Shown in pieces: positions 1 through 64,000 of a DNA stretch of 64,000 bases. Below the pieces are notes generated by a model. It did no database searches. It saw only the letters and a program-made list of their open reading frames with translations, and was not told the DNA's origin. Position 1 is the first letter of the stretch, and each line of letters opens with the position of its first letter. The DNA is from Alphaproteobacteria bacterium (lineage in GTDB: Bacteria > Pseudomonadota > Alphaproteobacteria > Caulobacterales > Hyphomonadaceae), in contig JAAANZ010000095.1 of the NCBI GenBank assembly GCA_009909065.1, positions 1 to 64,000 of the forward strand, in the 5' to 3' direction. A program made the position numbers and the translations under genes.

Positions 1-56
1 CCCGCAAGGCCGAACGGCCAACCCGGCCCCCATGGGGAGGAGGGATAGAGTATGCC

Positions 57-1145
57 TCAACTGCGCGGAGGTTGGACAGGCTCGCCCTCGTCCCCGGGGC
101 CGGCATCACGAAGACGCCCGGCTGACCCTTGCGACTTCAGCCGCTCATACCAGCCGGCCGCCATGCCTGCATTCTCAAGCAGCATCGTCTCGGCCGCGTC
201 CGTCCGGCCCGTTTCGCGGCCCTGCGCGGTGTCGACCTGCCGGCGGGCGGTCGCTTTCAGCTTCGCCCGGACGAGGTTCAGCTGCGGGGCGCCGGCCCAC
301 CAGACCAGTTGCGTGAGATGTGTCCTGCAGGGTGTCTCAGGGGTCAGGCCGGTCAGGGCGACAAGGCGCGCGCCGGAACTTTCAAGGATTTCCCAACGAA
401 AGCCGGGAAGCTGGAAGAGGATATCCAGCTGCGCCTTTCCGGGGAACAGGCCGATTGCCCCCCCCGGCCGGCCGAGAACGGGCGAAGCGGTCATGGCCCA
501 GCCGCGCTCGCGCGCAACCAGGCGCAACCGGTCTCGCCCCCCGCGGCCCGGTTGCGCGCGCCACAGCCCCCAGGCCTGCACCAGCGGCGTGCGTTCCGGT
601 GAAGCCAGGCGGGTGACGGCCTCGTCCATGGGCACATCGAGTGCGCGCTGCCATGAGAGTTTCGGCCGGTCCGGCATCGCGCCGAAATCGGGGGGCGCGA
701 GCGCGGGCGGTTCCGTCTCGCGCGGATCGTGATGGACATGGATGAAAACCGCGCCGCTTGCTTCATGGACAGGGTAGCGCCGCACCCGGATCCGTGAGGC
801 CTCGTAAGGGGTGTCATCGGTCAGGCTTGGCAATAGCCGGCAGACACCATCCGTCCCGAAACGCCAGCCATGATAGGGGCATTCCACTGTCGCCTCGCCC
901 TCGGTCTCCACCTGGCGGCCGGCGGACAGCGGCACGCGCCGGTGCGGGCAGACATCGCGCAGCGCAAACGCCTTGCCCTCGCGTGTTCGCCCGAGCATGA
1001 CCGGCTCGCCGAGGATCAGGCGGCGCATCTGCCCGCCGCGTTTCAACTCGACCGAACGGGCGGCAAGATACCAGCTATCGGTCAGGAGACCCTCCTTCGT
1101 GAGGGTGTGGACCGGCTTGTCGGGGGCGGGGTCTGTCTGCGCCAT
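57..1145 (-). CDS. Rieske 2Fe-2S domain protein, oxygenase-like but with degenerate catalytic motif
   Basis: The 362-aa protein has an N-terminal Rieske domain with both cluster motifs: C66-x-H68 (CPHRR) and C89-x2-H92 (CPYHGW). This matches ring-hydroxylating and demethylase-type oxygenases, which pass electrons from the Rieske cluster to a mononuclear iron. In this family the iron site normally reads D-P-x-H-x4-H. Here the aligned stretch reads SPERTPLVQ (residues 182-190), so both histidines appear replaced, by R185 and Q190. There is no signal peptide, so it is probably cytosolic. No reductase or ferredoxin gene is adjacent. It may be an electron-transfer or binding protein derived from an oxygenase. 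The Rieske domain is certain; substrate and activity are unknown. Confidence 0.85.
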   Translation of the reverse strand: MAQTDPAPDKPVHTLTKEGLLTDSWYLAARSVELKRGGQMRRLILGEPVMLGRTREGKAFALRDVCPHRRVPLSAGRQVETEGEATVECPYHGWRFGTDGVCRLLPSLTDDTPYEASRIRVRRYPVHEASGAVFIHVHHDPRETEPPALAPPDFGAMPDRPKLSWQRALDVPMDEAVTRLASPERTPLVQAWGLWRAQPGRGGRDRLRLVARERGWAMTASPVLGRPGGAIGLFPGKAQLDILFQLPGFRWEILESSGARLVALTGLTPETPCRTHLTQLVWWAGAPQLNLVRAKLKATARRQVDTAQGRETGRTDAAETMLLENAGMAAGWYERLKSQGSAGRLRDAGPGDEGEPVQPPRS

Positions 1146-1202
1146 TGCGAAACCTGCCTAGCATGAATGCCGCGGCGCGTGGACCGGCCGGCATCTGTGT
1201 GG

Positions 1203-2213
1203 CTACGGGTCGTTCAGTTCCCCGTCCCGCACGGCCAGCGCGGTGTCCGGAAAGTCCGTGAAGACCCCGTCGACGCCGAGATTGTAATAGGCGCGAAGCT
1301 CGGCCTGAATAGTGTCGAAGCCGGGGCCGACCGCATCATCGCGGAACGTGTAGGGGTGAACCACCAGTTCATTGGCATGGGCAAGGGCGATATACGCTTC
1401 CGGTCCGCCCTCGAAGCCCATCAGCACCTGTTTCCAGGGGCCGATCCCGTCGGCATAGCCGGCGATGGCTTTCGGTGTCAGCACCTCGCCGGTGGTCACG
1501 GGAAGCAGCTGCACCAGCGGCCAGTCTGTCTCCGCGTCCAGCTCGCGCAGCACCCAGGGCTCGAAACTCTGGATGAAGACCGGCACGCCCAGCGCGTCGA
1601 GTTCGGCCGCCTCCAGCGCCTCGACCAGGGCTGTTTTCGGGGCCAGCCCCTGGACCTTGAAATAGGACGGCGATTTCAGTTCGGGATACACGCCCACGGT
1701 CTGGCCGGTCTGGTTGGTGATCGCGACAAGGCCGAGAATTTCGGTCAGGGTGGGGATCGTGTGGATTCCGTCATGCTCGCTCGGGCGGCCGGGCCGGGTC
1801 TGGCGCGCGCGCAGGGATTTGAGTTCCGACAGGGTGAAATCCTCGACGAACCAGTCCTCGCGCTCGCCGTCGCCGACGGGCTTGACGGTCTTGCGCCCGG
1901 CGAATTCCTCGCGATCGGCGACATCCGTGCTCGTTGAGAGATAGCGTTCATGGCGCGCCACGAGCACCCCATCGCGTGTCATGACGAGATCCGGCTCGAT
2001 GAAATCCGCCCCCATGTCGATGGCCGCCTCATAGGCCGCCAGCGTGTGCTCGGGATAAAGGCCGGACGCTCCGCGATGGGCGATGACAACAGGAGGAGCA
2101 CCGCTCAGCGTGGGCACGGACGGGTCGGCCAGGGTGCGCCGGTCCGTGCCGTCGCCGCAGCCGCCGGGCAGGAGCGCCAGTGTCAGGAACGCCGTGAAAA
2201 GGAGGAAACGCAT
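1203..2213 (-). CDS. Glycerophosphodiester phosphodiesterase, secreted or lipoprotein
   Basis: The 336-aa protein belongs to the GDPD family, which hydrolyses glycerophosphodiesters to glycerol-3-phosphate and an alcohol. Visible active-site elements are the HRG motif (H46-R47), the metal-binding E73-x-D75, and the second catalytic histidine H88 (ARHE). The N-terminus is a hydrophobic signal sequence ending in LLPGGC, a loose lipobox, so the enzyme is likely periplasmic or lipid-anchored. The reading frame stays open far upstream, antisense to lepA. The ATG at 2213 was chosen because it gives the signal peptide directly followed by the GDPD domain. It is divergent from lepA across 78 bp. It may serve in phosphate or glycerol scavenging. 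Confidence 0.9.
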
Positions 2214-2291
2214 TCGCTGGGGCTCCGCATTTGTTCCGGTTCGCGCATCTTCGCGCTTTTCGATGCCCTGAACCCCGTATATATCGCCGGG

Positions 2292-4097
2292 ATGACACCT
2301 CGCGACAGAATCCGCAACTTCTCTATCATCGCCCATATCGACCATGGCAAATCCACGCTGGCCGACCGGCTCATCCAGGTCTGCGGCGGCCTGACCGAGC
2401 GCGAGATGCGCGAACAGGTGCTCGATTCCATGGATCTCGAGCAGGAACGCGGCATCACCATCAAGGCGCAGACCGTGCGCCTGAATTACACCGCTCGAGA
2501 CGGCGAGAGTTATGTCCTCAACCTGATGGACACGCCAGGCCATGTGGACTTTTCCTATGAGGTGTCGCGTTGCCTGGCCGCATGTGAGGGCTCGTTGCTT
2601 GTGGTCGATGCCAGCCAGGGGGTCGAGGCGCAGACCCTGGCCAATGTCTATCAGGCCATCGACCAGGACCATGAAATCGTCCCGGTGCTCAACAAGATCG
2701 ACCTGCCGGCCGCCGATATCGAGCGTGTCAGCGAACAGATCGAGGAGATTATCGGCCTCGATGCCAGCGATGCCATCCATATCAGCGCCAAGAGCGGGCT
2801 CGGTGTCGAGGATGTGCTCGAAGCCATCGTCAATCGCCTGCCGCCGCCGCCCGAGGGCGAGGCCGAAAAGCCGCTCAAGGCCTCGCTGGTCGATGCCTAT
2901 TACGATCCCTATCTCGGCGTCGTGGTCATCGTCCGCGTGATTGACGGCGTCCTGAGGAAGAAACAGCGCATCCGCATGATGCGCGCGGGTGCAACCTATG
3001 ACATCGATAAGGTCGGCGTGTTCAATCCCAAGCCGACAGACACCGGCGAGCTCGGGCCTGGCGAGATCGGTTTCATCACTGCCTCGATCAAGGAAGTGGC
3101 CGACACAGCCATCGGCGATACGATCACCGAGGAAAAACGCCAGACCGATACGCCGCTCCCCGGCTACAAGGAAGTCGTGCCGGTGGTGTTCTGCGGGCTT
3201 TTTCCGGTCGATGCCGGCGATTTCGATGATCTGCGCGCGGCCATGGGCAAGCTGCGCCTGAACGATTCCAGTTTCACCTGGGAAATGGAAACCTCCGCGG
3301 CCCTCGGCATGGGCTTTCGCTGCGGTTTCCTGGGCCTGTTGCACCTGGAGATTGTCCAGGAGCGGCTCTCGCGCGAATTCAATCTGGACCTGATCGCGAC
3401 AGCGCCCTCGGTGGTCTATGAGCTGACCATGACCGACGGCACCGAACTGGAGCTTCACAACCCGGCCGACATGCCGGAAATGGCCCGGATCGCCGAGATC
3501 CGCGAGCCCTGGATCACCGCGACGATCTACTCGCCGGACGATTATCTCGGCGCGATCCTGAAACTCTGCCAGGACCGGCGCGGCATCCAGAAGGAATTGT
3601 CCTATGTCGGCGGGCGGGCCATGGTGAAATACGAATTGCCGCTCAACGAAGTGGTGTTCGATTTCTATGACCGGCTCAAATCCATCTCGCGCGGCTATGC
3701 CAGCTTCGATTATGAGCTGATCGGCTATCGCGCCGAGAACCTCGTGAAAATGTCGATCCTGGTCAATGACGAGCCGGTCGATGCGCTCGCCATGCTGGTC
3801 CATCGCGACCGGGCCGAGGGGCGCGGGCGGCAGATGTGCGAGCGGCTGAAAGAGCTGATCCCCCGCCAGATGTTCAAGATCCCGATCCAGGCGGCCATCG
3901 GTTCGAAAGTCATCGCGCGTGAAACGCTCTCGGCCCTGCGCAAGGATGTCACCGCGAAATGCTATGGCGGCGATGCCTCGCGAAAGCGCAAGCTCCTGGA
4001 AAAGCAGAAGGCCGGCAAGCAGAAGATGCGCCAGTTCGGCAAGGTGGAAATCCCGCAGGAAGCCTTCGTCGCCGCGCTGCGTATGGATGACGACTGA
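2292..4097 (+). CDS. lepA: Elongation factor 4 (back-translocating GTPase LepA)
   Basis: A ribosome-associated translational GTPase of 601 aa, the usual LepA length. The G1 loop AHIDHGKS lies at residues 14-21, followed by DTPGH (G3) and NKID (G4), then domain 2, the EF-G-like domains, and a C-terminal LepA-specific region rich in K and R ending in RMDDD. The open frame extends upstream to 1950, but the ATG at 2292 gives the canonical start [20 protein letters not shown], and the upstream extension overlaps the divergent phosphodiesterase gene. In E. coli LepA affects 30S biogenesis and elongation under stress. It appears monocistronic here. Confidence 0.98.
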
Positions 4098-4139
4098 GCC
4101 CGGCGCACGGCCGGCCGGCCCGTCAAACGCTTCGCCCGG

Positions 4140-4619
4140 TCACCCCTGACAGGACCGGCACAGGCCGCGCGCCTCGATCACGGCGCGGTGCAGCCGGAAG
4201 CCGGCCGCCTCGGTCTCGGCCTTCAGGGCCTGCGTGGTGGTGACCGAATGGAGCTCCTCGGCCCCGCCGCACGTCTCGCAGATCAGGAAGATGGCGGAAT
4301 GCTTGTGGCTGGCATGGCCGCAGGCGACATAGGCGTTGAGGCTCTCGATCTTGTGGGCCAGGCCCAGCTCCTGGAGGAAATCCAGCGCGCGATAAATGGT
4401 CGGCGGCTTGGCCGATCCCTCGCCGTCGAGCTGACCGATCAGATCATAGGCCTTGGCCGGTTCGCGACTCTCGATCAGCAGCGACAGCACCTTGCGACGA
4501 ATCTTCGTCATCCGCTGACCGTGGGCCTCGGCGACCTCCTCGGCCACTTTCAGGAAGGCATCGTGCTCCTGCGGGCTGCAGGGCCGATTGGCACGGGTTT
4601 GGGCCTCAAGCTCTGTCAT
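4140..4619 (-). CDS. Fur-family transcriptional regulator, Zur-like
   Basis: The 159-aa protein has a winged helix at about residues 30-90, including the recognition-helix-like stretch TIYRALDFLQELGL, then a metal-binding dimerisation domain with CGHASHKH, C114-x2-C117 and C154-x2-C157. The paired CxxC structural zinc site and the length match Zur-type zinc regulators better than Fur proper, but subfamily assignment needs a tree. The start at 4619 is preferred because GAGG lies about 6 nt upstream; the open frame continues 46 codons further without family similarity. No zinc transporter gene is adjacent in this window, so its target genes lie elsewhere. Confidence 0.88.
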   Translation of the reverse strand: MTELEAQTRANRPCSPQEHDAFLKVAEEVAEAHGQRMTKIRRKVLSLLIESREPAKAYDLIGQLDGEGSAKPPTIYRALDFLQELGLAHKIESLNAYVACGHASHKHSAIFLICETCGGAEELHSVTTTQALKAETEAAGFRLHRAVIEARGLCRSCQG

Positions 4620-4789
4620 GTCCTCTATTTCGCCTCCCTTGCGGCGAAATGAAAGGGGTAATACCAAGCTTAAGGGATCCCCATTGGTCGATGCAGCGCG
4701 GGGCAAGCGAGACTGCACACCGGCACTTATGCGCCGAACGCGCAGATGCGTCCCCATCCGCGCCGATGGGCGTAAGCGGCCAAGCCGGC

Positions 4790-7700
4790 CTATGCCACTT
4801 CTTCCGGCTGCTTCTCCCCGAGGATCATTCCCGCAACCTCCTTCGGGACCACCATCACCGTTTGAGCGAGCGTCTCGTCCCAGTCTTCCAGGCGTTCCTT
4901 CGCGGTGAGCGAGCCGGTGCGCGCGGCGTGTTCCTCCAGCATTTCGCGGAAGCTTGTCACATGCGCTTCGGGCATGTCGGCGAGCGGGTACCAGTCGATC
5001 CCGTCGGGATTGGCGACCTTTTCGAACCGCTCGGTCGGGTCCCAGATCCAGGCGATGCCGCCGGTCATGCCGGCCCCGAAATTATCGCCCACTTCCCCGA
5101 GAATCGCGACCTTGCCGCCGGTCATGTATTCGCAGCCATTCGCGCCGCAGCCCTCGATCACGGCCTCGGCGCCGGAATTGCGCACGGCAAAACGCACGCC
5201 GGCCTGCCCGGCCGCATAGAGCCGGCCGGACGTGGCCCCGTAAAGGCAGGTATTGCCGATGATCGTGCTGTCGCCGGCATCGAGCGCGGCCTTGCCCGGC
5301 AGGCGCAGCTGGATCGTGGCGCCCGACAATCCCTTGCCGACATAATCATTGGCATCGCCGGTGACATCGAGGGTCAGCCCCTGCACCGAGAAGGCGCCGA
5401 GCGACTGGCCGGCCGAGCCTTCCAGACGGATATGCAGGCGCCCTTCCGGCAGGGCCTTTTCGCCGAACTGGCGCACGATGGCCGAGGAACAGCGCGCCCC
5501 GATGGCCCGCTGCACATTGCGCACGCCATATTGCAGCTGCATCTTCTCGCCGCGCGTGAAGAAGGGCTCGGCATCGCGCAGGATCTGCGCGTCCAGCGTG
5601 TCGGGGACCGGTTCGCGCCGGGTCGGCTGATAGGTCACCGGCTTGTCGGTATCGACCTGGACGAGCAGCGGGTTGAGGTCGAGATCGTCGAGATGCGCGG
5701 CCCCGCGCGAGACCTGTGCAAGCAGGTCAGTGCGCCCGATCGCCTCGTCGAGGCTGGACAGGCCGAGCTCGGCCAGGATGCGGCGGACATCCTCGGCGAT
5801 GAAACTCATCAGGTTGACGACCTTGTCGGGATTGCCGGTGAATTTCGCGCGCAAGGCCTCGTCCTGCGTGCACACGCCGACCGGGCAGGTATTGGAATGG
5901 CACTGGCGCACCATGATGCAGCCCATGGCCACCAGCGAGGCCGTGCCGATGCCGTATTCCTCCGCGCCGAGCATGGCCGCCATGACAATGTCGCGCCCGG
6001 TGCGCAGCCCGCCATCGGTGCGTAGCGTGACCTTGTCGCGCAGATTGTTGAGGCTGAGCACCTGATGGGCCTCGGCCAGGCCGAGTTCCCAGGGCAGGCC
6101 GGCATATTTGATGGAGGTCTGCGGGCTCGCCCCCGTTCCGCCGACATTGCCGGCGAGCAGGATCACATCTGCCTTGGCCTTGGCCACGCCGGCCGCGACC
6201 GTGCCGACGCCGGAGCGTGCGACCAGTTTCACGCAAACGCGCACATCCGGATTGATCTGCTTGAGGTCATAGATGAGCTGGGCGAGATCCTCGATCGAAT
6301 AGATGTCATGATGGGGCGGGGGTGAAATCAGCGTCACGCCCGGAGTGGCGTGGCGGTTCGTCGCGATGAATTCAGTCACCTTGAAGCCCGGCAGCTGGCC
6401 GCCCTCTCCGGGCTTGGCCCCTTGCGCGACCTTGATCTCCACTTCGCGGCACTGGTTGAGATATTCGGCCGTGACGCCGAACCGGCCGCTGGCGACCTGT
6501 TTCACGGCCGAGTTCATATTGTCGCCATTGGGCAGGGGTTCGTAGCGCTCGCGCACCTCGCCGCCTTCCCCGGAGACCGATTTCGCCCCGATCCGGTTCA
6601 TCGCGACATTCAGCGTGCCATGGGCCTCGGGGCTGAGCGCGCCGAGCGACATGCCCGGCGTGACGAACCGCTTGCGGATCTCGTTGATCGACTGGACCTC
6701 GTCGACCGGCACGGCCCGCCCGGCCGGCTTGAAATCGAGCAGGTCGCGCAGCTGGATGGGATCGCGCGAATTGACGGCATCGGCATATTTGCGGAAGGTC
6801 TCGAAACGGCCCGTATCGCAGGCTGCCTGCAGCGTGTGGATCAGCTGGCCGTCAAGGGCGTGCGGCTCCGAGCGTGCGCGCAGGCGGTAGAAACCGCCGA
6901 CCGGCAGGGACATCACCTCCTCGTCGAAGGCCATTTCGTGACGCCGGACCGTATTCTCCTCGATCCCGGCCAGGCCCAGCCCGGAAATGCGGCTGGTCAT
7001 CCCGGGGAAATAGTCGGCCACGAGCGCGCGCGACAGGCCGAGCGCCTCGAAATTATAGCCGCCGCGATAGGACGAGATGACCGAAATGCCCATCTTGGAG
7101 AGAATTTTCAGCAGCCCGCCCTCGATCGCCGCCTTGTAGGAGGTCACGCACGCGCTGAGTGTCTTGTCACCGAACAGGCCCTTTTCGTGGCGCTGGGCGA
7201 TGGCCTCCTGGGCGAGATAGGCGTTCACGCATGTCGCCCCGACGCCGACAAGGACGGCATAATAATGCGTATCGAGGCATTCGGCCGAGCGCACGGTGAT
7301 CGAACAGAATGTCCGCAGCCCCTGCGCGACGAGATGGCTGTGCACCGCCCCGGTGGCGAGGATCATCGGGATGGCGGCGCGCCCATGGCCCTGATGCTCA
7401 TCGGTCAGGATGATATGTTCCCGGCCCGCGCGAACGGCTTCCTCGGCCTCGGCCTGGATCCGGTCGAGCGCTTCCTTGAGGACACGGCCATTCCCGGTGG
7501 CCGTCTCGACAGCGAAGGTGCAATCGATCTCGGTCATGCCAACACCAAGCGCATCGCGCAGGCGTTCATACATGCCCGTCGTCAGGACCGGGCTTTCCAG
7601 CACGAAGACATCCTGCTGGGTTTCATCGGTCGCCAGGACATTGCCGAGATTCTTGAACCGGGTCTTCAGGCTCATGACCCGGTCTTCCCGCAAGGGATCA

Positions 7701-9316
7701 ATCGGCGGATTGGTTACCTGGCTGAAATCCTGACGGAAAAAATGGCTCAGGGGCCGGAACTCGTTGGTGAGCACCGCCGGGGCGGTGTCGTCGCCCATGG
7801 AGCCCACCGCTTCCTTGGCGGTCTCGGCCATCGGGGACAGGATCAGTTCCAGCGTTTCCAGCGTGAACCCGGCCGCCGACTGGCGACGCAACAACTCCTC
7901 TGTGTCATAGAGGCGCGGTTCCGGGCCAGGACCGACCTGCTTGTCGAGATCCTTCACATTCTCCAGCCAGTCCTGGAAGGGATGGGCCGCGGCGAGTAGA
8001 TCGACGATCTCTTCATGTTCATAGAAACGCCCGGTCTCCAGGTCGGCAGCGATCAGGCCGCCGGCGGGCACATGGCCGCGCTTTGTGACGCTGTGATCGC
8101 CGAGCGGGCACATGCCGGTTTCCGAACCGACCGCGAGAATACCATCGGCCGTCAGCGCCCAGCGCAGCGGGCGCAGCCCGTTCCGGTCGAGCCCGGCCAC
8201 GGCCCAGCGGCCATCATAGGCGCAAAGCGCCGCCGGACCGTCCCATGGCTCGATCACCGAATTGCAATAGGCATAGAGCGCGGCATGCTTGTCCGGCATG
8301 ATCGAGGCGCGCTTCGACCAGGCCTCCGGGATCATCATCGCCTTGGCCATCGGCGCGGTCCGCCCGGCCTTGCAGAGCATCTCGAAAACCCCGTCAAGGG
8401 CCCCGGAATCCGACGAGCTTTGCGGCACCACCGGCTTCACGTCCTCGACATTGTTGCCGAAATGCTCCGAGACCATGCGGATCTCATGGGATTTCATCCA
8501 GTTGAGATTGCCCTGCAGCGTATTGATCTCGCCATTATGGGCCAGCGTTCGGAAGGGCTGGGCCAGTGACCATTGCGGGAACGTGTTGGTCGAATAGCGC
8601 TGGTGATAGATCGCAAAGGGCGAAACGAAGCGCTCATCCTTCAGGTCCAGGTAGAAATTGTCGATATCCTGGGCCAGGAACATGCCCTTGTAGATCAGGG
8701 ATTTCTGGCTGAGCGAGCAGATATAGAAAGCCGGAATCGCCGCTTCGCGCGCGCGCCGCTCGATCCGCCGGCGGCAGATATAGAGCGCCCGCTCCAGCGC
8801 CTCGGGCGAGCGCTGGCGGTCATCGCGGAACATGATCTGTTCGATTTCCGGGCGGGTGTCGGCGGCTTTCTGGCCGATGACGGAGACATCCACCGGCGGC
8901 TGGCGCCAGCCATAGATATAGAAGCCGAAATGCAGGATTTCGGTTTCGACGATCGTGCGCGCGGCCTCCTGCGCGGCCAGGTCGGTGCGCGGCAGGAAGA
9001 TCTGTCCGACGCAGATTTCGTCTTCTTCGCGCGGGCCATGGCCGGTCCGCTGGATCTGTTCGCGGAAAAAGTCCTGCGGCACCTCGATGCGGATTCCCGC
9101 CCCGTCGCCGGTCTTGCCATCGGCATCAACGGCGCCGCGGTGCCAGACATTCTTCAGCGCCTTCAGGCCCATCTCGACGATTTCCCGGCGCGGCCGGCCA
9201 TCCAGCGCCGCCACGAGACCGACGCCGCAGGCATCGCGCTCATCGCGCGGATCATAAGCATGAGCGTCAATGAGGCGCTGGCGGTTGTCGAGATAGCCGG
9301 CGATCGAGGTGGTCAT
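4790..9316 (-). CDS. gltB: Glutamate synthase (NADPH) large subunit
   Basis: The 1508-aa protein converts 2-oxoglutarate and glutamine to two glutamates. Seen in order: the class II amidotransferase domain with the catalytic cysteine at C30 (DACGVGL, after a 29-residue propeptide typical of GltB), a central domain, the FMN-binding synthase domain with GEGGEV and GGTGASP segments, the 3Fe-4S cysteine cluster around CHSNTCPVGVC, and the C-terminal beta-helix (GXXGXXXG) domain. The start at 9316 has AAAGGG about 7 nt upstream. Upstream in-frame ATGs at 9358 and 9430 lack a ribosome site. It is the last gene of gltD-csaA-gltB, 46 nt after csaA. Confidence 0.97.
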   Translation of the reverse strand: MTTSIAGYLDNRQRLIDAHAYDPRDERDACGVGLVAALDGRPRREIVEMGLKALKNVWHRGAVDADGKTGDGAGIRIEVPQDFFREQIQRTGHGPREEDEICVGQIFLPRTDLAAQEAARTIVETEILHFGFYIYGWRQPPVDVSVIGQKAADTRPEIEQIMFRDDRQRSPEALERALYICRRRIERRAREAAIPAFYICSLSQKSLIYKGMFLAQDIDNFYLDLKDERFVSPFAIYHQRYSTNTFPQWSLAQPFRTLAHNGEINTLQGNLNWMKSHEIRMVSEHFGNNVEDVKPVVPQSSSDSGALDGVFEMLCKAGRTAPMAKAMMIPEAWSKRASIMPDKHAALYAYCNSVIEPWDGPAALCAYDGRWAVAGLDRNGLRPLRWALTADGILAVGSETGMCPLGDHSVTKRGHVPAGGLIAADLETGRFYEHEEIVDLLAAAHPFQDWLENVKDLDKQVGPGPEPRLYDTEELLRRQSAAGFTLETLELILSPMAETAKEAVGSMGDDTAPAVLTNEFRPLSHFFRQDFSQVTNPPIDPLREDRVMSLKTRFKNLGNVLATDETQQDVFVLESPVLTTGMYERLRDALGVGMTEIDCTFAVETATGNGRVLKEALDRIQAEAEEAVRAGREHIILTDEHQGHGRAAIPMILATGAVHSHLVAQGLRTFCSITVRSAECLDTHYYAVLVGVGATCVNAYLAQEAIAQRHEKGLFGDKTLSACVTSYKAAIEGGLLKILSKMGISVISSYRGGYNFEALGLSRALVADYFPGMTSRISGLGLAGIEENTVRRHEMAFDEEVMSLPVGGFYRLRARSEPHALDGQLIHTLQAACDTGRFETFRKYADAVNSRDPIQLRDLLDFKPAGRAVPVDEVQSINEIRKRFVTPGMSLGALSPEAHGTLNVAMNRIGAKSVSGEGGEVRERYEPLPNGDNMNSAVKQVASGRFGVTAEYLNQCREVEIKVAQGAKPGEGGQLPGFKVTEFIATNRHATPGVTLISPPPHHDIYSIEDLAQLIYDLKQINPDVRVCVKLVARSGVGTVAAGVAKAKADVILLAGNVGGTGASPQTSIKYAGLPWELGLAEAHQVLSLNNLRDKVTLRTDGGLRTGRDIVMAAMLGAEEYGIGTASLVAMGCIMVRQCHSNTCPVGVCTQDEALRAKFTGNPDKVVNLMSFIAEDVRRILAELGLSSLDEAIGRTDLLAQVSRGAAHLDDLDLNPLLVQVDTDKPVTYQPTRREPVPDTLDAQILRDAEPFFTRGEKMQLQYGVRNVQRAIGARCSSAIVRQFGEKALPEGRLHIRLEGSAGQSLGAFSVQGLTLDVTGDANDYVGKGLSGATIQLRLPGKAALDAGDSTIIGNTCLYGATSGRLYAAGQAGVRFAVRNSGAEAVIEGCGANGCEYMTGGKVAILGEVGDNFGAGMTGGIAWIWDPTERFEKVANPDGIDWYPLADMPEAHVTSFREMLEEHAARTGSLTAKERLEDWDETLAQTVMVVPKEVAGMILGEKQPEEVA

Positions 9317-9362
9317 GTCGCGCCCTTTCACTTGGGGCCTGGGAGATGTCTTGCTCATGGTG

Positions 9363-9737
9363 TCAGGCCAGTCTTGCGCCGTTCGGAAGGGCGTCGTCTG
9401 GCCCCACAAGGCAGATTGCGCCAGCGTCATCAGCCGCGCCGAGGGTGAGAACTTCCGATCTGAAAGATCCGATCTGGCGCGCCGGGAAGTTGATCACAGC
9501 CATCACCTGACGCCCGATCAGGTCGTCATGCACGTAGCGTTCAGTGATCTGTGCGACGCTCTTTCTCTCGCCCACGCCTTCGCCGAAATCGATGACGAGC
9601 TTCATTGAGGGTTTGCGCAGGCCGTCGAGCGGCGCGGCGCTGCGAACCGTCCCGACGCGGATATCCAGCTTCAGGAAGGTGTCAAATTCAGTCTCGGGGG
9701 CGGGCGGCGCCGACGCCTCGAATGCCATATGGGTCAT
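9363..9737 (-). CDS. CsaA-type tRNA-binding domain protein
   Basis: The 124-aa protein is a stand-alone EMAPII/Trbp111-like OB-fold domain (FLKLDIRVGTV, then VNFPARQIG-type strands). It is related to Bacillus CsaA and the C-terminal domain of some aminoacyl-tRNA synthetases. Such proteins bind tRNA or act as chaperones; the bacterial physiological role is not settled. The ATG at 9737 has GGAG 6 nt upstream, inside the end of gltD, and lies only 3 nt past the gltD stop, so it is translationally coupled. It sits between the two glutamate synthase subunit genes on the same strand, which is unusual enough to note. Confidence 0.85.
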   Translation of the reverse strand: MTHMAFEASAPPAPETEFDTFLKLDIRVGTVRSAAPLDGLRKPSMKLVIDFGEGVGERKSVAQITERYVHDDLIGRQVMAVINFPARQIGSFRSEVLTLGAADDAGAICLVGPDDALPNGARLA

Positions 9738-9740
9738 GGT

Positions 9741-11195
9741 CTACTCCGCTGCCACCAGCGGCTTTGCTTCGGAGGGCGCTTCCGCGGCCATGTGGCGGTG
9801 CATCGCCTCGGCCGCGTCGCGCCCGTCACGGATTGCCCAGACGACCAGCGAAGCGCCGCGCACGATGTCACCGGCGGCGAACACGCCCTTGATCCCTGTT
9901 TCCATCGTTTTGAAATCGATCCGCACCGCGCCCCAGCGATTGACGGTCAGGCCCGGCTCCTCGAACAGGGCGGGCAGGTCTTCGGGGTCAAAGCCGAGTG
10001 CCTTGATCACGAGGTCGGCCTTCACATCGAAACTCTCACCGGTCTTTTCCGGGCTCTGGCGGCCGGAGGCATCGGGCGTGCCGAGCTTCATGCGCGAGGC
10101 GCGCACGGCTTTCAGCTTGCCGGCTTTCGTGTCCAGAACGGCTTCGGGCGCGGCCAGCCATTCGAATTTCACGCCCTCTTCCTCGGCATTGGTGACCTCG
10201 CGCTGGGAGCCGGGCATGTTGGCCCGGTCCCGGCGATAGAGGCAGGTGACGGATTTCGCGCCCTGGCGTACGGCCGTGCGCACACAGTCCATCGCCGTAT
10301 CGCCGCCACCAATGACGACCGTGCGCTTGCCGTCTGCATCAAGGTGGCCGCTGTCATGTTCCGGCACGCTGTCGCCAAAGCCCTTGCGGTTGGACGCGGT
10401 GAGATAGTCGAGCGCGGCGACCACGCTGTCATGGCCCACGCCCGGCAGTTTCAGGTCGCGCGCCTTGTAAACGCCGGTGGCAATGAGGACACTGTCATGG
10501 CGGGTGCGCAGTTCGCGCAGGGTGACATCCTCGCCGACATTGCAATCGAATTCGAACGCGATGCCGCTGTCCTCGAGCCGCTTGATGCGCCGCTCGACAA
10601 TCTCCTTTTCCAGCTTGAAGCCGGGAATGCCGTAGACGAGCAGGCCGCCGCCGCGGTCATAACGGTCATAGACGGTGACCTGATAGCCTTTGCGACGCAG
10701 CTGTTCGGCCGCGGCGAGGCCGGCCGGCCCGGCGCCGATGATCCCGGCGGACTGGTCGCGCTCACGCGGCGGGCGGATCGGCTCGACCCATCCCTGTTCC
10801 CAGGCATGGTCGGTGATGTGCTTTTCGACCGCGCCGATGGTCACGGTGCCATGGCCGGACTGCTCGATCGTGCAGATTCCCTCGCACAGGCGGTCCTGCG
10901 GGCAGATGCGCCCGCACACTTCCGGCATGTTATTGGTCGCGGCCGAGACGCGATAGGCTTCTTCCATCCGTCCCTCGGCGGCCAGCATCAGCCAGTCGGG
11001 GATATTGTTGTGCAGGGGGCAGCCCTGCTGACAAAACGGCACACCGCATTGCGAACAGCGCCCGGCCTGGTCGGCCACGGCTTCGGGCGAGTAGGCCTCA
11101 TAGATCTCGTCAAAATCCCTCGCACGCACCTCGACGCTGCGCTTGTCCGGCATCGCGCGTTCGACCCGCGTGAATTTGAGCATATTGTGGGCCAA
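9741..11195 (-). CDS. gltD: Glutamate synthase small subunit, NADPH-oxidising
   Basis: The about 484-aa protein supplies electrons from NADPH to GltB. The N-terminal cysteine clusters CSQCGVPFCQQGC and CGRICPQDRLCEGIC bind 4Fe-4S centres. FAD and NADPH Rossmann motifs follow (IIGAGPAGLAAAEQL and VVIGGGDTAMD). Start choice: AGGAG lies 8 nt before a TTG at 11195, whereas the ATG at 11183 is about 20 nt from it and the TTG at 11216 precedes it. The TTG at 11195 is therefore preferred, with the ATG at 11183 as the alternative. It is first in the operon gltD-csaA-gltB and divergent from uppP. Confidence 0.95.
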   Translation of the reverse strand: MAHNMLKFTRVERAMPDKRSVEVRARDFDEIYEAYSPEAVADQAGRCSQCGVPFCQQGCPLHNNIPDWLMLAAEGRMEEAYRVSAATNNMPEVCGRICPQDRLCEGICTIEQSGHGTVTIGAVEKHITDHAWEQGWVEPIRPPRERDQSAGIIGAGPAGLAAAEQLRRKGYQVTVYDRYDRGGGLLVYGIPGFKLEKEIVERRIKRLEDSGIAFEFDCNVGEDVTLRELRTRHDSVLIATGVYKARDLKLPGVGHDSVVAALDYLTASNRKGFGDSVPEHDSGHLDADGKRTVVIGGGDTAMDCVRTAVRQGAKSVTCLYRRDRANMPGSQREVTNAEEEGVKFEWLAAPEAVLDTKAGKLKAVRASRMKLGTPDASGRQSPEKTGESFDVKADLVIKALGFDPEDLPALFEEPGLTVNRWGAVRIDFKTMETGIKGVFAAGDIVRGASLVVWAIRDGRDAAEAMHRHMAAEAPSEAKPLVAAE

Positions 11196-11269
11196 GGCCA
11201 CGTCTCCTGAATTCAACCAAGCTTAATATAAGCGTTGCGCCGGGCCTACAGCAAGCGGGAAATGCCCTA

Positions 11270-11358
11270 AAAATATCGAAATGATACATTAAAATCTGAA
11301 AAACGCGGGATATTGGGAGGCTGAGCCCCACTCAATCCACTTAAAATATCGAAATGAT
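11270..11358. repeat. Pair of 16-bp direct repeats in the gltD/uppP intergenic region
   Basis: The sequence AAAATATCGAAATGAT occurs twice, at 11270-11285 and 11343-11358, exactly 73 bp apart, close to seven helical turns. The copies lie in an unusually AT-rich stretch between the divergent gltD and uppP genes, about 75 bp upstream of each start. The arrangement suggests two same-face binding sites for a regulator of one or both genes. The repeats are seen directly; the operator role is inferred. Confidence 0.6.
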
Positions 11359-11432
11359 GTTTGATTGTGTCCGGTTGCGTCTGGCGCGGATGTTGCCAAT
11401 AAGACTTGACCGACAAGCACAAGGCGCCCGGA

Positions 11433-12296
11433 ATGTCTCTCATACAGCTTATCATCATTTCCCTGGTGCAGGGCGTCACCGAGTGGCTGCCGATCTCCTC
11501 ATCGGGCCATGTCCTGCTCGCGGCCGGCTATTTCGGGCTTGAAGGTCGCGATGAACTGCTCATCAACGCCATGGCGCATCTTGGCACTCTGTTCGCCGTG
11601 CTCGCATATTTCTGGCGGGACATCCTTCGCGCCTTCTGGGGCGGGCTGGAACTCATCGGCATAGGCCGCGAGGCGGGCAATGCGCTGTCAGGCGAGGCGC
11701 GACTGGCGCTTTTCATACTCGCCGCGACACCCATTGCCGTGATCGCCGGCATTTTCCACGAGGCGTTCCTGCCGGCGGCCTGGCAGGGATGGATGCGCAG
11801 CGTCTGGACCGTGGCGGGCGCGACGATCCTCTTCGGCCTGGCCCTGTGGTGGGCCGATATGCGCGGGGGGCTGACGCGCCGCGAGGAGGACATGACGATG
11901 ACCCATGCCCTGCTGATCGGCGCGACACAGGCCATTGCCGCGCTGATCCCCGGCACCTCGCGTTCCGGCATCACCATGACGGCGGCGCGCGCGCTCGGTT
12001 ATGAGCGCACCGAGGCGGCGCGGTTCTCGATGCTGATCGGGGCGCCGCTCCTGGCCGCGGCGGGCGGATATGCGCTTGTCCAGCTGGCCACCGCCGCGCC
12101 GGCCCCCGGGGCGGTCGCGACCCTCTCGGACGGCCTCATCGTGGCGATCCTGTCCTTCCTGTCGGGTTTCGCCTCGATCTGGGCGCTGATGGCCCTCCTG
12201 AAGCGGATGAGCTTCCTGCCCTTCGTGATCTACCGCCTGGTCCTCGGACTTGTCTTGATACTTGCCAGCCCGGCAGCGCTCAGCATTTTCCGCTGA
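11433..12296 (+). CDS. uppP: Undecaprenyl-diphosphate phosphatase
   Basis: The 287-aa polytopic membrane protein (BacA family) dephosphorylates undecaprenyl pyrophosphate to recycle the lipid carrier for peptidoglycan and other envelope polymers. The two signature motifs are present: GVTEWLPISSSGH near the N-terminus and PGTSRSGIT in the middle, with about eight hydrophobic helices. The start at 11433 gives the family's usual MSLIQLIIISLVQG beginning and has AAGG about 8 nt upstream. A TTG 27 nt earlier is open but lacks support. It is divergent from the glutamate synthase operon, and the shared region carries the 16-bp direct repeats. Confidence 0.95.
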   Translation: MSLIQLIIISLVQGVTEWLPISSSGHVLLAAGYFGLEGRDELLINAMAHLGTLFAVLAYFWRDILRAFWGGLELIGIGREAGNALSGEARLALFILAATPIAVIAGIFHEAFLPAAWQGWMRSVWTVAGATILFGLALWWADMRGGLTRREEDMTMTHALLIGATQAIAALIPGTSRSGITMTAARALGYERTEAARFSMLIGAPLLAAAGGYALVQLATAAPAPGAVATLSDGLIVAILSFLSGFASIWALMALLKRMSFLPFVIYRLVLGLVLILASPAALSIFR

Positions 12297-12599
12297 GCAC
12301 GGCGCGGGAAGCGACGCGCAGCAAGGGATTCTCAAGAGCCCCCTTCCGCGCGCCGCCCCTCTCGCGGCGCGTCCCTCGCCTGCGAAGAGCCCTGTTTGAG
12401 TGTGAGTATTCGCTCGAATTAGGGCCGTGACGGGCGTGTAATGTGGCGATTTCATGGCATTCAATGACGATCAATTTATATACTTGTTGCCATAAGAATT
12501 GGCCGAGGTCCGGAGCCCCCGGGATCGATCACGGACGGAAAACGGCGCCAAACCGGTAATGAAAATCCTCCGGACGGGAGAGAAACGAAACACCGGCCT
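12297..12599. other. Intergenic region, no gene recognised
   Basis: This 303-bp gap separates the converging ends of uppP (+) and mnmC (-). It has an 8-bp GC-rich inverted repeat (12349-12356 with 12364-12371) but no T-run, so it is at best a weak terminator. An AT-rich patch around 12450-12500 could hold a promoter, but no coding frame with a ribosome site follows it. No small RNA or tRNA shape was recognised. Confidence 0.5.
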
Positions 12600-14453
12600 T
12601 CAGAGGGATCCGCGGCGAAACCCGCGCAACAGGAATCGCATTGCGCTGACACGTTCGCACGCCTCCCGGCTGGCCGGCGCCGGGTCCCCGCAGAGCTGCG
12701 CGGTCAGGAGGCCTGCGATCCAGGGCGCGAATGTGAAGCCGCGGCTGCCCAGGCCAGTGGCCAGCCATATGCCGGCCACCCGGGGCGCGTCTCCAGTGAT
12801 CTCGCGCCCGTGGCGCAGCCCGCCAAAACGTTCACGCGCAAGCTCCGGGTCCGGCAGCGGCCCGGCGACCGGCAACCGGTCCGGCGTGGTCGCGCGGATC
12901 CCTGCGCGCGAGACCGCAGGCCTGTCCAGAGCCTGTCGCATCCACCAGGGGGAAAGCCCTTCCAGCGCCGCGGCATTGCGGCTCCGCGCATCTTCACTGA
13001 TCCGCGGCGGGCCGTCATGCGCCTCGAATGTGGCGCCCCACAGGCGTTCACCGCCGAGCGCCAAGGCGTAATGCCCGCTTGCCGTCGCCGAGGGCGCGGC
13101 GTCGGGCAGGCCGGAAACGCTTTCCACCTGACCGAGGCGCGCTTCAAGCCCGAGGAACGGCGCCGCCTGTGCCGCGCCCATACCATGAGCGAGGATGATC
13201 GCATCGAAGGTTTCGCCCTCGATTTTCCGGGTGGCAAGGTCCGGCGCCGGATCGCGGCCATACCGCGTGTCGACGCCGTCAAGCAGCGCGCTGATCAGTC
13301 TTGCCGGCTCCACGATAAGGGCGCGCTTGTGCAGCAGCCCCCCGCCCGGCAGGGCTTCGAGATCCTCAAGAGGAAGCGGCGGATCGCCAAGCAGTTTACA
13401 AAATCGCCTGGCCTCCCGGTCATTTCGCGGCATCTGGCGCACCTGTGTCTCGCAAACGCCCGGCCGGCCGTCATAGGCGCGGCGCGCGGCCAGATAGGCA
13501 TCCACCAGAAGGCGCGCTTCGGGCGTGTCGCCCGCGTCGAGGCGCGGCATGACAAGGGCAAGCCGGTTCCCGCTCGCCCCTTGCGCGGGCCCCTTTGCGC
13601 GGTCGAACACGCTCACCTGGCATCCGCGAGCGACCAGCTGGCTGGCGAGCGACGCCCCGGCAATGCCGGCCCCCAGGACAGCGACCTTTTGCATCGGCTC
13701 GGGCGGGCTGCGCAGACCATGCCTGTCGGGCCGGCGGGGCTTTCCGGTCGGGCAGAGGTGCGCCTCGAGCCGCTCACGCTTGCGACCATGACCGGGACGC
13801 TTGGCCACCTCGAAGCCGGCCTCTCGCAGGCCACGGCGCACGTCGCCCGCCACTGTGAAAGTGGCCAGCCGTGCCCCCGGCGCCGCGCGCTCGGCCAGCA
13901 ACGGGTAAAGGGCCGGCGACCACATCTGCGCATTGCGCGCCGGTGAAAACCCGTCGAGGAACCAGGCATCGGCTTCCAGCATCGCCTGCGGCAGTGTTTC
14001 GGTGATCTCACCGACATGAAGCACCAGCCGGACACCGTCCTGTGGCCAGACAAGCTCGCGCACGCCGCGCGCGCCATCCGGCCAGTGGGATACAAGCTGT
14101 CCGGCGAGTTCCGCCAGCTCCGGCCAGGCTGAAAGCGCCCGGGCCGCATCGCTGGCGAGAAGGGGAAAGCCTTCGAAGCTGACAAAATTCAGCCAGGCCG
14201 ACGGCGACGGCCGCGACCGGCGCCAGAGCTGCCAGGTCGCAAGGAAGTTCAGCCCCGTGCCGAACCCCGTCTCGCCGACCGTGAAGCGTGTCCGTCCGAC
14301 CCAGCCGTCCGGCAGGCCGCAGCCAGCCAGGAAAACGGCCCGCGCTTCCTCCAGCCCATCCCCGGCCGTGAAATAAACGTCACCATGGCGCGTATCGATC
14401 GGCGTCCCATCGGGCTTCCAGTCCAGGGCGGGAGTTCGGGGAAGGCGTGGCAT
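12600..14453 (-). CDS. mnmC: Bifunctional tRNA mnm5s2U34 biosynthesis protein MnmC
   Basis: The 617-aa fusion protein finishes the wobble uridine modification of certain tRNAs. The N-terminal methyltransferase half carries an SAM motif GETGFGTG (residues 60-67) and converts nm5s2U to mnm5s2U. The C-terminal half is an FAD-dependent oxidoreductase with GAGIAG at 261-266, converting cmnm5s2U to nm5s2U. Length and domain order match the family. The start at 14453 (MPRLPRTPALDW) is preferred: a further in-frame start at 14546 would overlap the divergent recombinase gene. The only SD-like GGAG is about 13 nt upstream, so the start is moderately certain. Confidence 0.93.
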   Translation of the reverse strand: MPRLPRTPALDWKPDGTPIDTRHGDVYFTAGDGLEEARAVFLAGCGLPDGWVGRTRFTVGETGFGTGLNFLATWQLWRRSRPSPSAWLNFVSFEGFPLLASDAARALSAWPELAELAGQLVSHWPDGARGVRELVWPQDGVRLVLHVGEITETLPQAMLEADAWFLDGFSPARNAQMWSPALYPLLAERAAPGARLATFTVAGDVRRGLREAGFEVAKRPGHGRKRERLEAHLCPTGKPRRPDRHGLRSPPEPMQKVAVLGAGIAGASLASQLVARGCQVSVFDRAKGPAQGASGNRLALVMPRLDAGDTPEARLLVDAYLAARRAYDGRPGVCETQVRQMPRNDREARRFCKLLGDPPLPLEDLEALPGGGLLHKRALIVEPARLISALLDGVDTRYGRDPAPDLATRKIEGETFDAIILAHGMGAAQAAPFLGLEARLGQVESVSGLPDAAPSATASGHYALALGGERLWGATFEAHDGPPRISEDARSRNAAALEGLSPWWMRQALDRPAVSRAGIRATTPDRLPVAGPLPDPELARERFGGLRHGREITGDAPRVAGIWLATGLGSRGFTFAPWIAGLLTAQLCGDPAPASREACERVSAMRFLLRGFRRGSL

Positions 14454-14545
14454 GGCGAGATTCTGGCTCCCGGCGGCAATGGGAAGGGACCCGGATGACG
14501 GGCCCGGGGCCAGGCGGCGAACACCCGGCCGGGCCCTCGACACCA

Positions 14546-15478
14546 ATGATTAAACTCATGGCGCCAGACTTGGAAGCGATGGACCTTCTTGACGACTTTC
14601 TTGCCCATATCGGCCAGGCGCGCCGGTTGTCTCCGCACACTGTGGAGGCCTATCGCCATGACCTGTCGGCATTTCTCGGCTTCCTGACCGGGCATCTGGG
14701 CGACGCCCCGGATACAGCGGCGTTTGCCGGCCTCGGCGCGCGCGACATCCGCGCTTTCCTCGCCCGGCGCCGCGGTGAGGGCCTTTCGGACGGGTCGATT
14801 GCGCGCGCGCTTTCGGCGATCCGCACATTCTATGACTGGCTGGAGCGCGCTCACGGCGTTTCCAATGCCCAGATTGCCCTCATGGAGGGCCCGTCGCGGC
14901 CGGGCCGGCTGCCGCGGCCGGTCTCCCTGCCGGCCGCGAAAGAGCTCATTGACCGAGCCGAGGCGGGCGATCAGCCGGCCTGGGTCGGCGCGCGCGATGG
15001 CGCCTTGCTCCTCATGCTCTACGGAGCGGGGCTGCGCATTTCCGAGGCGCTGTCCCTGACCGGGCGCGACCTGCCGGCGCCGGAACGCCTGCGCATTCGC
15101 GGCAAGGGCGACAAGGTGCGGATTGTCCCGCTGATTCCGACCGTGCGCGAGGCGCTCGATACCTATGGAGCGCTCGTGCCGTTTCATGTTCCGGACGAGG
15201 AGCCACTCTTCCGTGGACTGAGGGGCGGCCCGCTCCGCCCACGGATCATTCAGCGCAAACTGCAGCAGCTTCGCGGCGCACTTGGTCTGCCGGATACGGC
15301 GACGCCGCATGCGCTACGCCATGCCTTTGCCACGCATCTTCTGGCCAATGGGGCCGATCTGCGCGCGATTCAGGCATTGCTCGGTCATGCCAGCCTCTCT
15401 ACGACACAGGTTTACACCGGTGTGGATGGCGCACATCTCAGTGCGGTTCACGCCTCGGCCCATCCGCGGGGCAACTGA
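14546..15478 (+). CDS. xerC: Tyrosine recombinase XerC
   Basis: The 310-aa site-specific recombinase resolves chromosome dimers at dif together with XerD. The N-terminal SAM-like core-binding domain is followed by the catalytic domain with the full set: R164 (AGLRISE), K187 (RGKGDK), H255-x2-R258 (HALRHAF), H281 (LLGHASL) and nucleophile Y290 (TQVYTGV). The HALRHAFATHLL style suits XerC rather than XerD, but without the paralog this is not final. In-frame ATGs at 14546, 14558 and 14579 are all possible and none has a strong ribosome site. It starts 92 nt from the divergent mnmC. There is no adjacent mobile DNA, so it is the housekeeping enzyme. Confidence 0.92.
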   Translation: MIKLMAPDLEAMDLLDDFLAHIGQARRLSPHTVEAYRHDLSAFLGFLTGHLGDAPDTAAFAGLGARDIRAFLARRRGEGLSDGSIARALSAIRTFYDWLERAHGVSNAQIALMEGPSRPGRLPRPVSLPAAKELIDRAEAGDQPAWVGARDGALLLMLYGAGLRISEALSLTGRDLPAPERLRIRGKGDKVRIVPLIPTVREALDTYGALVPFHVPDEEPLFRGLRGGPLRPRIIQRKLQQLRGALGLPDTATPHALRHAFATHLLANGADLRAIQALLGHASLSTTQVYTGVDGAHLSAVHASAHPRGN

Positions 15479-15505
15479 GCGCGGTCTTGCCGGTCTGGAA
15501 GGGAC

Positions 15506-15539
15506 GCGGCCGGCTCACCCGGAAGGGGCGGCCGGCCGC
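15506..15539. repeat. GC-rich hairpin downstream of xerC
   Basis: A perfect 9-bp inverted repeat (GCGGCCGGC at 15506-15514, GCCGGCCGC at 15531-15539) lies between the converging xerC and CAP-domain genes. There is no T-run on either side, so a rho-independent terminator is only a weak possibility. Confidence 0.35.
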
Positions 15540-15614
15540 GGGACATGACGCAAGGCATGCGGGTCAACTGAGGGGAAGAGCACATGCCTCAGGAGCCATG
15601 TCGTCTGTATGGCT

Positions 15615-16457
15615 CTATTGCGCGGAAACGCTCGGACCTTTCAGCGAATAGACCGCCGTGCCGCGCCGCGCTTCAAGCGTGAGGTGGCCCGCCTGGCCGG
15701 CCAGGCGCGCCCGATAAAGCCGCGGCGCCAGTCCGCGGGCCAGCTGGCGGCCCTCGGAGTCCTCGATGCGCCAGCCCTCCAGCCGGAATGCCGGATCGGC
15801 GAATTCGACCGGGATCGGCGTCATGGCCGGCAGATCTACCGGCAAGGGCGCCGCAAGCTCGCCATCGACCCGGGAAAAGACCTGCACCGCATAGAGACGG
15901 CCATTGCCTTGCGCCAGGCCGAAGCCGGTATGCGTAAAGGCGTCCCGGAAGAGATTGTTCCGGCTCGTCTCGTCAGCGATGAGCGCATTGTAGATGTCCG
16001 GCGCGCTGCCATCGGCTTCAATCACCGTGATGTTCGCACCGCTCGCGCCGAAGACGAGCTGGCGACCCATGGCGCGGATCCGGTCTTCATGCCCGCGCCC
16101 TTCGAGGTCCTCATGAGCGGCATAGCCGCGCGCCGCCATATCGAGGGCATGCATCTGCGCGGCCGCATCCAGGCTGACATGCCGGATCTGCGGCGCCAGC
16201 GCGTTCTTCTCTCGCATCCGCTGGGTCAGACGATGCACATCCTCGGCCTTTGCCTCAAGGCCGCTCTCGGCGCGTTGATCCAGGCAGGCATTCGCCTCGG
16301 CAACGAAACCGGCAAGGTCTCCGGCATAGCCATCATCGAGCTCACATGCGCTTGCGGGCACCGGTTCGGCACTGTCTGCGCTGGCTGTGATCGGGGTCGC
16401 CAGTGCCGCGAAGGCCAGCACCGAAATCGACCAATGTTTGTCATAAAACTGTAACAT
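15615..16457 (-). CDS. CAP (SCP/PR1-like) domain secreted protein
   Basis: The 280-aa protein has an N-terminal signal sequence (about residues 1-27, cleavage near ITASADS) and a bacterial CAP/SCP-like domain: DVHRLTQRMREKNAL, the helix around AAAQMHALDMAARGYAAHE, and FTHTGFGLAQGNGRLYAVQVFS at the end of the fold. The region after about residue 205 is not recognised. Bacterial CAP proteins are exported; some bind lipids or matrix polymers, but the function is mostly unknown. The ATG at 16457 lies within an 18-bp inverted repeat (separate entry), suggesting control at or near the start. No operon partner. Confidence 0.85.
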   Translation of the reverse strand: MLQFYDKHWSISVLAFAALATPITASADSAEPVPASACELDDGYAGDLAGFVAEANACLDQRAESGLEAKAEDVHRLTQRMREKNALAPQIRHVSLDAAAQMHALDMAARGYAAHEDLEGRGHEDRIRAMGRQLVFGASGANITVIEADGSAPDIYNALIADETSRNNLFRDAFTHTGFGLAQGNGRLYAVQVFSRVDGELAAPLPVDLPAMTPIPVEFADPAFRLEGWRIEDSEGRQLARGLAPRLYRARLAGQAGHLTLEARRGTAVYSLKGPSVSAQ

Positions 16458-16493
16458 AAGGCCGAGGATTGTTGTGTGACAGTTTTATGTCAA
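16438..16493. promoter_or_regulatory. Inverted repeat spanning start of the CAP-domain gene
   Basis: Left arm TTGTCATAAAACTGTAAC (16438-16455) and right arm GTGACAGTTTTATGTCAA (16476-16493) match as an inverted repeat at 16 of 18 positions, with a 20-nt spacer. The left arm covers the third base of the start codon and the next codons. Read on the minus strand, the outer arm begins with TTGACA, a perfect -35 hexamer, though no convincing -10 follows. Two half sites for a dimeric repressor, or an mRNA hairpin over the start, are both possible. Confidence 0.55.
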
Positions 16494-16602
16494 CCAAAAA
16501 TGCTCCCGTTTCGGACGATTATTTAATCCGTATACGAACGGTTTGTGCGGAAGCTACGGGTTTTCAAAGGCTTGCAAACACGGCCGATTCCGGGCCGAAG
16601 AC

Positions 16603-16627
16603 AAAAAAAGGCCGCCCGAAGGCGGCC
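16603..16627 (-). terminator. Rho-independent terminator of pnp
   Basis: On the minus strand GGCCGCC (16621-16627), loop TTCG and GGCGGCC (16610-16616) form a perfect stem that extends by A-T pairs and is followed by seven T residues (16609-16603). It lies 34 nt after the pnp stop. Confidence 0.9.
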
Positions 16628-16660
16628 TTTCACGAACTGGAGAGGGGTTGGCGACTCGGC

Positions 16661-18793
16661 TCAGGCCTCGCCCGCGCCTTCGCCGGCCAGCTCCTTGCCC
16701 GATTCCTGGTCAACCACCTTCATGGACAGACGCACCTTGCCGCGCTCGTCGAAACCCATGAGCTTGACGAAGACCTTGTCACCTTCCTTTACGACATCGG
16801 ACGGGTGCTTCACGCGCTCCTCGGCCATCTGCGAGACATGCACGAGGCCGTCGCGCGGGCCGAAGAAGTTCACGAAGGCGCCGAAATCCTTCACCGACAC
16901 GACCGTGCCTTCATAGATTTCGCCGACTTCCGGCTCTGCCGTCAGTTCGCGGATGCGCTTGATGGCCGCGTCGATCGACTTCCGGTCGAGCGCCGAAATC
17001 TGCACCGACCCGTCATCCTCGATATTCACCTTGGCGCCCGTGGAATCGACAATCTCGCGGATCGTCTTGCCGCCCGAGCCGATGACTTCACGGATCTTGT
17101 CGACCGGCACCTGGATCATTTCCATTTGCGGGGCGTGTTCCGAAAGGCTCTCACGGCTGGTGTTCAGGGCCTTGGCCATCTCGTCGAGAATATGCATCCG
17201 CCCACCCTTGGCCTGGTCGAGCGCCGTCTGCATGATCTCGCGCGTGATACCGGCAATCTTGATGTCCATCTGGAGAGAGGTCACGCCCGCTTCGGTGCCG
17301 GCAACCTTGAAGTCCATATCGCCGAGATGGTCCTCGTCCCCGAGAATGTCCGACAGGACGGCCACACCGTCATCTTCCTTGATCAGCCCCATGGCAATGC
17401 CGGAAACGGGCCGGGAAATCGGCACGCCGGCATCCATCATCGCCAGCGAACTGCCGCACACGGTCGCCATGGAGGAGGAGCCATTGGACTCCGTGATCTC
17501 CGAAACGAGGCGCAGCGTGTAGGGGAAGTCCTCATCCTTGGGCAGAACAGCGCGCAGGGCCCGCCAGGCAAGCTTGCCATGGCCGGTCTCGCGCCGGGAG
17601 GTTCCCCCCATGCGGCCCGTCTCGCCGACCGAATAGGGCGGGAAATTGTAGTGCAGCATGAAGCGCGACTTGTAGGTGCCGTGCAGGGCGTCGATGAACT
17701 GTTCATCGTCGCTGGTGCCCAGCGTGGCGACACAGAGCGCCTGTGTTTCCCCGCGCGTGAACAGGGAGGAACCATGCGTGCGCGGCAGGACACCGGCCTC
17801 GGCCACGATCGGGCGGACATCCGCAAGGCCGCGCCCGTCGATCCGCGTCTTTGTCTTGAGGATCGCCCCGCGCACGACAGCCGCCTCGGCGGCCTTGAAG
17901 GCGGACTTGAAGACCAGGGGATCCATGCCGTCCGGCTTGTCCTCGGTCGCGACCAGCTCGGCGGCGGCCTTTTCACGGGCCGCGCCGACCGCGTCCTGGC
18001 GCTCGAGCTTGTCGGTGATCCGGTAGGCTGCCTCGATATCCTTGCCCACCAGTTCCTGGATGGCGGAAAGCTCCTGCGAGAGGTCCTCCGGTTCGAAATC
18101 GAAGGGTTCATTGGCGGCCTTCTCGGCCAGGTCGATGATCGCGTCGATCACCGGCTGCATCGCTTCGTGGCCGGCCATCACGGCGCCCAGCATCACCTCT
18201 TCGGAAAGCTCCTGCGCCTCGGACTCGACCATCATCACCGCATCGGCCGTGCCGGCGACGACCAGGTCGAGCTCGGACTCCTCGAGATCCTCGACCATCG
18301 GATTGACGAGATATTCGCCGTCCTTGTAGCCGACCCGCGCCGCACCGATGGGACCCAGGAAGGGGGCCCCCGACAGCACCAGCGCCGCGGAGGCGCCGAT
18401 CATGCCGAGAATGTCGGGATCGTTCTCGAGGTCATAGGACACGGCGGTGAGGATGACCTGCACCTCATGCTTGAAGCCTTCCACGAAAAGCGGGCGGATC
18501 GGCCGGTCGATCAGACGCGAGGTCAGCGTCTCCTTTTCGGTCGGCCGGCCCTCGCGCTTGAAGAAGCCGCCGGGAATCCGGCCCGAAGCATAGAATTTTT
18601 CCTGGTAGTTCACCGTCAGCGGGAAGAAGTCCTGGCCCGGCTTGGCCTGCTTCTGGAAAACGGCGGTGGCGAGGACCGTGGTGTCCCCATAGGTGACGAG
18701 CACGGCCCCGTCGGCCTGCCGGGCCATGCGCCCGGTCTCGATCGTCAGCGTGCGGCCGGCCCATTCCAGCGACACAGAGTGTTTGTCGAACAT
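16661..18793 (-). CDS. pnp: Polyribonucleotide nucleotidyltransferase (PNPase)
   Basis: The 710-aa phosphorolytic 3'-5' exoribonuclease is a core part of RNA turnover and, in many bacteria, the degradosome. Seen in order: first RNase PH-like domain (residues about 10-140, [19 protein letters not shown]), a helical linker, the second RNase PH domain (around [11 protein letters not shown] and [11 protein letters not shown]), a KH domain with the [10 protein letters not shown] loop, and a C-terminal S1 domain ([17 protein letters not shown]). Full length. It lies downstream of rpsO, separated by a terminator-like hairpin as in other rpsO-pnp loci. Its ribosome site is weak (AAAGAC). Confidence 0.98.
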
Positions 18794-18818
18794 GCGTTTC
18801 GTCTTTCATTGGCATACG

Positions 18819-18850
18819 AAAAACCCGCCGGCCCCCATGGCGCGGCGGGT
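18819..18850 (-). terminator. Intercistronic terminator between rpsO and pnp
   Basis: On the minus strand ACCCGCCG (18850-18843) pairs with CGGCGGGT (18830-18823), followed by a TTTTTCG tail. It lies 13 nt after the rpsO stop and before pnp, so pnp expression would depend on read-through or its own promoter. This resembles the attenuating hairpin between rpsO and pnp in enterics. Confidence 0.75.
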
Positions 18851-18863
18851 CTGATCGGGCCCG

Positions 18864-19133
18864 CTAGCGGCGGATGCCCAATTCACTGATGAGGTTGCGG
18901 TATCTCTCCTCATCCTTGCGCTTGACATAATCAAGCAGCTTGCGGCGCGAGGCCACCATTTTCAGCAGGCCCCTGCGCGAATGATTGTCCTTCGCATTGG
19001 TCTTGAAGTGCTCGGTCAGGTTGGTGATCCGTTCGGTCAGGATGGCCACCTGCACTTCGGGGCTGCCGGTATCGCCCTCTTCACGGGCGAATTTCCGGAT
19101 CAGTTCGGTCTTGCGTTGCGGTGTGATCGACAT
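18864..19133 (-). CDS. rpsO: 30S ribosomal protein S15
   Basis: The 89-aa protein has the standard S15 sequence: [30 protein letters not shown]-type start, the conserved H-F-K[12 protein letters not shown] segment and the [11 protein letters not shown] end. It binds 16S rRNA (h20-h22) early in 30S assembly. The start at 19133 gives canonical length; an in-frame ATG at 19151 would add six unconserved residues. No clear Shine-Dalgarno precedes either, which may reflect translational autoregulation as known for S15 elsewhere (inference). Confidence 0.98.
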
Positions 19134-19322
19134 CGTCAACAGGTCTTTCATCTGCGCCCATCGGGCGTGTTGCTGTCAGGCCCGCGAGGGGCGGTCTTTC
19201 GGGGAGGGCGACAGATGTTCAGCGCGGGCCGGGATGTCGTCCAGCACCGGCTAGCATCCGTTGCTCGCCTCGGCCCCGGGGCTATCGCATTTTTTGCCTG
19301 TCCTGGGAAGGGGGGAAGGAAG

Positions 19323-21134
19323 TCATTCCAGCCTCGCCAGGCCGGCCAGCTCCTGCGACGGGCAGGGGTCGCCGCCGGGCTCGGTCGTGCGGGCCGTGTC
19401 CTCGAGCGCCCCGCGCGCCGTGTCGAAATCCAGTTCGCGGATCGCCTCATACTGGTGCAGGAAAACATGTCCGCTCAGTTCGTCGAGGAAATCGGTGCGT
19501 CTGAGACGATCCATGACGGGGCCCTTCACCTCCGACAGGTGCAGGGTCACGCCGGCATCCTTCAGGCGATGATTGATCGCTTCGAGACTTTCCAGCCCGC
19601 TGGCATCGATATGGTTCACCGCCGGGCACATGAGGATGAGATGCTCCAGGTCCGGCCGGGCGCCGAGAATGCAATAGATCGTATCCTCCAGGAAACGCGC
19701 ATTCGCGAAATAGAGGCTCTCATCGATGCGGACGGTCAGCACCCGCGGCGAGGTCACGACGCGATGGCGGTTCACATTGCGGAAATGATGCGTGCCGGGG
19801 ACCTGCCCGACAATCGCGAAATGCGGGCGCGAGGTGTTGTAGAGATGCAGGAAGAGCGACAGCGCGACACCGGTCGTGACGCCGAGTTCCACGCCGGCAC
19901 CAAGCGTGACGAGTATGGTCGCGGCCATGGCGGCGAAATCGCTTTTCGAATAGCGCCAGGTCGTGCGCACCGCCTTCAGGTCAACGAGGGTAAGAACCGC
20001 CACGATGATCGTCGCGGCGAGGACCGCCTGGGGCAGGTAAAACAGGAGCGGGGTGAGGAAGACGGTCGCCAGCCCGATCCCGATGGCGGTCAGCGCGCCC
20101 GCCGCCGGGGTCTGCGCGCCGGCATCGAAATTCACCGCCGAACGCGCCAGCCCGCCGGTGACCGGATAACCGCTGGACACACCCGCCGCGAGGCTCGCCG
20201 CGCCCAGGCCGATCAGCTCCTGGTTCGGATCGACGCGCTGGCGCTTCTTGGCGGCAAGAGTCTGGGCGACCGAAACCGATTCCACGAAGCCGATCAGGGC
20301 AATCAGCGCCGCCGAGCCGGCCAGCTGGCGCCAGACCTGTGCGTCAAAGGCCGGAAGGCCGATCTCCGGCAGGTCGCGCGGCACGTCGCGAAGAATGGCA
20401 ACGCCGCGGTCCTCCAGGCCAAGGCTCCAGACCGCCAGTATGCCTGCAATCACCGCGAAGACGGGCCCTGTGCGCGCAAGGATCGTCGCCGCCTGTTCGC
20501 TGAGCCCGGCCCCTTTCAGGAGACTCTTGAACCGCCCCCTCACCCAGAACAGGAAAGCCAGCGAGCCCCCGCCCACGACCAGTGTCGGAAGATTGGTGTC
20601 GGGCAGGTGAATGACCAGCGAATGGGTGATCTCGACGAGATTGTGGCCATGCGCCTCGATCCCGAGGATATGCTTGAGCTGGGAAGCGGCAATGATGATT
20701 CCGGAGGCGGTGATAAAGCCCGAGATCACCGGATGGCTGAGGAAATTGGCGAGAAATCCCATCCTGAACAGGCCCATGACCAGGAGGATAAGCCCCGAAA
20801 GCAGGGCGAGGATCAGTGCGGCCTGGACATAGGCTTCGCTGCCCGGCGCGGCGATCCGCCCGGCAGCTGCGGCTGTCATCAGCGAGAGGATCGCGACCGG
20901 CCCCACGGCCAGGGTCCGGCTGGTGCCGAAAAGGGCATAGGCAACCAGGGGCAGGATCGAGGCATATAGCCCGACCTGCGGGGGCAGGCCGGCCAGCAGC
21001 GCATAGGCCAGCGATTGCGGGATGAGCATGATCGTCACGATCAGCGCCGCGACGGAATCATTCAGCAAAGTGGAGGCGCGATAGTCGCGCCCCCATTCGA
21101 GCACCGGAAAGAACCGTGACAATGTTCGCAGCAT
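19323..21134 (-). CDS. SulP family anion permease with STAS domain
   Basis: The 603-aa inner membrane protein has a SulP transporter core with about 12-14 hydrophobic segments from residue 25 to 430 (LIPQSLAYALLAGLPPQVGLYAS is the family signature), then a cytosolic STAS domain at about 455-570 (LTVRIDESLYFANARF, HIDASGLESLEAI). SulP proteins move sulfate, bicarbonate or other anions. The substrate here is unknown, but the gene lies 48 nt downstream of a persulfide dioxygenase-like gene on the same strand. That favours sulfate or sulfite handling after sulfide oxidation (inference). Confidence 0.92.
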   Translation of the reverse strand: MLRTLSRFFPVLEWGRDYRASTLLNDSVAALIVTIMLIPQSLAYALLAGLPPQVGLYASILPLVAYALFGTSRTLAVGPVAILSLMTAAAAGRIAAPGSEAYVQAALILALLSGLILLVMGLFRMGFLANFLSHPVISGFITASGIIIAASQLKHILGIEAHGHNLVEITHSLVIHLPDTNLPTLVVGGGSLAFLFWVRGRFKSLLKGAGLSEQAATILARTGPVFAVIAGILAVWSLGLEDRGVAILRDVPRDLPEIGLPAFDAQVWRQLAGSAALIALIGFVESVSVAQTLAAKKRQRVDPNQELIGLGAASLAAGVSSGYPVTGGLARSAVNFDAGAQTPAAGALTAIGIGLATVFLTPLLFYLPQAVLAATIIVAVLTLVDLKAVRTTWRYSKSDFAAMAATILVTLGAGVELGVTTGVALSLFLHLYNTSRPHFAIVGQVPGTHHFRNVNRHRVVTSPRVLTVRIDESLYFANARFLEDTIYCILGARPDLEHLILMCPAVNHIDASGLESLEAINHRLKDAGVTLHLSEVKGPVMDRLRRTDFLDELSGHVFLHQYEAIRELDFDTARGALEDTARTTEPGGDPCPSQELAGLARLE

Positions 21135-21182
21135 GACGCGCCTCCCGCCCGGGCGGACCTGGCCGCCGCCCCGGCCTGCCTA

Positions 21183-22049
21183 TCAGAGCGCGTCGAGCGG
21201 GATCTTGATATAGCGCTGGCCATTATCCTCGGGCGGGGGCATCTCGCCGGCGCGCATGTTGATCTGTATCGAGGGCAGGATGAGGCGCGGCATGCCGAGG
21301 GTCGCATCGCGGGTCTCGCGCATGTTGACGAATTCGTCTTCGCTCACCCCGTCATGGACATGGATATTGTTTGCCCGTTCCTCGGCCACGGTGGTCTCCC
21401 AGCGATACTCGTCCCGGCCGGGCGCCTTGTAGTCATGGCACATGAACAGCCGGGTCTCCGGCGGCAGGGCGAGGACCTTCCGGATCGAACGGAAAAGCGT
21501 GCGGGCATCGCCGCCGGGAAAGTCGCAGCGCGCGGTGCCGAAATCCGGCATGAAGAGCGTGTCGCCGACAAAGGCCGCATCGCCGATCACATAGGTCATG
21601 CAGGCGGGCGTATGGCCGGGCGTGTGCATGGCATGGGCTTCCAGTTCACCAATCCTGAACACGTCGCCGTCCCGGAAAAGATGGTCGAACTGGCTGCCAT
21701 CGCGCTGAAACTGCGTGCCGGCATTGAAGATCTTGCCGAAAACATCCTGGACGGTCGTGATCTCGCTGCCGATGGCCAGCTTTCCGCCCAGCGTCTCCTG
21801 GATGTAGGGCGCTCCGGAGAGATGGTCGGCATGGACATGGGTTTCCAGGATCCATTCCAGGCTGAGGCCCTGCTCGCGGATATAGGCAATGATTTCGTCG
21901 GCCGAGTCCTTGCTGGTGCGCCCGGAGGCGGGATCATAATCCAGCACGCTGTCGATGACCGCGCAGGCCTTTGTGGCCGGATCGGTCACGACATAGCTAA
22001 CGGTGAAAGTCGGCTCGTCAAAGAAGGCCTGAACATGGGGCTTCTGCAT
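21183..22049 (-). CDS. MBL-fold persulfide dioxygenase-like protein (Blh/ETHE1 type)
   Basis: The 288-aa metallo-beta-lactamase-fold protein has H71-x-H73-x-D75-H76 (THVHADH), then HTPGHTPACM and GDTLFMPDFGTARCDFPGG. This pattern is typical of Blh proteins, relatives of ETHE1 that oxidise persulfides (GSSH) to sulfite. The start at 22049 has GGAG 6-7 nt upstream. An alternative ATG at 22085 lies inside the palindrome and is unlikely. It is first in a two-gene unit with the SulP permease. Its promoter region holds a perfect 10-bp-arm palindrome, a likely operator for a sulfur-responsive repressor (inference). Confidence 0.88.
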   Translation of the reverse strand: MQKPHVQAFFDEPTFTVSYVVTDPATKACAVIDSVLDYDPASGRTSKDSADEIIAYIREQGLSLEWILETHVHADHLSGAPYIQETLGGKLAIGSEITTVQDVFGKIFNAGTQFQRDGSQFDHLFRDGDVFRIGELEAHAMHTPGHTPACMTYVIGDAAFVGDTLFMPDFGTARCDFPGGDARTLFRSIRKVLALPPETRLFMCHDYKAPGRDEYRWETTVAEERANNIHVHDGVSEDEFVNMRETRDATLGMPRLILPSIQINMRAGEMPPPEDNGQRYIKIPLDAL

Positions 22050-22081
22050 TTTCGACTCCGTCACAATTCGGGTTGAACCTT

Positions 22082-22116
22082 GCATTTTAGAGTATTCTAA
22101 AATGCCTCGATTTCAA
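22082..22116 (-). promoter_or_regulatory. Promoter with perfect palindromic operator upstream of the blh-sulP unit
   Basis: GCATTTTAGA and TCTAAAATGC form a perfect inverted repeat with a 4-nt centre (22082-22105). On the minus strand TTGAAA (22116-22111) and TACTCT (22094-22089), 16 nt apart, make a plausible -35/-10 pair whose -10 falls inside the palindrome. A bound protein would block transcription. The layout fits an ArsR-family persulfide sensor of the BigR/SqrR kind, but no regulator gene is nearby. Confidence 0.65.
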
Positions 22117-22143
22117 TCCGGGTGCGACAAACAGGCTACCGTT

Positions 22144-22623
22144 TCAGGCAGCCGAGACATTTGACGTGGTCGGACAGAGAATGGCGCACACCTCTTCATG
22201 CGTTGACACCTCGCGCAACTTGTCACGAATACTCGACTGGCGCAGCGCCCGGCTGACCTGGGCCAGCGCCCGAAGATGATCGGCCCCGGACGCCAGCGGT
22301 GCCAGCAGCATGAAGACGATATCGCAGGGGCGCTCGTCAATCGCGTCGAAATCGACGCCTTCCTTTAGACGCAGATAGGCGCCGATGGGAGCGCTGACCT
22401 GTTTCAGGCGCGCATGGGGGATCGCCACACCGTCGCCAACGCCGGTGGACCCGAGTTGCTCACGTTCCATGACCGCATCGACGATCTCGCGCGCACTCAC
22501 GGTTTCCCCGAGCTTGCCGGCCAGCGCCTCGGCCAGAAGCAGGATAGCCTGCTTGCGGCTCGAAGCGTCGGCAAGTGGGAGAATCACCCCGCCATTCAAC
22601 AGGGAAGAAAGATCGATAGCCAT
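22144..22623 (-). CDS. ptsN: PTS IIA-like nitrogen regulatory protein
   Basis: The 159-aa EIIA-Ntr protein carries phosphoryl-accepting histidine H70 in GVAIPHAR and a typical mannitol/fructose IIA fold. It is the end of the nitrogen phosphotransferase relay (PtsP-NPr-EIIA-Ntr), which tunes potassium and nitrogen homeostasis. The start MAIDLSSLLNGGVILPL at 22623 matches the family; the open frame continues 27 codons upstream without similarity. It lies 34 nt after hpf in the conserved rpoN-hpf-ptsN order. Confidence 0.95.
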   Translation of the reverse strand: MAIDLSSLLNGGVILPLADASSRKQAILLLAEALAGKLGETVSAREIVDAVMEREQLGSTGVGDGVAIPHARLKQVSAPIGAYLRLKEGVDFDAIDERPCDIVFMLLAPLASGADHLRALAQVSRALRQSSIRDKLREVSTHEEVCAILCPTTSNVSAA

Positions 22624-22657
22624 GACGGATTCCCGGTCGGCGCGTATTCGTGCGCAT

Positions 22658-23266
22658 TCAGCTGGTTTCGGCCACGCCGGGATCAACCCAGCCGATATGG
22701 CCATCTGGACGGCGGTACACCATGTTCAGCCCATTATGCCTTGCATTGCGAAACATCAAGGCTGGAGCCTCCCCGAGCTCGAGCTGCATGACGGCTTCCG
22801 AAACGGTCATGGTGCGGATCGAGGCGTTTCCTTCCGCCACGGTCAGCGGTCCCTGATCGGCGCCATTCTCCTGAGAGAGCGCTTCGTCTGCCTCGTCGAG
22901 AGCTTCCTCCTCGTTCGCCTGCAGAATGAAGGCGCTTGCCGGTTCGCTTGGCATGGGCTGGCGGCCCGGGCGGTGATGGTCTTTCAGGCGACGCTTGTAG
23001 CGGCGCACGCGTTTCTCGATCTTGCCGAGGGCGCCTTCTACCGCGCCATAGGGTTCATCGCCCTGGTTGACTGCGTGAAGGATGATCCCGGAGGGCAGAT
23101 GCACATTCAAGTCAACCTCGAACAGATACCCCTCCTTCGTCACGGTCACATGGGCATCGCCTGACCGGTCGAAATACTTGGTAACGGCCGCTTCCAGACC
23201 CGCGGAGATCCGCTCCTGCAGGGCCTCGCCCAACTGCATGTTCTTGCCGGCGATCTTGATCTGCAA
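22658..23266 (-). CDS. hpf: Long-form ribosome hibernation promoting factor
   Basis: The 202-aa protein has an N-terminal S30AE/YfiA ribosome-binding domain (about 1-105: LQIKIAGKNMQLGEALQERI and ALGKIEKRVRRYKRRLKDH) and a C-terminal dimerisation domain (about 148-198: RTMTVSEAVMQLELGEAPALMFRNA). This marks the long form that makes 100S ribosome dimers in stationary phase. The start is a TTG at 23266: GGAG lies 7 nt upstream and the resulting N-terminus aligns with family starts (MQIQISGK type). Starting at the internal ATG (M10) would delete the first beta strand. It lies between rpoN and ptsN. Confidence 0.95.
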   Translation of the reverse strand: MQIKIAGKNMQLGEALQERISAGLEAAVTKYFDRSGDAHVTVTKEGYLFEVDLNVHLPSGIILHAVNQGDEPYGAVEGALGKIEKRVRRYKRRLKDHHRPGRQPMPSEPASAFILQANEEEALDEADEALSQENGADQGPLTVAEGNASIRTMTVSEAVMQLELGEAPALMFRNARHNGLNMVYRRPDGHIGWVDPGVAETS

Positions 23267-23357
23267 TTTGGTACTCCGTGTCTGCGATATGACGCCCGGC
23301 ATGGTGCGCCGAAAACGGGAAAAACGCAAAACCCGGCGCCCATGAGCCCGGGGCGGC

Positions 23358-24848
23358 TCAGGCGCTCTGCTGCATTCGCCGCCGGCGCTGCACAGAGGAG
23401 GGAATATTGAGGCTTTCGCGATACTTGGCCACGGTACGGCGGGCGATGTCGACACCATAGCCGGTGAGGATCTCGACGATCTGGTCGTCGGACAGGACAT
23501 TGGCGGCGGTTTCCGTCTCGATGAGCCCCTTGATCCGGTGGCGCACCGCCTCGGCCGAATGCGCATCGCCGCCGCCGGTGGACGGGATCGCGGCGGAGAA
23601 GAAATATTTCAGTTCGAATAGACCGCGCGGCGTCGACATGTATTTGTTGGATGTCACCCGGCTGACGGTGGATTCATGCATCTCGATCGCATCGGCAACC
23701 TGTTTCAGGTTGAGCGGGCGCAGATGCGCCACCCCATGGGCGAAGAATGCATCCTGCTGGCGCACCAGTTCGCTGGCCACTTTCAGGATCGTGCGCGCGC
23801 GCTGGTCGAGCGACTTGATCAGCCATGTCGCATTGGCCGCACACTCGGAAATGAAATCCCTGTCATTCTCGCGCATGGGCAGGGCCGACACCTCGGCATA
23901 ATAGGCCTTGTCCATGAGAACGCGCGGCAGCGTCTCCGAATTCAGCTCCACCGCGAAACGCCCGTCCGGCAGCTCGCGCACGAACACGTCCGGGGCGACC
24001 GCCACGGCGGTATCGCTGGCAAAGCCGGCGCCGGGGCGCGGGGTCAGTTCGCGCAATTCCTCGATCATGTCGCGCACATCGGCCTTGTCGACGGCGCAGA
24101 TCGCGCTCAGCGCCTGCAGGTCGAACTTCGCCACCAGGTCGAGATTCTCGACCAGCGCCGCCATGGCCGGATCGTGGCGGTCACGCTCCTGGAGTTGCAG
24201 GCGCAGGCATTCGGGCACCGAGCGGGCCATCGCCCCCGTCGGGTCGAAGCCCTGGCAGAATTCCAGGACCCGCAGGACCGTCGCTTCATCGGTGCCCAGT
24301 GCGGCCGCGACCTCTGCGGGTTCGGCCCGGCAATAGCCGCCCTCGTCAGTCTCATCGATGAGGCGGGCCGCGATCAGCCGCTCGGCCGGGTCCAGGCCGG
24401 CCAGGTTGAGCTGGCTCAGCAGATGGTCTCGCAGGGTGGTTTCGCCGGTCGCGACGCCCTCGAAATCGAAATTCTCGCCGTTTCCGCCCGCGCCGACGCC
24501 CGACCAGTCGGTCTGCGCCGAGGGCCCGCTCGCCGCGCTGGTATCAGAACCGGTAGCGCCCTCGAAGACATCCTCGCTGGGCGCATCCAGCGCCTCGCGC
24601 GCCTCGTTCAGGCCGCTCGTTTCATCGAGTGTCAGGCTGTCGCGCCGCGATTCCGCTTCGTCGCCGGACCGATCGCCGCCCTCCTCGCCGTCGCCGGCCT
24701 TCAGGAGCGGATTGCGCTCGATTTCGGCTTCGACGAATTCGGCCAGCTCGATATTGGACAATTGCAGCAGCTTGATCGCCTGCTGAAGCTGGGGGGTCAT
24801 GACCAGAGACTGGCTCTGGCGAAGATCAAGGCGCTGATTGATGCTCAT
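23358..24848 (-). CDS. rpoN: RNA polymerase sigma-54 factor
   Basis: The 496-aa protein has a Q/L-rich activator-interacting region I at the N-terminus (LRQSQSLVMTPQLQQAIKLLQ), an acidic region II, the core-binding domain, a helix-turn-helix segment (MHESTVSRVTSNKYM), and the C-terminal RpoN box ARRTVAKYRESL that reads the -24 element. It starts at the conserved MSINQRLDLRQSQ. Its start is 4 nt downstream of the lptB stop, so the two are co-transcribed, a known alphaproteobacterial arrangement. It directs nitrogen and other enhancer-dependent genes. Confidence 0.98.
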   Translation of the reverse strand: MSINQRLDLRQSQSLVMTPQLQQAIKLLQLSNIELAEFVEAEIERNPLLKAGDGEEGGDRSGDEAESRRDSLTLDETSGLNEAREALDAPSEDVFEGATGSDTSAASGPSAQTDWSGVGAGGNGENFDFEGVATGETTLRDHLLSQLNLAGLDPAERLIAARLIDETDEGGYCRAEPAEVAAALGTDEATVLRVLEFCQGFDPTGAMARSVPECLRLQLQERDRHDPAMAALVENLDLVAKFDLQALSAICAVDKADVRDMIEELRELTPRPGAGFASDTAVAVAPDVFVRELPDGRFAVELNSETLPRVLMDKAYYAEVSALPMRENDRDFISECAANATWLIKSLDQRARTILKVASELVRQQDAFFAHGVAHLRPLNLKQVADAIEMHESTVSRVTSNKYMSTPRGLFELKYFFSAAIPSTGGGDAHSAEAVRHRIKGLIETETAANVLSDDQIVEILTGYGVDIARRTVAKYRESLNIPSSVQRRRRMQQSA

Positions 24849-24852
24849 GGGT

Positions 24853-25587
24853 CTATGCCGCAAACCTGTCGCCAAGATAAACGCGCCGCACTTCTTCATT
24901 GCGCAGCACCATTTCGGGAGGCCCGTCAAACAGGACCTCGCCATCATACATCACATAGGCGCGATCGACGATCTCCAGTGTCTCGCGAACCTGATGGTCG
25001 GTGACGAGGACACCGAGGCCGCGTTGCTTCAGGTAGCGGACCAGGTCGGAGATGTCCGAGATCGCCAGCGGGTCGATCCCCGTAAAGGGTTCGTCGAGCA
25101 ACATGAAACTCGGCCGCGAAGCCAGTGCGCGCGCAATCTCGACACGTCGGCGCTCGCCGCCCGATAGCGAGGTGGCCGACTGCTCGCGCAGGTGCGCGAT
25201 ATGCAGTTCCTCGAGCAGCGCATTGACCTGTTCAGCCCGCCGGGCGCGGTCCTTCTCGAACAGTTCGACCACGGCCATGACATTTTCCTCGACGCTCATG
25301 CCGCGGAAGATGGAAGCCTCCTGAGGCAGGTAGCCCATGCCCAGGCGCGCACGCTGATACATCGGGAGCGCCGTCACATCCTCGCCGTCGATCCGGATGG
25401 TGCCCGAATCGGCGCCGATCAGGCCCATGATCATGTAGAAACAGGTGGTCTTGCCGGCGCCGTTGGGACCGAGGAGGCCCACAATCTCGCCGCGGGAGAG
25501 GCGAACGGAGACATCGCGCACGACCTGGCGCTTCCCGAAGCTCTTGCCGAGCGCCTCGACAACCAGACCTTCCGCGCTGTCAGTCAT
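24853..25587 (-). CDS. lptB: LPS export ABC transporter ATPase
   Basis: The 244-aa ATPase of the Lpt bridge powers extraction of lipopolysaccharide from the inner membrane with LptFG and LptC. Walker A GPNGAGKTT, Q-loop region YLPQEASIFRGMSVEENV, signature LSGGERRR, Walker B FMLLDEPF and the H-loop VTDHQ are all present. Of two adjacent ATGs (25590 and 25587) the second has AGGAG at better spacing. It lies between lptA and rpoN. Confidence 0.96.
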   Translation of the reverse strand: MTDSAEGLVVEALGKSFGKRQVVRDVSVRLSRGEIVGLLGPNGAGKTTCFYMIMGLIGADSGTIRIDGEDVTALPMYQRARLGMGYLPQEASIFRGMSVEENVMAVVELFEKDRARRAEQVNALLEELHIAHLREQSATSLSGGERRRVEIARALASRPSFMLLDEPFTGIDPLAISDISDLVRYLKQRGLGVLVTDHQVRETLEIVDRAYVMYDGEVLFDGPPEMVLRNEEVRRVYLGDRFAA

Positions 25588-25694
25588 CATCGTCTCCTCA
25601 CCGCGGCGGGGCCGCCTTGCGATCATGGTCTAGCCCGGCCTTGCTTAAGATCGCTTTAGGCGGACCCGTCAATTTCTCCCGACCTGCAGGGGCC

Positions 25695-26246
25695 TTATTC
25701 CTCCCGGCCGGCCGCCGCGGATTCCGGCTCGGCCTCGCCGTTCGGGATGATCAGCATCTGCACGCGGCCCTCGCCGCCGCGCAGCGTCGAGCGTCCTTCG
25801 GGCACATTGATCACCAGCCTTTCCCCGCGCGCGACATCCTCGCCGCGCACAAGCACGACCTCCCCGGTCAGCGTGATCGTCTCGCTCGCGGCGTCATAGC
25901 TGCCCGAATTGCCGGTCGCCTTCAGGTCCGGCGTGATGTAATAGACATTACCATCGGCGAGCATTTTCTCGATCTCGCCGAAGCCGCCGCCAATACCGGC
26001 CTGCGGGCCGCCCTGCCGGCTGGCATAATTGAGTGTGACCTTGTCGGCGCGCAGGCGCGCATCGCCCTGGATGATATCAACATTGCCGATGACGACGACG
26101 CGCTGCTCGCGCTCATAGACCGAGGAATTGTCGGCATTCACACGGATCGGGCCGCCTTCGGAGGACAATTGCCCCATGGCCGGCGGCACGACGGCGCACA
26201 AACCGGCCATGAGGCCCGCCGCGCGCAGGATTGAACTAGCCTTCAT
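25695..26246 (-). CDS. lptA: LPS transport periplasmic protein
   Basis: The about 183-aa periplasmic protein has a signal peptide (MKASSILRAAGLMAGLCAVVPPAMG) and an OstA/LptA beta-jellyroll pattern (IRVNADNSSVYEREQRVVVIGNVDIIQGDARLRADKVTLNY). It forms the bridge that carries LPS to LptDE. The start is ambiguous: ATG at 26246 gives the cleanest signal peptide, ATG at 26255 adds three residues. GAGG is 12 or 3 nt away respectively. It overlaps the end of lptC by about 11 nt. The C-terminal tail is acidic (NGEAEPESAAAGREE). Confidence 0.93.
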   Translation of the reverse strand: MKASSILRAAGLMAGLCAVVPPAMGQLSSEGGPIRVNADNSSVYEREQRVVVIGNVDIIQGDARLRADKVTLNYASRQGGPQAGIGGGFGEIEKMLADGNVYYITPDLKATGNSGSYDAASETITLTGEVVLVRGEDVARGERLVINVPEGRSTLRGGEGRVQMLIIPNGEAEPESAAAGREE

Positions 26247-26949
26247 TGAGATCATCACCCTCGTCTTGGCCCTCGCCTGGCGGCGTCGGCTCCGCTGCGG
26301 GCGCCTCTGCCTGTGTGTCTTCCGGGACGAATGTGATCTCCACATTTCCCCGGAATTTGATGACATCCCCATTCTCGAGAATCTCATAACTGTCGGAACG
26401 AATATCACCGACCGGACCGTATCCCCGCAAGGGCTCGAGACCCTCGATCCGCGCCTCGCTGACATGGAAGCGCGCCTCGCTGGTGCGGAAACGGTATCCG
26501 GCTGCGTCTTCCACGCGCACATCCCTGTAAAGATCCAGCGTTTCCGTCACCCGGTTGTAAACGCCCTCCGGCGCGGTCACCTCGCTGCCGATATCATCGA
26601 CAAGCCTCGGATTGACCAGGTCGATGACATTCTCGTCCGCGCGCCGGCGCTGGGCACTGTCAGCCGTGATCACATAGGCCCGCCCTTCCCCGTCCCGGCC
26701 GGTGAAGCGCGGATTGATCATGGTCACGATCTCGTTGGACCGGAAGGCCTTTCGTTCGCCCGACAGCCCGGCCACGGCATTGCGAACCACGTGACCGGCC
26801 AGAAGGCCGATCGAGATCGCCGCGCCGGCCACGAAAACCATCCTCATCAGCCGGACCAGGTCCGAGCGCCGGCGCGCCTGCTCCAGGGTGAGCTGGCGCC
26901 TCGGGGCCCAGGCGAAATCGCCGGGATTGGCTGTGTCTCGGGCGCTCAT
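26236..26949 (-). CDS. lptC: LPS export system protein
   Basis: The 237-aa bitopic inner membrane protein has one TM helix (about 37-60: MVFVAGAAISIGLLAGHVV) followed by a periplasmic beta-jellyroll LptC domain (ENVIDLVNPRLVDDIGSEVTAPEGVYN, DLYRDVRVEDAAGYRFRT) and an acidic, proline-rich tail. The length exceeds enteric LptC (about 190 aa), as is common in alphaproteobacteria. It hands LPS from LptBFG to LptA and precedes lptA with overlapping ends. Confidence 0.92.
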   Translation of the reverse strand: MSARDTANPGDFAWAPRRQLTLEQARRRSDLVRLMRMVFVAGAAISIGLLAGHVVRNAVAGLSGERKAFRSNEIVTMINPRFTGRDGEGRAYVITADSAQRRRADENVIDLVNPRLVDDIGSEVTAPEGVYNRVTETLDLYRDVRVEDAAGYRFRTSEARFHVSEARIEGLEPLRGYGPVGDIRSDSYEILENGDVIKFRGNVEITFVPEDTQAEAPAAEPTPPGEGQDEGDDLNEG

Positions 26950-27068
26950 GACTCTTTGTCGTTGTCAGTCCGCTAAAATGGATCGTGATCAGTCCTTAGA
27001 CAAACATGGCCGGTTGCGAAAGCGGTGATAGGATGACGCTTTGGTCAGGTGCCGGCAGGCCTCCGCCG

Positions 27069-27686
27069 TCAGCCGCCATGCGAGAAAATGTCGCTATGGG
27101 CCCAGCCGGCCAGGTCCAGATCGGCCCGAATGGGCAGGAATTCGAAGCAGGATTGCGCCAGCGACAGGCGGTTCTCCCGGGCCAGCATCGCTTCAAGCCC
27201 GTCCTTGATGGCGTGCAGGTGGAGCACGTCCGCGGCCGCATATTCAAGCTGGGCCTCGCTCAGCGTCTGCGCGCCCCAGTCCGAGCTTTGCTGGGCCTTG
27301 GACAGGTCGATCCCGGCAATCTCGCGCGCGACATGCTTGAGGCCATGCTGATCGGTATAGGTGCGCGCCAGCTTCGAGGCGATCTTGGTGCACCAGACCG
27401 GCGCGCAGGTGATGCCCAGCCAGTGTTTCATCATTGCAATGTCGAAACGGCCATAGTGAAAGATCTTCAACCGCTGCGGGTCGCCGAGCAGCGACTTGAG
27501 ACGGGGGCAATCATAGCTGCGTTCGAGATGCACGATATGGGCCTGGCCATCGCCGGCGGACATCTGCACCACGCACAGCGCATCACGAAAGGGATCGAGC
27601 CCCATGGCCTCGGTGTCGACGGCGATTTCGCGGCCCAGATCAACACTGTCGGGCAGGTCACCCTTATGAAAGAAAATATCGCTCAA
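27069..27686 (-). CDS. Short ribonuclease D-like 3'-5' exonuclease
   Basis: The 205-aa DEDDy exonuclease domain alone, without the HRDC domains of full RNase D. Active-site residues: D24 and E26 (AVDTEA), D82 (GRFD), and Y149 with D153 (YAAAD). It probably trims tRNA or other small RNA 3' ends. The start is a TTG at 27686, with AGGG and GGAG just upstream; the first internal ATG would remove the catalytic DxE motif, so TTG is required. It lies 119 bp upstream of lptC on the same strand, a frequent alphaproteobacterial neighbour. Confidence 0.9.
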   Translation of the reverse strand: MSDIFFHKGDLPDSVDLGREIAVDTEAMGLDPFRDALCVVQMSAGDGQAHIVHLERSYDCPRLKSLLGDPQRLKIFHYGRFDIAMMKHWLGITCAPVWCTKIASKLARTYTDQHGLKHVAREIAGIDLSKAQQSSDWGAQTLSEAQLEYAAADVLHLHAIKDGLEAMLARENRLSLAQSCFEFLPIRADLDLAGWAHSDIFSHGG

Positions 27687-27849
27687 GACCCTTGAACTCC
27701 ACGCAGATTTGCTTCTTGCAGTCCGATCTTATGCCGAAACATCCCCCGATCGGCCAGAGGCATGAGCGATCCGCAAGGGAATTTTTCCCCGTCCGCGGGT
27801 GGCGCGAGCCCGGCCGGCTACCTAGTATCCTCTGTCAATGGAGGCGGCG

Positions 27850-29127
27850 ATGACGACCACCAACACCGCGCAGGCCGAGGCGCCGGATGCCCATGCTGGA
27901 GACTACCGCCAGGTGCGTGACACCACAAAGCAACTCGCCGAGGGCTTGTCCGACGGCGATGCGACGGTCCAGTCGATGCCCGATGCCAGTCCGGCCAAGT
28001 GGCACCTGGCCCATACAAGCTGGTTTTTCGAGACCTTCCTGCTCCGCCCGCACCTTCCGGGCTATAACGTCTTCGACGAGACCTATGCCTATCTGTTCAA
28101 TTCCTATTATGAAGGCGCCGGCGAGCGTCATGACCGCCCCCGGCGCGGCCTGATTACCCAGCCTTCGCTCGACGAGGTGATGGTCTATCGCGGGCATGTC
28201 GATGCGGCGATGGAAGAGCTGCTTGCGGCGGGCGCGACGCGCAAGCTTGAGGAGCTCACCCGGCTGGGCCTGCACCATGAGCAACAGCATCAGGAATTGT
28301 TCCTGACCGATATCCTGCACCTTTTCGCGCAGAACCCCCTGAAGCCGGCTTTCCGCGATCCGCGCCCGCTGGCCCTGAACGCGGCCGCAGATGAGGTGCC
28401 GGACTGGTTCGACTATCCCGGCGGCATTGTCGAGATCGGCCATGATGGCGGCGGCTTCGCCTTCGACTGCGAGACCCCGCGCCACGAGGTTCTGCTGCGC
28501 CCGTTCCGGCTGGCCAGCCGGGCGGTCACGAATGCCGAATGGATCGCCTTCATCGAGGACGGGGGCTACGAAAACGCGTCCCTGTGGCTGTCCGACGGTA
28601 TCGCGGCAGTGCGCGAACAAGGCTGGTCGGCGCCACTTTACTGGCACAAGCAAGACGGCCAGTACTGGTCGATGACGCTGCGCGGCGATCAGCCTGTCGA
28701 TCCGCACGCGCCGGTCTGCCATGTCAGTTACTACGAGGCCGAAGCCTTCGCTGCCTGGGCCGGCAAACGCCTGCCGACAGAGGCCGAGTGGGAATTCGCC
28801 GCGGCAAGCCGCCCGGTCTCGGGCAATTTTGCCGGATCGGGCCGCTTGCGGCCCTCGCCCCAGACGGTCGATGGCGCCGCGGGGCCGGCCGGCCTGTTCG
28901 GCGATGTCTGGGAATGGACCGGCAGTGCGTTCCTGCCCTATCCCGGCTTCCAGCCCCTCGGAGGCACGGTCGGGGAATATAATGGCAAATTCATGAGCGG
29001 TCAGATGGTCCTGCGGGGCGGCAGCTGCGCCACGCCCGACGGTCATGTGCGCGCCAGCTACCGGAATTTCTTCCCGCCGGACACGCGCTGGCAGTTCTGC
29101 GGCCTCCGGCTGGCGGAAGACGCCTGA
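27850..29127 (+). CDS. egtB: Ergothioneine biosynthesis sulfoxide synthase EgtB
   Basis: The 425-aa non-haem iron enzyme couples hercynine with cysteine or gamma-glutamylcysteine and O2. The N-terminal DinB-type domain carries candidate iron ligands: a histidine near position 52-55 (WHLAH) and H143-x3-H147 (HEQQHQE). The C-terminal half is a formylglycine-generating/SUMF1-like domain ([30 protein letters not shown]). The start at 27850 (MTTTNTAQ) is chosen because GGAGG lies 5 nt upstream; the ATG at 27838 would place that site inside the gene. It is translationally coupled to egtD, the stop and start sharing one base. Confidence 0.94.
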
Positions 29128-30071
29128 TGGGGCATGATTTTCTGCAGACCGCCGACCCGGCCTTCATCGAGAATGTGCGCACGGGCCTGGCACAGGCGCC
29201 GAAAGTGCTGTCATCGCGCTGGCTCTATGACGAGGCCGGATCCCGGCTTTTCGAGGAAATCACGCAGCTTCCCGAATACTATCCCACGCGCACCGAGACG
29301 GCGATCTTCAGGACACATGCCGGCGAGATGGCCGCGGCTGCCGGGCCGCGTGCCGTGCTTGTCGAGTATGGCGCCGGCGCGGCGGTAAAGACGCGGATCC
29401 TGCTGGACGCCCTTGAGGCGCCCTGCGCCTATGCCCCGCTCGATATTTCCGGAGAATTTCTCGAAACGGCCGCCGACGGGCTGCGCGCCGATTATCCCGG
29501 GCTGGAGATATTTCCCGTGACCGCGGACTTCATGACACCGACCGATCTTTCGAGCCTGCCCGACTGCGGCGGACGTCAGGTCGGTTTTTTCCCGGGCTCG
29601 ACGATTGGCAATCTCACCAATGACCAGATCGTCACCTTCCTGTCCGAGGCGCACCGCGCGCTGGGCGATGATGCGCGCTTCCTGCTGGGGGCCGATCTTC
29701 GCAAGTCGCCGGACATACTGGTGCCGGCCTATGACGATTCCAGCGGGGTGACCGCCGCGTTCAACCTCAATCTCCTGCGGCGCATCAATCGCGAGCTGGG
29801 CGGCGATTTCGACCTTTCGGCCTTTGCCCACGAGGCGCGCTGGAACGAGGCCGAAAGCCGGATCGAGATGCACCTCGTCAGCCTTTGCGACCAGGTGGCG
29901 CAAGCGGCCGGACAGCGTTTCGTCTTCAGGGCCGGAGAGACGATCCGCACGGAGATCTCGCGCAAGTTCGAGGCGCCCGCGCTGGATGCGCTTGCGAATG
30001 AAAGCGGCTGGCAGGTGCAGCGCACATGGCAGGATGAGGCGGGATTTTTCTGCGTGGCGCTGCTCTCCTGA
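29127..30071 (+). CDS. egtD: L-histidine N-alpha-methyltransferase EgtD
   Basis: The 314-aa SAM-dependent enzyme trimethylates histidine to hercynine, the first ergothioneine step. Visible elements: the conserved N-terminal stretch KVLSSRWLYDEAGSRLFEEI, the SAM site VEYGAGAAVKTRILL, and the FFPGSTIGNLT motif. Its start codon shares a base with the egtB stop (TGATG), so the genes form a coupled pair. No egtA, egtC or egtE lies next to them, so the route may use free cysteine and an unlinked lyase. The product is a thiol antioxidant. Confidence 0.95.
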   Translation: MGHDFLQTADPAFIENVRTGLAQAPKVLSSRWLYDEAGSRLFEEITQLPEYYPTRTETAIFRTHAGEMAAAAGPRAVLVEYGAGAAVKTRILLDALEAPCAYAPLDISGEFLETAADGLRADYPGLEIFPVTADFMTPTDLSSLPDCGGRQVGFFPGSTIGNLTNDQIVTFLSEAHRALGDDARFLLGADLRKSPDILVPAYDDSSGVTAAFNLNLLRRINRELGGDFDLSAFAHEARWNEAESRIEMHLVSLCDQVAQAAGQRFVFRAGETIRTEISRKFEAPALDALANESGWQVQRTWQDEAGFFCVALLS

Positions 30072-30083
30072 CATTCGCCCACG

Positions 30084-30112
30084 TTGACAGGAGGCGGGCT
30101 TCTGGTCCTTAA
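30084..30112 (+). promoter_or_regulatory. Possible promoter of the RyR/protease/muramidase operon
   Basis: TTGACA at 30084-30089 is a perfect -35 hexamer, 62 nt before the first gene. About 17-18 nt on lies CCTTAAC, a poor -10 match. A different sigma factor or an activator may be used. This is the only promoter-like element seen in the 80-bp gap after egtD. Confidence 0.35.
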
Positions 30113-30151
30113 CTTTCCGGTAAGGGGGCAGAACCGGACGGGGACCGGATC

Positions 30152-32194
30152 ATGGCGACAAGGAGCAATAGTCAGTCCCGCCCCGGGGCCTCACGGCGCC
30201 GGAGCGGTGCTTTGGGCAAGGTAAGGGATGTGCCGATCGGCGTTCTGGTCGGGCTTGGGATATTCGCCATTCTTCTCGCGCTCGCCGGCTGGCTCGTGGT
30301 GCTTGGCCCACAGGAAACCGGCCTTGGCCGGGTCGAGGAGGCGCTTTACCGCGCCATATCGGTCAACACGCTGTCGGAAATCTATTCCCGGCCCATAAGC
30401 GTCCAGGCCGATAACCCGCCGCCACCGGCTTACGGTATCGTTTTGCTCATGACGGCCCGCTGGGTGGGCGTTGTGGTCTTTTTCCTGACACTGGCCACGG
30501 TGGTGTTACGCCTTTTCTCGCAGAATCTTCTGACCTGGCGCGCACGGACCCGGTTCAGCCATCATATCGTCATCATCGGCGATCGTGAATTTGCCCGCCG
30601 GACGGCCGAGGAGGCCGTGCACAAGGGGCTTGAAGTGGTCCATTTCACGCCGGGTGGCCAGGAACTGGTGCGCGACGGCATCCTGACGCTCGACAGCGAT
30701 ATGGGCCTTTCGGAAATGCTGCGCCTGTCAGCGGCCCACAGGGCGCGCTCGGTCGTCTTTGCCCTTGAAGACAATGCCGAGAGCGCCAGCCTTGCTCGCC
30801 AGGTTTTCGACATGCCGGGTTTTTCCGCGGCTGCCGAACGCGCCCTCGGCCCGCACCTGTTCGTCTTCGTTGATGATGACTGGTTCGAACACCGCGAGGA
30901 GCTCAATTACGCCTTCCACAAGCTCGGCGATGTCGGTGATGTGGCCAATGACGGGCGACCTGACAGCGTGGTCGAGATTATTTCCGAAAGCCGCTGCGCC
31001 GCGCGCGCCGTATTGGGCGCGCATCCGCTTTTCACGCTTCAGGAAGGCGGCCTACAGCACACGCTGCTGGTCGGTTTCGGGGCCATGGGCGAGGCGTTGC
31101 TGACGGAGATCTGCGAGACACAGCGCGTCGATCCCGATCGCAGGCAGCATATCACGGTAATCGACCCTGACCCGGCGAGCTGGGAGCGGTTCGAGCGTCG
31201 CTGCCCGTATTGGCGCAGCGTTTTCGACGGAGAATTCCTCCCCCGCCGGCTCGACGGACTGGGGGAGGATGTCGGGCCGTTTCTCGATCGCCTGCGCGCG
31301 GCGCCGCTCACCGCGGCCTTCGTGGCGACCGGCGAGAGGGAAAATTCGACCATGAATGCTGCGCGCCTGAAACAGATCCTCGACAAGCATGCCGATGAGG
31401 GACGCCTGCCGGAAAGGGATCTGTGCTTTCCCATCTTTACCTGTGAGCGCGGCGGGGCCGGCGGCGCCGCGCTGCCGGCCCACAGGCAGGTGGAAGCGCT
31501 CGCCGGCGGCAGCGTGATGGAACGCCTGGCGATCATCCCCTTCGGCTCCTGGCGGGAAGTCGTGTCCGCCTCGCGCGTCCTGGAGGAAAAGCCCGATAGC
31601 GCCGCCTTCCTCATCCACTCGGTGCATAACGCGCTCTACAGTGATGATAAGCCCACGAACTGGAGCTGCGTGCCCGAGGTCAATAGATACTCCAGCCGCT
31701 CGGCCGCCAATTTCGTGCCTGCCCTCATCCATGCGGCGGGCTATGACCTCGGCGCCTGGCTGGCCGAAAGCGCGCCTGAACCGCCGAGCGTGAACCATCT
31801 TCCCCGGATCGCGCCGGGCCATGTGCTGGCCGAGGGCGCAAGCGAACTGGTCTATCTCGCGCGCCTGGAGCATGCCCGCTGGTGCGCCGAGCGCTGGCTT
31901 CGCGGTTTCCGTTTCGACACGGTCAAGGACAAGGAACGCAAGCGTCATCCCGACCTCGTGGCCTTCGAGGCGCTGCCCGACCGCGCGCGCACCTACAATA
32001 TCCGCTATATCGCGGAGCTTTCCAGCTGGCTGCTGCCTCAGGCGGGCGGCGCGCTTGCCGGTCCGCGGAAAGGCGCCCGGCGGATCATCATGAGGCCGAG
32101 CGACATGGGCCGGATGGCCGCGGCCGACCTGCCCGTTCGCGATCATGACGCTGATCGTGTCATCGATACCGAAAAGGACATGGAAGATGCCTGA
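30152..32194 (+). CDS. Two-TM RCK-like membrane protein with C-terminal RyR domain (gene A)
   Basis: The 680-aa protein has two TM helices (about 28-52 and 95-121) joined by a periplasmic loop with a pore-helix-like stretch (EEALYRAISVNT) but no TVGYG-type selectivity filter. Two RCK/TrkA-N-like Rossmann domains follow: about 136-290 (IVIIGDREFARR, nucleotide loop degenerate) and about 302-470 (LLVGFGAMGEA, intact GFGAMG at 308-313). A RyR domain lies at about 565-617 (LARLEHARWCAERW, then KDKERKRHPDLV and RARTYN). It is likely a membrane-anchored sensor of a ligand or nucleotide. GGGGA precedes the start by 7 nt. Its last 8 nt overlap gene B. Domain calls are from sequence memory; the function is inferred. 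Confidence 0.85.
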   Translation: MATRSNSQSRPGASRRRSGALGKVRDVPIGVLVGLGIFAILLALAGWLVVLGPQETGLGRVEEALYRAISVNTLSEIYSRPISVQADNPPPPAYGIVLLMTARWVGVVVFFLTLATVVLRLFSQNLLTWRARTRFSHHIVIIGDREFARRTAEEAVHKGLEVVHFTPGGQELVRDGILTLDSDMGLSEMLRLSAAHRARSVVFALEDNAESASLARQVFDMPGFSAAAERALGPHLFVFVDDDWFEHREELNYAFHKLGDVGDVANDGRPDSVVEIISESRCAARAVLGAHPLFTLQEGGLQHTLLVGFGAMGEALLTEICETQRVDPDRRQHITVIDPDPASWERFERRCPYWRSVFDGEFLPRRLDGLGEDVGPFLDRLRAAPLTAAFVATGERENSTMNAARLKQILDKHADEGRLPERDLCFPIFTCERGGAGGAALPAHRQVEALAGGSVMERLAIIPFGSWREVVSASRVLEEKPDSAAFLIHSVHNALYSDDKPTNWSCVPEVNRYSSRSAANFVPALIHAAGYDLGAWLAESAPEPPSVNHLPRIAPGHVLAEGASELVYLARLEHARWCAERWLRGFRFDTVKDKERKRHPDLVAFEALPDRARTYNIRYIAELSSWLLPQAGGALAGPRKGARRIIMRPSDMGRMAAADLPVRDHDADRVIDTEKDMEDA

Positions 32195-33953
32195 CAAAGC
32201 GGCGCGGATCCCGGGTGAGGACGCCAGCCTTGTCCGCCTTGACGGCACGGATGCCCCGGTCTTCACGCCCGGCGAGACCTATATATCGATCGTGATCCGG
32301 CGGATCAGCCTGAAACACGGGCGCGGCGGGCTGCGCAAATACGGGCCTTATGTCTATGGCGTCCTTGGACAGACCAGTTTCGACGAGCCCATCGAGCTGG
32401 CCGGCGTTTTTTCGCCGGCCCGTGAAGAGGATATTTTCGCGGGCGCCTCGCTCGTGCCCGGCTCACAGGTCGGCGCGCCGGTCGGCCAGGTCGAGGTCCG
32501 GCCCGGCCTTGGCCCGATGCAGGCCGAGAGCTTTCGCCGACTCGACCCGATGGTCCTGGTCGATCGCCAGCTTACCCCGCGCATGGTCTATCACGGGGCC
32601 GGCCCGATCGAGATCGGCTTCGGCGCGGTGCAGCAAAAGGACCCGCTCGCCGATACGCTCGGCCTGATCGAGGAAGTCGTCAAGTCACCGGTGGCGCAGT
32701 TCGTTTCGGCCATCGTGCCGCCCCTCGGCGCGCTAGCGGGCGCGGATCTCACCGGCACGGTGCGCCGGCTTTTCGGGCGCCTGGAACATGAAAAGGGCAC
32801 TGAAAGGCTCGCGGTGATCTCCACGAACCTTTCGGAACTCATGGGTGGGGACGGACAGCTGCATGCCGGCACATATGCCCTGATCGCCGGGCGGGGACAG
32901 GCAGCCGGCCTGCAGTTCGACGAAAAGCGCAAGACGATTGTCGATGCCCAGGGCCGGGAGTTTGTCGATGCGCCCTATGTGGCCTTCGACCTGCAATGTG
33001 AAACCACACGCCCGGACTGGGGCAGTGTGCCGGATGTCAATTCCGCCTGGCGCGCGCTGGAGGCCGAGGCGACGGACGGCGATCCGGCGCAGGCGCTGGA
33101 GGCGTTCCGCCGCGCGGTCTATCTCTCGCCCGACCTGGTGCCGGAGGATGGCCGGCGACTTCAAAAGGCCGCCCGGCGCAAGATCTCGCCCCTGCTCAGC
33201 GGCGCGGAATTCTTCCATATCCCGAAGCTCGGGCGTATCGGCGAGGCGCTCAAATCGACCTATGACGAGGTGATGGCCAGCGAAGTGGGCCGCGCGCGCG
33301 ACGAATGGGACCGTTTTCATCGCTGCCATGAGGTCATGCGGATCAATGAAGGCGGTTATGTCGATCATCCCGACGATCCCGGCGGGGCGACGAACAAGGG
33401 CGTGACGCAGCGCACTTATGAGGCCTGGCGGCGGCGCCAGGGCCTGCCGGCGCGCCATGTGCGCGATATCAGCGAGCCCGAAGTGCTTCAGATCTATTTC
33501 GAGGGCTATTGGCGGGCGGGCCATTGCCATCGCATGCCGGGCGATGCCGCCGCGCTCGTCCTGTTCGATGCCTGCGTCAATCACGGGCTGAGGCCGGCGA
33601 TGAAATTCATCCAGCGCGGGGCCGGCCTGCCGCCGCGCGAGGTCGACGGGCTGTTCGGTCCGCGCACCCTGCGCGCGGTCCAGTCGAGCGATCCGACCCT
33701 TCTGATTCAGCGTGCGCTCGATGCGCGCTGGCACTTTTTCGAAAAGATCATGCGGCGCAATCCGCGGCTGGAGAGTTTCCGCGGCGGCTGGCGCGCCCGG
33801 GTGGACCGGATGCGCGGTGTCGCCCGCAGTTGGCTGACCGGCCAGGAAAGTGCGGTGGCGCCGCTTCCCGTGCTGAAACCGGAAGGGATCACGCCGCCGG
33901 TGCTCAGGGGGATTTCCGGAGCCAGCGCCGCAGCGGGGGAGCCAGGCGAATGA
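32187..33953 (+). CDS. GH108 muramidase with unrecognised N-terminal region (gene B)
   Basis: The 588-aa protein has a C-terminal half matching GH108 N-acetylmuramidases of phage-endolysin or secretion-activator type: E388 in NEGGYVDHPDDPGGATNKG is the expected catalytic acid, followed by the helical core to about 470 and a peptidoglycan-binding-3 region at about 478-545 (VDGLFGPRTLRAVQ). Residues 1 to about 275 form a beta-rich domain not recognised. Residues 280-330 look helical, TPR-like (AQALEAFRRAVYLSPDLVPEDGRRLQ). There is no signal peptide or TM helix, so the lysin would be held in the cytosol unless exported another way. AAGGA lies 8 nt before the ATG, inside gene A. It overlaps gene C by ATGA. 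Confidence 0.85.
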   Translation: MPDKAARIPGEDASLVRLDGTDAPVFTPGETYISIVIRRISLKHGRGGLRKYGPYVYGVLGQTSFDEPIELAGVFSPAREEDIFAGASLVPGSQVGAPVGQVEVRPGLGPMQAESFRRLDPMVLVDRQLTPRMVYHGAGPIEIGFGAVQQKDPLADTLGLIEEVVKSPVAQFVSAIVPPLGALAGADLTGTVRRLFGRLEHEKGTERLAVISTNLSELMGGDGQLHAGTYALIAGRGQAAGLQFDEKRKTIVDAQGREFVDAPYVAFDLQCETTRPDWGSVPDVNSAWRALEAEATDGDPAQALEAFRRAVYLSPDLVPEDGRRLQKAARRKISPLLSGAEFFHIPKLGRIGEALKSTYDEVMASEVGRARDEWDRFHRCHEVMRINEGGYVDHPDDPGGATNKGVTQRTYEAWRRRQGLPARHVRDISEPEVLQIYFEGYWRAGHCHRMPGDAAALVLFDACVNHGLRPAMKFIQRGAGLPPREVDGLFGPRTLRAVQSSDPTLLIQRALDARWHFFEKIMRRNPRLESFRGGWRARVDRMRGVARSWLTGQESAVAPLPVLKPEGITPPVLRGISGASAAAGEPGE

Positions 33954-36900
33954 CTATCGACACCATGATCGACCCGGCCGAGGAGCGTCGTGAATTCGAA
34001 GCGGCGCGCAGCGCTGTCATGATGCTCGGGCGCGAGCAGTCTCGGCTGGATTCCATCGAGACCGTGGCGCGGCTGGTCAGCGAGGCCGACGATCTCGGAG
34101 CGGAGGGCGCCGAGGAACTCTTCAATATTGCCAAGGCCCTGCAGAAGCGCCGGGCTTTCGCCCTCTTGCTGGTCCTGTGCCTGCTCGCGCGCCAGTCGGG
34201 GCTGGGCTCGGCGAAGCTCCGGCAGCGCGAAGTCCAGGCGCTGATCGAGCTGGGCCGGCTTGAGGAGGCGGTGCGCGCGGCGCGCGCACTTGCCGGGGCC
34301 ACGGCGTCGGCTGCACCGGACGACCCTCAAGCGAAAGAGGATTACGAGCTCTGGGAGGCGGCCAATGGAAATATCGGGCGGGCCTACAAGCAGGCCTATG
34401 TCAATGCGAGCCGGTCGCCGGACGCGCCGCCCCGACCGGATCCGCAGGATTTGAAAGCCGCGTTCGATACGTATTTCAGCGTCTGGGAACGCAACCCCGG
34501 CCCCTCGACCACTTACCATGCCATCAATGCGGCCGCGCTGATGATGCGAGGCGTGCGCGATGAGGCCCTTGGCCGTCCGGGCGACTTTTCCTGGGTCGAC
34601 CGCGAGAAGGCGCGCGAGCTGGCCGAGGCGATATTGCGCATCCATGAGGAGGATCTGCGCGGCGCTCTCTCGCCGGGCGGGGGTGGCGGCACCGATGTCT
34701 GGACACTGGCCACCTGCGGGGAGGCTTATCTCGTCCTCGACCTGATGGACGATGCGGCGCTGTGCTACGGCGCCTATGCCGGGCTCAGCACGGCGGATGC
34801 GTTCGAAATCGGCTCGTCATTGCGCCAGTTGCAGGAGGTCTGGCAGTTCGAGGGCGGCAACCAGGATGCCGGCGGCAGGTTGGTGCGCCTCCTGAAGACG
34901 GCGCTGATAAATCTCCAGACAGCCTCGGGCGGCCCGCCTGCCAATGACATCCAGACCGACAGCGTCGTTCTCAGCCCGACCGAGGCCGGATTGATCCAGC
35001 GCGAGCTGGAGGAAAGATCCGGCGCGGAGGCCGACGGGCCGGATGGCTATGAGGCCTATTTCGACAAGCGCGGCTCCACGCGCACCGAAGGCCGCATGAT
35101 GGATATTCAGCGGATCAGCGGGGCCTTGCGCCGCGCGCAGAGTATCTGTGCGATCGAAGCGCTCTGCGACGGCGAATGGCAGCGCATGGGAACCGGTTTC
35201 CTGGTGCGTGGCGAGGCGCTGCACGCGGCCTGGGCCGGTGAGACGCTGATTGTCAGCAACCATCATGTCGTCAGCCAGATGGATGGGGCCCTGTCGAGTT
35301 CCTATCGGCGCTGCCGTGCGAATTTCATCGAGTATGACCCCGTGATGCAGGCGGAAAGGGAGTCTCCGGTCCTGTTCGAGGGCGTGCTCTGGCGATCGGG
35401 CGAGCGCGCTCATGACGTGGCGGTGATCAGGCCGCGCACGGCCCTGCCAAGGGCGGCCCTGCCGCTGGAGCCTCATGACGTGTCACCCTATTTGCCACCG
35501 CGCCCGCATCTCGGCATGGATGGCACGAACATGCATGTCGTGATTCTCGGCTTTCCCGGCGGGGGCGATCTCAGCTTTTCCTATGGTGACGAATTGCTGC
35601 TCGACCATGACGCCTGCGATCCGGGCGTTGCCCCCGACCCCGACCGGACGCCGCAGGGCCGGCCGGTGCGCCTGCATTACCGCACGCCGAGCCAGCCGGG
35701 CAGCTCGGGCAGTCCCGTCTTCCGGGCCGGCGACTGGAGCCTTGTCGGCGTTCACCATCGCGGCCAGCCCGATTGCCGCCGGCTGGCTCCGCGGGACGGC
35801 ACGTATGAGGCGAATGAAGGCATCTGGCTGCCCTCGATCATTGCCGCGATCGGCAAGGCCAGCCTGACCGCCGGTGAGGGCGCGCCGACACAGGCCGATC
35901 CGCAATCGCCGGATGACACGCCTCAGGCCCCCTCGCCGCAGGGTGAATGGCTCACGCTGCCGGCCTCCGCCTATGGAGCCGTGCAGGGGGTTTTCTCTGA
36001 TGGCGCCGCGACGCAGGCGCCGCAGGCGGATGAGCATCGCGGGGCGCCGGCCGGGGGCAATATGGTCTTCGGGCGCAGGATCGGCCCGCCGCCGGAACCG
36101 GCCGCGCCCCCCGCCCCGGCCATGCCTTCGAAACTGGAGATTCCCGGCCGCGCGGTTGTCATGCCCCAGGACTCCCCGGAAATCTTTCATCGCCACTTGC
36201 GGACCGGGAAATTCCATGGCGACCTGGAGACGTTTCGCCTCAAGACTCAGGGTTTCGAAACCGTCATAGGGGACGACAACCGCACCCAGATCCATGAAAC
36301 GGCCAGCGATCCCTTCCGGATGATCTGCTCGCTGACGGTTCACTGGGCGAACATGGCGCCGACGGCGGGGACGGGTTTCCTGATCGGCCAGCGCATTCTC
36401 CTGACAGCCGGCCATTGCGTGTTGCCGGGGCCGGGCTATCCCGACCCGACAGCGATCGAGATCCGTCCCGGTCGGGCCGGGCCGCGAGAGCCTTTCGCCG
36501 AAGATCTCGGCCTCGTGCATGCCGAGCGGATCTCGCTGCACGCAAACTGGTCGAATGGCTTCGATCCGCGCTTCGATGTGGGTGCGATTCACCTGAACAC
36601 GGCCATCGGCGAGGCCCTTGGCTGGTTCCGGGTCGGTGTGCGCAGCCCTGATGAATTGCGCCGGCGCTGGGCTCATGTGACGGGATATCCCGGCGACAAG
36701 ATCACGCCGCTGGCCTCGGGCGAGGAGCTGTATGCCGCCGAACAGTGGCACCATGCCACGCCCATAAGCGAGGTCCATGACGGGCGTGTGTACTATCCGG
36801 CCGACACGTTTGCCGGCCAGAGCGGGGCGCCCGTCTATATCCTGGAGGAAGACGGACGCCCGACTGTTGTCGGTGTCCACGCATACGGGACGGGACCAAA

Positions 36901-36991
36901 TGCTGGCCAGCTCGCCATGGAAAACAATTCGGCGGCCTGGATCGATCCGGCTATGTTGCAGGTCATTTCCGACTGGAGGAGCATTGCATGA
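33950..36991 (+). CDS. TRAFs-binding/TPR-like protein with two trypsin-like protease domains (gene C)
   Basis: The 1013-aa protein has a helical N-terminal region (about 15-320) resembling the MAP3K TRAFs-binding/DUF4071 family (NIGRAYKQAY, TTYHAINAAALMM, VWTLATCGEAYLVLDLMDDAALCYGAYAGL). A first S1-type protease domain follows at about 385-635 with H439 (SNHHVV), D489 (HDVAVI) and S586 (GSSGSP). A proline-rich linker spans about 640-735. A second, V8-like protease domain at about 785-1010 has H822 (TAGHCV), D876 (FDVGAIHL) and S958 (GQSGAP). Both triads look intact. No signal peptide, so it is cytosolic. GGGGAG lies 8 nt before the ATG at 33950; the frame is open earlier but overlaps gene B. 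It ends in an ATGA overlap with gene D. Confidence 0.88.
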   Translation: MTIDTMIDPAEERREFEAARSAVMMLGREQSRLDSIETVARLVSEADDLGAEGAEELFNIAKALQKRRAFALLLVLCLLARQSGLGSAKLRQREVQALIELGRLEEAVRAARALAGATASAAPDDPQAKEDYELWEAANGNIGRAYKQAYVNASRSPDAPPRPDPQDLKAAFDTYFSVWERNPGPSTTYHAINAAALMMRGVRDEALGRPGDFSWVDREKARELAEAILRIHEEDLRGALSPGGGGGTDVWTLATCGEAYLVLDLMDDAALCYGAYAGLSTADAFEIGSSLRQLQEVWQFEGGNQDAGGRLVRLLKTALINLQTASGGPPANDIQTDSVVLSPTEAGLIQRELEERSGAEADGPDGYEAYFDKRGSTRTEGRMMDIQRISGALRRAQSICAIEALCDGEWQRMGTGFLVRGEALHAAWAGETLIVSNHHVVSQMDGALSSSYRRCRANFIEYDPVMQAERESPVLFEGVLWRSGERAHDVAVIRPRTALPRAALPLEPHDVSPYLPPRPHLGMDGTNMHVVILGFPGGGDLSFSYGDELLLDHDACDPGVAPDPDRTPQGRPVRLHYRTPSQPGSSGSPVFRAGDWSLVGVHHRGQPDCRRLAPRDGTYEANEGIWLPSIIAAIGKASLTAGEGAPTQADPQSPDDTPQAPSPQGEWLTLPASAYGAVQGVFSDGAATQAPQADEHRGAPAGGNMVFGRRIGPPPEPAAPPAPAMPSKLEIPGRAVVMPQDSPEIFHRHLRTGKFHGDLETFRLKTQGFETVIGDDNRTQIHETASDPFRMICSLTVHWANMAPTAGTGFLIGQRILLTAGHCVLPGPGYPDPTAIEIRPGRAGPREPFAEDLGLVHAERISLHANWSNGFDPRFDVGAIHLNTAIGEALGWFRVGVRSPDELRRRWAHVTGYPGDKITPLASGEELYAAEQWHHATPISEVHDGRVYYPADTFAGQSGAPVYILEEDGRPTVVGVHAYGTGPNAGQLAMENNSAAWIDPAMLQVISDWRSIA

Positions 36992-37347
36992 GCCGGACAA
37001 TCGATGAGGCGCGCGTGATGGCGATATCGCGCACCGTGCACGAGGCCGTGCGCGCCTGGGCAGCCGCACATGGACAGGATGGCATTCCCCACTGGAACCG
37101 GGCGCCGGCATGGATGAAGGAATCCACGCGCGAAAGCGTCGAATTCACCCTCGCCCATCCCGAAGCGCCGGACAGTTCCCAGCATGACCAGTGGATGGCG
37201 CAGAAACAGCGCGACGGCTGGGTCTGGGGCCAGGTCAAGGATCCTGCGAAAAAGACCCATCCGATGCTGGTCTCCTATGAACAGCTGCCGGACATGGAGA
37301 AACGCAAGGATGCCCTGTTCAAGGCGATCGTCCAGGCCCTCGCCTGA
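36988..37347 (+). CDS. Stand-alone RyR domain protein (gene D)
   Basis: The 119-aa protein is almost entirely one ryanodine-receptor-type RyR repeat (about 60-118): HDQWMAQKQRDGWVWG, then VKDPAKKTHPMLVSYEQLP and KRKDALFKAIVQAL. Residues 1-55 add a helical cap (WAAAHGQDGIPHWNRAPAWMKEST). Bacterial RyR domains are thought to bind small ligands or proteins; the exact ligand is unknown. GGAGGAG lies 6 nt upstream of the ATG, inside gene C, the best ribosome site of the operon. A second RyR domain ends gene A, so both ends of the operon carry the same module. Confidence 0.9.
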   Translation: MSRTIDEARVMAISRTVHEAVRAWAAAHGQDGIPHWNRAPAWMKESTRESVEFTLAHPEAPDSSQHDQWMAQKQRDGWVWGQVKDPAKKTHPMLVSYEQLPDMEKRKDALFKAIVQALA

Positions 37348-37365
37348 AGGCCGGATCCATCCGCG

Positions 37366-37698
37366 TCAGGCCGCCAGGGACAGGCTGTCATCCCGCCAGA
37401 GCGGGCTGAGACCGGCCTCGAGATCGGCGCGAATTGCCCGGCGCCGTGACGCATCCGGTTCATCGAGCACGAGGAGAGTCTCGGCGCCATAGCGGGCCGC
37501 CTCGCGCCGGGCGCGGATGGGCCCGACATCGTCTGCGATGCCCGGGATTTCCACGATACGGATGATGCGCCAGCCATAGCCATCGACCGCGGCGAGCAGG
37601 GCAAGACCCGGCTGGCGCCGCCAGCCCGGCCCCCCATCCGCCTTGCGAAATCCATAGACCTTGCCGGACTGTCCGCGGAAGCGTTCGGGGCATTGCAT
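37366..37698 (-). CDS. Hypothetical protein
   Basis: A 110-aa soluble protein of no family I recognise. The middle (GLALLAAVDGYGWRIIRIVEI) looks like alternating strands and the end is helical (ASRRRAIRADLEAGL). Support for a real gene: GGAG lies 7 nt before the ATG, a good promoter lies 25 nt upstream (separate entry), and the frame fills the gap between the RyR gene (convergent, 18 nt) and clpB (divergent). It is not part of the RyR operon because it is on the other strand. Confidence 0.6.
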   Translation of the reverse strand: MQCPERFRGQSGKVYGFRKADGGPGWRRQPGLALLAAVDGYGWRIIRIVEIPGIADDVGPIRARREAARYGAETLLVLDEPDASRRRAIRADLEAGLSPLWRDDSLSLAA

Positions 37699-37722
37699 GT
37701 TCTGTCTCCGTTCTGTCCTGGC

Positions 37723-37750
37723 GTTATATACCTGTTTTGTTCCGACGCAA
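37723..37750 (-). promoter_or_regulatory. Sigma-70-like promoter of the 110-aa hypothetical gene
   Basis: On the minus strand TTGCGT (37750-37745) and TATAAC (37728-37723) are 16 nt apart, a good vegetative promoter 25 nt before the ATG at 37698. Confidence 0.55.
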
Positions 37751-37841
37751 GATTTTTATCGTAAACAGGAGGTTAACGCCAAAACGGCCGGCCCGCGCGC
37801 GAAAGCCTTTGCCGCAGCGCGCGCCTTCGCTGCGCGACGGA

Positions 37842-37869
37842 CTTGCGCCTGGGCAGAGCGTCCCCAAAT
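37842..37869 (+). promoter_or_regulatory. Heat-shock (sigma-32 type) promoter of clpB
   Basis: CTTGCGC (37842-37848), a 13-nt spacer and CCCCAAAT (37862-37869) closely match the RpoH consensus CTTGAAA-N11-15-CCCCATNT. A start near 37876 would give a leader of about 97 nt before clpB. Position upstream of a disaggregase gene strengthens the call. Confidence 0.7.
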
Positions 37870-37972
37870 CTTTCGTGAAGGCGCTGCTGCTGAGCGGGGC
37901 GCCAGACAATTCCAACTCTCCCGCGCGGCGCTTGCCGGCGGGAATCGATCTGCCTTCGAAAGGGGATGACGC

Positions 37973-40597
<2,625 letters not shown>

Positions 40598-40628
40598 TAG
40601 GCGCCTGAGTTTGTATTCTCCAGGCTGC

Positions 40629-40675
40629 GAAATCCCGGACTGCTGCGCTGCACCAGTCCGGGATTTCATTTATTC
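40629..40675 (+). terminator. Terminator downstream of clpB
   Basis: A perfect 13-bp stem (GAAATCCCGGACT at 40629-40641 with AGTCCGGGATTTC at 40655-40667) is followed by ATTTATT. The T-run is interrupted, but the stem strength and position 31 nt after clpB make a terminator likely. Confidence 0.75.
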
Positions 40676-40801
40676 ATGGCTGCCTTGACGAAATGGCACT
40701 GGTTAATTGCTGCAAATGCGCAATATTTTGTGCGTGTGCGAAATTGAAGGCGGCGCCTCCCACCGCCGGTTTCGTGCACGCAACTGCAAAAGGGGACCGA
40801 C

Positions 40802-41146
40802 ATGTTCCGCAAACTGACCGCACTTGCCGCCGCGACCACTCTGTGTGGCGTGGCCTCCGCTGACGATCTGAACCCGATCCAAGCGGAACTCAGCTATGAC
40901 ATCGCCAAGCTGGAAACGGCTGACGGAGCTGGTGAGGTGATGAGCTCTCTGGAGCGCCAGGCCCGTGAAGCCTGTGAAGTCGCCTATCTCAGTGGCATGG
41001 CCCGGCGCACCGACTTCGTGTGCGCACGCGACATTCTCTTTCAGGCTGTCGAGTCAATCGACAGCGCGGCGCTGAGCGCCGAATATGCCGCGTCGGATCT
41101 GGCGATCGAAGCGCCGTCGCAGCGTGTGCGCCTCGCGCAGAATTAA
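40802..41146 (+). CDS. UrcA family secreted protein
   Basis: The 114-aa protein has a signal peptide (MFRKLTALAAATTLCGVASA, cleaved before DDLNP) and a mature region that fits the short UrcA family of caulobacters and sphingomonads: ELSYDIAKLETADGAGEVMSSLERQAREACE, with paired cysteines C58 and C74 probably forming a disulfide. The family is exported and of unknown function; the founding member is uranium-responsive in Caulobacter. AAAGGGG lies about 6 nt upstream. A hairpin follows the gene. Confidence 0.78.
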   Translation: MFRKLTALAAATTLCGVASADDLNPIQAELSYDIAKLETADGAGEVMSSLERQAREACEVAYLSGMARRTDFVCARDILFQAVESIDSAALSAEYAASDLAIEAPSQRVRLAQN

Positions 41147-41200
41147 GGCGGAACCCGCCTTAGGGCGGGCCACCGTTCCAGTTTGAAGTTTTGTAGATTG

Positions 41201-41223
41201 GCCCGGTGCTTCGCGCACCGGGC
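41201..41223 (+). terminator. Hairpin after the urcA-like gene
   Basis: GCCCGGTGC (41201-41209) and GCACCGGGC (41215-41223) form a 9-bp stem with a 5-nt loop, followed by GCTTCATTTC. The T-run is weak. It lies between the convergent urcA-like gene and the M23 gene, so it may insulate both. Confidence 0.5.
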
Positions 41224-41263
41224 GCTTCATTTCAGGGTGTTCAGGCAAACAATGCGTGCCGGA

Positions 41264-42670
41264 TCAGCGCTGTCCCCCACCCGCGCCGGTGTCCGCCCCG
41301 CCGGCCACATCGATCTCGGCGCCGAGGTCGCGGCGCATGGCATCGATCTCTCGGCGGCGCTCATCGAAGGCTTCAAGCATGTCCCCCGACAATTTGCGGC
41401 CGGTTGGCAGGTCCAGTGTCATCGCATTGACCGGCTTGCCATTGATATACACTTCGTAATGCAGGTGCGGACCGGTCGAGGCGCCGGTCGAGCCGACATA
41501 GCCGATAATATCCCCCTGCCTTACCCGTCGCCCCTTTCGCACGCCCGGCCCGTAGCGGCTCATATGTGCATAGGCGGTCTTGTATCCATTGGCGTGGCGG
41601 ATGCGCACATAATGGCCATAGCCGCCATAGCGGGAGGCGCGCTCCACCGTGCCATGGCCGGCGGCATAAATCGGCGTGCCGGTCGGGGCGGCAAAATCGG
41701 TGCCCTTGTGCAGGCGCGAATAGCCGGAGATCGGGTGGCGGCGCATGCCGAAATTCGATGACAGGCGCGCCCCGTTGATCGGGGTCTTCATCAGGAACTT
41801 GGTCGCGCTCTCGCCATTGCGGTCGAAATAATCGGTCACGCCGTCATCGGGCGGCGTGAAGCGGTAAAAACCGCGTTTCAGGGCGTGGCCATCCAGTTCG
41901 GCATAGATCACTTCACCCGTGCGCACGGGGTTTGCGCGTTCATCGACGAGCGTTTCATAAACGATCTCGAAACGGTCGCCGGGATGGACTTCGCGCTGGA
42001 AATCGATGTCATAGGCAAAAATCTGCGCGAAATCGACGACCTGCTGGTCGCCGGCGCCCTTCGACAATGCCGCCTCATAAAGGCTTGTCTCGATCGTCGC
42101 AGCGATGCGTTTCGGCGCCGGCTCCATCCGGGCCGACAGCCGTGTCGCCTGGAATGTGCCGTCCTGCGCGCGCGTGACCAGCAGCGAATGGTCGGCCTCA
42201 CGCCGCACGGTCAGGCCGATGAGCCGGCCGCTGGCCTCTCCGCTGTCATGCCGGCCCGGTTCCAGCGTCACTGTCGCGCTCAGACCGGGGCGCAGACGCC
42301 TGGGATCAAGAAGCTCCGCGTCTTCCAGGGCCATCAGCGCGCCGTGCGCGTCGGCCGGTGTCGCTCCAAGTCGCTGCAGGAGATCGGAAATCGTGTCACC
42401 GGGCTGCAGCTGTCCTGATTGAGCCTTTGTTGACCGCCTTGGCGTGGCCAGATCGGCGGTCCAGATGTCGGCCAGCACCGTTTCATCTGCCACCTGTTCG
42501 GGTGGTGGCGCCCGATCCGCCGTCACCGACACTTCATTTGGCTTGGCCTCATCGCCCTGTCGGCTGCTGCCCCAGATGCCGGCCAGAACGGTTACCCCCA
42601 ACAGCGCACTGAAAACCAGTGCGGCATGGCTGACATGTCTGGTTTCGGGGTATTGCCGCGCTTTCGCCAT
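41264..42670 (-). CDS. M23 family peptidoglycan endopeptidase, membrane-anchored
   Basis: The 468-aa protein has an N-terminal TM anchor (about 17-37: ALVFSALLGVTVLAGIWG), a LysM/OapA-like region (QLQPGDTISDLLQRLGA), a central domain typical of MepM-type enzymes (FAYDIDFQREVHPGDRFEIVYE) and a C-terminal M23 zinc peptidase domain with H-x3-D (HKGTDFAAP), a second His in YGHYV, and HLHYEVY. It likely cleaves peptide crosslinks in the cell wall during growth. The start at 42670 has GGAG 5-6 nt upstream; the open frame continues 13 codons further. Divergent from the YdbH-like gene. Confidence 0.92.
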   Translation of the reverse strand: MAKARQYPETRHVSHAALVFSALLGVTVLAGIWGSSRQGDEAKPNEVSVTADRAPPPEQVADETVLADIWTADLATPRRSTKAQSGQLQPGDTISDLLQRLGATPADAHGALMALEDAELLDPRRLRPGLSATVTLEPGRHDSGEASGRLIGLTVRREADHSLLVTRAQDGTFQATRLSARMEPAPKRIAATIETSLYEAALSKGAGDQQVVDFAQIFAYDIDFQREVHPGDRFEIVYETLVDERANPVRTGEVIYAELDGHALKRGFYRFTPPDDGVTDYFDRNGESATKFLMKTPINGARLSSNFGMRRHPISGYSRLHKGTDFAAPTGTPIYAAGHGTVERASRYGGYGHYVRIRHANGYKTAYAHMSRYGPGVRKGRRVRQGDIIGYVGSTGASTGPHLHYEVYINGKPVNAMTLDLPTGRKLSGDMLEAFDERRREIDAMRRDLGAEIDVAGGADTGAGGGQR

Positions 42671-42823
42671 GGGAACTCCACTGATTGACCGCCCGCGCCA
42701 AGGGCGCATTCAGGCCGGATTAAGCCCCAGTCGCTTTAAATTTCCTGAAAACACCCCGAAGCGCAAGCGCTGGAACTGCGCTATGCTGCACCTGTTGTCT
42801 CGCATGAGATCGGTTGTCCTGAC

Positions 42824-45800
42824 GTGTCGCAAACCCCGCCCCCCGCGCGCAAGCCTGTCTGGAGGCGGCTGGCCTGGCTGCTGGCCGCGCTTGTGGCGGC
42901 CGGCCTTGTCCTGGCCGCGGCGGCCTGGCTGATGCGCCAGAGCCTTGCCGAAGCGCTGACCGCGCGCTGGTGCCACGACCGGGGGCTGGTCTGCGAGGCG
43001 CAGTTCGAAACGGTCTCCGCCCGCGCAATCGCCTTGTCTCGGCTTGAGATTCGCAGAGCCGGCCAGACGCCCCTGGAAACCGGCCCGCTGCGCGCCGAAC
43101 TTGCCTGGCCCGGCGTGTTCCGTCCTCAAGTCACTGCCGTGTCGGTCGATCGCCCGGTCGTCCGCCTTGGCCATGACGGACGCCGCCTGGACATGCGCGG
43201 GCTGGAAGCTCTGAGCGATGGCGGTGCCGGGCGGGGCGGTTCCGGCTGGCCCCGTGTCGAGATCAGTGAGGGACGCGCCGAGATCGATACGCCGGCCGGG
43301 CGTCTGCTCGGCGATTTCAGCCTGTCCGCCGCCGGCGCCGACAATCTCGAAGGGGCTGTCCGGGTCAGGCCGGCCCGGCTGTCGTCCGACGAGGGGGAGA
43401 TTGCCTGGACCCGCGGGGATCTCGAGCTTGAAATCACCGATGGCCACGCCAGCGGTGACGCCCGGCTGGAAATCGAGCAGGCCCGCCTCGGCGCCAGCCG
43501 GCTGCGTGACGCGCGGCTAGAGGCCCGGCTCGCACCCCTGGACGATGACGGCCCCGTCATGCTCGACTGGGACGCCCGGTTGGAGGAGGCGGCTTCGGGA
43601 ACGGACCGGCTTTCCGGCGTTCGTACGCGCGGAAGCCTGACACTCGACCGCGTCGAGGTCTCCGGGCCGAGCGCGCTTTTGCGCGCTCTGAGCGATACAG
43701 TATTTTCGATCGAGGCCGAAAGCGCGCGCATTGGCGGGCTTTCGGGCGAGAATGTGCGTTTTGACGCGGACCTGTCCGGCGACTCAGAGGGCTTGGCGGG
43801 CCCCCTGGCGCTGGAGGCCGGGAACCCGTATTATCGCGGCCATAAAGCCGAGGAACTGGCCCTCACCGGGCAGGCCCGGCTCGGCCGGGACGGAAGCGGC
43901 GCCCTGGACGGGCGCCTTGTCCTTAAATCGGCGAAGGCCTCACCAGAACTGCGCGGCAAGGTGGCGCAGACCTTCGAACGACAGGGCGTTTTCCATGACC
44001 ATGGCGCGCAGCTGGGCGATGAGATCGTCCAGGCGCTTGGCAATTTCGATGTCGGCCTGGCTCTCGCAGCGGAACGGTCGCCAAACGGTGACTTCACCCT
44101 GACAGGTGTCGGCGAAACGCATTTGCGCTCGGGCAGCGGACTGACGGCGCAGATCGTCCCGTTCGGCAACACGCCCTGGCTGGAGGTCGCCGGCGACGAG
44201 ATCGAGCTGCGCGGCGATCTGCGTTTGCGCGGCGCACGCACCGGCCTTGACCTGTCGGCACGTCTCGACCGGTTTCTCACCTCGCCCGCCGGCAGCGCCG
44301 TGATCGCCTCCGACCTCGTGCTGCGCCGCTATGAGGCCGGCGATCTGGCCCTCGCCCTGGACCTCGCAAGCCTCAGTTTCGATCTCGGCGGCACGCGCAT
44401 GAAAGCCGCCGCAGCCGGCATCGTCACGCTGGATGGCCAGCTGCCCGGCGCGCGGCTCGGCGCTACTTCCCTGTTTGGCGGCATTGACGCGGTTCGCGGC
44501 GTTGAGGGCTGGCGAATCCAGACAACAGGCGCGCGTTGTCTCGGGCTTGAAACCGCTGGCGCGGTGTTCCAGTCGGTGCGCCTGGCCGAGGTGGCGCTGA
44601 CCCTGTGCCCCAAGGATGGACGGTTCCTGCAACAGCGTGGCGGGCATCCCGAGGGCGTGGTTTCGCTCGGCCATTTCTCCCTGCCGTTTTCCACAGACCG
44701 TTCGACCGGGACTGTGGCAGTTGCCGATGCGCGGCTCGAATGGCTTTTGGATGACGGATTGTTCACACGCCTGTCGGGAGATGGACTGACATGGCGTGTC
44801 GATACCGGACAGGAAACGCTGTCGATCACCGGCGAGGCGCCGGCGCTTGAAGCGTCGGCCGGGCCAGGCCCGCTGCGGATTGCCGGCGGCCTGCGCGATC
44901 TGAACATTGCGGGGAGTCTTGTTCCGGCCCGCGTCACCGCGGCCCGCGCCGATTTTGTCCTGAATGACAATCGGGAGGGCCCGGCCGGGCAGGCAGCGCT
45001 GGAAACCGTGCGGATCAAGGATCCGCGCGAGGATCCGGTTTTTCAGCCGCTGCTGGCCAGTGCGCAGGCCCGGCTGGACTCGGGCGCGTTGCGGATCGAC
45101 GCAGCGCTCCGCCTCGCCGATACCGGTCTGATGATCGGACGCGGCGAACTGGAGCTCTCCTTTCCCGGCATTGACGGGACCGGCGCGTTCATGACAGCGC
45201 CCCTGCGCTTCCGGCCCGGCATGCTCCAGCCCCACGATCTGTCCGAGCGGCTGCGCGGTTTCTTCACAGATGCCCGCGGCGAGGCCTCCGCGAGCGCCGA
45301 GTTTGCCATTCGCGCTGGCGAGGTGACGGGGCGCGGCCGGGCCAGCCTCAGAGATTTCGGGTTCCAGACGCTTGCCTTCAGCCGCGTGCGCGGGGTGACC
45401 GGCGATATCACTTTCGACAGCCTGTTTCCGCTCTCCACGCCGCCGGCGCAGCTTTTCACGGTGGAGGAGATCGATCCCGGTATCGCGCTCGAGAATGGCG
45501 AGGTGCGCTTCCGGCTCGTCGAGGGACGCGAGGCGAGGCTGGAGCGGGCGCGCTGGCCTTTTGCCGGCGGTGAGCTTTTCGTGGAACCGTCGGTCTGGAC
45601 AGTGGCCGGCGAGCAGAACACGGTTACGGTGCGCGCCGATAATGTCTCGCTCGCGGCTTTGAGCGAGACAATGTCCGTGCCCGGGCTAGTCGCCGAAGGC
45701 ACCGTCAGTGGCCGCTTTCCTGTCGAGTTCAGCGGCGGCAGCGCGTTCATCCGCGATGCGCGGCTTGTCGCCGACACGGCCGGCGGACGCCTGTCATACA

Positions 45801-46111
45801 CCGGTCGGCTCGCGGAACAGGCGGCCAGCACCGACGAGAATGTGGCGCTGGCCTTCCGGGCGCTGGAGGATTTCGATTTCCGCGTTCTGGAGATCGGCGC
45901 CGACGGCGATATTGCCGGCGACATGGTGCTCAGCGCGCGGCTGCTGGGGCATAATGACAAGGTGCTCGGCGGCTCGGAGTTCGACTTCAATATCAGCCTG
46001 GACAGCCGCCTGTCACAACTCCTCGCGTCGAGCCGGCAATGGACCGGGACAGGCTGGCTGGCCGATATAGAGGCCCGGCGCGAACCGGCCGGCAAACAGA
46101 CGGGCGATTAA
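42824..46111 (+). CDS. YdbH/AsmA-like intermembrane transport protein
   Basis: The 1095-aa protein has one N-terminal TM helix (about 16-38) followed by a very long run of repeating beta segments, the pattern of AsmA-like bridge proteins. The C-terminal third matches the YdbH (dicarboxylate transport) domain style (LFTVEEIDPGIALENGEVRFRLVEG, FSGGSAFIRDARLVADTAGGRLSYTG). In E. coli YdbH, with TamB and YhdP, moves phospholipids to the outer membrane. The start is a GTG at 42824. The usual small partners YnbE and YdbL are not next to it here. It is divergent from the M23 peptidase gene, another envelope function. Confidence 0.82.
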   Translation: MSQTPPPARKPVWRRLAWLLAALVAAGLVLAAAAWLMRQSLAEALTARWCHDRGLVCEAQFETVSARAIALSRLEIRRAGQTPLETGPLRAELAWPGVFRPQVTAVSVDRPVVRLGHDGRRLDMRGLEALSDGGAGRGGSGWPRVEISEGRAEIDTPAGRLLGDFSLSAAGADNLEGAVRVRPARLSSDEGEIAWTRGDLELEITDGHASGDARLEIEQARLGASRLRDARLEARLAPLDDDGPVMLDWDARLEEAASGTDRLSGVRTRGSLTLDRVEVSGPSALLRALSDTVFSIEAESARIGGLSGENVRFDADLSGDSEGLAGPLALEAGNPYYRGHKAEELALTGQARLGRDGSGALDGRLVLKSAKASPELRGKVAQTFERQGVFHDHGAQLGDEIVQALGNFDVGLALAAERSPNGDFTLTGVGETHLRSGSGLTAQIVPFGNTPWLEVAGDEIELRGDLRLRGARTGLDLSARLDRFLTSPAGSAVIASDLVLRRYEAGDLALALDLASLSFDLGGTRMKAAAAGIVTLDGQLPGARLGATSLFGGIDAVRGVEGWRIQTTGARCLGLETAGAVFQSVRLAEVALTLCPKDGRFLQQRGGHPEGVVSLGHFSLPFSTDRSTGTVAVADARLEWLLDDGLFTRLSGDGLTWRVDTGQETLSITGEAPALEASAGPGPLRIAGGLRDLNIAGSLVPARVTAARADFVLNDNREGPAGQAALETVRIKDPREDPVFQPLLASAQARLDSGALRIDAALRLADTGLMIGRGELELSFPGIDGTGAFMTAPLRFRPGMLQPHDLSERLRGFFTDARGEASASAEFAIRAGEVTGRGRASLRDFGFQTLAFSRVRGVTGDITFDSLFPLSTPPAQLFTVEEIDPGIALENGEVRFRLVEGREARLERARWPFAGGELFVEPSVWTVAGEQNTVTVRADNVSLAALSETMSVPGLVAEGTVSGRFPVEFSGGSAFIRDARLVADTAGGRLSYTGRLAEQAASTDENVALAFRALEDFDFRVLEIGADGDIAGDMVLSARLLGHNDKVLGGSEFDFNISLDSRLSQLLASSRQWTGTGWLADIEARREPAGKQTGD

Positions 46112-46227
46112 AGCCCTTCCAGGCGAAGTGGGCACCGGTTCGCCGTCCGGAAGCGCGTAAAAGCAAGGAGTTGAAGCGGCACTTTGATTCCAATTGAGAA
46201 CGCGCCGCTTCAGGGCTGAATCGGCCC

Positions 46228-47277
46228 TCAGGTCGCAGGGGCCTCGGACGTCTGCTTGCAAACCCGCGCGACAAGGCCCGCGATTTCCCGGCAGGCGGCG
46301 TCAGCGGCGGGCGCTGCGCCGGTGAAGGCCGTAAATCCGTGGGCGAGGCTGTCATAGCATTTGTAGACGGTCGCCACGCCGGCGGCCTCCAACCGCCTGG
46401 CATAGTCCTCGCCTTCATCGACGAGCGGGTCGAACCCGGCCGTGGCAATGATGGCGGGTGGCAGGTCGGAAAGATCCATTTCCTGGCCAGGGGAAATACG
46501 CGGGTCGGCCCGGTCGGCGCCTTCGGGAATATAGTGGCCCATGAACCAGTCCATCGTTTCGCTCGAGAGCGGATAGGTTTCGCCATAGGTCTCGCGAGAG
46601 GGGAAGGCCCGGGAGACATCGGTAGCCGGGTAGATAAGCAGTTGCAGCCGGGGCTTCGGCCGGGCCTGGCGCCTGGCTTCCTGCGCAATGATGGCGGCGA
46701 AATTGCCACCCATACTGTCGCCGCCGATCGCCGCCTCGCCGGCCGGCGCGCCATATTCGCCGGCATGTTTGAGCGCCCATTCATAGGCCGCTTCGCAGTC
46801 TTCCAGCCCGGCGGGCCACGGATGCTCCGGGGCCAGGCGATAATCCACCGACAGGACCGGGGCGCGCACAATGCCGGCCAGCATCGTGCAGAAGGCGTGG
46901 CAGGTTTCCAGGTCCCCTATCACGCCGCCCCCGAAATGGCAGAAGACCATCATGGGCGCAGAGGGATCCTGCGCTTCGGGGCGGTAAAGCCGCACGGGGA
47001 TCTCCGCGGCCGGACCGGGAATGGTGAAATCCTCCCAGCCGACGGCCGGCTCCGGTTTCGCGGCGAACATGGCCAGCCCGGCCGCCGAGGCCGCGCGGCC
47101 CTCCTGCGCACTGAGCGAGCTCATTGGCGGCTGCTTCTGCGCGCCATGGGCGAGGAACTGGAAATGCGGGTCGAGCCGGCGCCCGCCAATCTCGACGGGC
47201 TTGCCCCCCGACAGCCTGACCAGCCAGCTGCCCGGAAGTTTCAGTAGCGTTCGTGCGATGGTGGCCTGCAAGCTCAT
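46228..47277 (-). CDS. Alpha/beta hydrolase, hormone-sensitive lipase-like esterase
   Basis: The 349-aa serine hydrolase has the nucleophile motif GDSMGGN (usually GDSAGG), an oxyanion region reading HFGGG rather than the family's HGGG, the acid residue in GFDPLVDEG and the histidine in LAHGF. It probably cleaves short-chain esters; the substrate is unknown. The start at 47277 (MSLQATIARTLLKLPGSW) is preferred over the long open extension, which overlaps the regulator. It lies 58 nt downstream of the TetR gene and is likely controlled by it. Confidence 0.88.
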   Translation of the reverse strand: MSLQATIARTLLKLPGSWLVRLSGGKPVEIGGRRLDPHFQFLAHGAQKQPPMSSLSAQEGRAASAAGLAMFAAKPEPAVGWEDFTIPGPAAEIPVRLYRPEAQDPSAPMMVFCHFGGGVIGDLETCHAFCTMLAGIVRAPVLSVDYRLAPEHPWPAGLEDCEAAYEWALKHAGEYGAPAGEAAIGGDSMGGNFAAIIAQEARRQARPKPRLQLLIYPATDVSRAFPSRETYGETYPLSSETMDWFMGHYIPEGADRADPRISPGQEMDLSDLPPAIIATAGFDPLVDEGEDYARRLEAAGVATVYKCYDSLAHGFTAFTGAAPAADAACREIAGLVARVCKQTSEAPAT

Positions 47278-47335
47278 GTTGTGCGCTCCCCTGTTATCGT
47301 TCGGGCGCGGCTTGCCAGGCCGCATCCGGTTCATG

Positions 47336-47962
47336 TCAGGAGTCTGGCATTGCGCGCGCGCCGACGCCAGCCAAAAGCAGCTGCGAGGCGAATTCGGCTG
47401 CGGCATCGACATCGACCGGATCGCGGCGGAGCATGAAATCCGCAATCTCTCGGGCCATGCCGACGGCCGCGGCTGTCAGGTATTCGGTGTCGAGGTCGGG
47501 GAACGCATCGGTTGCGAAATAGCGTTCGAGATCGGCGCGCACTTCATCGACCACGGCCAGCATTTCGGGCGTGTCGACGCGTATGCCCGACAGGAGATGA
47601 TGATGGCCGCCATCGGCGCGCGCGTCCTCGTGTTCCTGACGGACGAAGGCGAAATAGGCGCGGAAGGCAGCTCGGATATAGGTCTCGAAATCCCCGGTGG
47701 TTCTGCGAACTTCGGCGAGCACATCGCGAAACCGGCGGGTCGACTGGTCGGAAAGGGCCTCGAAGACCTCCTCTTTCGACTTGAAATAATTGTAGAAGGT
47801 ACCTGCGGCGAGATCCGTCTCGCGAATGATGTCGCGCACGGTGGTGGCTTCATAGCCGATGCGCGCAAAGACGCCGCGTGCCGCCTCGAGGATCGCTTGT
47901 CGATTCGCCGCCTTTGCCTGGGCGCGCCGGCCGCCGGCTGTGTCTTCGAGCAGTTCCGACAT
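47336..47962 (-). CDS. TetR-family transcriptional regulator
   Basis: The 208-aa protein has a classic N-terminal TetR helix-turn-helix (AANRQAILEAARGVFARIGYEATTVRDIIRE, then LAAGTFYNYFKSKEEVF) and a helical ligand-binding domain. GGAG lies 8 nt before the ATG at 47962. Same strand and immediately upstream of the esterase gene, so it likely governs that gene and itself. Confidence 0.92.
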   Translation of the reverse strand: MSELLEDTAGGRRAQAKAANRQAILEAARGVFARIGYEATTVRDIIRETDLAAGTFYNYFKSKEEVFEALSDQSTRRFRDVLAEVRRTTGDFETYIRAAFRAYFAFVRQEHEDARADGGHHHLLSGIRVDTPEMLAVVDEVRADLERYFATDAFPDLDTEYLTAAAVGMAREIADFMLRRDPVDVDAAAEFASQLLLAGVGARAMPDS

Positions 47963-48089
47963 TCGCTTCACTCCTGCATGCCCGCCTGTCTGTTCGCAGA
48001 TGAGGCCAGTCATGACGATGCGTCAACTTTGTCGCGCCAGCGCTGGCGCTCACCGGGCCCGACCGTCGGTCGAACCCCCGAAGCGGCGG

Positions 48090-48791
48090 TCAGGAGGCGC
48101 TGTCTTGCCACTCATAGGCCGGAAAGGAAAGCGGATCATGGGGGGTCAGGCCATAGGAGCCTTTTGGCCCCCAGCTTCCGGTCAGCACCTCGTAATGCAG
48201 GTGAACGGCTGTGGCATTGCCGCTCTCTCCCATCCGGCCGAGGGGCTGGCCGAAACCGATCCGCGTGCCCGCACGGATTCCTGGCGCGAATTCAGCGAGA
48301 TGGGCATATCGCGTGAAGACACCATGGCCGTGGTCGATCACGACTTGCCGGCCATAGCCGCGGGCGGTTCCGGCCTCGCGAACCCGGCCGGGGCCGGCCG
48401 AGAAGATTGTGGCGGCCGGTTTCGCCTGGAGATCCATCCCCTCATGCACGCGCCCGAAACGTGGCCCGAAGCCGGAGCTCAAACAGGCATTATTGGCCGG
48501 CGCCGTCGCCAGGATGACACGCTCATTCACCCGTATGAGCGGACTGAAACGGCTGACATATCCGCGCGTGTCTGCTTCTGGCCCGTTGGAGATCTGCATC
48601 ACGCACAGGCGCAGGGCGGCATCCGGCAGATAGGGGCCCTGTCGCGCCAGATCCGTCGCCAGGGACGGGGAAGCGCCTTGCGATTCCGGGGGCGGCGGGA
48701 CGGCGATGTCGGGCCGGGGAGCGCCGCCGGCACAGCCCCACAAGGCCAGCGCCAGCAACAGCGCGGCGGCTGCCGGCCGGGTTCGTCTCAT
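48090..48791 (-). CDS. M23 family peptidase lipoprotein
   Basis: The 233-aa protein has an N-terminal lipoprotein signal (AAAALLLALALWGC, lipidated at C19) and a C-terminal M23 domain with FGRVHEGMDLQA (H-x3-D), VVIDHGHGVFTRYAHL and HLHYEV. Both zinc-site motifs appear, so it may be an active wall hydrolase rather than a NlpD-type activator. The start at 48791 overlaps the stop of the preceding 100-aa gene by ATGA. It is the last gene of an FMO, hypothetical, M23 operon. Confidence 0.9.
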   Translation of the reverse strand: MRRTRPAAAALLLALALWGCAGGAPRPDIAVPPPPESQGASPSLATDLARQGPYLPDAALRLCVMQISNGPEADTRGYVSRFSPLIRVNERVILATAPANNACLSSGFGPRFGRVHEGMDLQAKPAATIFSAGPGRVREAGTARGYGRQVVIDHGHGVFTRYAHLAEFAPGIRAGTRIGFGQPLGRMGESGNATAVHLHYEVLTGSWGPKGSYGLTPHDPLSFPAYEWQDSAS

Positions 48792-49090
48792 TCGGCCAGT
48801 TCGGCGACCATCGGCTCGTGCGCCTCGCCAAGCTGCGGGCAGATCTGCCAGAATTGTGACTCCCAGCCGCTGTCCAGGGCGAGCCTGTGCAGCGGGCCGT
48901 CCGTGGCAAACAGGAGGACCGCCCGCCTGCGCCCCTCCGGTCGCTCCAGGAGGAGGGCCGCCCGGGTGGCATCGATATCGGCCAGGGCTTCGACGGCGTC
49001 CTGCCAGCCTGTCCATGTGAAAACATTGCCGGGGTGGACGATAAGCTTGCGAATGCGGGCAAGGCAGTCGGCGAAGTCTTCGAATGTCAT
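48788..49090 (-). CDS. Hypothetical protein, 100 aa
   Basis: A small acidic protein of no recognised family (MTFEDFADCLARIRKLIVHPGNVFTWTG, RRAVLLFATDGPLHRLALDSGWE). There is no signal peptide. Gene support is contextual: it starts 1 nt after the FMO stop and its own stop overlaps the M23 lipoprotein start by ATGA, so it fits a coupled three-gene unit. Confidence 0.7.
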   Translation of the reverse strand: MTFEDFADCLARIRKLIVHPGNVFTWTGWQDAVEALADIDATRAALLLERPEGRRRAVLLFATDGPLHRLALDSGWESQFWQICPQLGEAHEPMVAELAE

Positions 49091-49091
49091 C

Positions 49092-50423
49092 TCAGGCAGG
49101 AACCTTCCTTCTCTTCTTCCCCCGCTTGATCTCTCGCATCAGGTCCGTGACGTAATCGTTAAAGTCAACCTGCATGGTATGGCGCGGCGCATCATAGAAA
49201 TGACTGAGATGCTTTTTCTCGTCGGCGGCAATAATCTCCTCGAGTTCCGAATCGCCCGGCAGGGCGTAGTCCCCGCAAAGATGAGCGGCCACGAGCTTTG
49301 ATTGCTGCTCTGCAAAATTCACAAGCGTGGGCAGTGGCTGGGCAAGTCCGAGAAAATAGAGATTGCGATAGCCGGGGCGAATCATCCGCTTGAAGAGCGC
49401 CAGGCGATTGTCCTTGGGCGTCAGCTGCGGATCGTTGAGGAAGGGAAAGCTCACCTTGTAGCCGGTGGCCCAGACAATTGCATCAATGTTTTCCCGGCTG
49501 CCATCGGCGAAAACGACCGCGTCCCCGTCGAGGCGCTCAAGCGCGCCCTTCGGCACGATGTCGCCGCAGCCGACACGGGTCAGGAACTCGCCCGAGACCG
49601 AGGGGTGAGCTTCCAGCGGCTCATGATCGGGCCTCGGCAGGCCGTAATCCTCCATGTTCCCGATCGTCTTGCGGATCTTGGCGCGGGCAAGCTTGCGACC
49701 GACACCGGCCGGGATCCAGCCGGGCAGGACGGCCTTGTCAGCGGGCTGGCCATCCATGTATTTGGGCAGCACCCAGACCCCGCGGCGCATGGATATGAAC
49801 AGCCTCTCGGCAATCGGGCGCTGGGACAGTTCCGACGAGATATCCATGGCCGAATTGCCCGCCCCGACAATCAGGACCCGCTTGCCCCGGAAATCATAGG
49901 GCTCGAACGGGTCGCGGTAATTGTGCGAATGGACCTGGTAGCCACTGAATTCGCCGGGGTAATCGGGCCAGCGCGGGTCCCAGTGATGGCCATTGGCCAC
50001 GCACAGCGCATCATAGTCGCGCGAATCGCCGCCCGACAGGTGAATGCGCCAGCGCCCGTCGGCCAGGCGCTCGGCCCTCTCGACCCGCGTATTGAAGGTG
50101 ATGGTTTCACGCAGGCCGAAATGATCTACATAATCCTTGAAATACTGGAACAGCTGGCTGTGGTGGGGGAAGTCCGGCCAGTCCTCCGGCACCGGAAAAT
50201 CCTCGAAGGCCAGGCGCCATTTCGACGTGTCGATGTGCAGGCTCTCATAGCAGGACGAGGCGCCGTTCGGGTTCCCGAAATACCAGTTGCCGCCGATCTC
50301 GTCGGACATTTCGAAACAGTCATAGGGCAGGCCATGGTCTTTCAGCCGCTTGGCCATGGTGAAGCCTGAACAACCTGCGCCGATGATGCAGGTTTTCGGT
50401 TTTTCGGTGCCGTCGAAAGCCAT
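49092..50423 (-). CDS. Flavin-containing monooxygenase
   Basis: The 443-aa class B flavoprotein monooxygenase has an FAD site IIGAGCSGFTM (GAGCSG at 15-20), the FMO fingerprint FSGYQVHSHNYRD (FxGxxxHxxxY), an NADPH site VLIVGAGNSAMD and the ATGYKVSFPF motif. It probably oxygenates a nucleophilic nitrogen or sulfur, or acts as a Baeyer-Villiger enzyme; the substrate is unknown. It heads a unit with a 100-aa hypothetical and an M23 lipoprotein, and is divergent from two thioesterase genes across a palindrome. Confidence 0.93.
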   Translation of the reverse strand: MAFDGTEKPKTCIIGAGCSGFTMAKRLKDHGLPYDCFEMSDEIGGNWYFGNPNGASSCYESLHIDTSKWRLAFEDFPVPEDWPDFPHHSQLFQYFKDYVDHFGLRETITFNTRVERAERLADGRWRIHLSGGDSRDYDALCVANGHHWDPRWPDYPGEFSGYQVHSHNYRDPFEPYDFRGKRVLIVGAGNSAMDISSELSQRPIAERLFISMRRGVWVLPKYMDGQPADKAVLPGWIPAGVGRKLARAKIRKTIGNMEDYGLPRPDHEPLEAHPSVSGEFLTRVGCGDIVPKGALERLDGDAVVFADGSRENIDAIVWATGYKVSFPFLNDPQLTPKDNRLALFKRMIRPGYRNLYFLGLAQPLPTLVNFAEQQSKLVAAHLCGDYALPGDSELEEIIAADEKKHLSHFYDAPRHTMQVDFNDYVTDLMREIKRGKKRRKVPA

Positions 50424-50493
50424 CTTGTCTCGTCCTCCTCTTGCCCCGCTGATGCCGTGCCGCGCGGTTGCTCTTTCGAGCGATAATGGTATC

Positions 50494-50511
50494 GACGTTT
50501 ACGCAAACGTC
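50494..50511. promoter_or_regulatory. Palindromic operator between FMO and thioesterase genes
   Basis: GACGTTTACGCAAACGTC has perfect 7-bp arms around a 4-nt centre. It lies about 20 nt before the thioesterase start and 70 nt before the FMO start. Its GACGTTT/AAACGTC core resembles operators of MerR-family LiuR regulators of branched-chain and fatty acid breakdown (recalled, not searched). Confidence 0.6.
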
Positions 50512-50531
50512 AATTTCGCGGGGAGGCCGGC

Positions 50532-51041
50532 ATGGCCGAGGATGAGCGGAAAATCCCGCTGGAGGCCCTCCAGCAGCATGCTCACATGATGATGGAAGGC
50601 GTGCCCTGGGCCAATCATCTCGGCTTCCGGGTGACGCGCGTCGAGAGCGGCCGCGCCTTCGCCACCGCGCCCTGGCGCGAAGACCTTGTGGGCGACCCGG
50701 AGACCGGCGTCATTCATGGCGGCGTGATCACGGCCCTGCTCGACAATATATGCGGCGTGTCGATCGCTACGCGGCTCAGCGAAGTGCGCGCCATGGCCAC
50801 ACTCGACCTGCGGATCGACTATATGCGCCCCGCCACCCGGGGCGAGGACATTATCGGCGAGGCCGAATGCTACCATGTCACCCGCTCGGTCGCCTTTACC
50901 CATGCCTGGGCCTATCATGGCAGCCGTGAGCGGATGATCGCGACGGCTTCCGGCGCATTCGCGCTGAACGATCCCCGGCGCTGGGCGCCCGGCTCGGGCG
51001 GGCTGTCTGCCGTGGCCCGGGAACTGGAGAAGAAGGAATGA
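50532..51041 (+). CDS. PaaI-family hotdog thioesterase
   Basis: The 169-aa protein has a hotdog fold with the PaaI-type signature: LGFRVTRVESGRAFA, TGVIHGGVITALLDN (HGG motif) and ATLDLRIDYMRPA. It probably hydrolyses acyl- or aryl-CoA thioesters. GGGAGG lies about 7 nt upstream. Its end overlaps the next thioesterase by ATGA, so the two are co-translated, perhaps as a heteromer or with different chain preference. Confidence 0.88.
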   Translation: MAEDERKIPLEALQQHAHMMMEGVPWANHLGFRVTRVESGRAFATAPWREDLVGDPETGVIHGGVITALLDNICGVSIATRLSEVRAMATLDLRIDYMRPATRGEDIIGEAECYHVTRSVAFTHAWAYHGSRERMIATASGAFALNDPRRWAPGSGGLSAVARELEKKE

Positions 51042-51463
51042 GCCGGTCCGAAACCCTTCTGGAATTCCTGGCCAGGGTGCCCTTCGCGCAGACGCTCGGC
51101 TTTCGCTGCGACATCCGCGGCGACGAGATGACCGCGATACTGCCGGGCGATGACAAGCTGATTGGCAATGTCGGTATCCGTGCCATCCATGGCGGGGCGA
51201 TGGGGGCTTTCCTGGAATTGACGGCGATGTCGCAGGTCTTCCTGGTCACGCAGCTGCAACGCCCGCCGAGACCGATCGACCTGACGATCGACTATCTGCG
51301 CTCCGGACGCGGCGGCGAGGATGTCTATGCCCGTGCCAGCCTCGTCAAGCTTGGCTCGCGCATGGCGACGGTGCGCGCCGAAGCCTGGCAGACCGAGAAG
51401 GCGAAGCCCGTGGCGGCCCTGCGGGCGCAGTTCCTGGTGGCCGCGGCCGAGGCCAGCCCCTGA
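51038..51463 (+). CDS. PaaI-family hotdog thioesterase, second copy
   Basis: The 141-aa protein has the same fold and motifs as its upstream neighbour (LGFRCDIRGDEMTA, IRAIHGGAMGAFLEL, PIDLTIDYLRSGRGGEDV) but low overall identity. In place of the acidic residue usual after HGG it has A-M-G-A-F-L-E-L, so E is retained further along. Coupled to the first copy by a 4-nt overlap. CoA ester substrates are inferred. Confidence 0.87.
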   Translation: MSRSETLLEFLARVPFAQTLGFRCDIRGDEMTAILPGDDKLIGNVGIRAIHGGAMGAFLELTAMSQVFLVTQLQRPPRPIDLTIDYLRSGRGGEDVYARASLVKLGSRMATVRAEAWQTEKAKPVAALRAQFLVAAAEASP

Positions 51464-51757
51464 CACTCAAGCCCGCGCGGCGGCCGGCGATTCCATCGCG
51501 CCATTCGTATCCGTCATGCGCATCTGCACCTCGACGCCGGTGATCGACCCGCTCACCCATTTCATCGTCCAGGACGCCATAAGTGACGCGGCCGAATGGA
51601 GAAGCCATGGCTTTTATATCGCAAGGCCCATGCCCGGCGAAGCCATGACCGGCTGGATCGAGGCCAACACGGAATTACTGCCGAAACTCGCCGCCTGACC
51701 GCCAGGCTCATCCCCGGCCTTGCCATCCTCCCCCGTGCCGTGGCCTAAGCTGGCGCA
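51464..51757. other. Intergenic region, no gene recognised
   Basis: This 294-bp gap lies between the thioesterase pair and proB. A 60-codon open frame (51517-51699) has no ribosome site and no recognised similarity. No clear promoter hexamers for proB are visible; no hairpin with a T-run was seen. Confidence 0.45.
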
Positions 51758-52888
51758 ATGAACACGCCTCTTGTTTCTGCCCGGCGAATTGTCGTGAAGA
51801 CCGGCTCGGCACTGATCGCCGAAGCCGGCTCGGCGCGACACGACTGGCTCGAACGGCTTGCCCGCGATATTGCCGAATTGCGCGAATCCGGACGTGAGGT
51901 CGTGCTGGTCACGTCCGGGGCCATCGCGCTCGGGCGTGGCGCGCTCGGTGCGTCCAGTGCCGGGCGACTCAGGCTCGAAGAGAAACAGGCCGCAGCCGCT
52001 TTCGGCCAACCTTATCTGATGGGCGCACTGGAAACCGTCTTCGCGCCGCATGGAATCCGTGTGGCCCAGTCGCTGCTCACCCTGTCGGACACCGAGAACC
52101 GGCGCCGCTGGCTGAACGCGCGCGCCACACTCGAAACGCTGCTCGCCGCGGGCGGCCTGCCGGTGATAAACGAGAATGACACGGTCGCGACCGACGAGAT
52201 CCGCTATGGCGACAATGACCGACTCGCCGCACGGGCCGCGCAGATGCTGTCGGCTGACTGCCTGATCCTCTTGTCGGATGTGGACGGCCTCTACACGGCC
52301 GATCCGCGACTCGACCCTTCCGCCTGTCACATTCGCGAACTCTCGCAGCTCGGTGAGGAACATATCGCCATGGCCGGCGGGGCGAATGCCGAGAGCGGGC
52401 TGGGCTCGGGCGGCATGGCCACCAAGCTGGCCGCCGCCCGGATCGCCTATGCGGCCGGCTGCGCCACGGCGATCACGGCCGGCAACCGGCAGGCCCCGCT
52501 TCGCGCCCTCGCCGACGGCGCCCGCGCCACCTGGATCCTGCCGCCGCTCAGCCCGGCGCGGGCGCGCGAGACCTGGCTCGCCGGACATCTCAGCCCGGAG
52601 GGCACGCTCGTCATCGATGACGGCGCAGTCAATGCGCTGGCGGGCGGAGCAAGCCTCCTGCCCGTCGGGGTGTGTGATGTGGCGGGCCGGTTCGAGCGCG
52701 GGGCCGCGGTAGAGGTGACCGATCGCACGGGCCGGCCGGTGGCCAAGGGTGTGACCGCCTATGGGTCCGCGGATATCGCGCGCATTGCCGGTCGGCGAAG
52801 CGAGGAAGTCGAGACCTTGCTGGGCTGGCGCGGCCGGCCGGCGATCATTCACCGCGATGATCTCGTCTTCACGGGCCCGCGGTCATGA
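51758..52888 (+). CDS. proB: Glutamate 5-kinase
   Basis: The 376-aa enzyme phosphorylates glutamate in the first step of proline synthesis. An amino-acid kinase domain (RIVVKTGSALI, VTSGAIALG, NENDTVATDEIRYGDNDRLAA, GSGGMATKL) is followed by a C-terminal PUA domain (about 275-365). It lacks an adjacent proA. It is the first gene of a run on the + strand whose next gene, tsaE, overlaps it by 4 nt. Confidence 0.97.
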   Translation: MNTPLVSARRIVVKTGSALIAEAGSARHDWLERLARDIAELRESGREVVLVTSGAIALGRGALGASSAGRLRLEEKQAAAAFGQPYLMGALETVFAPHGIRVAQSLLTLSDTENRRRWLNARATLETLLAAGGLPVINENDTVATDEIRYGDNDRLAARAAQMLSADCLILLSDVDGLYTADPRLDPSACHIRELSQLGEEHIAMAGGANAESGLGSGGMATKLAAARIAYAAGCATAITAGNRQAPLRALADGARATWILPPLSPARARETWLAGHLSPEGTLVIDDGAVNALAGGASLLPVGVCDVAGRFERGAAVEVTDRTGRPVAKGVTAYGSADIARIAGRRSEEVETLLGWRGRPAIIHRDDLVFTGPRS

Positions 52889-53349
52889 CATTGCGCTTCC
52901 CTCTGCCAGGCGAGGCGGACACGCGTGCGCTCGGCGCCGCCCTTGCCGGACATTTGCGCGCCGGGGATGTGATTGCGCTGCACGGGGGGCTGGGGGCGGG
53001 AAAGACAACGCTGGCGCGCGGACTGGTCTGTGCCCTGGCGGGCAAGGCGATCGAAGTGGTCAGCCCGACTTTCACGCTCGTGCAGACTTATGAGGCGCCG
53101 GGGCTGAGCATATGGCATTTCGATCTCTACAGGCTTGAAAGCCCGGACGAACTGGTTGAACTGGGCTGGCAGGAGGCCGAGGACGGACTTGCCCTTGTCG
53201 AATGGCCCGAGCGGGCCGGGCCCTTCCTGCCTGCCTGGCGGCTTGACCTGCGGCTGGAACCGCAAGGACATAGCCGCATGGCATATCTGGAACCGCGCGG
53301 CGAAGACTGGCACAAGCGTCTTGATGGCTTTCAATTCAGACCTTCGTGA
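52885..53349 (+). CDS. tsaE: tRNA threonylcarbamoyladenosine biosynthesis ATPase TsaE
   Basis: The 154-aa P-loop protein supports TsaB-TsaD in making t6A37 on ANN-decoding tRNAs. Walker A GGLGAGKTT at 34-42, VSPTFTLVQTYE and HFDLYRLESPDEL are the family hallmarks. It overlaps proB by ATGA, and amgK starts inside its last 26 nt. Confidence 0.96.
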   Translation: MTLRFPLPGEADTRALGAALAGHLRAGDVIALHGGLGAGKTTLARGLVCALAGKAIEVVSPTFTLVQTYEAPGLSIWHFDLYRLESPDELVELGWQEAEDGLALVEWPERAGPFLPAWRLDLRLEPQGHSRMAYLEPRGEDWHKRLDGFQFRPS

Positions 53350-54430
53350 CGAGAGTATCGCCGCCTTCCTGCACGCGGCCGGCTGGGCGAGCGCGGAGCG
53401 GATATCGCTCGGCCAGGATGCCTCGACGCGCCGCTATGAAAGGCTGCACCGAGAGGACGGGGCGACGGCGATATTGATGGATGCGCCCCCGGTGGAGGCG
53501 GCGCCCTGTCCGCCCGGCGCCGATGAGGACACCCGCCGCCAGCTCGGCTGGAATGCGATGACGCGGCTGGCCGCCTCACGCGTAGATGCCTTCGTCGCGC
53601 TGGCCGGCGAATTGTCGGCACGCGGCCTCTCGGCGCCGGATATCTACGCCCATGCCAGCGATGACGGGCTCGCACTGATCGAGGATTTCGGACATGCGCG
53701 CGAATTCGCCCGGCTGATCGAGCGCGGGCAGATCGAGGAGAAAGCCGCCTATGCGGTTGCAGCAGAGGCCCTGGCGCATCTCCACCGGGCCCAGAGGCCG
53801 GACCTGGCGCGCGGGCACGGCGAAACCTGGACTTTGCAGGAATTCGACGCGCTGGCCCTGGAGACCAATGCCGCGCTTTTCGCGGAATGGCTGCCGCGAC
53901 TTGATTCTCGGCTTCGCATGACCGACAGGACCCGGGCGAGGTTCGACACCGCCCTTGACGGTCTGATCCAGCAGGCCCTGTCATTCCCGCGAGCCTTCAC
54001 GCTGCGCGACTATCATGCCGAAAACCTCATCTGGCTGGGCGCGCGCGATGGGATCGCACGGGTGGGCTTGCTCGATTTCCAGGACGCGGTGATCGGTTGG
54101 GACGCCTGGGATATGGCCATGCTGGTCCAGGATGCGCGACGGCATGTCTCGCGCGAGGCGCGCGAGGCGGCCATCCGCCATTATCTCGACGCGACCGGCA
54201 CCCACGCTGCGGCGCTTGACGAGCGGCTCGCGGTGATCGGCGCACTCAATGCGCTGAGGATCACGGGACTGTTCGCGCGTCTCGTTCACCGGGACGGCAA
54301 GCCGCGTTATCTTGATTTCTTGCCGCGTCAACAGGCGCATCTCGCCGCCAATCTCGCCCATCCCGCGCTCTTCGAGATGCGGGCCGTCATCGGTGAAACG
54401 GCGCCATTCATACTGGAGGCCTACGCATGA
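53324..54430 (+). CDS. amgK: N-acetylmuramate/N-acetylglucosamine kinase AmgK
   Basis: The 368-aa aminoglycoside phosphotransferase-fold kinase makes the anomeric sugar phosphate in the cell-wall recycling bypass. The APH catalytic loop appears as LRDYHAENLIWL (D-x-H-x2-N) and the metal motif as LLDFQDAVIGWDAWDMAMLV. The start at 53324 overlaps tsaE by 26 nt; no ribosome site is visible, so re-initiation after tsaE is likely. Paired with murU through a 4-nt overlap, which supports AmgK over a generic phosphotransferase. Confidence 0.9.
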   Translation: MAFNSDLRDESIAAFLHAAGWASAERISLGQDASTRRYERLHREDGATAILMDAPPVEAAPCPPGADEDTRRQLGWNAMTRLAASRVDAFVALAGELSARGLSAPDIYAHASDDGLALIEDFGHAREFARLIERGQIEEKAAYAVAAEALAHLHRAQRPDLARGHGETWTLQEFDALALETNAALFAEWLPRLDSRLRMTDRTRARFDTALDGLIQQALSFPRAFTLRDYHAENLIWLGARDGIARVGLLDFQDAVIGWDAWDMAMLVQDARRHVSREAREAAIRHYLDATGTHAAALDERLAVIGALNALRITGLFARLVHRDGKPRYLDFLPRQQAHLAANLAHPALFEMRAVIGETAPFILEAYA

Positions 54431-55149
54431 GCACCATGCCGCATACCGCCATGCTTCTGGCGGCCGGGCTGGGCACGCGGATGCGCCCACTGACGGACAC
54501 GTCGCCCAAGCCGCTGCTCGAACTGGCCGGGCGGGCGATCCTGCACCGCCTGCTCGATGTCCTGGTCGAGGCCGGCACGGAACGCGCCGTCGTGAATGTT
54601 CATTATCTCGCCGGACAGATCGAGTCCGCGCTTATCGATCGCAAGGATATCGAGATCGTCATATCCGACGAACGCGAGGAAATCCTGGAAACCGGCGGCG
54701 CGCTGGCCAAGGCCCGCCCGCAGCTTGGCAATGATCCCGTCTTCATCCTCAATACGGATGCGCTCTGGGGGCCGACGGATACCGGCCCTCTGGAGCGGCT
54801 TGCCGAAAGCTATGACCCCGACATCGCGGATGAGTGCCTTCTCCTGGCTGACACGGGCCGGTGCCTCGGCTTCAAGGGGGCGGGCGACTTCCGTTGCGGC
54901 GAGTCCGGCTTGCTCAACCGGCGCGGCGAGGTCTCCCGCGCGCCCTGGGCCTATGCCGGTGTGCGCATTGCCGATCCGCGCAATTTCGAGGGGCTCCCTG
55001 TCCAGCCCTTTTCAGCCAACCGGCTCTGGGACCGGGCGCTCGCGGCGGGCCGCTTGCGCGGCATCCCGCTTGATCGGTTCTGGCTTCATGTCGGCGATCC
55101 GCAGGCACTGGAGGATGCCGAGATGTGGATGCGGTGTCACGACGCGTGA
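54427..55149 (+). CDS. murU: N-acetylmuramate alpha-1-phosphate uridylyltransferase MurU
   Basis: The 240-aa nucleotidyltransferase has the signature LAAGLGTRMRPLTDTSPKPLL and the IVISDEREEILETGGAL segment. It turns MurNAc-1-phosphate into UDP-MurNAc, so recycled wall sugar skips fosfomycin-sensitive MurA. Overlaps amgK by ATGA and addB by GTGA. Confidence 0.93.
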   Translation: MSTMPHTAMLLAAGLGTRMRPLTDTSPKPLLELAGRAILHRLLDVLVEAGTERAVVNVHYLAGQIESALIDRKDIEIVISDEREEILETGGALAKARPQLGNDPVFILNTDALWGPTDTGPLERLAESYDPDIADECLLLADTGRCLGFKGAGDFRCGESGLLNRRGEVSRAPWAYAGVRIADPRNFEGLPVQPFSANRLWDRALAAGRLRGIPLDRFWLHVGDPQALEDAEMWMRCHDA

Positions 55150-58145
55150 GCACGCCCGGCCTCTTCTCCTCGCCCGCCCCAAGGATCTTCACGCTCCCGG
55201 CGGGGCGGCCATTCCTGGCCGGGCTGGCCCGTCAGCTCGCCGTGGAAACCGGGCTTGAACGCGACCCGGCGGCGCTATCGCAGGCCATTGTCTATGTGCC
55301 CAATCGCCGCTCGGCGCGCCAGCTCGCCACGGAACTGTTCGAGGCGGCCGGCGCGCCCGGGGCCTTGCTGATGCCGGATATCCGTGCGCTGGGCGACCTT
55401 GACGACCCGGCTCGCGTCAGCGGAGCAGAAGCTGCGCTTGCGAACCTGCCGCCGCCGATTTCCGAGGCCAGGCGGCTGGGCGCACTTGTCAATCTGGTTC
55501 AGGCCTTTCATCGCAAGCAGGGTGGCGAGCTTCAAATCAGCTCGGCTCTGGCGGCGGCGCGCGAGCTTGCGCGCCTGCTCGACCAGTCGGCCCTTAGTGG
55601 CGGTGCGGACTGGGGGCGCCTCGAGGGCCTGGTCCGCGACAGCGAACTGTCCGTTCACTGGCAGCTTTCCGTCGAGTTCCTTAAGATCGTCACACAGGCC
55701 TGGCCGGACTGGCTTGCCGAAGAAGGCGCCATGGATGCGGCGAGCTATCGCGAGGCGGCCGCCCGCGCACTGGCCGATCACTGGTTCGCCCACCCGCCGG
55801 AGGGGCCGGTCATCATCGCCGGGTCGACCGGCTCAACACCTGCGGGACGTATCCTCATGCGTGCGGCGCTCGACCTGCCGGAGGGCGTTGTGGTGCTGCC
55901 CGGGCTAGAAACCGACAGGCCGGCGGGAGACTGGGCCGCCATGGCCGCCGCGCCGAGCCATGCCCAGCATGTGTTCACCCAGACCCTGCCCGCGCTCGGC
56001 CTGGCGCCGCAGGATGTCACGGCCTGGCCCGAGACCGATCCTCAGCCGCGCCTCGAGGCGCGGGAAAAGCTGATCGCCGAGGCCCTGTCGCCGGCCGACC
56101 TGACCGGTGACTGGCGCACCCGTCTCGCCGCAATGGCGGGCGCCGAAGGTGCACCGGGCCTGACCCGGCGTGCGCTGGACGGGCTCAGCGTCATCGAAGC
56201 GCCCGACGAAGCCGAGGAAGCCCGGCTGGCCGCGCTGATCCTGCGCGAAACACTGGAGACGCCCGGACTCACGGCGGCACTTGTCACACCGGATGCGGGC
56301 CTCGCGCGCCGGGTCAGCGCGCTTCTCCGGCGCTGGGATATCGAGGTGGCGCCGTCATCGGGCACGCCTGTCTTGCAGACCGCCTCGGGCAGTGGCCTTG
56401 CGCTGATCCTTGGCTGGTGGAGCGACCCGGCAGACCCGGTCGCGATGGCGGCGCTCCTTAAGTATTCTGCGCTGTCCCCACCGGCAGACCCCGGCGCGTT
56501 CGAGCGCCATGTTCTGCGCGGGCCGAAATGGTGGCGCGGGCCCGGGGATCTGCATGACCGTCTCGGCGCGCGGCTTGACGCGTCCGACCGGCCTGAAACC
56601 GTGCCGGCAGACGAAAAGGCCGCGGCGCTGGCTGTGGCCGAATGGTTCGCCCGCGCCGCCGCGCTCTGCCCGCCCGGCCCTTGCAGCGCCGATGAAGCCG
56701 TAGCCACGCTCCAGGCGCTTGTGAAAGCCTTTGGCGCTTCGCAGGCCATCTGGGCGGGCGAGGAGGGTCACAGCGTCTCGGAGACGCTCGCCTCCATGGC
56801 CGAGATGGCCGCCTTCGCCGGCGACCAGCGCCCCGGGGACTGGGCCGACCTGTTCTGCGGGCTCGCCACGGATGCGGCCGTCGCCCCGCAGCGCGAGGGC
56901 CATCCGAGGCTGCAGATCTGGGGTCCGCTCGAAGCGCGCCTGCAGAGCGCCGACCGGCTTGTTCTGGCCGGGCTCAATGAGGGGATCTGGCCCCGGCATC
57001 CGCCCGCCGACGCCTATCTGCCGCGCCATTTCCGCACGCGCCTTGGCCTGCCGGACCCCGAAGAGCGGATGGGGCTGGCCGCCCATGACTTCGCGCAGCT
57101 GGCCAGCCAGAGCGACGTCACCTGTCTCTATGCCGCGCGGCGCGATGATGAGCCGGCTGTGGCCTCGCGCTGGATCTGGCGGCTGAAAACACTTGTGCGC
57201 GGCGCGCTCGGCGAGACGGCCGAGGCCGCGCTCGCCCCGGCGGCGCAGCGCGACCCGCGCACCTGGCGCCGTCATCTCGAACGCCCGGACCGGGCTTTCG
57301 GGCAAAGGGCCGAGCCGCGGCCCTGCCCGCCCCTGCCGGCGCGCCCGAAGCGCCTTTCTGTCACCCGGGTCGACTGGCTGCAACGCGACCCTTATGCGAT
57401 CTATGCCAGCGAGATCCTCGGGCTGAAGCCGCTGGACCCTGTCGGCAAGCCGCTGGACGCGCGCGAGCGGGGCACGGCGATCCATGCCGCGCTGGAGCGG
57501 CTTGAAACCGATGGCGGGCCCGATACGCCCGAGGCCCTGCTCGACCGGCTCGAACAGGAAATGTCGAGGGCGGGATATGCGCCCGAGGATCTCGCCGCCG
57601 AAAGGGCCGTTCTGGCCCGCACCGCGCGCTGGTATATCGACTGGCGGGCCGCAAGAGCCTCGCAGGTCCGGCAGAGCTGGTTCGAGTTGCGCGGCCGGCT
57701 GGAATTAAAGATCGCCGGGGCCCCCTTCCGGCTGACAGCGAAAGCCGACCGGATCGACCTCATGGCGGGGGGAGAACTGACCATCCTGGACTTCAAGACC
57801 GGCGCCCCGAAGACAGACAAGCAGGTGGCGCAGGGCATCGAGCAGCAGATGCCGCTCCAGGCCCTGATCGCGCGCGAGGGCGGATTCGAGTCAATCGGCC
57901 CGGCGCCCGTCGAAGCCCTTGTCTATGTCTCTTTCAGGGCCCGCCATGAAATACGTGAGCTCTCGGAACCGCCCGACAAGCTGGCGGACACGGCCCGCAG
58001 CGGGCTTGAAAGGCTGATCTCGGCCTACCGCCAGGAAGATCAGCCCTACCTGTCGGCGCCGCGCGTTCAGTTTGTCGGTTTCGACTATGGCTATAACCGG
58101 CTGGCACGGCGTGCCGAGTGGTCAGCGGAGGTGGGCGATGAGTAG
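55146..58145 (+). CDS. addB: Double-strand break repair protein AddB
   Basis: The about 999-aa partner of AddA has an inactive helicase-like N-terminal half and a C-terminal PD-(D/E)XK nuclease (TAIHAALERLE, LTILDFKTGAPKTDKQ, then Q-M-P-L-Q). The complex resects broken ends and loads RecA. The start at GTG 55146 overlaps the murU stop (GTGA); the earlier ATG at 55125 has no added support. Overlaps addA by 8 nt. Confidence 0.95.
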   Translation: MSTPGLFSSPAPRIFTLPAGRPFLAGLARQLAVETGLERDPAALSQAIVYVPNRRSARQLATELFEAAGAPGALLMPDIRALGDLDDPARVSGAEAALANLPPPISEARRLGALVNLVQAFHRKQGGELQISSALAAARELARLLDQSALSGGADWGRLEGLVRDSELSVHWQLSVEFLKIVTQAWPDWLAEEGAMDAASYREAAARALADHWFAHPPEGPVIIAGSTGSTPAGRILMRAALDLPEGVVVLPGLETDRPAGDWAAMAAAPSHAQHVFTQTLPALGLAPQDVTAWPETDPQPRLEAREKLIAEALSPADLTGDWRTRLAAMAGAEGAPGLTRRALDGLSVIEAPDEAEEARLAALILRETLETPGLTAALVTPDAGLARRVSALLRRWDIEVAPSSGTPVLQTASGSGLALILGWWSDPADPVAMAALLKYSALSPPADPGAFERHVLRGPKWWRGPGDLHDRLGARLDASDRPETVPADEKAAALAVAEWFARAAALCPPGPCSADEAVATLQALVKAFGASQAIWAGEEGHSVSETLASMAEMAAFAGDQRPGDWADLFCGLATDAAVAPQREGHPRLQIWGPLEARLQSADRLVLAGLNEGIWPRHPPADAYLPRHFRTRLGLPDPEERMGLAAHDFAQLASQSDVTCLYAARRDDEPAVASRWIWRLKTLVRGALGETAEAALAPAAQRDPRTWRRHLERPDRAFGQRAEPRPCPPLPARPKRLSVTRVDWLQRDPYAIYASEILGLKPLDPVGKPLDARERGTAIHAALERLETDGGPDTPEALLDRLEQEMSRAGYAPEDLAAERAVLARTARWYIDWRAARASQVRQSWFELRGRLELKIAGAPFRLTAKADRIDLMAGGELTILDFKTGAPKTDKQVAQGIEQQMPLQALIAREGGFESIGPAPVEALVYVSFRARHEIRELSEPPDKLADTARSGLERLISAYRQEDQPYLSAPRVQFVGFDYGYNRLARRAEWSAEVGDE

Positions 58146-61100
58146 CGAATTCGGCCCGCGGTTCCCTCCCGAGAGCGATGATTTCCGGCGCGCCGTCGCC
58201 GCACAGGCCCTGGCGGCGGATCCGCTCGCTTCGGCCTGGGTGTCGGCGAATGCCGGGTCTGGCAAGACCAAGGTGCTCATCGACCGGGTCGCACGCCTGC
58301 TGCTTCGCAAGGCCGCGCCGGACTCGATCCTCTGCATTACCTATACCCGTGCGGCGGCGAACGAGATGATGAGCCGCCTTTTCCGCCGTCTGGGCGACTG
58401 GTCGGTGATGGAGGATGACGCGCTGCGCGACAAGCTCGCCGAGCTGGAAGGCCGTAGCAAGGAAGAGTTTACCGCCGAAGATCTCGCTCATGCCCGCGCG
58501 CTGTTCGCGCGGGCGCTGGAAACACCCGGCGGGCTGCGCATCGAGACGATCCATGCCTTTTGTGCGCGGCTCTTGCGACGTTTTCCCCTGGAAGCGGGAG
58601 TGGCTCCGGGGTTCCGCGATCTCGAGGAGGACGAAGCCGCGCGCCTCTGGAAGGGGGCCATGGATGCGGCCCTTCTGGAAGCGCGCAAGGCCGCGCCCGA
58701 TGCGCTGGCCGGGCTGGCGATCGAGGGGGGCGGAAATGGCGCGCGCGCCCCGCTATCGCACTTGCGCACCCAGGCCGAATTGCTGCGGGCCTTCGCCGAG
58801 GCGCATGGCCATGATCGCGAAAGCATGGCGTTGGCCCTTCGCCGCGCGCTGGACGCACCGGATGCGAATGTGGAGGAGCTGACACGGCGTGCGATGGGCG
58901 ATGATTTCCCCGAAACCGACCTGCGCGCGGCCCTTGCAAGTCTTCGCCATTGCGGCAAGCGCGACAGTGCGCGCACGGCGAATGCGATCGAAGCAGCCCT
59001 GCAGGAGAGCGACCCGCAAGCGCGTTGGGCCGCCTATCGCAATGGCTTCCTGAGCCCGTCATCCTCCAAGCCTTACAAGACATTCGCCAATGCCGAGGCG
59101 CTGAAGGACCCGCTGGTGGATGAGCTGTTCGCCACCCGGACCGGCGAGGGGCGCGAGGTCTCGCGTGTCCTGACCTTTGATCGGGACAGGAAAGCCGCAG
59201 AAGCGGTCGAACGCAACCTGTTCCTGCTGACGGTGGGCCTGCCACTGCTGTCGCATTTCACGGCCGCCAAGTCGCGCCGGGCCGCGCTTGATTTCGATGA
59301 CCTGATCCGGTCCGCCCGCAGCCTCCTGACCCGTTCGACCCTGGCGGACTGGGTGCTCTACAAGCTCGATGGCGGGATCAGCCATGTCTTGCTCGACGAG
59401 GCGCAGGACACCAGCCCCGACCAGTGGGAGGTGATTGGTGCGCTGACGGACGAATTCGCAGCCGGCGCAGGCGCCGAGCGCTCACAGGAACCGCGCACCC
59501 TGTTCGTGGTCGGCGACGAGAAGCAGTCGATCTACTCCTTCCAGGGCGCCGCGCCCGAGCGCTTCCTGAGCGGGCGCCGGCATTTCTCCGCCCACTGGCC
59601 CGACGCCCGGACGCCGGACATGGAAATGTCGTTCCGCTCGAGCCCGCAGGTGCTCGAATTCGTCGATGAGGTGTTCAACACCGACGTTTTCGACGGCGAC
59701 CCGTTTGCCCTGGACCCGCCACCGGAAGCCGACCGCGTCCACCATGCCGCCCGGCGCGCCAACCAGTCCGGCCGGGTCGAGATCTGGCCGCTGGTCGAAG
59801 CTGGGGAGGCCGGCGAAGCCGACCCCTGGGATGCGCCGGTGGATGCGCTTTCGGAAAGCTCGCCGCGCGCGCGCCTGGCCCGGGATGTGGCCCGCGCAGT
59901 GCGCGCCATGATCGATGCCGGCGAGACGGTCTGGGCCGAGGATGCGCAGGGCCGCTGGCGCCGGCGCGCGGTGACACCGGGTGACGTGCTCATCCTGGTG
60001 CGCAGCCGGACCGGCGGCCTGTTTGACGGGCTGATCCTGTCGCTGAAACAGGAAGGCCTGCCCGTGGCGGGCGCGGACCGGCTGGTACCGACCGACCATC
60101 TGGGTGTCCAGGACTGCCTCAACCTCATTCGCTTCGCCCTGTTCCCCCGGGATGATCTGGCTCTGGCGGAAATTCTCCGCGGACCCTTTTGCGGCCTGGT
60201 CGATGATGATCAACACCTGTTCCCGCTGGCATTCGACCGCGGCCGGCATGCTCTCTGGGCCCGGCTGCAGGCGAGCGATGATGCCCGGCATGATGCGGCC
60301 CGCGCCTTCCTGGAGGGCCTGGTCTCGAACCGCGACCTGCCGCCCTTCGAATTCCTGTCCCGGGCGCTCGACACGCCCGGGCCCGGCGGCGAGACCGGAT
60401 GGCAGCGCCTGATTGCGCGCCTCGGGCCGCCTGTACGTGACCCGGTCGAAGCGCTTCTGTCACGCGCGCTGGCGCATGATACCGGCGATGCGGCCTCGCT
60501 GCAGACCTTCCTGTCGGCCATGGAAACCGACACCACGCAGATCAAGCGCGATCTTGCCGAAGCCGATGGGGCGGTCCGGGTGATGACCGTGCACGGCGCA
60601 AAGGGGTTGCAGGCGCCGGTCGTCATTCTTCCCGACACGGTCGCGGGCCCGAGGCCGGTCAAGGACGGGCTGTTCGACCTGGACGGCGTGCCGGTCTGGA
60701 CGACGGCGCGGGACCGCGACACCAGCGCGCTCGAATCGGCCCGCCAGCGCGCCGCCGACAAGGATCTGCGCGAACACCGGCGACTGCTCTATGTCGCACT
60801 CACCCGCGCGCAGGACCGGCTGGTCATTGCAGGGGCCGCGCTGGGCAACCAGTCCGGCGGCCATCATGACGCCTCCTGGTACGCGCTCTGCCGTTCGGCG
60901 GCCGGGCGTCTTGGCGCTGAAGAGCAGGCTTCGGGTATCCTGGCACATGGAAGCTCGCCACCCGTGCTTGACACGCCGGGTCAAATCAGTGGGGAGGCGG
61001 ACGCGCCCGCGCCAGTCTGGCTTTCGAGGCCGGCCAGGGTCGAGGGCGCCGCGCGGCGATCGCTCAGCCCGAGCGAGATCGGCCATGATGGCGGCCCGGT

Positions 61101-61650
61101 GCTCGCGCCGGGAGACGCCGGACGCAAATGGCGACTGCGCCGCGGCCGATTGATCCACGAACTGCTTGAACGCCTCGCCCATCTGCCCGCCGGCTCACGC
61201 AGCGCGGCGGCCCGCGATTACCTGGCACGCCAGCCCGATCTAGAAGCGGGCCAACGTGACGAGATCGCCGAAACCGTTCGCGCCACGCTCGCCGATCCCG
61301 GCATGGCCCGGATTTTCTCCCCGGCAGGTCGCTCGGAGGTCGCCATTGTCGGGCGTGGGACGGGTTGGCCGGAAGGCCGGTTCATCAATGGCCGCGTCGA
61401 CCGGCTCGTCGTCAGTAACGAGGAGGTCCTGATCGCGGACATCAAGACCGACCGGCCTGCGCCCGATGACGAGAGCGGGGTCGAACCGGCCTATTTCGAA
61501 CAGATGGCGGCCTATGCCAATGTGCTGGAGTCGGCATGGCCGGGGCGCGAGGTCCGTTGCGCAATTGTCTGGACCGACGGGCCACGCCTGATGTTTCTGT
61601 CCCCGGAGCGTCTTTTAGAGGCGCTAAACCGGGCGCAGAGCCGGCTTTGA
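58138..61650 (+). CDS. addA: Double-strand break repair helicase-nuclease AddA
   Basis: The 1170-aa UvrD-type helicase plus nuclease has Walker A ANAGSGKT (37-44), the IETIHAFCARLLRRFP motif, Walker B VLLDEAQDTS, VVGDEKQSIYSFQGA, RVMTVHGAKGLQAPVV and YVALTRAQDRL. The C-terminal nuclease motif is LIADIKTDRPAP. The start at 58138 lies in the last 8 nt of addB. It functions with AddB at double-strand breaks. Confidence 0.97.
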   Translation: MSSEFGPRFPPESDDFRRAVAAQALAADPLASAWVSANAGSGKTKVLIDRVARLLLRKAAPDSILCITYTRAAANEMMSRLFRRLGDWSVMEDDALRDKLAELEGRSKEEFTAEDLAHARALFARALETPGGLRIETIHAFCARLLRRFPLEAGVAPGFRDLEEDEAARLWKGAMDAALLEARKAAPDALAGLAIEGGGNGARAPLSHLRTQAELLRAFAEAHGHDRESMALALRRALDAPDANVEELTRRAMGDDFPETDLRAALASLRHCGKRDSARTANAIEAALQESDPQARWAAYRNGFLSPSSSKPYKTFANAEALKDPLVDELFATRTGEGREVSRVLTFDRDRKAAEAVERNLFLLTVGLPLLSHFTAAKSRRAALDFDDLIRSARSLLTRSTLADWVLYKLDGGISHVLLDEAQDTSPDQWEVIGALTDEFAAGAGAERSQEPRTLFVVGDEKQSIYSFQGAAPERFLSGRRHFSAHWPDARTPDMEMSFRSSPQVLEFVDEVFNTDVFDGDPFALDPPPEADRVHHAARRANQSGRVEIWPLVEAGEAGEADPWDAPVDALSESSPRARLARDVARAVRAMIDAGETVWAEDAQGRWRRRAVTPGDVLILVRSRTGGLFDGLILSLKQEGLPVAGADRLVPTDHLGVQDCLNLIRFALFPRDDLALAEILRGPFCGLVDDDQHLFPLAFDRGRHALWARLQASDDARHDAARAFLEGLVSNRDLPPFEFLSRALDTPGPGGETGWQRLIARLGPPVRDPVEALLSRALAHDTGDAASLQTFLSAMETDTTQIKRDLAEADGAVRVMTVHGAKGLQAPVVILPDTVAGPRPVKDGLFDLDGVPVWTTARDRDTSALESARQRAADKDLREHRRLLYVALTRAQDRLVIAGAALGNQSGGHHDASWYALCRSAAGRLGAEEQASGILAHGSSPPVLDTPGQISGEADAPAPVWLSRPARVEGAARRSLSPSEIGHDGGPVLAPGDAGRKWRLRRGRLIHELLERLAHLPAGSRSAAARDYLARQPDLEAGQRDEIAETVRATLADPGMARIFSPAGRSEVAIVGRGTGWPEGRFINGRVDRLVVSNEEVLIADIKTDRPAPDDESGVEPAYFEQMAAYANVLESAWPGREVRCAIVWTDGPRLMFLSPERLLEALNRAQSRL

Positions 61651-61704
61651 CCTGCGGCAGGAATGCCTATCTAGACACAGTCGAACAAGAAAGGGATGAA
61701 TGAC

Positions 61705-62022
61705 ATGACCACCAGGACGATTACCGACGATGATTTCGATGCAGCGATTGCCAGCGATATGCCGGTCGTGGTCGATTTCTGGGCGGAATGGTGCGGCCCC
61801 TGCAAGCAGATGGCGCCCCATCTGGAAGCGGTGTCGGAGGAAATGGCCGACAAGGTCGCGATCGCCAAGATCAATGTCGACGAGAACCCGATGTCGGCCT
61901 CGAAATATGGTGTGCGCGGCCTGCCGACCCTGATGCTGTTCAAGAATGGCGAAATGGTCGACAGCCAGCTCGGCGCGATGAGCAAGCAGCGCATCGCCGA
62001 CTGGATTCGCGAGCACGCCTGA
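61705..62022 (+). CDS. trxA: Thioredoxin
   Basis: The 105-aa thioredoxin has the active site WCGPCK (C30, C33) and the cis-proline loop GLPTLMLF. It is the general disulfide reductant of the cytosol. Two in-frame ATGs exist (61696 and 61705); AAAGGG lies 9 nt before the second and directly abuts the first, so the second is preferred. It follows addA by 54 nt, an order common in alphaproteobacteria. Confidence 0.96.
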   Translation: MTTRTITDDDFDAAIASDMPVVVDFWAEWCGPCKQMAPHLEAVSEEMADKVAIAKINVDENPMSASKYGVRGLPTLMLFKNGEMVDSQLGAMSKQRIADWIREHA

Positions 62023-62043
62023 ACGCCGGCTCCCTCGCGGGGC

Positions 62044-62469
62044 TCAGATCCTGAGGACAGCCAGCACGGCCGCGATCCCGGACACGGCTGCGAAAAGGAG
62101 CGAAAGGCTGACGGCGACAATGCGCTGGCTCTTCTTGCGCTGGCGCAATCCGGGAGCGCCCTCGCTCTTCTTGCGCGGGGCGAGTGTCCAGCGGTTCGTG
62201 AAAAAGCCGCCGGCCGAAATCACCGCCAGTATGCCGGCACCATAGGCTCCGCCGAGCACCCCGAGCGCCGCGGCGGCCAGAAGCAGGCCGGAAATCAGTC
62301 CGGAGCCGTCCCTGAGCAGCTGGCGCACATGCCCGTCGGCCCGCGAATAGTCCAGACGGTCGAACGAACAATTCGGCGAAAGCACAGCTATGGCCCAGGC
62401 GAGCCCGGTCGCCGCGCCGGCAAGCAGGGCGGAAAAGGCGGCCGCCGTGGATTGGATGGAACCGAGCAT
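62044..62469 (-). CDS. Hypothetical small membrane protein
   Basis: The 141-aa protein has about four hydrophobic helices (about 8-30, 57-72, 75-90 and 117-140) and a basic cytosolic loop (APRKKSEGAPGLRQRKKSQ). No family recognised. It is convergent with trxA (21 nt apart) and upstream of nothing obvious; purH lies behind it on the same strand with a 62-nt gap. Confidence 0.65.
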   Translation of the reverse strand: MLGSIQSTAAAFSALLAGAATGLAWAIAVLSPNCSFDRLDYSRADGHVRQLLRDGSGLISGLLLAAAALGVLGGAYGAGILAVISAGGFFTNRWTLAPRKKSEGAPGLRQRKKSQRIVAVSLSLLFAAVSGIAAVLAVLRI

Positions 62470-62531
62470 GGCCGTGTTTATGACAGGATTCCCGCAACGT
62501 GCACCAGTGATACGCGGTGGGCGGCAGCACC

Positions 62532-64000
62532 TCAGTGCCGGAAATGACGCATGCCGGTGAACACCATGGCGAGACCGGCCTCATCGGCGGCGGCAATCAC
62601 CTCCTTGTCGCGGATTGAGCCGCCGGGCTGTATGACGGCGCTCGCGCCGGCGCTGGCCGCTTGCAGCAGGCCGTCCGGGAAGGGGAAGAAGGCGTCCGAG
62701 GCGGCCACACAGCCTCTCGTTTTCGGTTCGGGCCAGCCTGCAGCTTCAGCGGCATCCTCGGCCTTGAGTGCAGCGATCCTCGCACTGTCGATGCGGCTCA
62801 TCTGGCCGGCCCCGATCCCGGCTGTGGCCCCATCCCGGGCATAGACAATGGTGTTCGATTTCACATGCTTCGCCACCCGCCAGGCGAAGAGGAGGTCCTC
62901 GAGCTCGGCCTTGCTTGGCGCGCGTTTCGTGACGGTTTCGAGCTGCGAGTCCGAGATGCAGCCATTGTCACGCGACTGCACGAGCAGCCCACCCGCCACC
63001 GAGCGCACCACCCGCCCGGCGGCTGCGGGGTCCGGCAATCCCTCGGTGAGAAGCAGGCGCAGCGTCTTCTTCCTGGCGAACACGTCGAGAGCGGCTTCGT
63101 CAGCCCCCGGCGCAATGACAACCTCGGTGAAAATCGACGTGATCGCTTCTGCGAGCGGAGCGTTCAGCGGGCCGTTCAATGCGACGATGCCGCCAAACGC
63201 CGAGGTCGGATCACAGGCCAGCGCCTTGCGATAGGCATCCAGCAGATCCTCGCCGAGCGCGACGCCGCAGGGGTTGGCATGCTTGATCACCGCCACGGCC
63301 GGTTTTTCCGCACCGATCTCGCCGATCAGTTCATAGGCCGCATCCGTGTCATTGATATTGTTGTAGGACAGCTCCTTGCCCTGGACCTGGCGCGCGGTCG
63401 CCACACCGGGGCGCGAATCGCCGGTCGTATAGAACCCGGCCGATTGATGCGGGTTTTCGCCATAGCGCAGCTTCTGTTTCAGGGCGCCGCCGAAGCCGGC
63501 CCATTCGGGCGCGTCCAGTTCAAGCTCGCGCGCATACCAGGCGCTGATCGCGCTGTCATAGGCGGCTGTGCGCGCAAAGGTCTTGGCTGCGAGGCGACGC
63601 CGCAGGCCGGCGCTGACGCCGCCAGTGGCCTCGAGGTCGCCAAGCGCGGCGTCCAGGTCCGCGCCGTCAGTGCAGACCGCGACGAATCCGGCATTCTTGG
63701 CGGCTGCGCGGAGCATGGCCGGCCCGCCGATATCGATATTCTCGATGGCGGTCTCGAAATCGGCGCCGCCGGCAATCGCCGCCTCGAAGGGGTAGAGATT
63801 GATATAGACAAGATCAATGGGCTCGATGCCCTGGCCCCCGGCATCGGCGACATGGGTCTCGAGATCGCGCCGGAACAGGAGCCCGCCATGAACCGCCGGG
63901 TGCAGGGTCTTGACACGGCCATCCATCATTTCGGGAAAACCGGTCAGGTCCGACACGTCCCTGACGTCGAGCCCGGCCTCTGTCAGAACCCGCGCCGAGC
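62532..64000 (-). CDS. purH: Bifunctional AICAR transformylase/IMP cyclohydrolase, N-terminus outside window
   Basis: This partial gene continues past the right window edge; the frame stays open to base 64000. The part present includes the MGS-like IMP cyclohydrolase segment ([23 protein letters not shown]) and the whole AICAR transformylase domain ([34 protein letters not shown], and the end GMRHFRH). The GTG at 63956 is internal, not a start. It catalyses the last two steps of purine synthesis to IMP. Confidence 0.97.

Follow-up and report, generated by a model that had tools for sequence, protein, structure and literature searches.

The window of this study, a stretch of 64,000 nucleotides from a MAG of the Hyphomonadaceae (Caulobacterales), carries four intact genes on the + strand, here called A, B, C and D. 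The overlaps of A/B, B/C and C/D are 8, 4 and 4 nt, respectively, and a purine-rich Shine–Dalgarno-like stretch lies upstream of each of the four starts, as in AAGGA ahead of B and GGAGGAG ahead of D. Coordinates, strand and overlaps agree exactly with a preliminary description of this DNA. Scanning for an operon promoter and terminator gave a result near chance. The features of the locus are:

30152..32194, + strand: gene A, 680 aa, two TM helices, an RCK/Rossmann-like region and a C-terminal RyR domain
31856..32020, + strand: RyR domain of A; H574, W577 and H599 are kept, and the catalytic Asp of phage RyDEP is Asn616 in the window's genus
32187..33953, + strand: gene B, 588 aa, BND, GH108 muramidase and PG_binding_3
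32205..33176, + strand: BND, our label for the unnamed N-terminal domain of B, without Pfam match
33309..33818, + strand: GH108 and PG_binding_3 of B; E388 is kept in 9/10 homologues
33950..36991, + strand: gene C, 1013 aa, TPR-S, trypsin-1 and trypsin-2
35123..35869, + strand: trypsin-1 of C, relative of V8, Spl and glutamyl endopeptidases; H439, D489, S586; S/T at the 190-equivalent and H602 at the 213-equivalent position
36257..36259, + strand: codon of E770, P1 of the predicted zymogen site GFE/TVIGDD (slash, cut); E in 8/8 homologues
36260..36979, + strand: trypsin-2 of C, nearest solved relative Bacillus glutamyl endopeptidase 1p3c; H822, D876, S958, T953, H977
36988..37347, + strand: gene D, 119 aa, lone RyR protein; H66, W69, H91 and D108 equal the RyDEP residues at the same spacing

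The window copy lies between egtBD and a clpB-like gene. The expectation of a surrounding defence island is not borne out here, as no recognised one is found around the locus. PADLOC gives no strong system-model match for A–D. Its weak protease cross-matches, like the weak NCBIfam cross-matches, were rejected as a source for a system name.

Proteins encoded by the four genes

D consists of a single RyR domain (Pfam RyR, 1.3e-10, 41.8 bits against a cut-off of 27.4), as had been described. The phage RyR protein RyDEP, of the anti-Thoeris kind, hydrolyses the immune signals 2'/3'cADPR and thereby destroys them, some of its relatives sequester them, and its residues H75, W78, H100 and D117 bind or act on 2'/3'cADPR (2026 preprint, PMC13232231). 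The equivalent residues of D are H66, W69, H91 and D108 with identical spacing (+3, +25, +42), and this HWHD set is present in 25/25 D proteins despite their moderate overall identity. From these residues, D probably binds or hydrolyses the signal and resets the system. In contrast to the phage proteins, D is chromosomal and belongs to a candidate module of defence-like character in the host; its role would accordingly be that of an off-switch and not of viral evasion. Full-length relatives of D are found in 274 phage records, e.g. MN850581.1 at 22161-22505. Among the listed ones, the annotation is often hypothetical protein, and one match, in Erythrobacter phage XM05, falls under a gene that bears the name minor head protein.

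The second RyR domain is the C-terminal part of A (Pfam RyR, 4e-7), for which TrkA_N stays below threshold. The K+ channels GsuK and MthK are the best PDB matches of the fold model of A (pLDDT about 68), and GsuK is an NAD/ADP-binding channel. Like these RCK channels, A is modelled with a pair of TM helices and, after them, RCK-like Rossmann domains, which agrees with the reading as a two-TM RCK-like protein with a C-terminal RyR domain. Unlike them, it carries the added RyR domain and lacks the K+ selectivity filter: no TVGYG-type motif (GYG/GFG) occurs between TM1 and TM2 in the window protein and five homologues checked. A pore in A is putative, and one guess is that A may have a holin-like role. 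Low-scoring matches of A to LPD7, EPS_sugtrans and WcaJ were rejected as look-alikes. Among the RyDEP-type residues of the A family, the first His is kept throughout and a single member lacks the W. Some genera have Arg in place of the second His, and Asn replaces the catalytic Asp in no genus other than that of the window. Divergent homologues of A adjoin a D-Ala-D-Ala carboxypeptidase and an SBF transporter at one locus (L138, 9317-13939) and a 671-aa TIR protein at another (L130, 8417-12342).

B was described as an unsecreted GH108 muramidase with a novel N-terminus, and we arrive at the same assignment. Pfam recognises GH108 (2.5e-25) and PG_binding_3 (7e-11), and the protein belongs to GH108 by its domain with the catalytic Glu and its C-terminal PG_binding_3. 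No Pfam family matches the N-terminal ~330 aa (BND), and no signal peptide or TM segment is seen by hydropathy. In a fold model of moderate confidence (pLDDT about 68), the GH108 part resembles Brucella SagA and other GH108 proteins, with SagA and TtsA among the best matches. BND shows a weak C2-like beta-sandwich similarity, and its assignment as a C2 domain was dropped since the best C2 match, at E 0.14, is too weak. One homologue of B (L027) has lost the GH108 catalytic region. At a locus of another alphaproteobacterial family (L090, 8456-10550), the C-terminus of a BND protein reads PFESLG, and the neighbouring protein has a protease-like GDSG motif.

C had been read as a TRAFs-binding-like protein with two intact trypsin triads. 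The triads stand, whereas the N-terminal part is Pfam TPR-S (3.5e-7); a secretion signal is not found in C. H439/D489/S586 of trypsin-1 is invariant in 14 aligned rows and H822/D876/S958 of trypsin-2 in 8. Trypsin-1 matches V8, Spl and glutamyl endopeptidases, and trypsin-2 matches the Bacillus glutamyl endopeptidase 1p3c with 2e-13. For the S1 pocket of glutamyl endopeptidases, the residues discussed are Thr/Ser190 and His213 (PMC5508998). At the 190-equivalent position, we find S/T in 14/14 trypsin-1 rows and T in 8/8 trypsin-2 rows; at the 213-equivalent position, H is present in 13/14 trypsin-1 rows (one alignment gap) and in 8/8 trypsin-2 rows. By these residues, both protease domains look like the glutamyl-endopeptidase type and are predicted to be Glu-specific.

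In V8 and BIGEP, the new N-terminus that arises from processing completes the S1 pocket (PMC5508998). In the alignment to 1p3c, residue 772 of C pairs with chain residue 2, and thus residue 771 with residue 1. Just ahead of the position that aligns with the mature N-terminus of 1p3c lies E770, which in the sequence alignment is Glu in 8/8 two-protease homologues and is followed by Thr/Ser. A conserved Glu at this position would suit the requirements of a cascade that activates itself by cutting after Glu. Trypsin-1 shows no comparably clear N-terminal processing site.

Distribution and modular exchange

Among 101 genomes, the window's own and 100 relatives, 13 contain a match to C. Complete A-B-C-D sets are found in the window, in two genomes of the same genus and in five genomes of two other genera. 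The set lies far beyond chance, because homologous sets recur in other genomes. The suggestion that homologues of A–D co-occur elsewhere and with variation holds for at least three genera: the egtB/egtD flank is limited to the window's genus, the other genera carry the set elsewhere, and in their five genomes A is divergent from B-C-D. Across 398 genomes of the order, the core of C is present in 18, BND in 23 and both in 17, a co-occurrence with a Fisher value of 6e-24 when kinship is ignored. A single-protein scan of GTDB contigs with C returned no match, and an alignment-based BND scan returned seven loci. BND-only genes of other families (L068, L069) and weak matches (L070-L072) are excluded from the argument.

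A and D also occur alone, as a divergent pair without B-C, in many genomes. Neither this separable pair nor the RyDEP-family key residues in D had been predicted in the preliminary description. A CoA-transferase III gene (75-92% identical) serves in one genus as landmark of a shared chromosomal site, at which four genomes carry D-C-B-A and four carry D-A without B-C. B-C acts as a cassette, since it is present or absent between A and D at one fixed chromosomal site. In one genome (L035, G034), A is intact and B and C are collapsed into one remnant reading frame.

B and C are also found fused. One chain consists of BND, GH108, TPR-S and trypsin (L033). In a second (L034), BND, TPR-S and trypsin are joined to a lysozyme-like end with weak Pfam support, and in four more (L032, L064-L066) to a PG-binding C-terminus. 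The effector is exchanged as well: in place of GH108 stands either a lysozyme-like domain, with weak matches at E 0.002-0.004, or a putative wall enzyme whose PG-binding part matches at 8e-4. Assignment of the L032-type C-terminus as an L,D-transpeptidase was rejected, as it has an SxGC hint without profile support and the PG-binding part alone is supported.

The sensor position varies too. In several loci without A, its place is taken by a TIR or TIR-WD40 protein that has a single TM segment, and D is nearby. Genomes with the A-B-C-D set contain 8-25 TIR domains (median 17.5), and for 16 relatives that lack the set the median is 3; the difference is confounded by kinship. Within a TIR-WD40 version of the locus, a TIR-OmpA fusion joins a signalling and a peptidoglycan-binding domain (L065, 7558-8607). 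An island of ~16 kb (L109, G180, 214-16349) contains four TIR proteins, one of them TIR-nSTAND1-FGE, together with GH108, a TPR-S protease, an RyR protein and a phospholipase of the patatin type. On the Sinorhizobium plasmid pK101b, TIR, GH108, alpha/beta hydrolase, TPR-S protease and TIR are neighbours (L143, 1-12828), and the surroundings of this relative include an autotransporter gene. The hydrolase-protease pair is found alone on conjugative Agrobacterium plasmids (L144, L146).

Candidate Glu sites and a model of the cascade

We searched for Glu sites in linkers, defined as stretches outside the domains delimited by profiles. The narrower pattern G[FYL]E[SAG] shows no clear enrichment in ABCD-type B and C and is enriched in fusions and DUF1353 proteins only. 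After this result, the motif was widened to [FYLM]E[STAG] and limited to linkers, and we rely on this wider test. Linkers flanking the muramidase and the proteases contain 59 sites in 3880 aa, i.e. 15.2 per 1000 aa versus 3.3 in domains. Shuffled linkers, which keep composition and not phylogeny or ancestry, contain a mean of 18.3 sites, and 0/1000 shuffles reach 59. For representatives only, 26 linker sites compare with 8.5 after shuffling (0/1000). The shuffle result is descriptive and no clean prior test, because the motif was chosen after inspection of the same sequences. In the fusion L033, GFES sites flank GH108 on both sides and precede the protease, and GYEGL/GFESL sites do so in L109. 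B of the window carries GAEFF before and GQES after GH108, both of them weaker sites than those of GFESL type in the fused relatives. DUF1353-type proteins beside the protease gene (L031, L032, L063-L067) have one or two GLES/GLEA at the extreme N-terminus and may be further protease substrates.

Starting from the observed anatomy, modularity and motif enrichment of A-B-C-D, we infer signal, cleavage and lysis as follows. An adenine-nucleotide signal, probably of cADPR type and made by one of the many TIR proteins that ABCD genomes encode, would act on the RyR domain of A. That the operon itself contains no TIR gene counts against the mechanism, as do the weaker Glu sites in B of the window, the lost catalytic region of L027 and the position of the window copy outside a defence island. 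A would then be the receiver of a signal related to the one that D removes. A and/or the TPR-S region of C would change state, and trypsin-1 would become active. By the geometry of the residues, trypsin-1 could cut after E770, and the proposed cut would create the N-terminus that glutamyl endopeptidases need and so activate trypsin-2. C would next cut the Glu-containing linkers, in which sites are enriched, on both sides of GH108 in B. The freed muramidase would breach the wall, and the cell would lyse or stop growing. Passage of the muramidase to the periplasm, perhaps aided by A as a holin-like hole-maker, is the weakest link of the model. D, with its RyDEP residues, would bind or hydrolyse the signal and hold the system off at rest.

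A chain from membrane sensor through protease to released muramidase had been proposed in the preliminary description. It gains partial support from the B-C fusions, the swaps of wall enzymes, the Glu-type proteases, the enrichment of Glu sites at domain borders and the replacement of A by TIR proteins. We consider it somewhat better than an even bet that A-B-C-D is a modular system for conflict or programmed lysis, with a wall hydrolase that is armed by a protease cascade under nucleotide control. Its most specific form is put forward tentatively: the RyR channel-like protein A would read a cADPR-type alarm, the RyDEP-like D would erase it, and a two-step glutamyl-endopeptidase cascade would free the peptidoglycan hydrolase for suicide at the wall.

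The input step has a variant with a real chance of its own, though one well short of even. D could be a structural RyR module that owes its RyDEP residues to shared ancestry, and control could run through the RCK part of A with NAD/ADP instead of cADPR. Two findings suit this variant: in a test of eight phage RyDEP homologues, binding of the signal was seen for six and degradation for none (PMC13232231), and the phosphate-binding His is Arg in A of several genera. It accounts less well for four residues that stay invariant across the 25 moderately similar D proteins, and for D remaining beside TIR-type versions of the locus.

Related systems, alternatives and meaning

Proteolytic arming is known from bacterial immunity. 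In Hachiman/AVAST and caspase-nuclease (canu) loci, a trypsin-like protease cuts a partner proenzyme and unleashes it, and modules are swapped among sensors (PMC12799240). A-B-C-D shares with these nuclease-protease pairs a trypsin-like protease that would free its partner, and swapped modules (PMC12799240). Their effector is an MBL nuclease (PMC12799240), whereas A-B-C-D has a peptidoglycan hydrolase and other sensors. Hachiman cleavage occurs after Ile (PMC12799240), in contrast to the predicted Glu sites here. Kaur et al. (2020) described trypsin-NucA-EAD1 conflict systems with a predicted proteolytic cascade, in which wall enzymes of lysozyme-like or papain-like type form part of some EAD1 proteins (PMC7159879). 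These systems resemble A-B-C-D in the predicted cascade and the occasional wall enzymes. In contrast to them, A-B-C-D shows no NucA or EAD1 match and its protease bears TPR-S; RyR is absent from the text of that paper. The general kind of A-B-C-D was thus foreseen, as trypsin cascades with occasional lysozyme partners had been predicted by Kaur et al. In its TIR-WD40 versions, the module resembles Thoeris in combining a TIR protein with an effector arm that is separate from it. This arm is a protease with a wall hydrolase and not a ThsA homologue; as A–D include neither a TIR (ThsB) nor a ThsA-like protein, the set is not a Thoeris system. In the literature searched, which covered few subscription papers, we found no description of the A-B-C-D set, of its RyR coupling or of the Glu-site logic.

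The closest parallel in the same bacterial order is LypABC of Caulobacter, a CARD-NLR-type immune-like operon that leads to lysis and whose lytic effector is not known (PMC13236601). Both are immune-like operons with trypsin-type peptidases and an outcome of cell lysis, predicted in the case of A-B-C-D (PMC13236601). A-B-C-D differs in having no CARD or STAND/NLR, in its own candidate lytic effector and in its RyR proteins; neither an ATPase nor a STAND domain is found in A–D by Pfam, NCBIfam or PADLOC. LypABC is essential for GTA lysis and lies outside a defence island (PMC13236601). Together with the endolysin-type muramidase of A-B-C-D, this speaks for programmed lysis in the cell's own interest, such as release of gene transfer agents, and not for defence. 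We regard this as improbable, though not negligibly so. The distribution is very patchy (about 17/398 genomes of the order), and A-B-C-D has no LypB-like STAND protein. RyR/TIR coupling, plasmid-borne relatives and the one TIR/STAND/patatin island copy fit conflict better.

A role in envelope or ion homeostasis, with A-D as a nucleotide- or ion-responsive channel plus regulator and B-C as accessory wall remodelling without a death function, would draw on the fold of A, which is like that of NAD/ADP-binding GsuK, and on the many genomes with A-D alone. GH108 muramidases are also used in secretion and wall editing, and SagA and TtsA are among the top fold matches. Gain and loss of the B-C cassette, fusions, effector swaps, TIR replacement and decayed copies are unlike housekeeping, and make this role decidedly unlikely. 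That the muramidase is a weapon delivered outward against other cells or predators and processed by C during export is highly improbable, since B and C have no secretion signal and the loci hold neither a secretion apparatus nor a GH108-specific immunity gene, even though other bacteria use GH108 enzymes in the export of proteins, the structural matches include TtsA, and an autotransporter gene is close to the Sinorhizobium relative.

If the model of a protease cascade under nucleotide control is true, bacteria arm a cell-wall hydrolase by site-specific proteolysis, just as gasdermins or nucleases are armed in other immune systems, and this arming is coupled to host-side RyR-domain proteins. 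The predicted cut sites, the catalytic residues and the natural pairs with and without B-C make the model directly testable. Chromosomal lone RyR proteins would gain a role, and phage RyDEP genes would be linked to a look-alike off-switch of the host. Whether cADPR acts on the RyR domains of channels, a long-standing question, would become testable in a small bacterial protein, and A-B-C-D would set a precedent in bacteria for an action of cADPR on the RyR domains of channels in the membrane.
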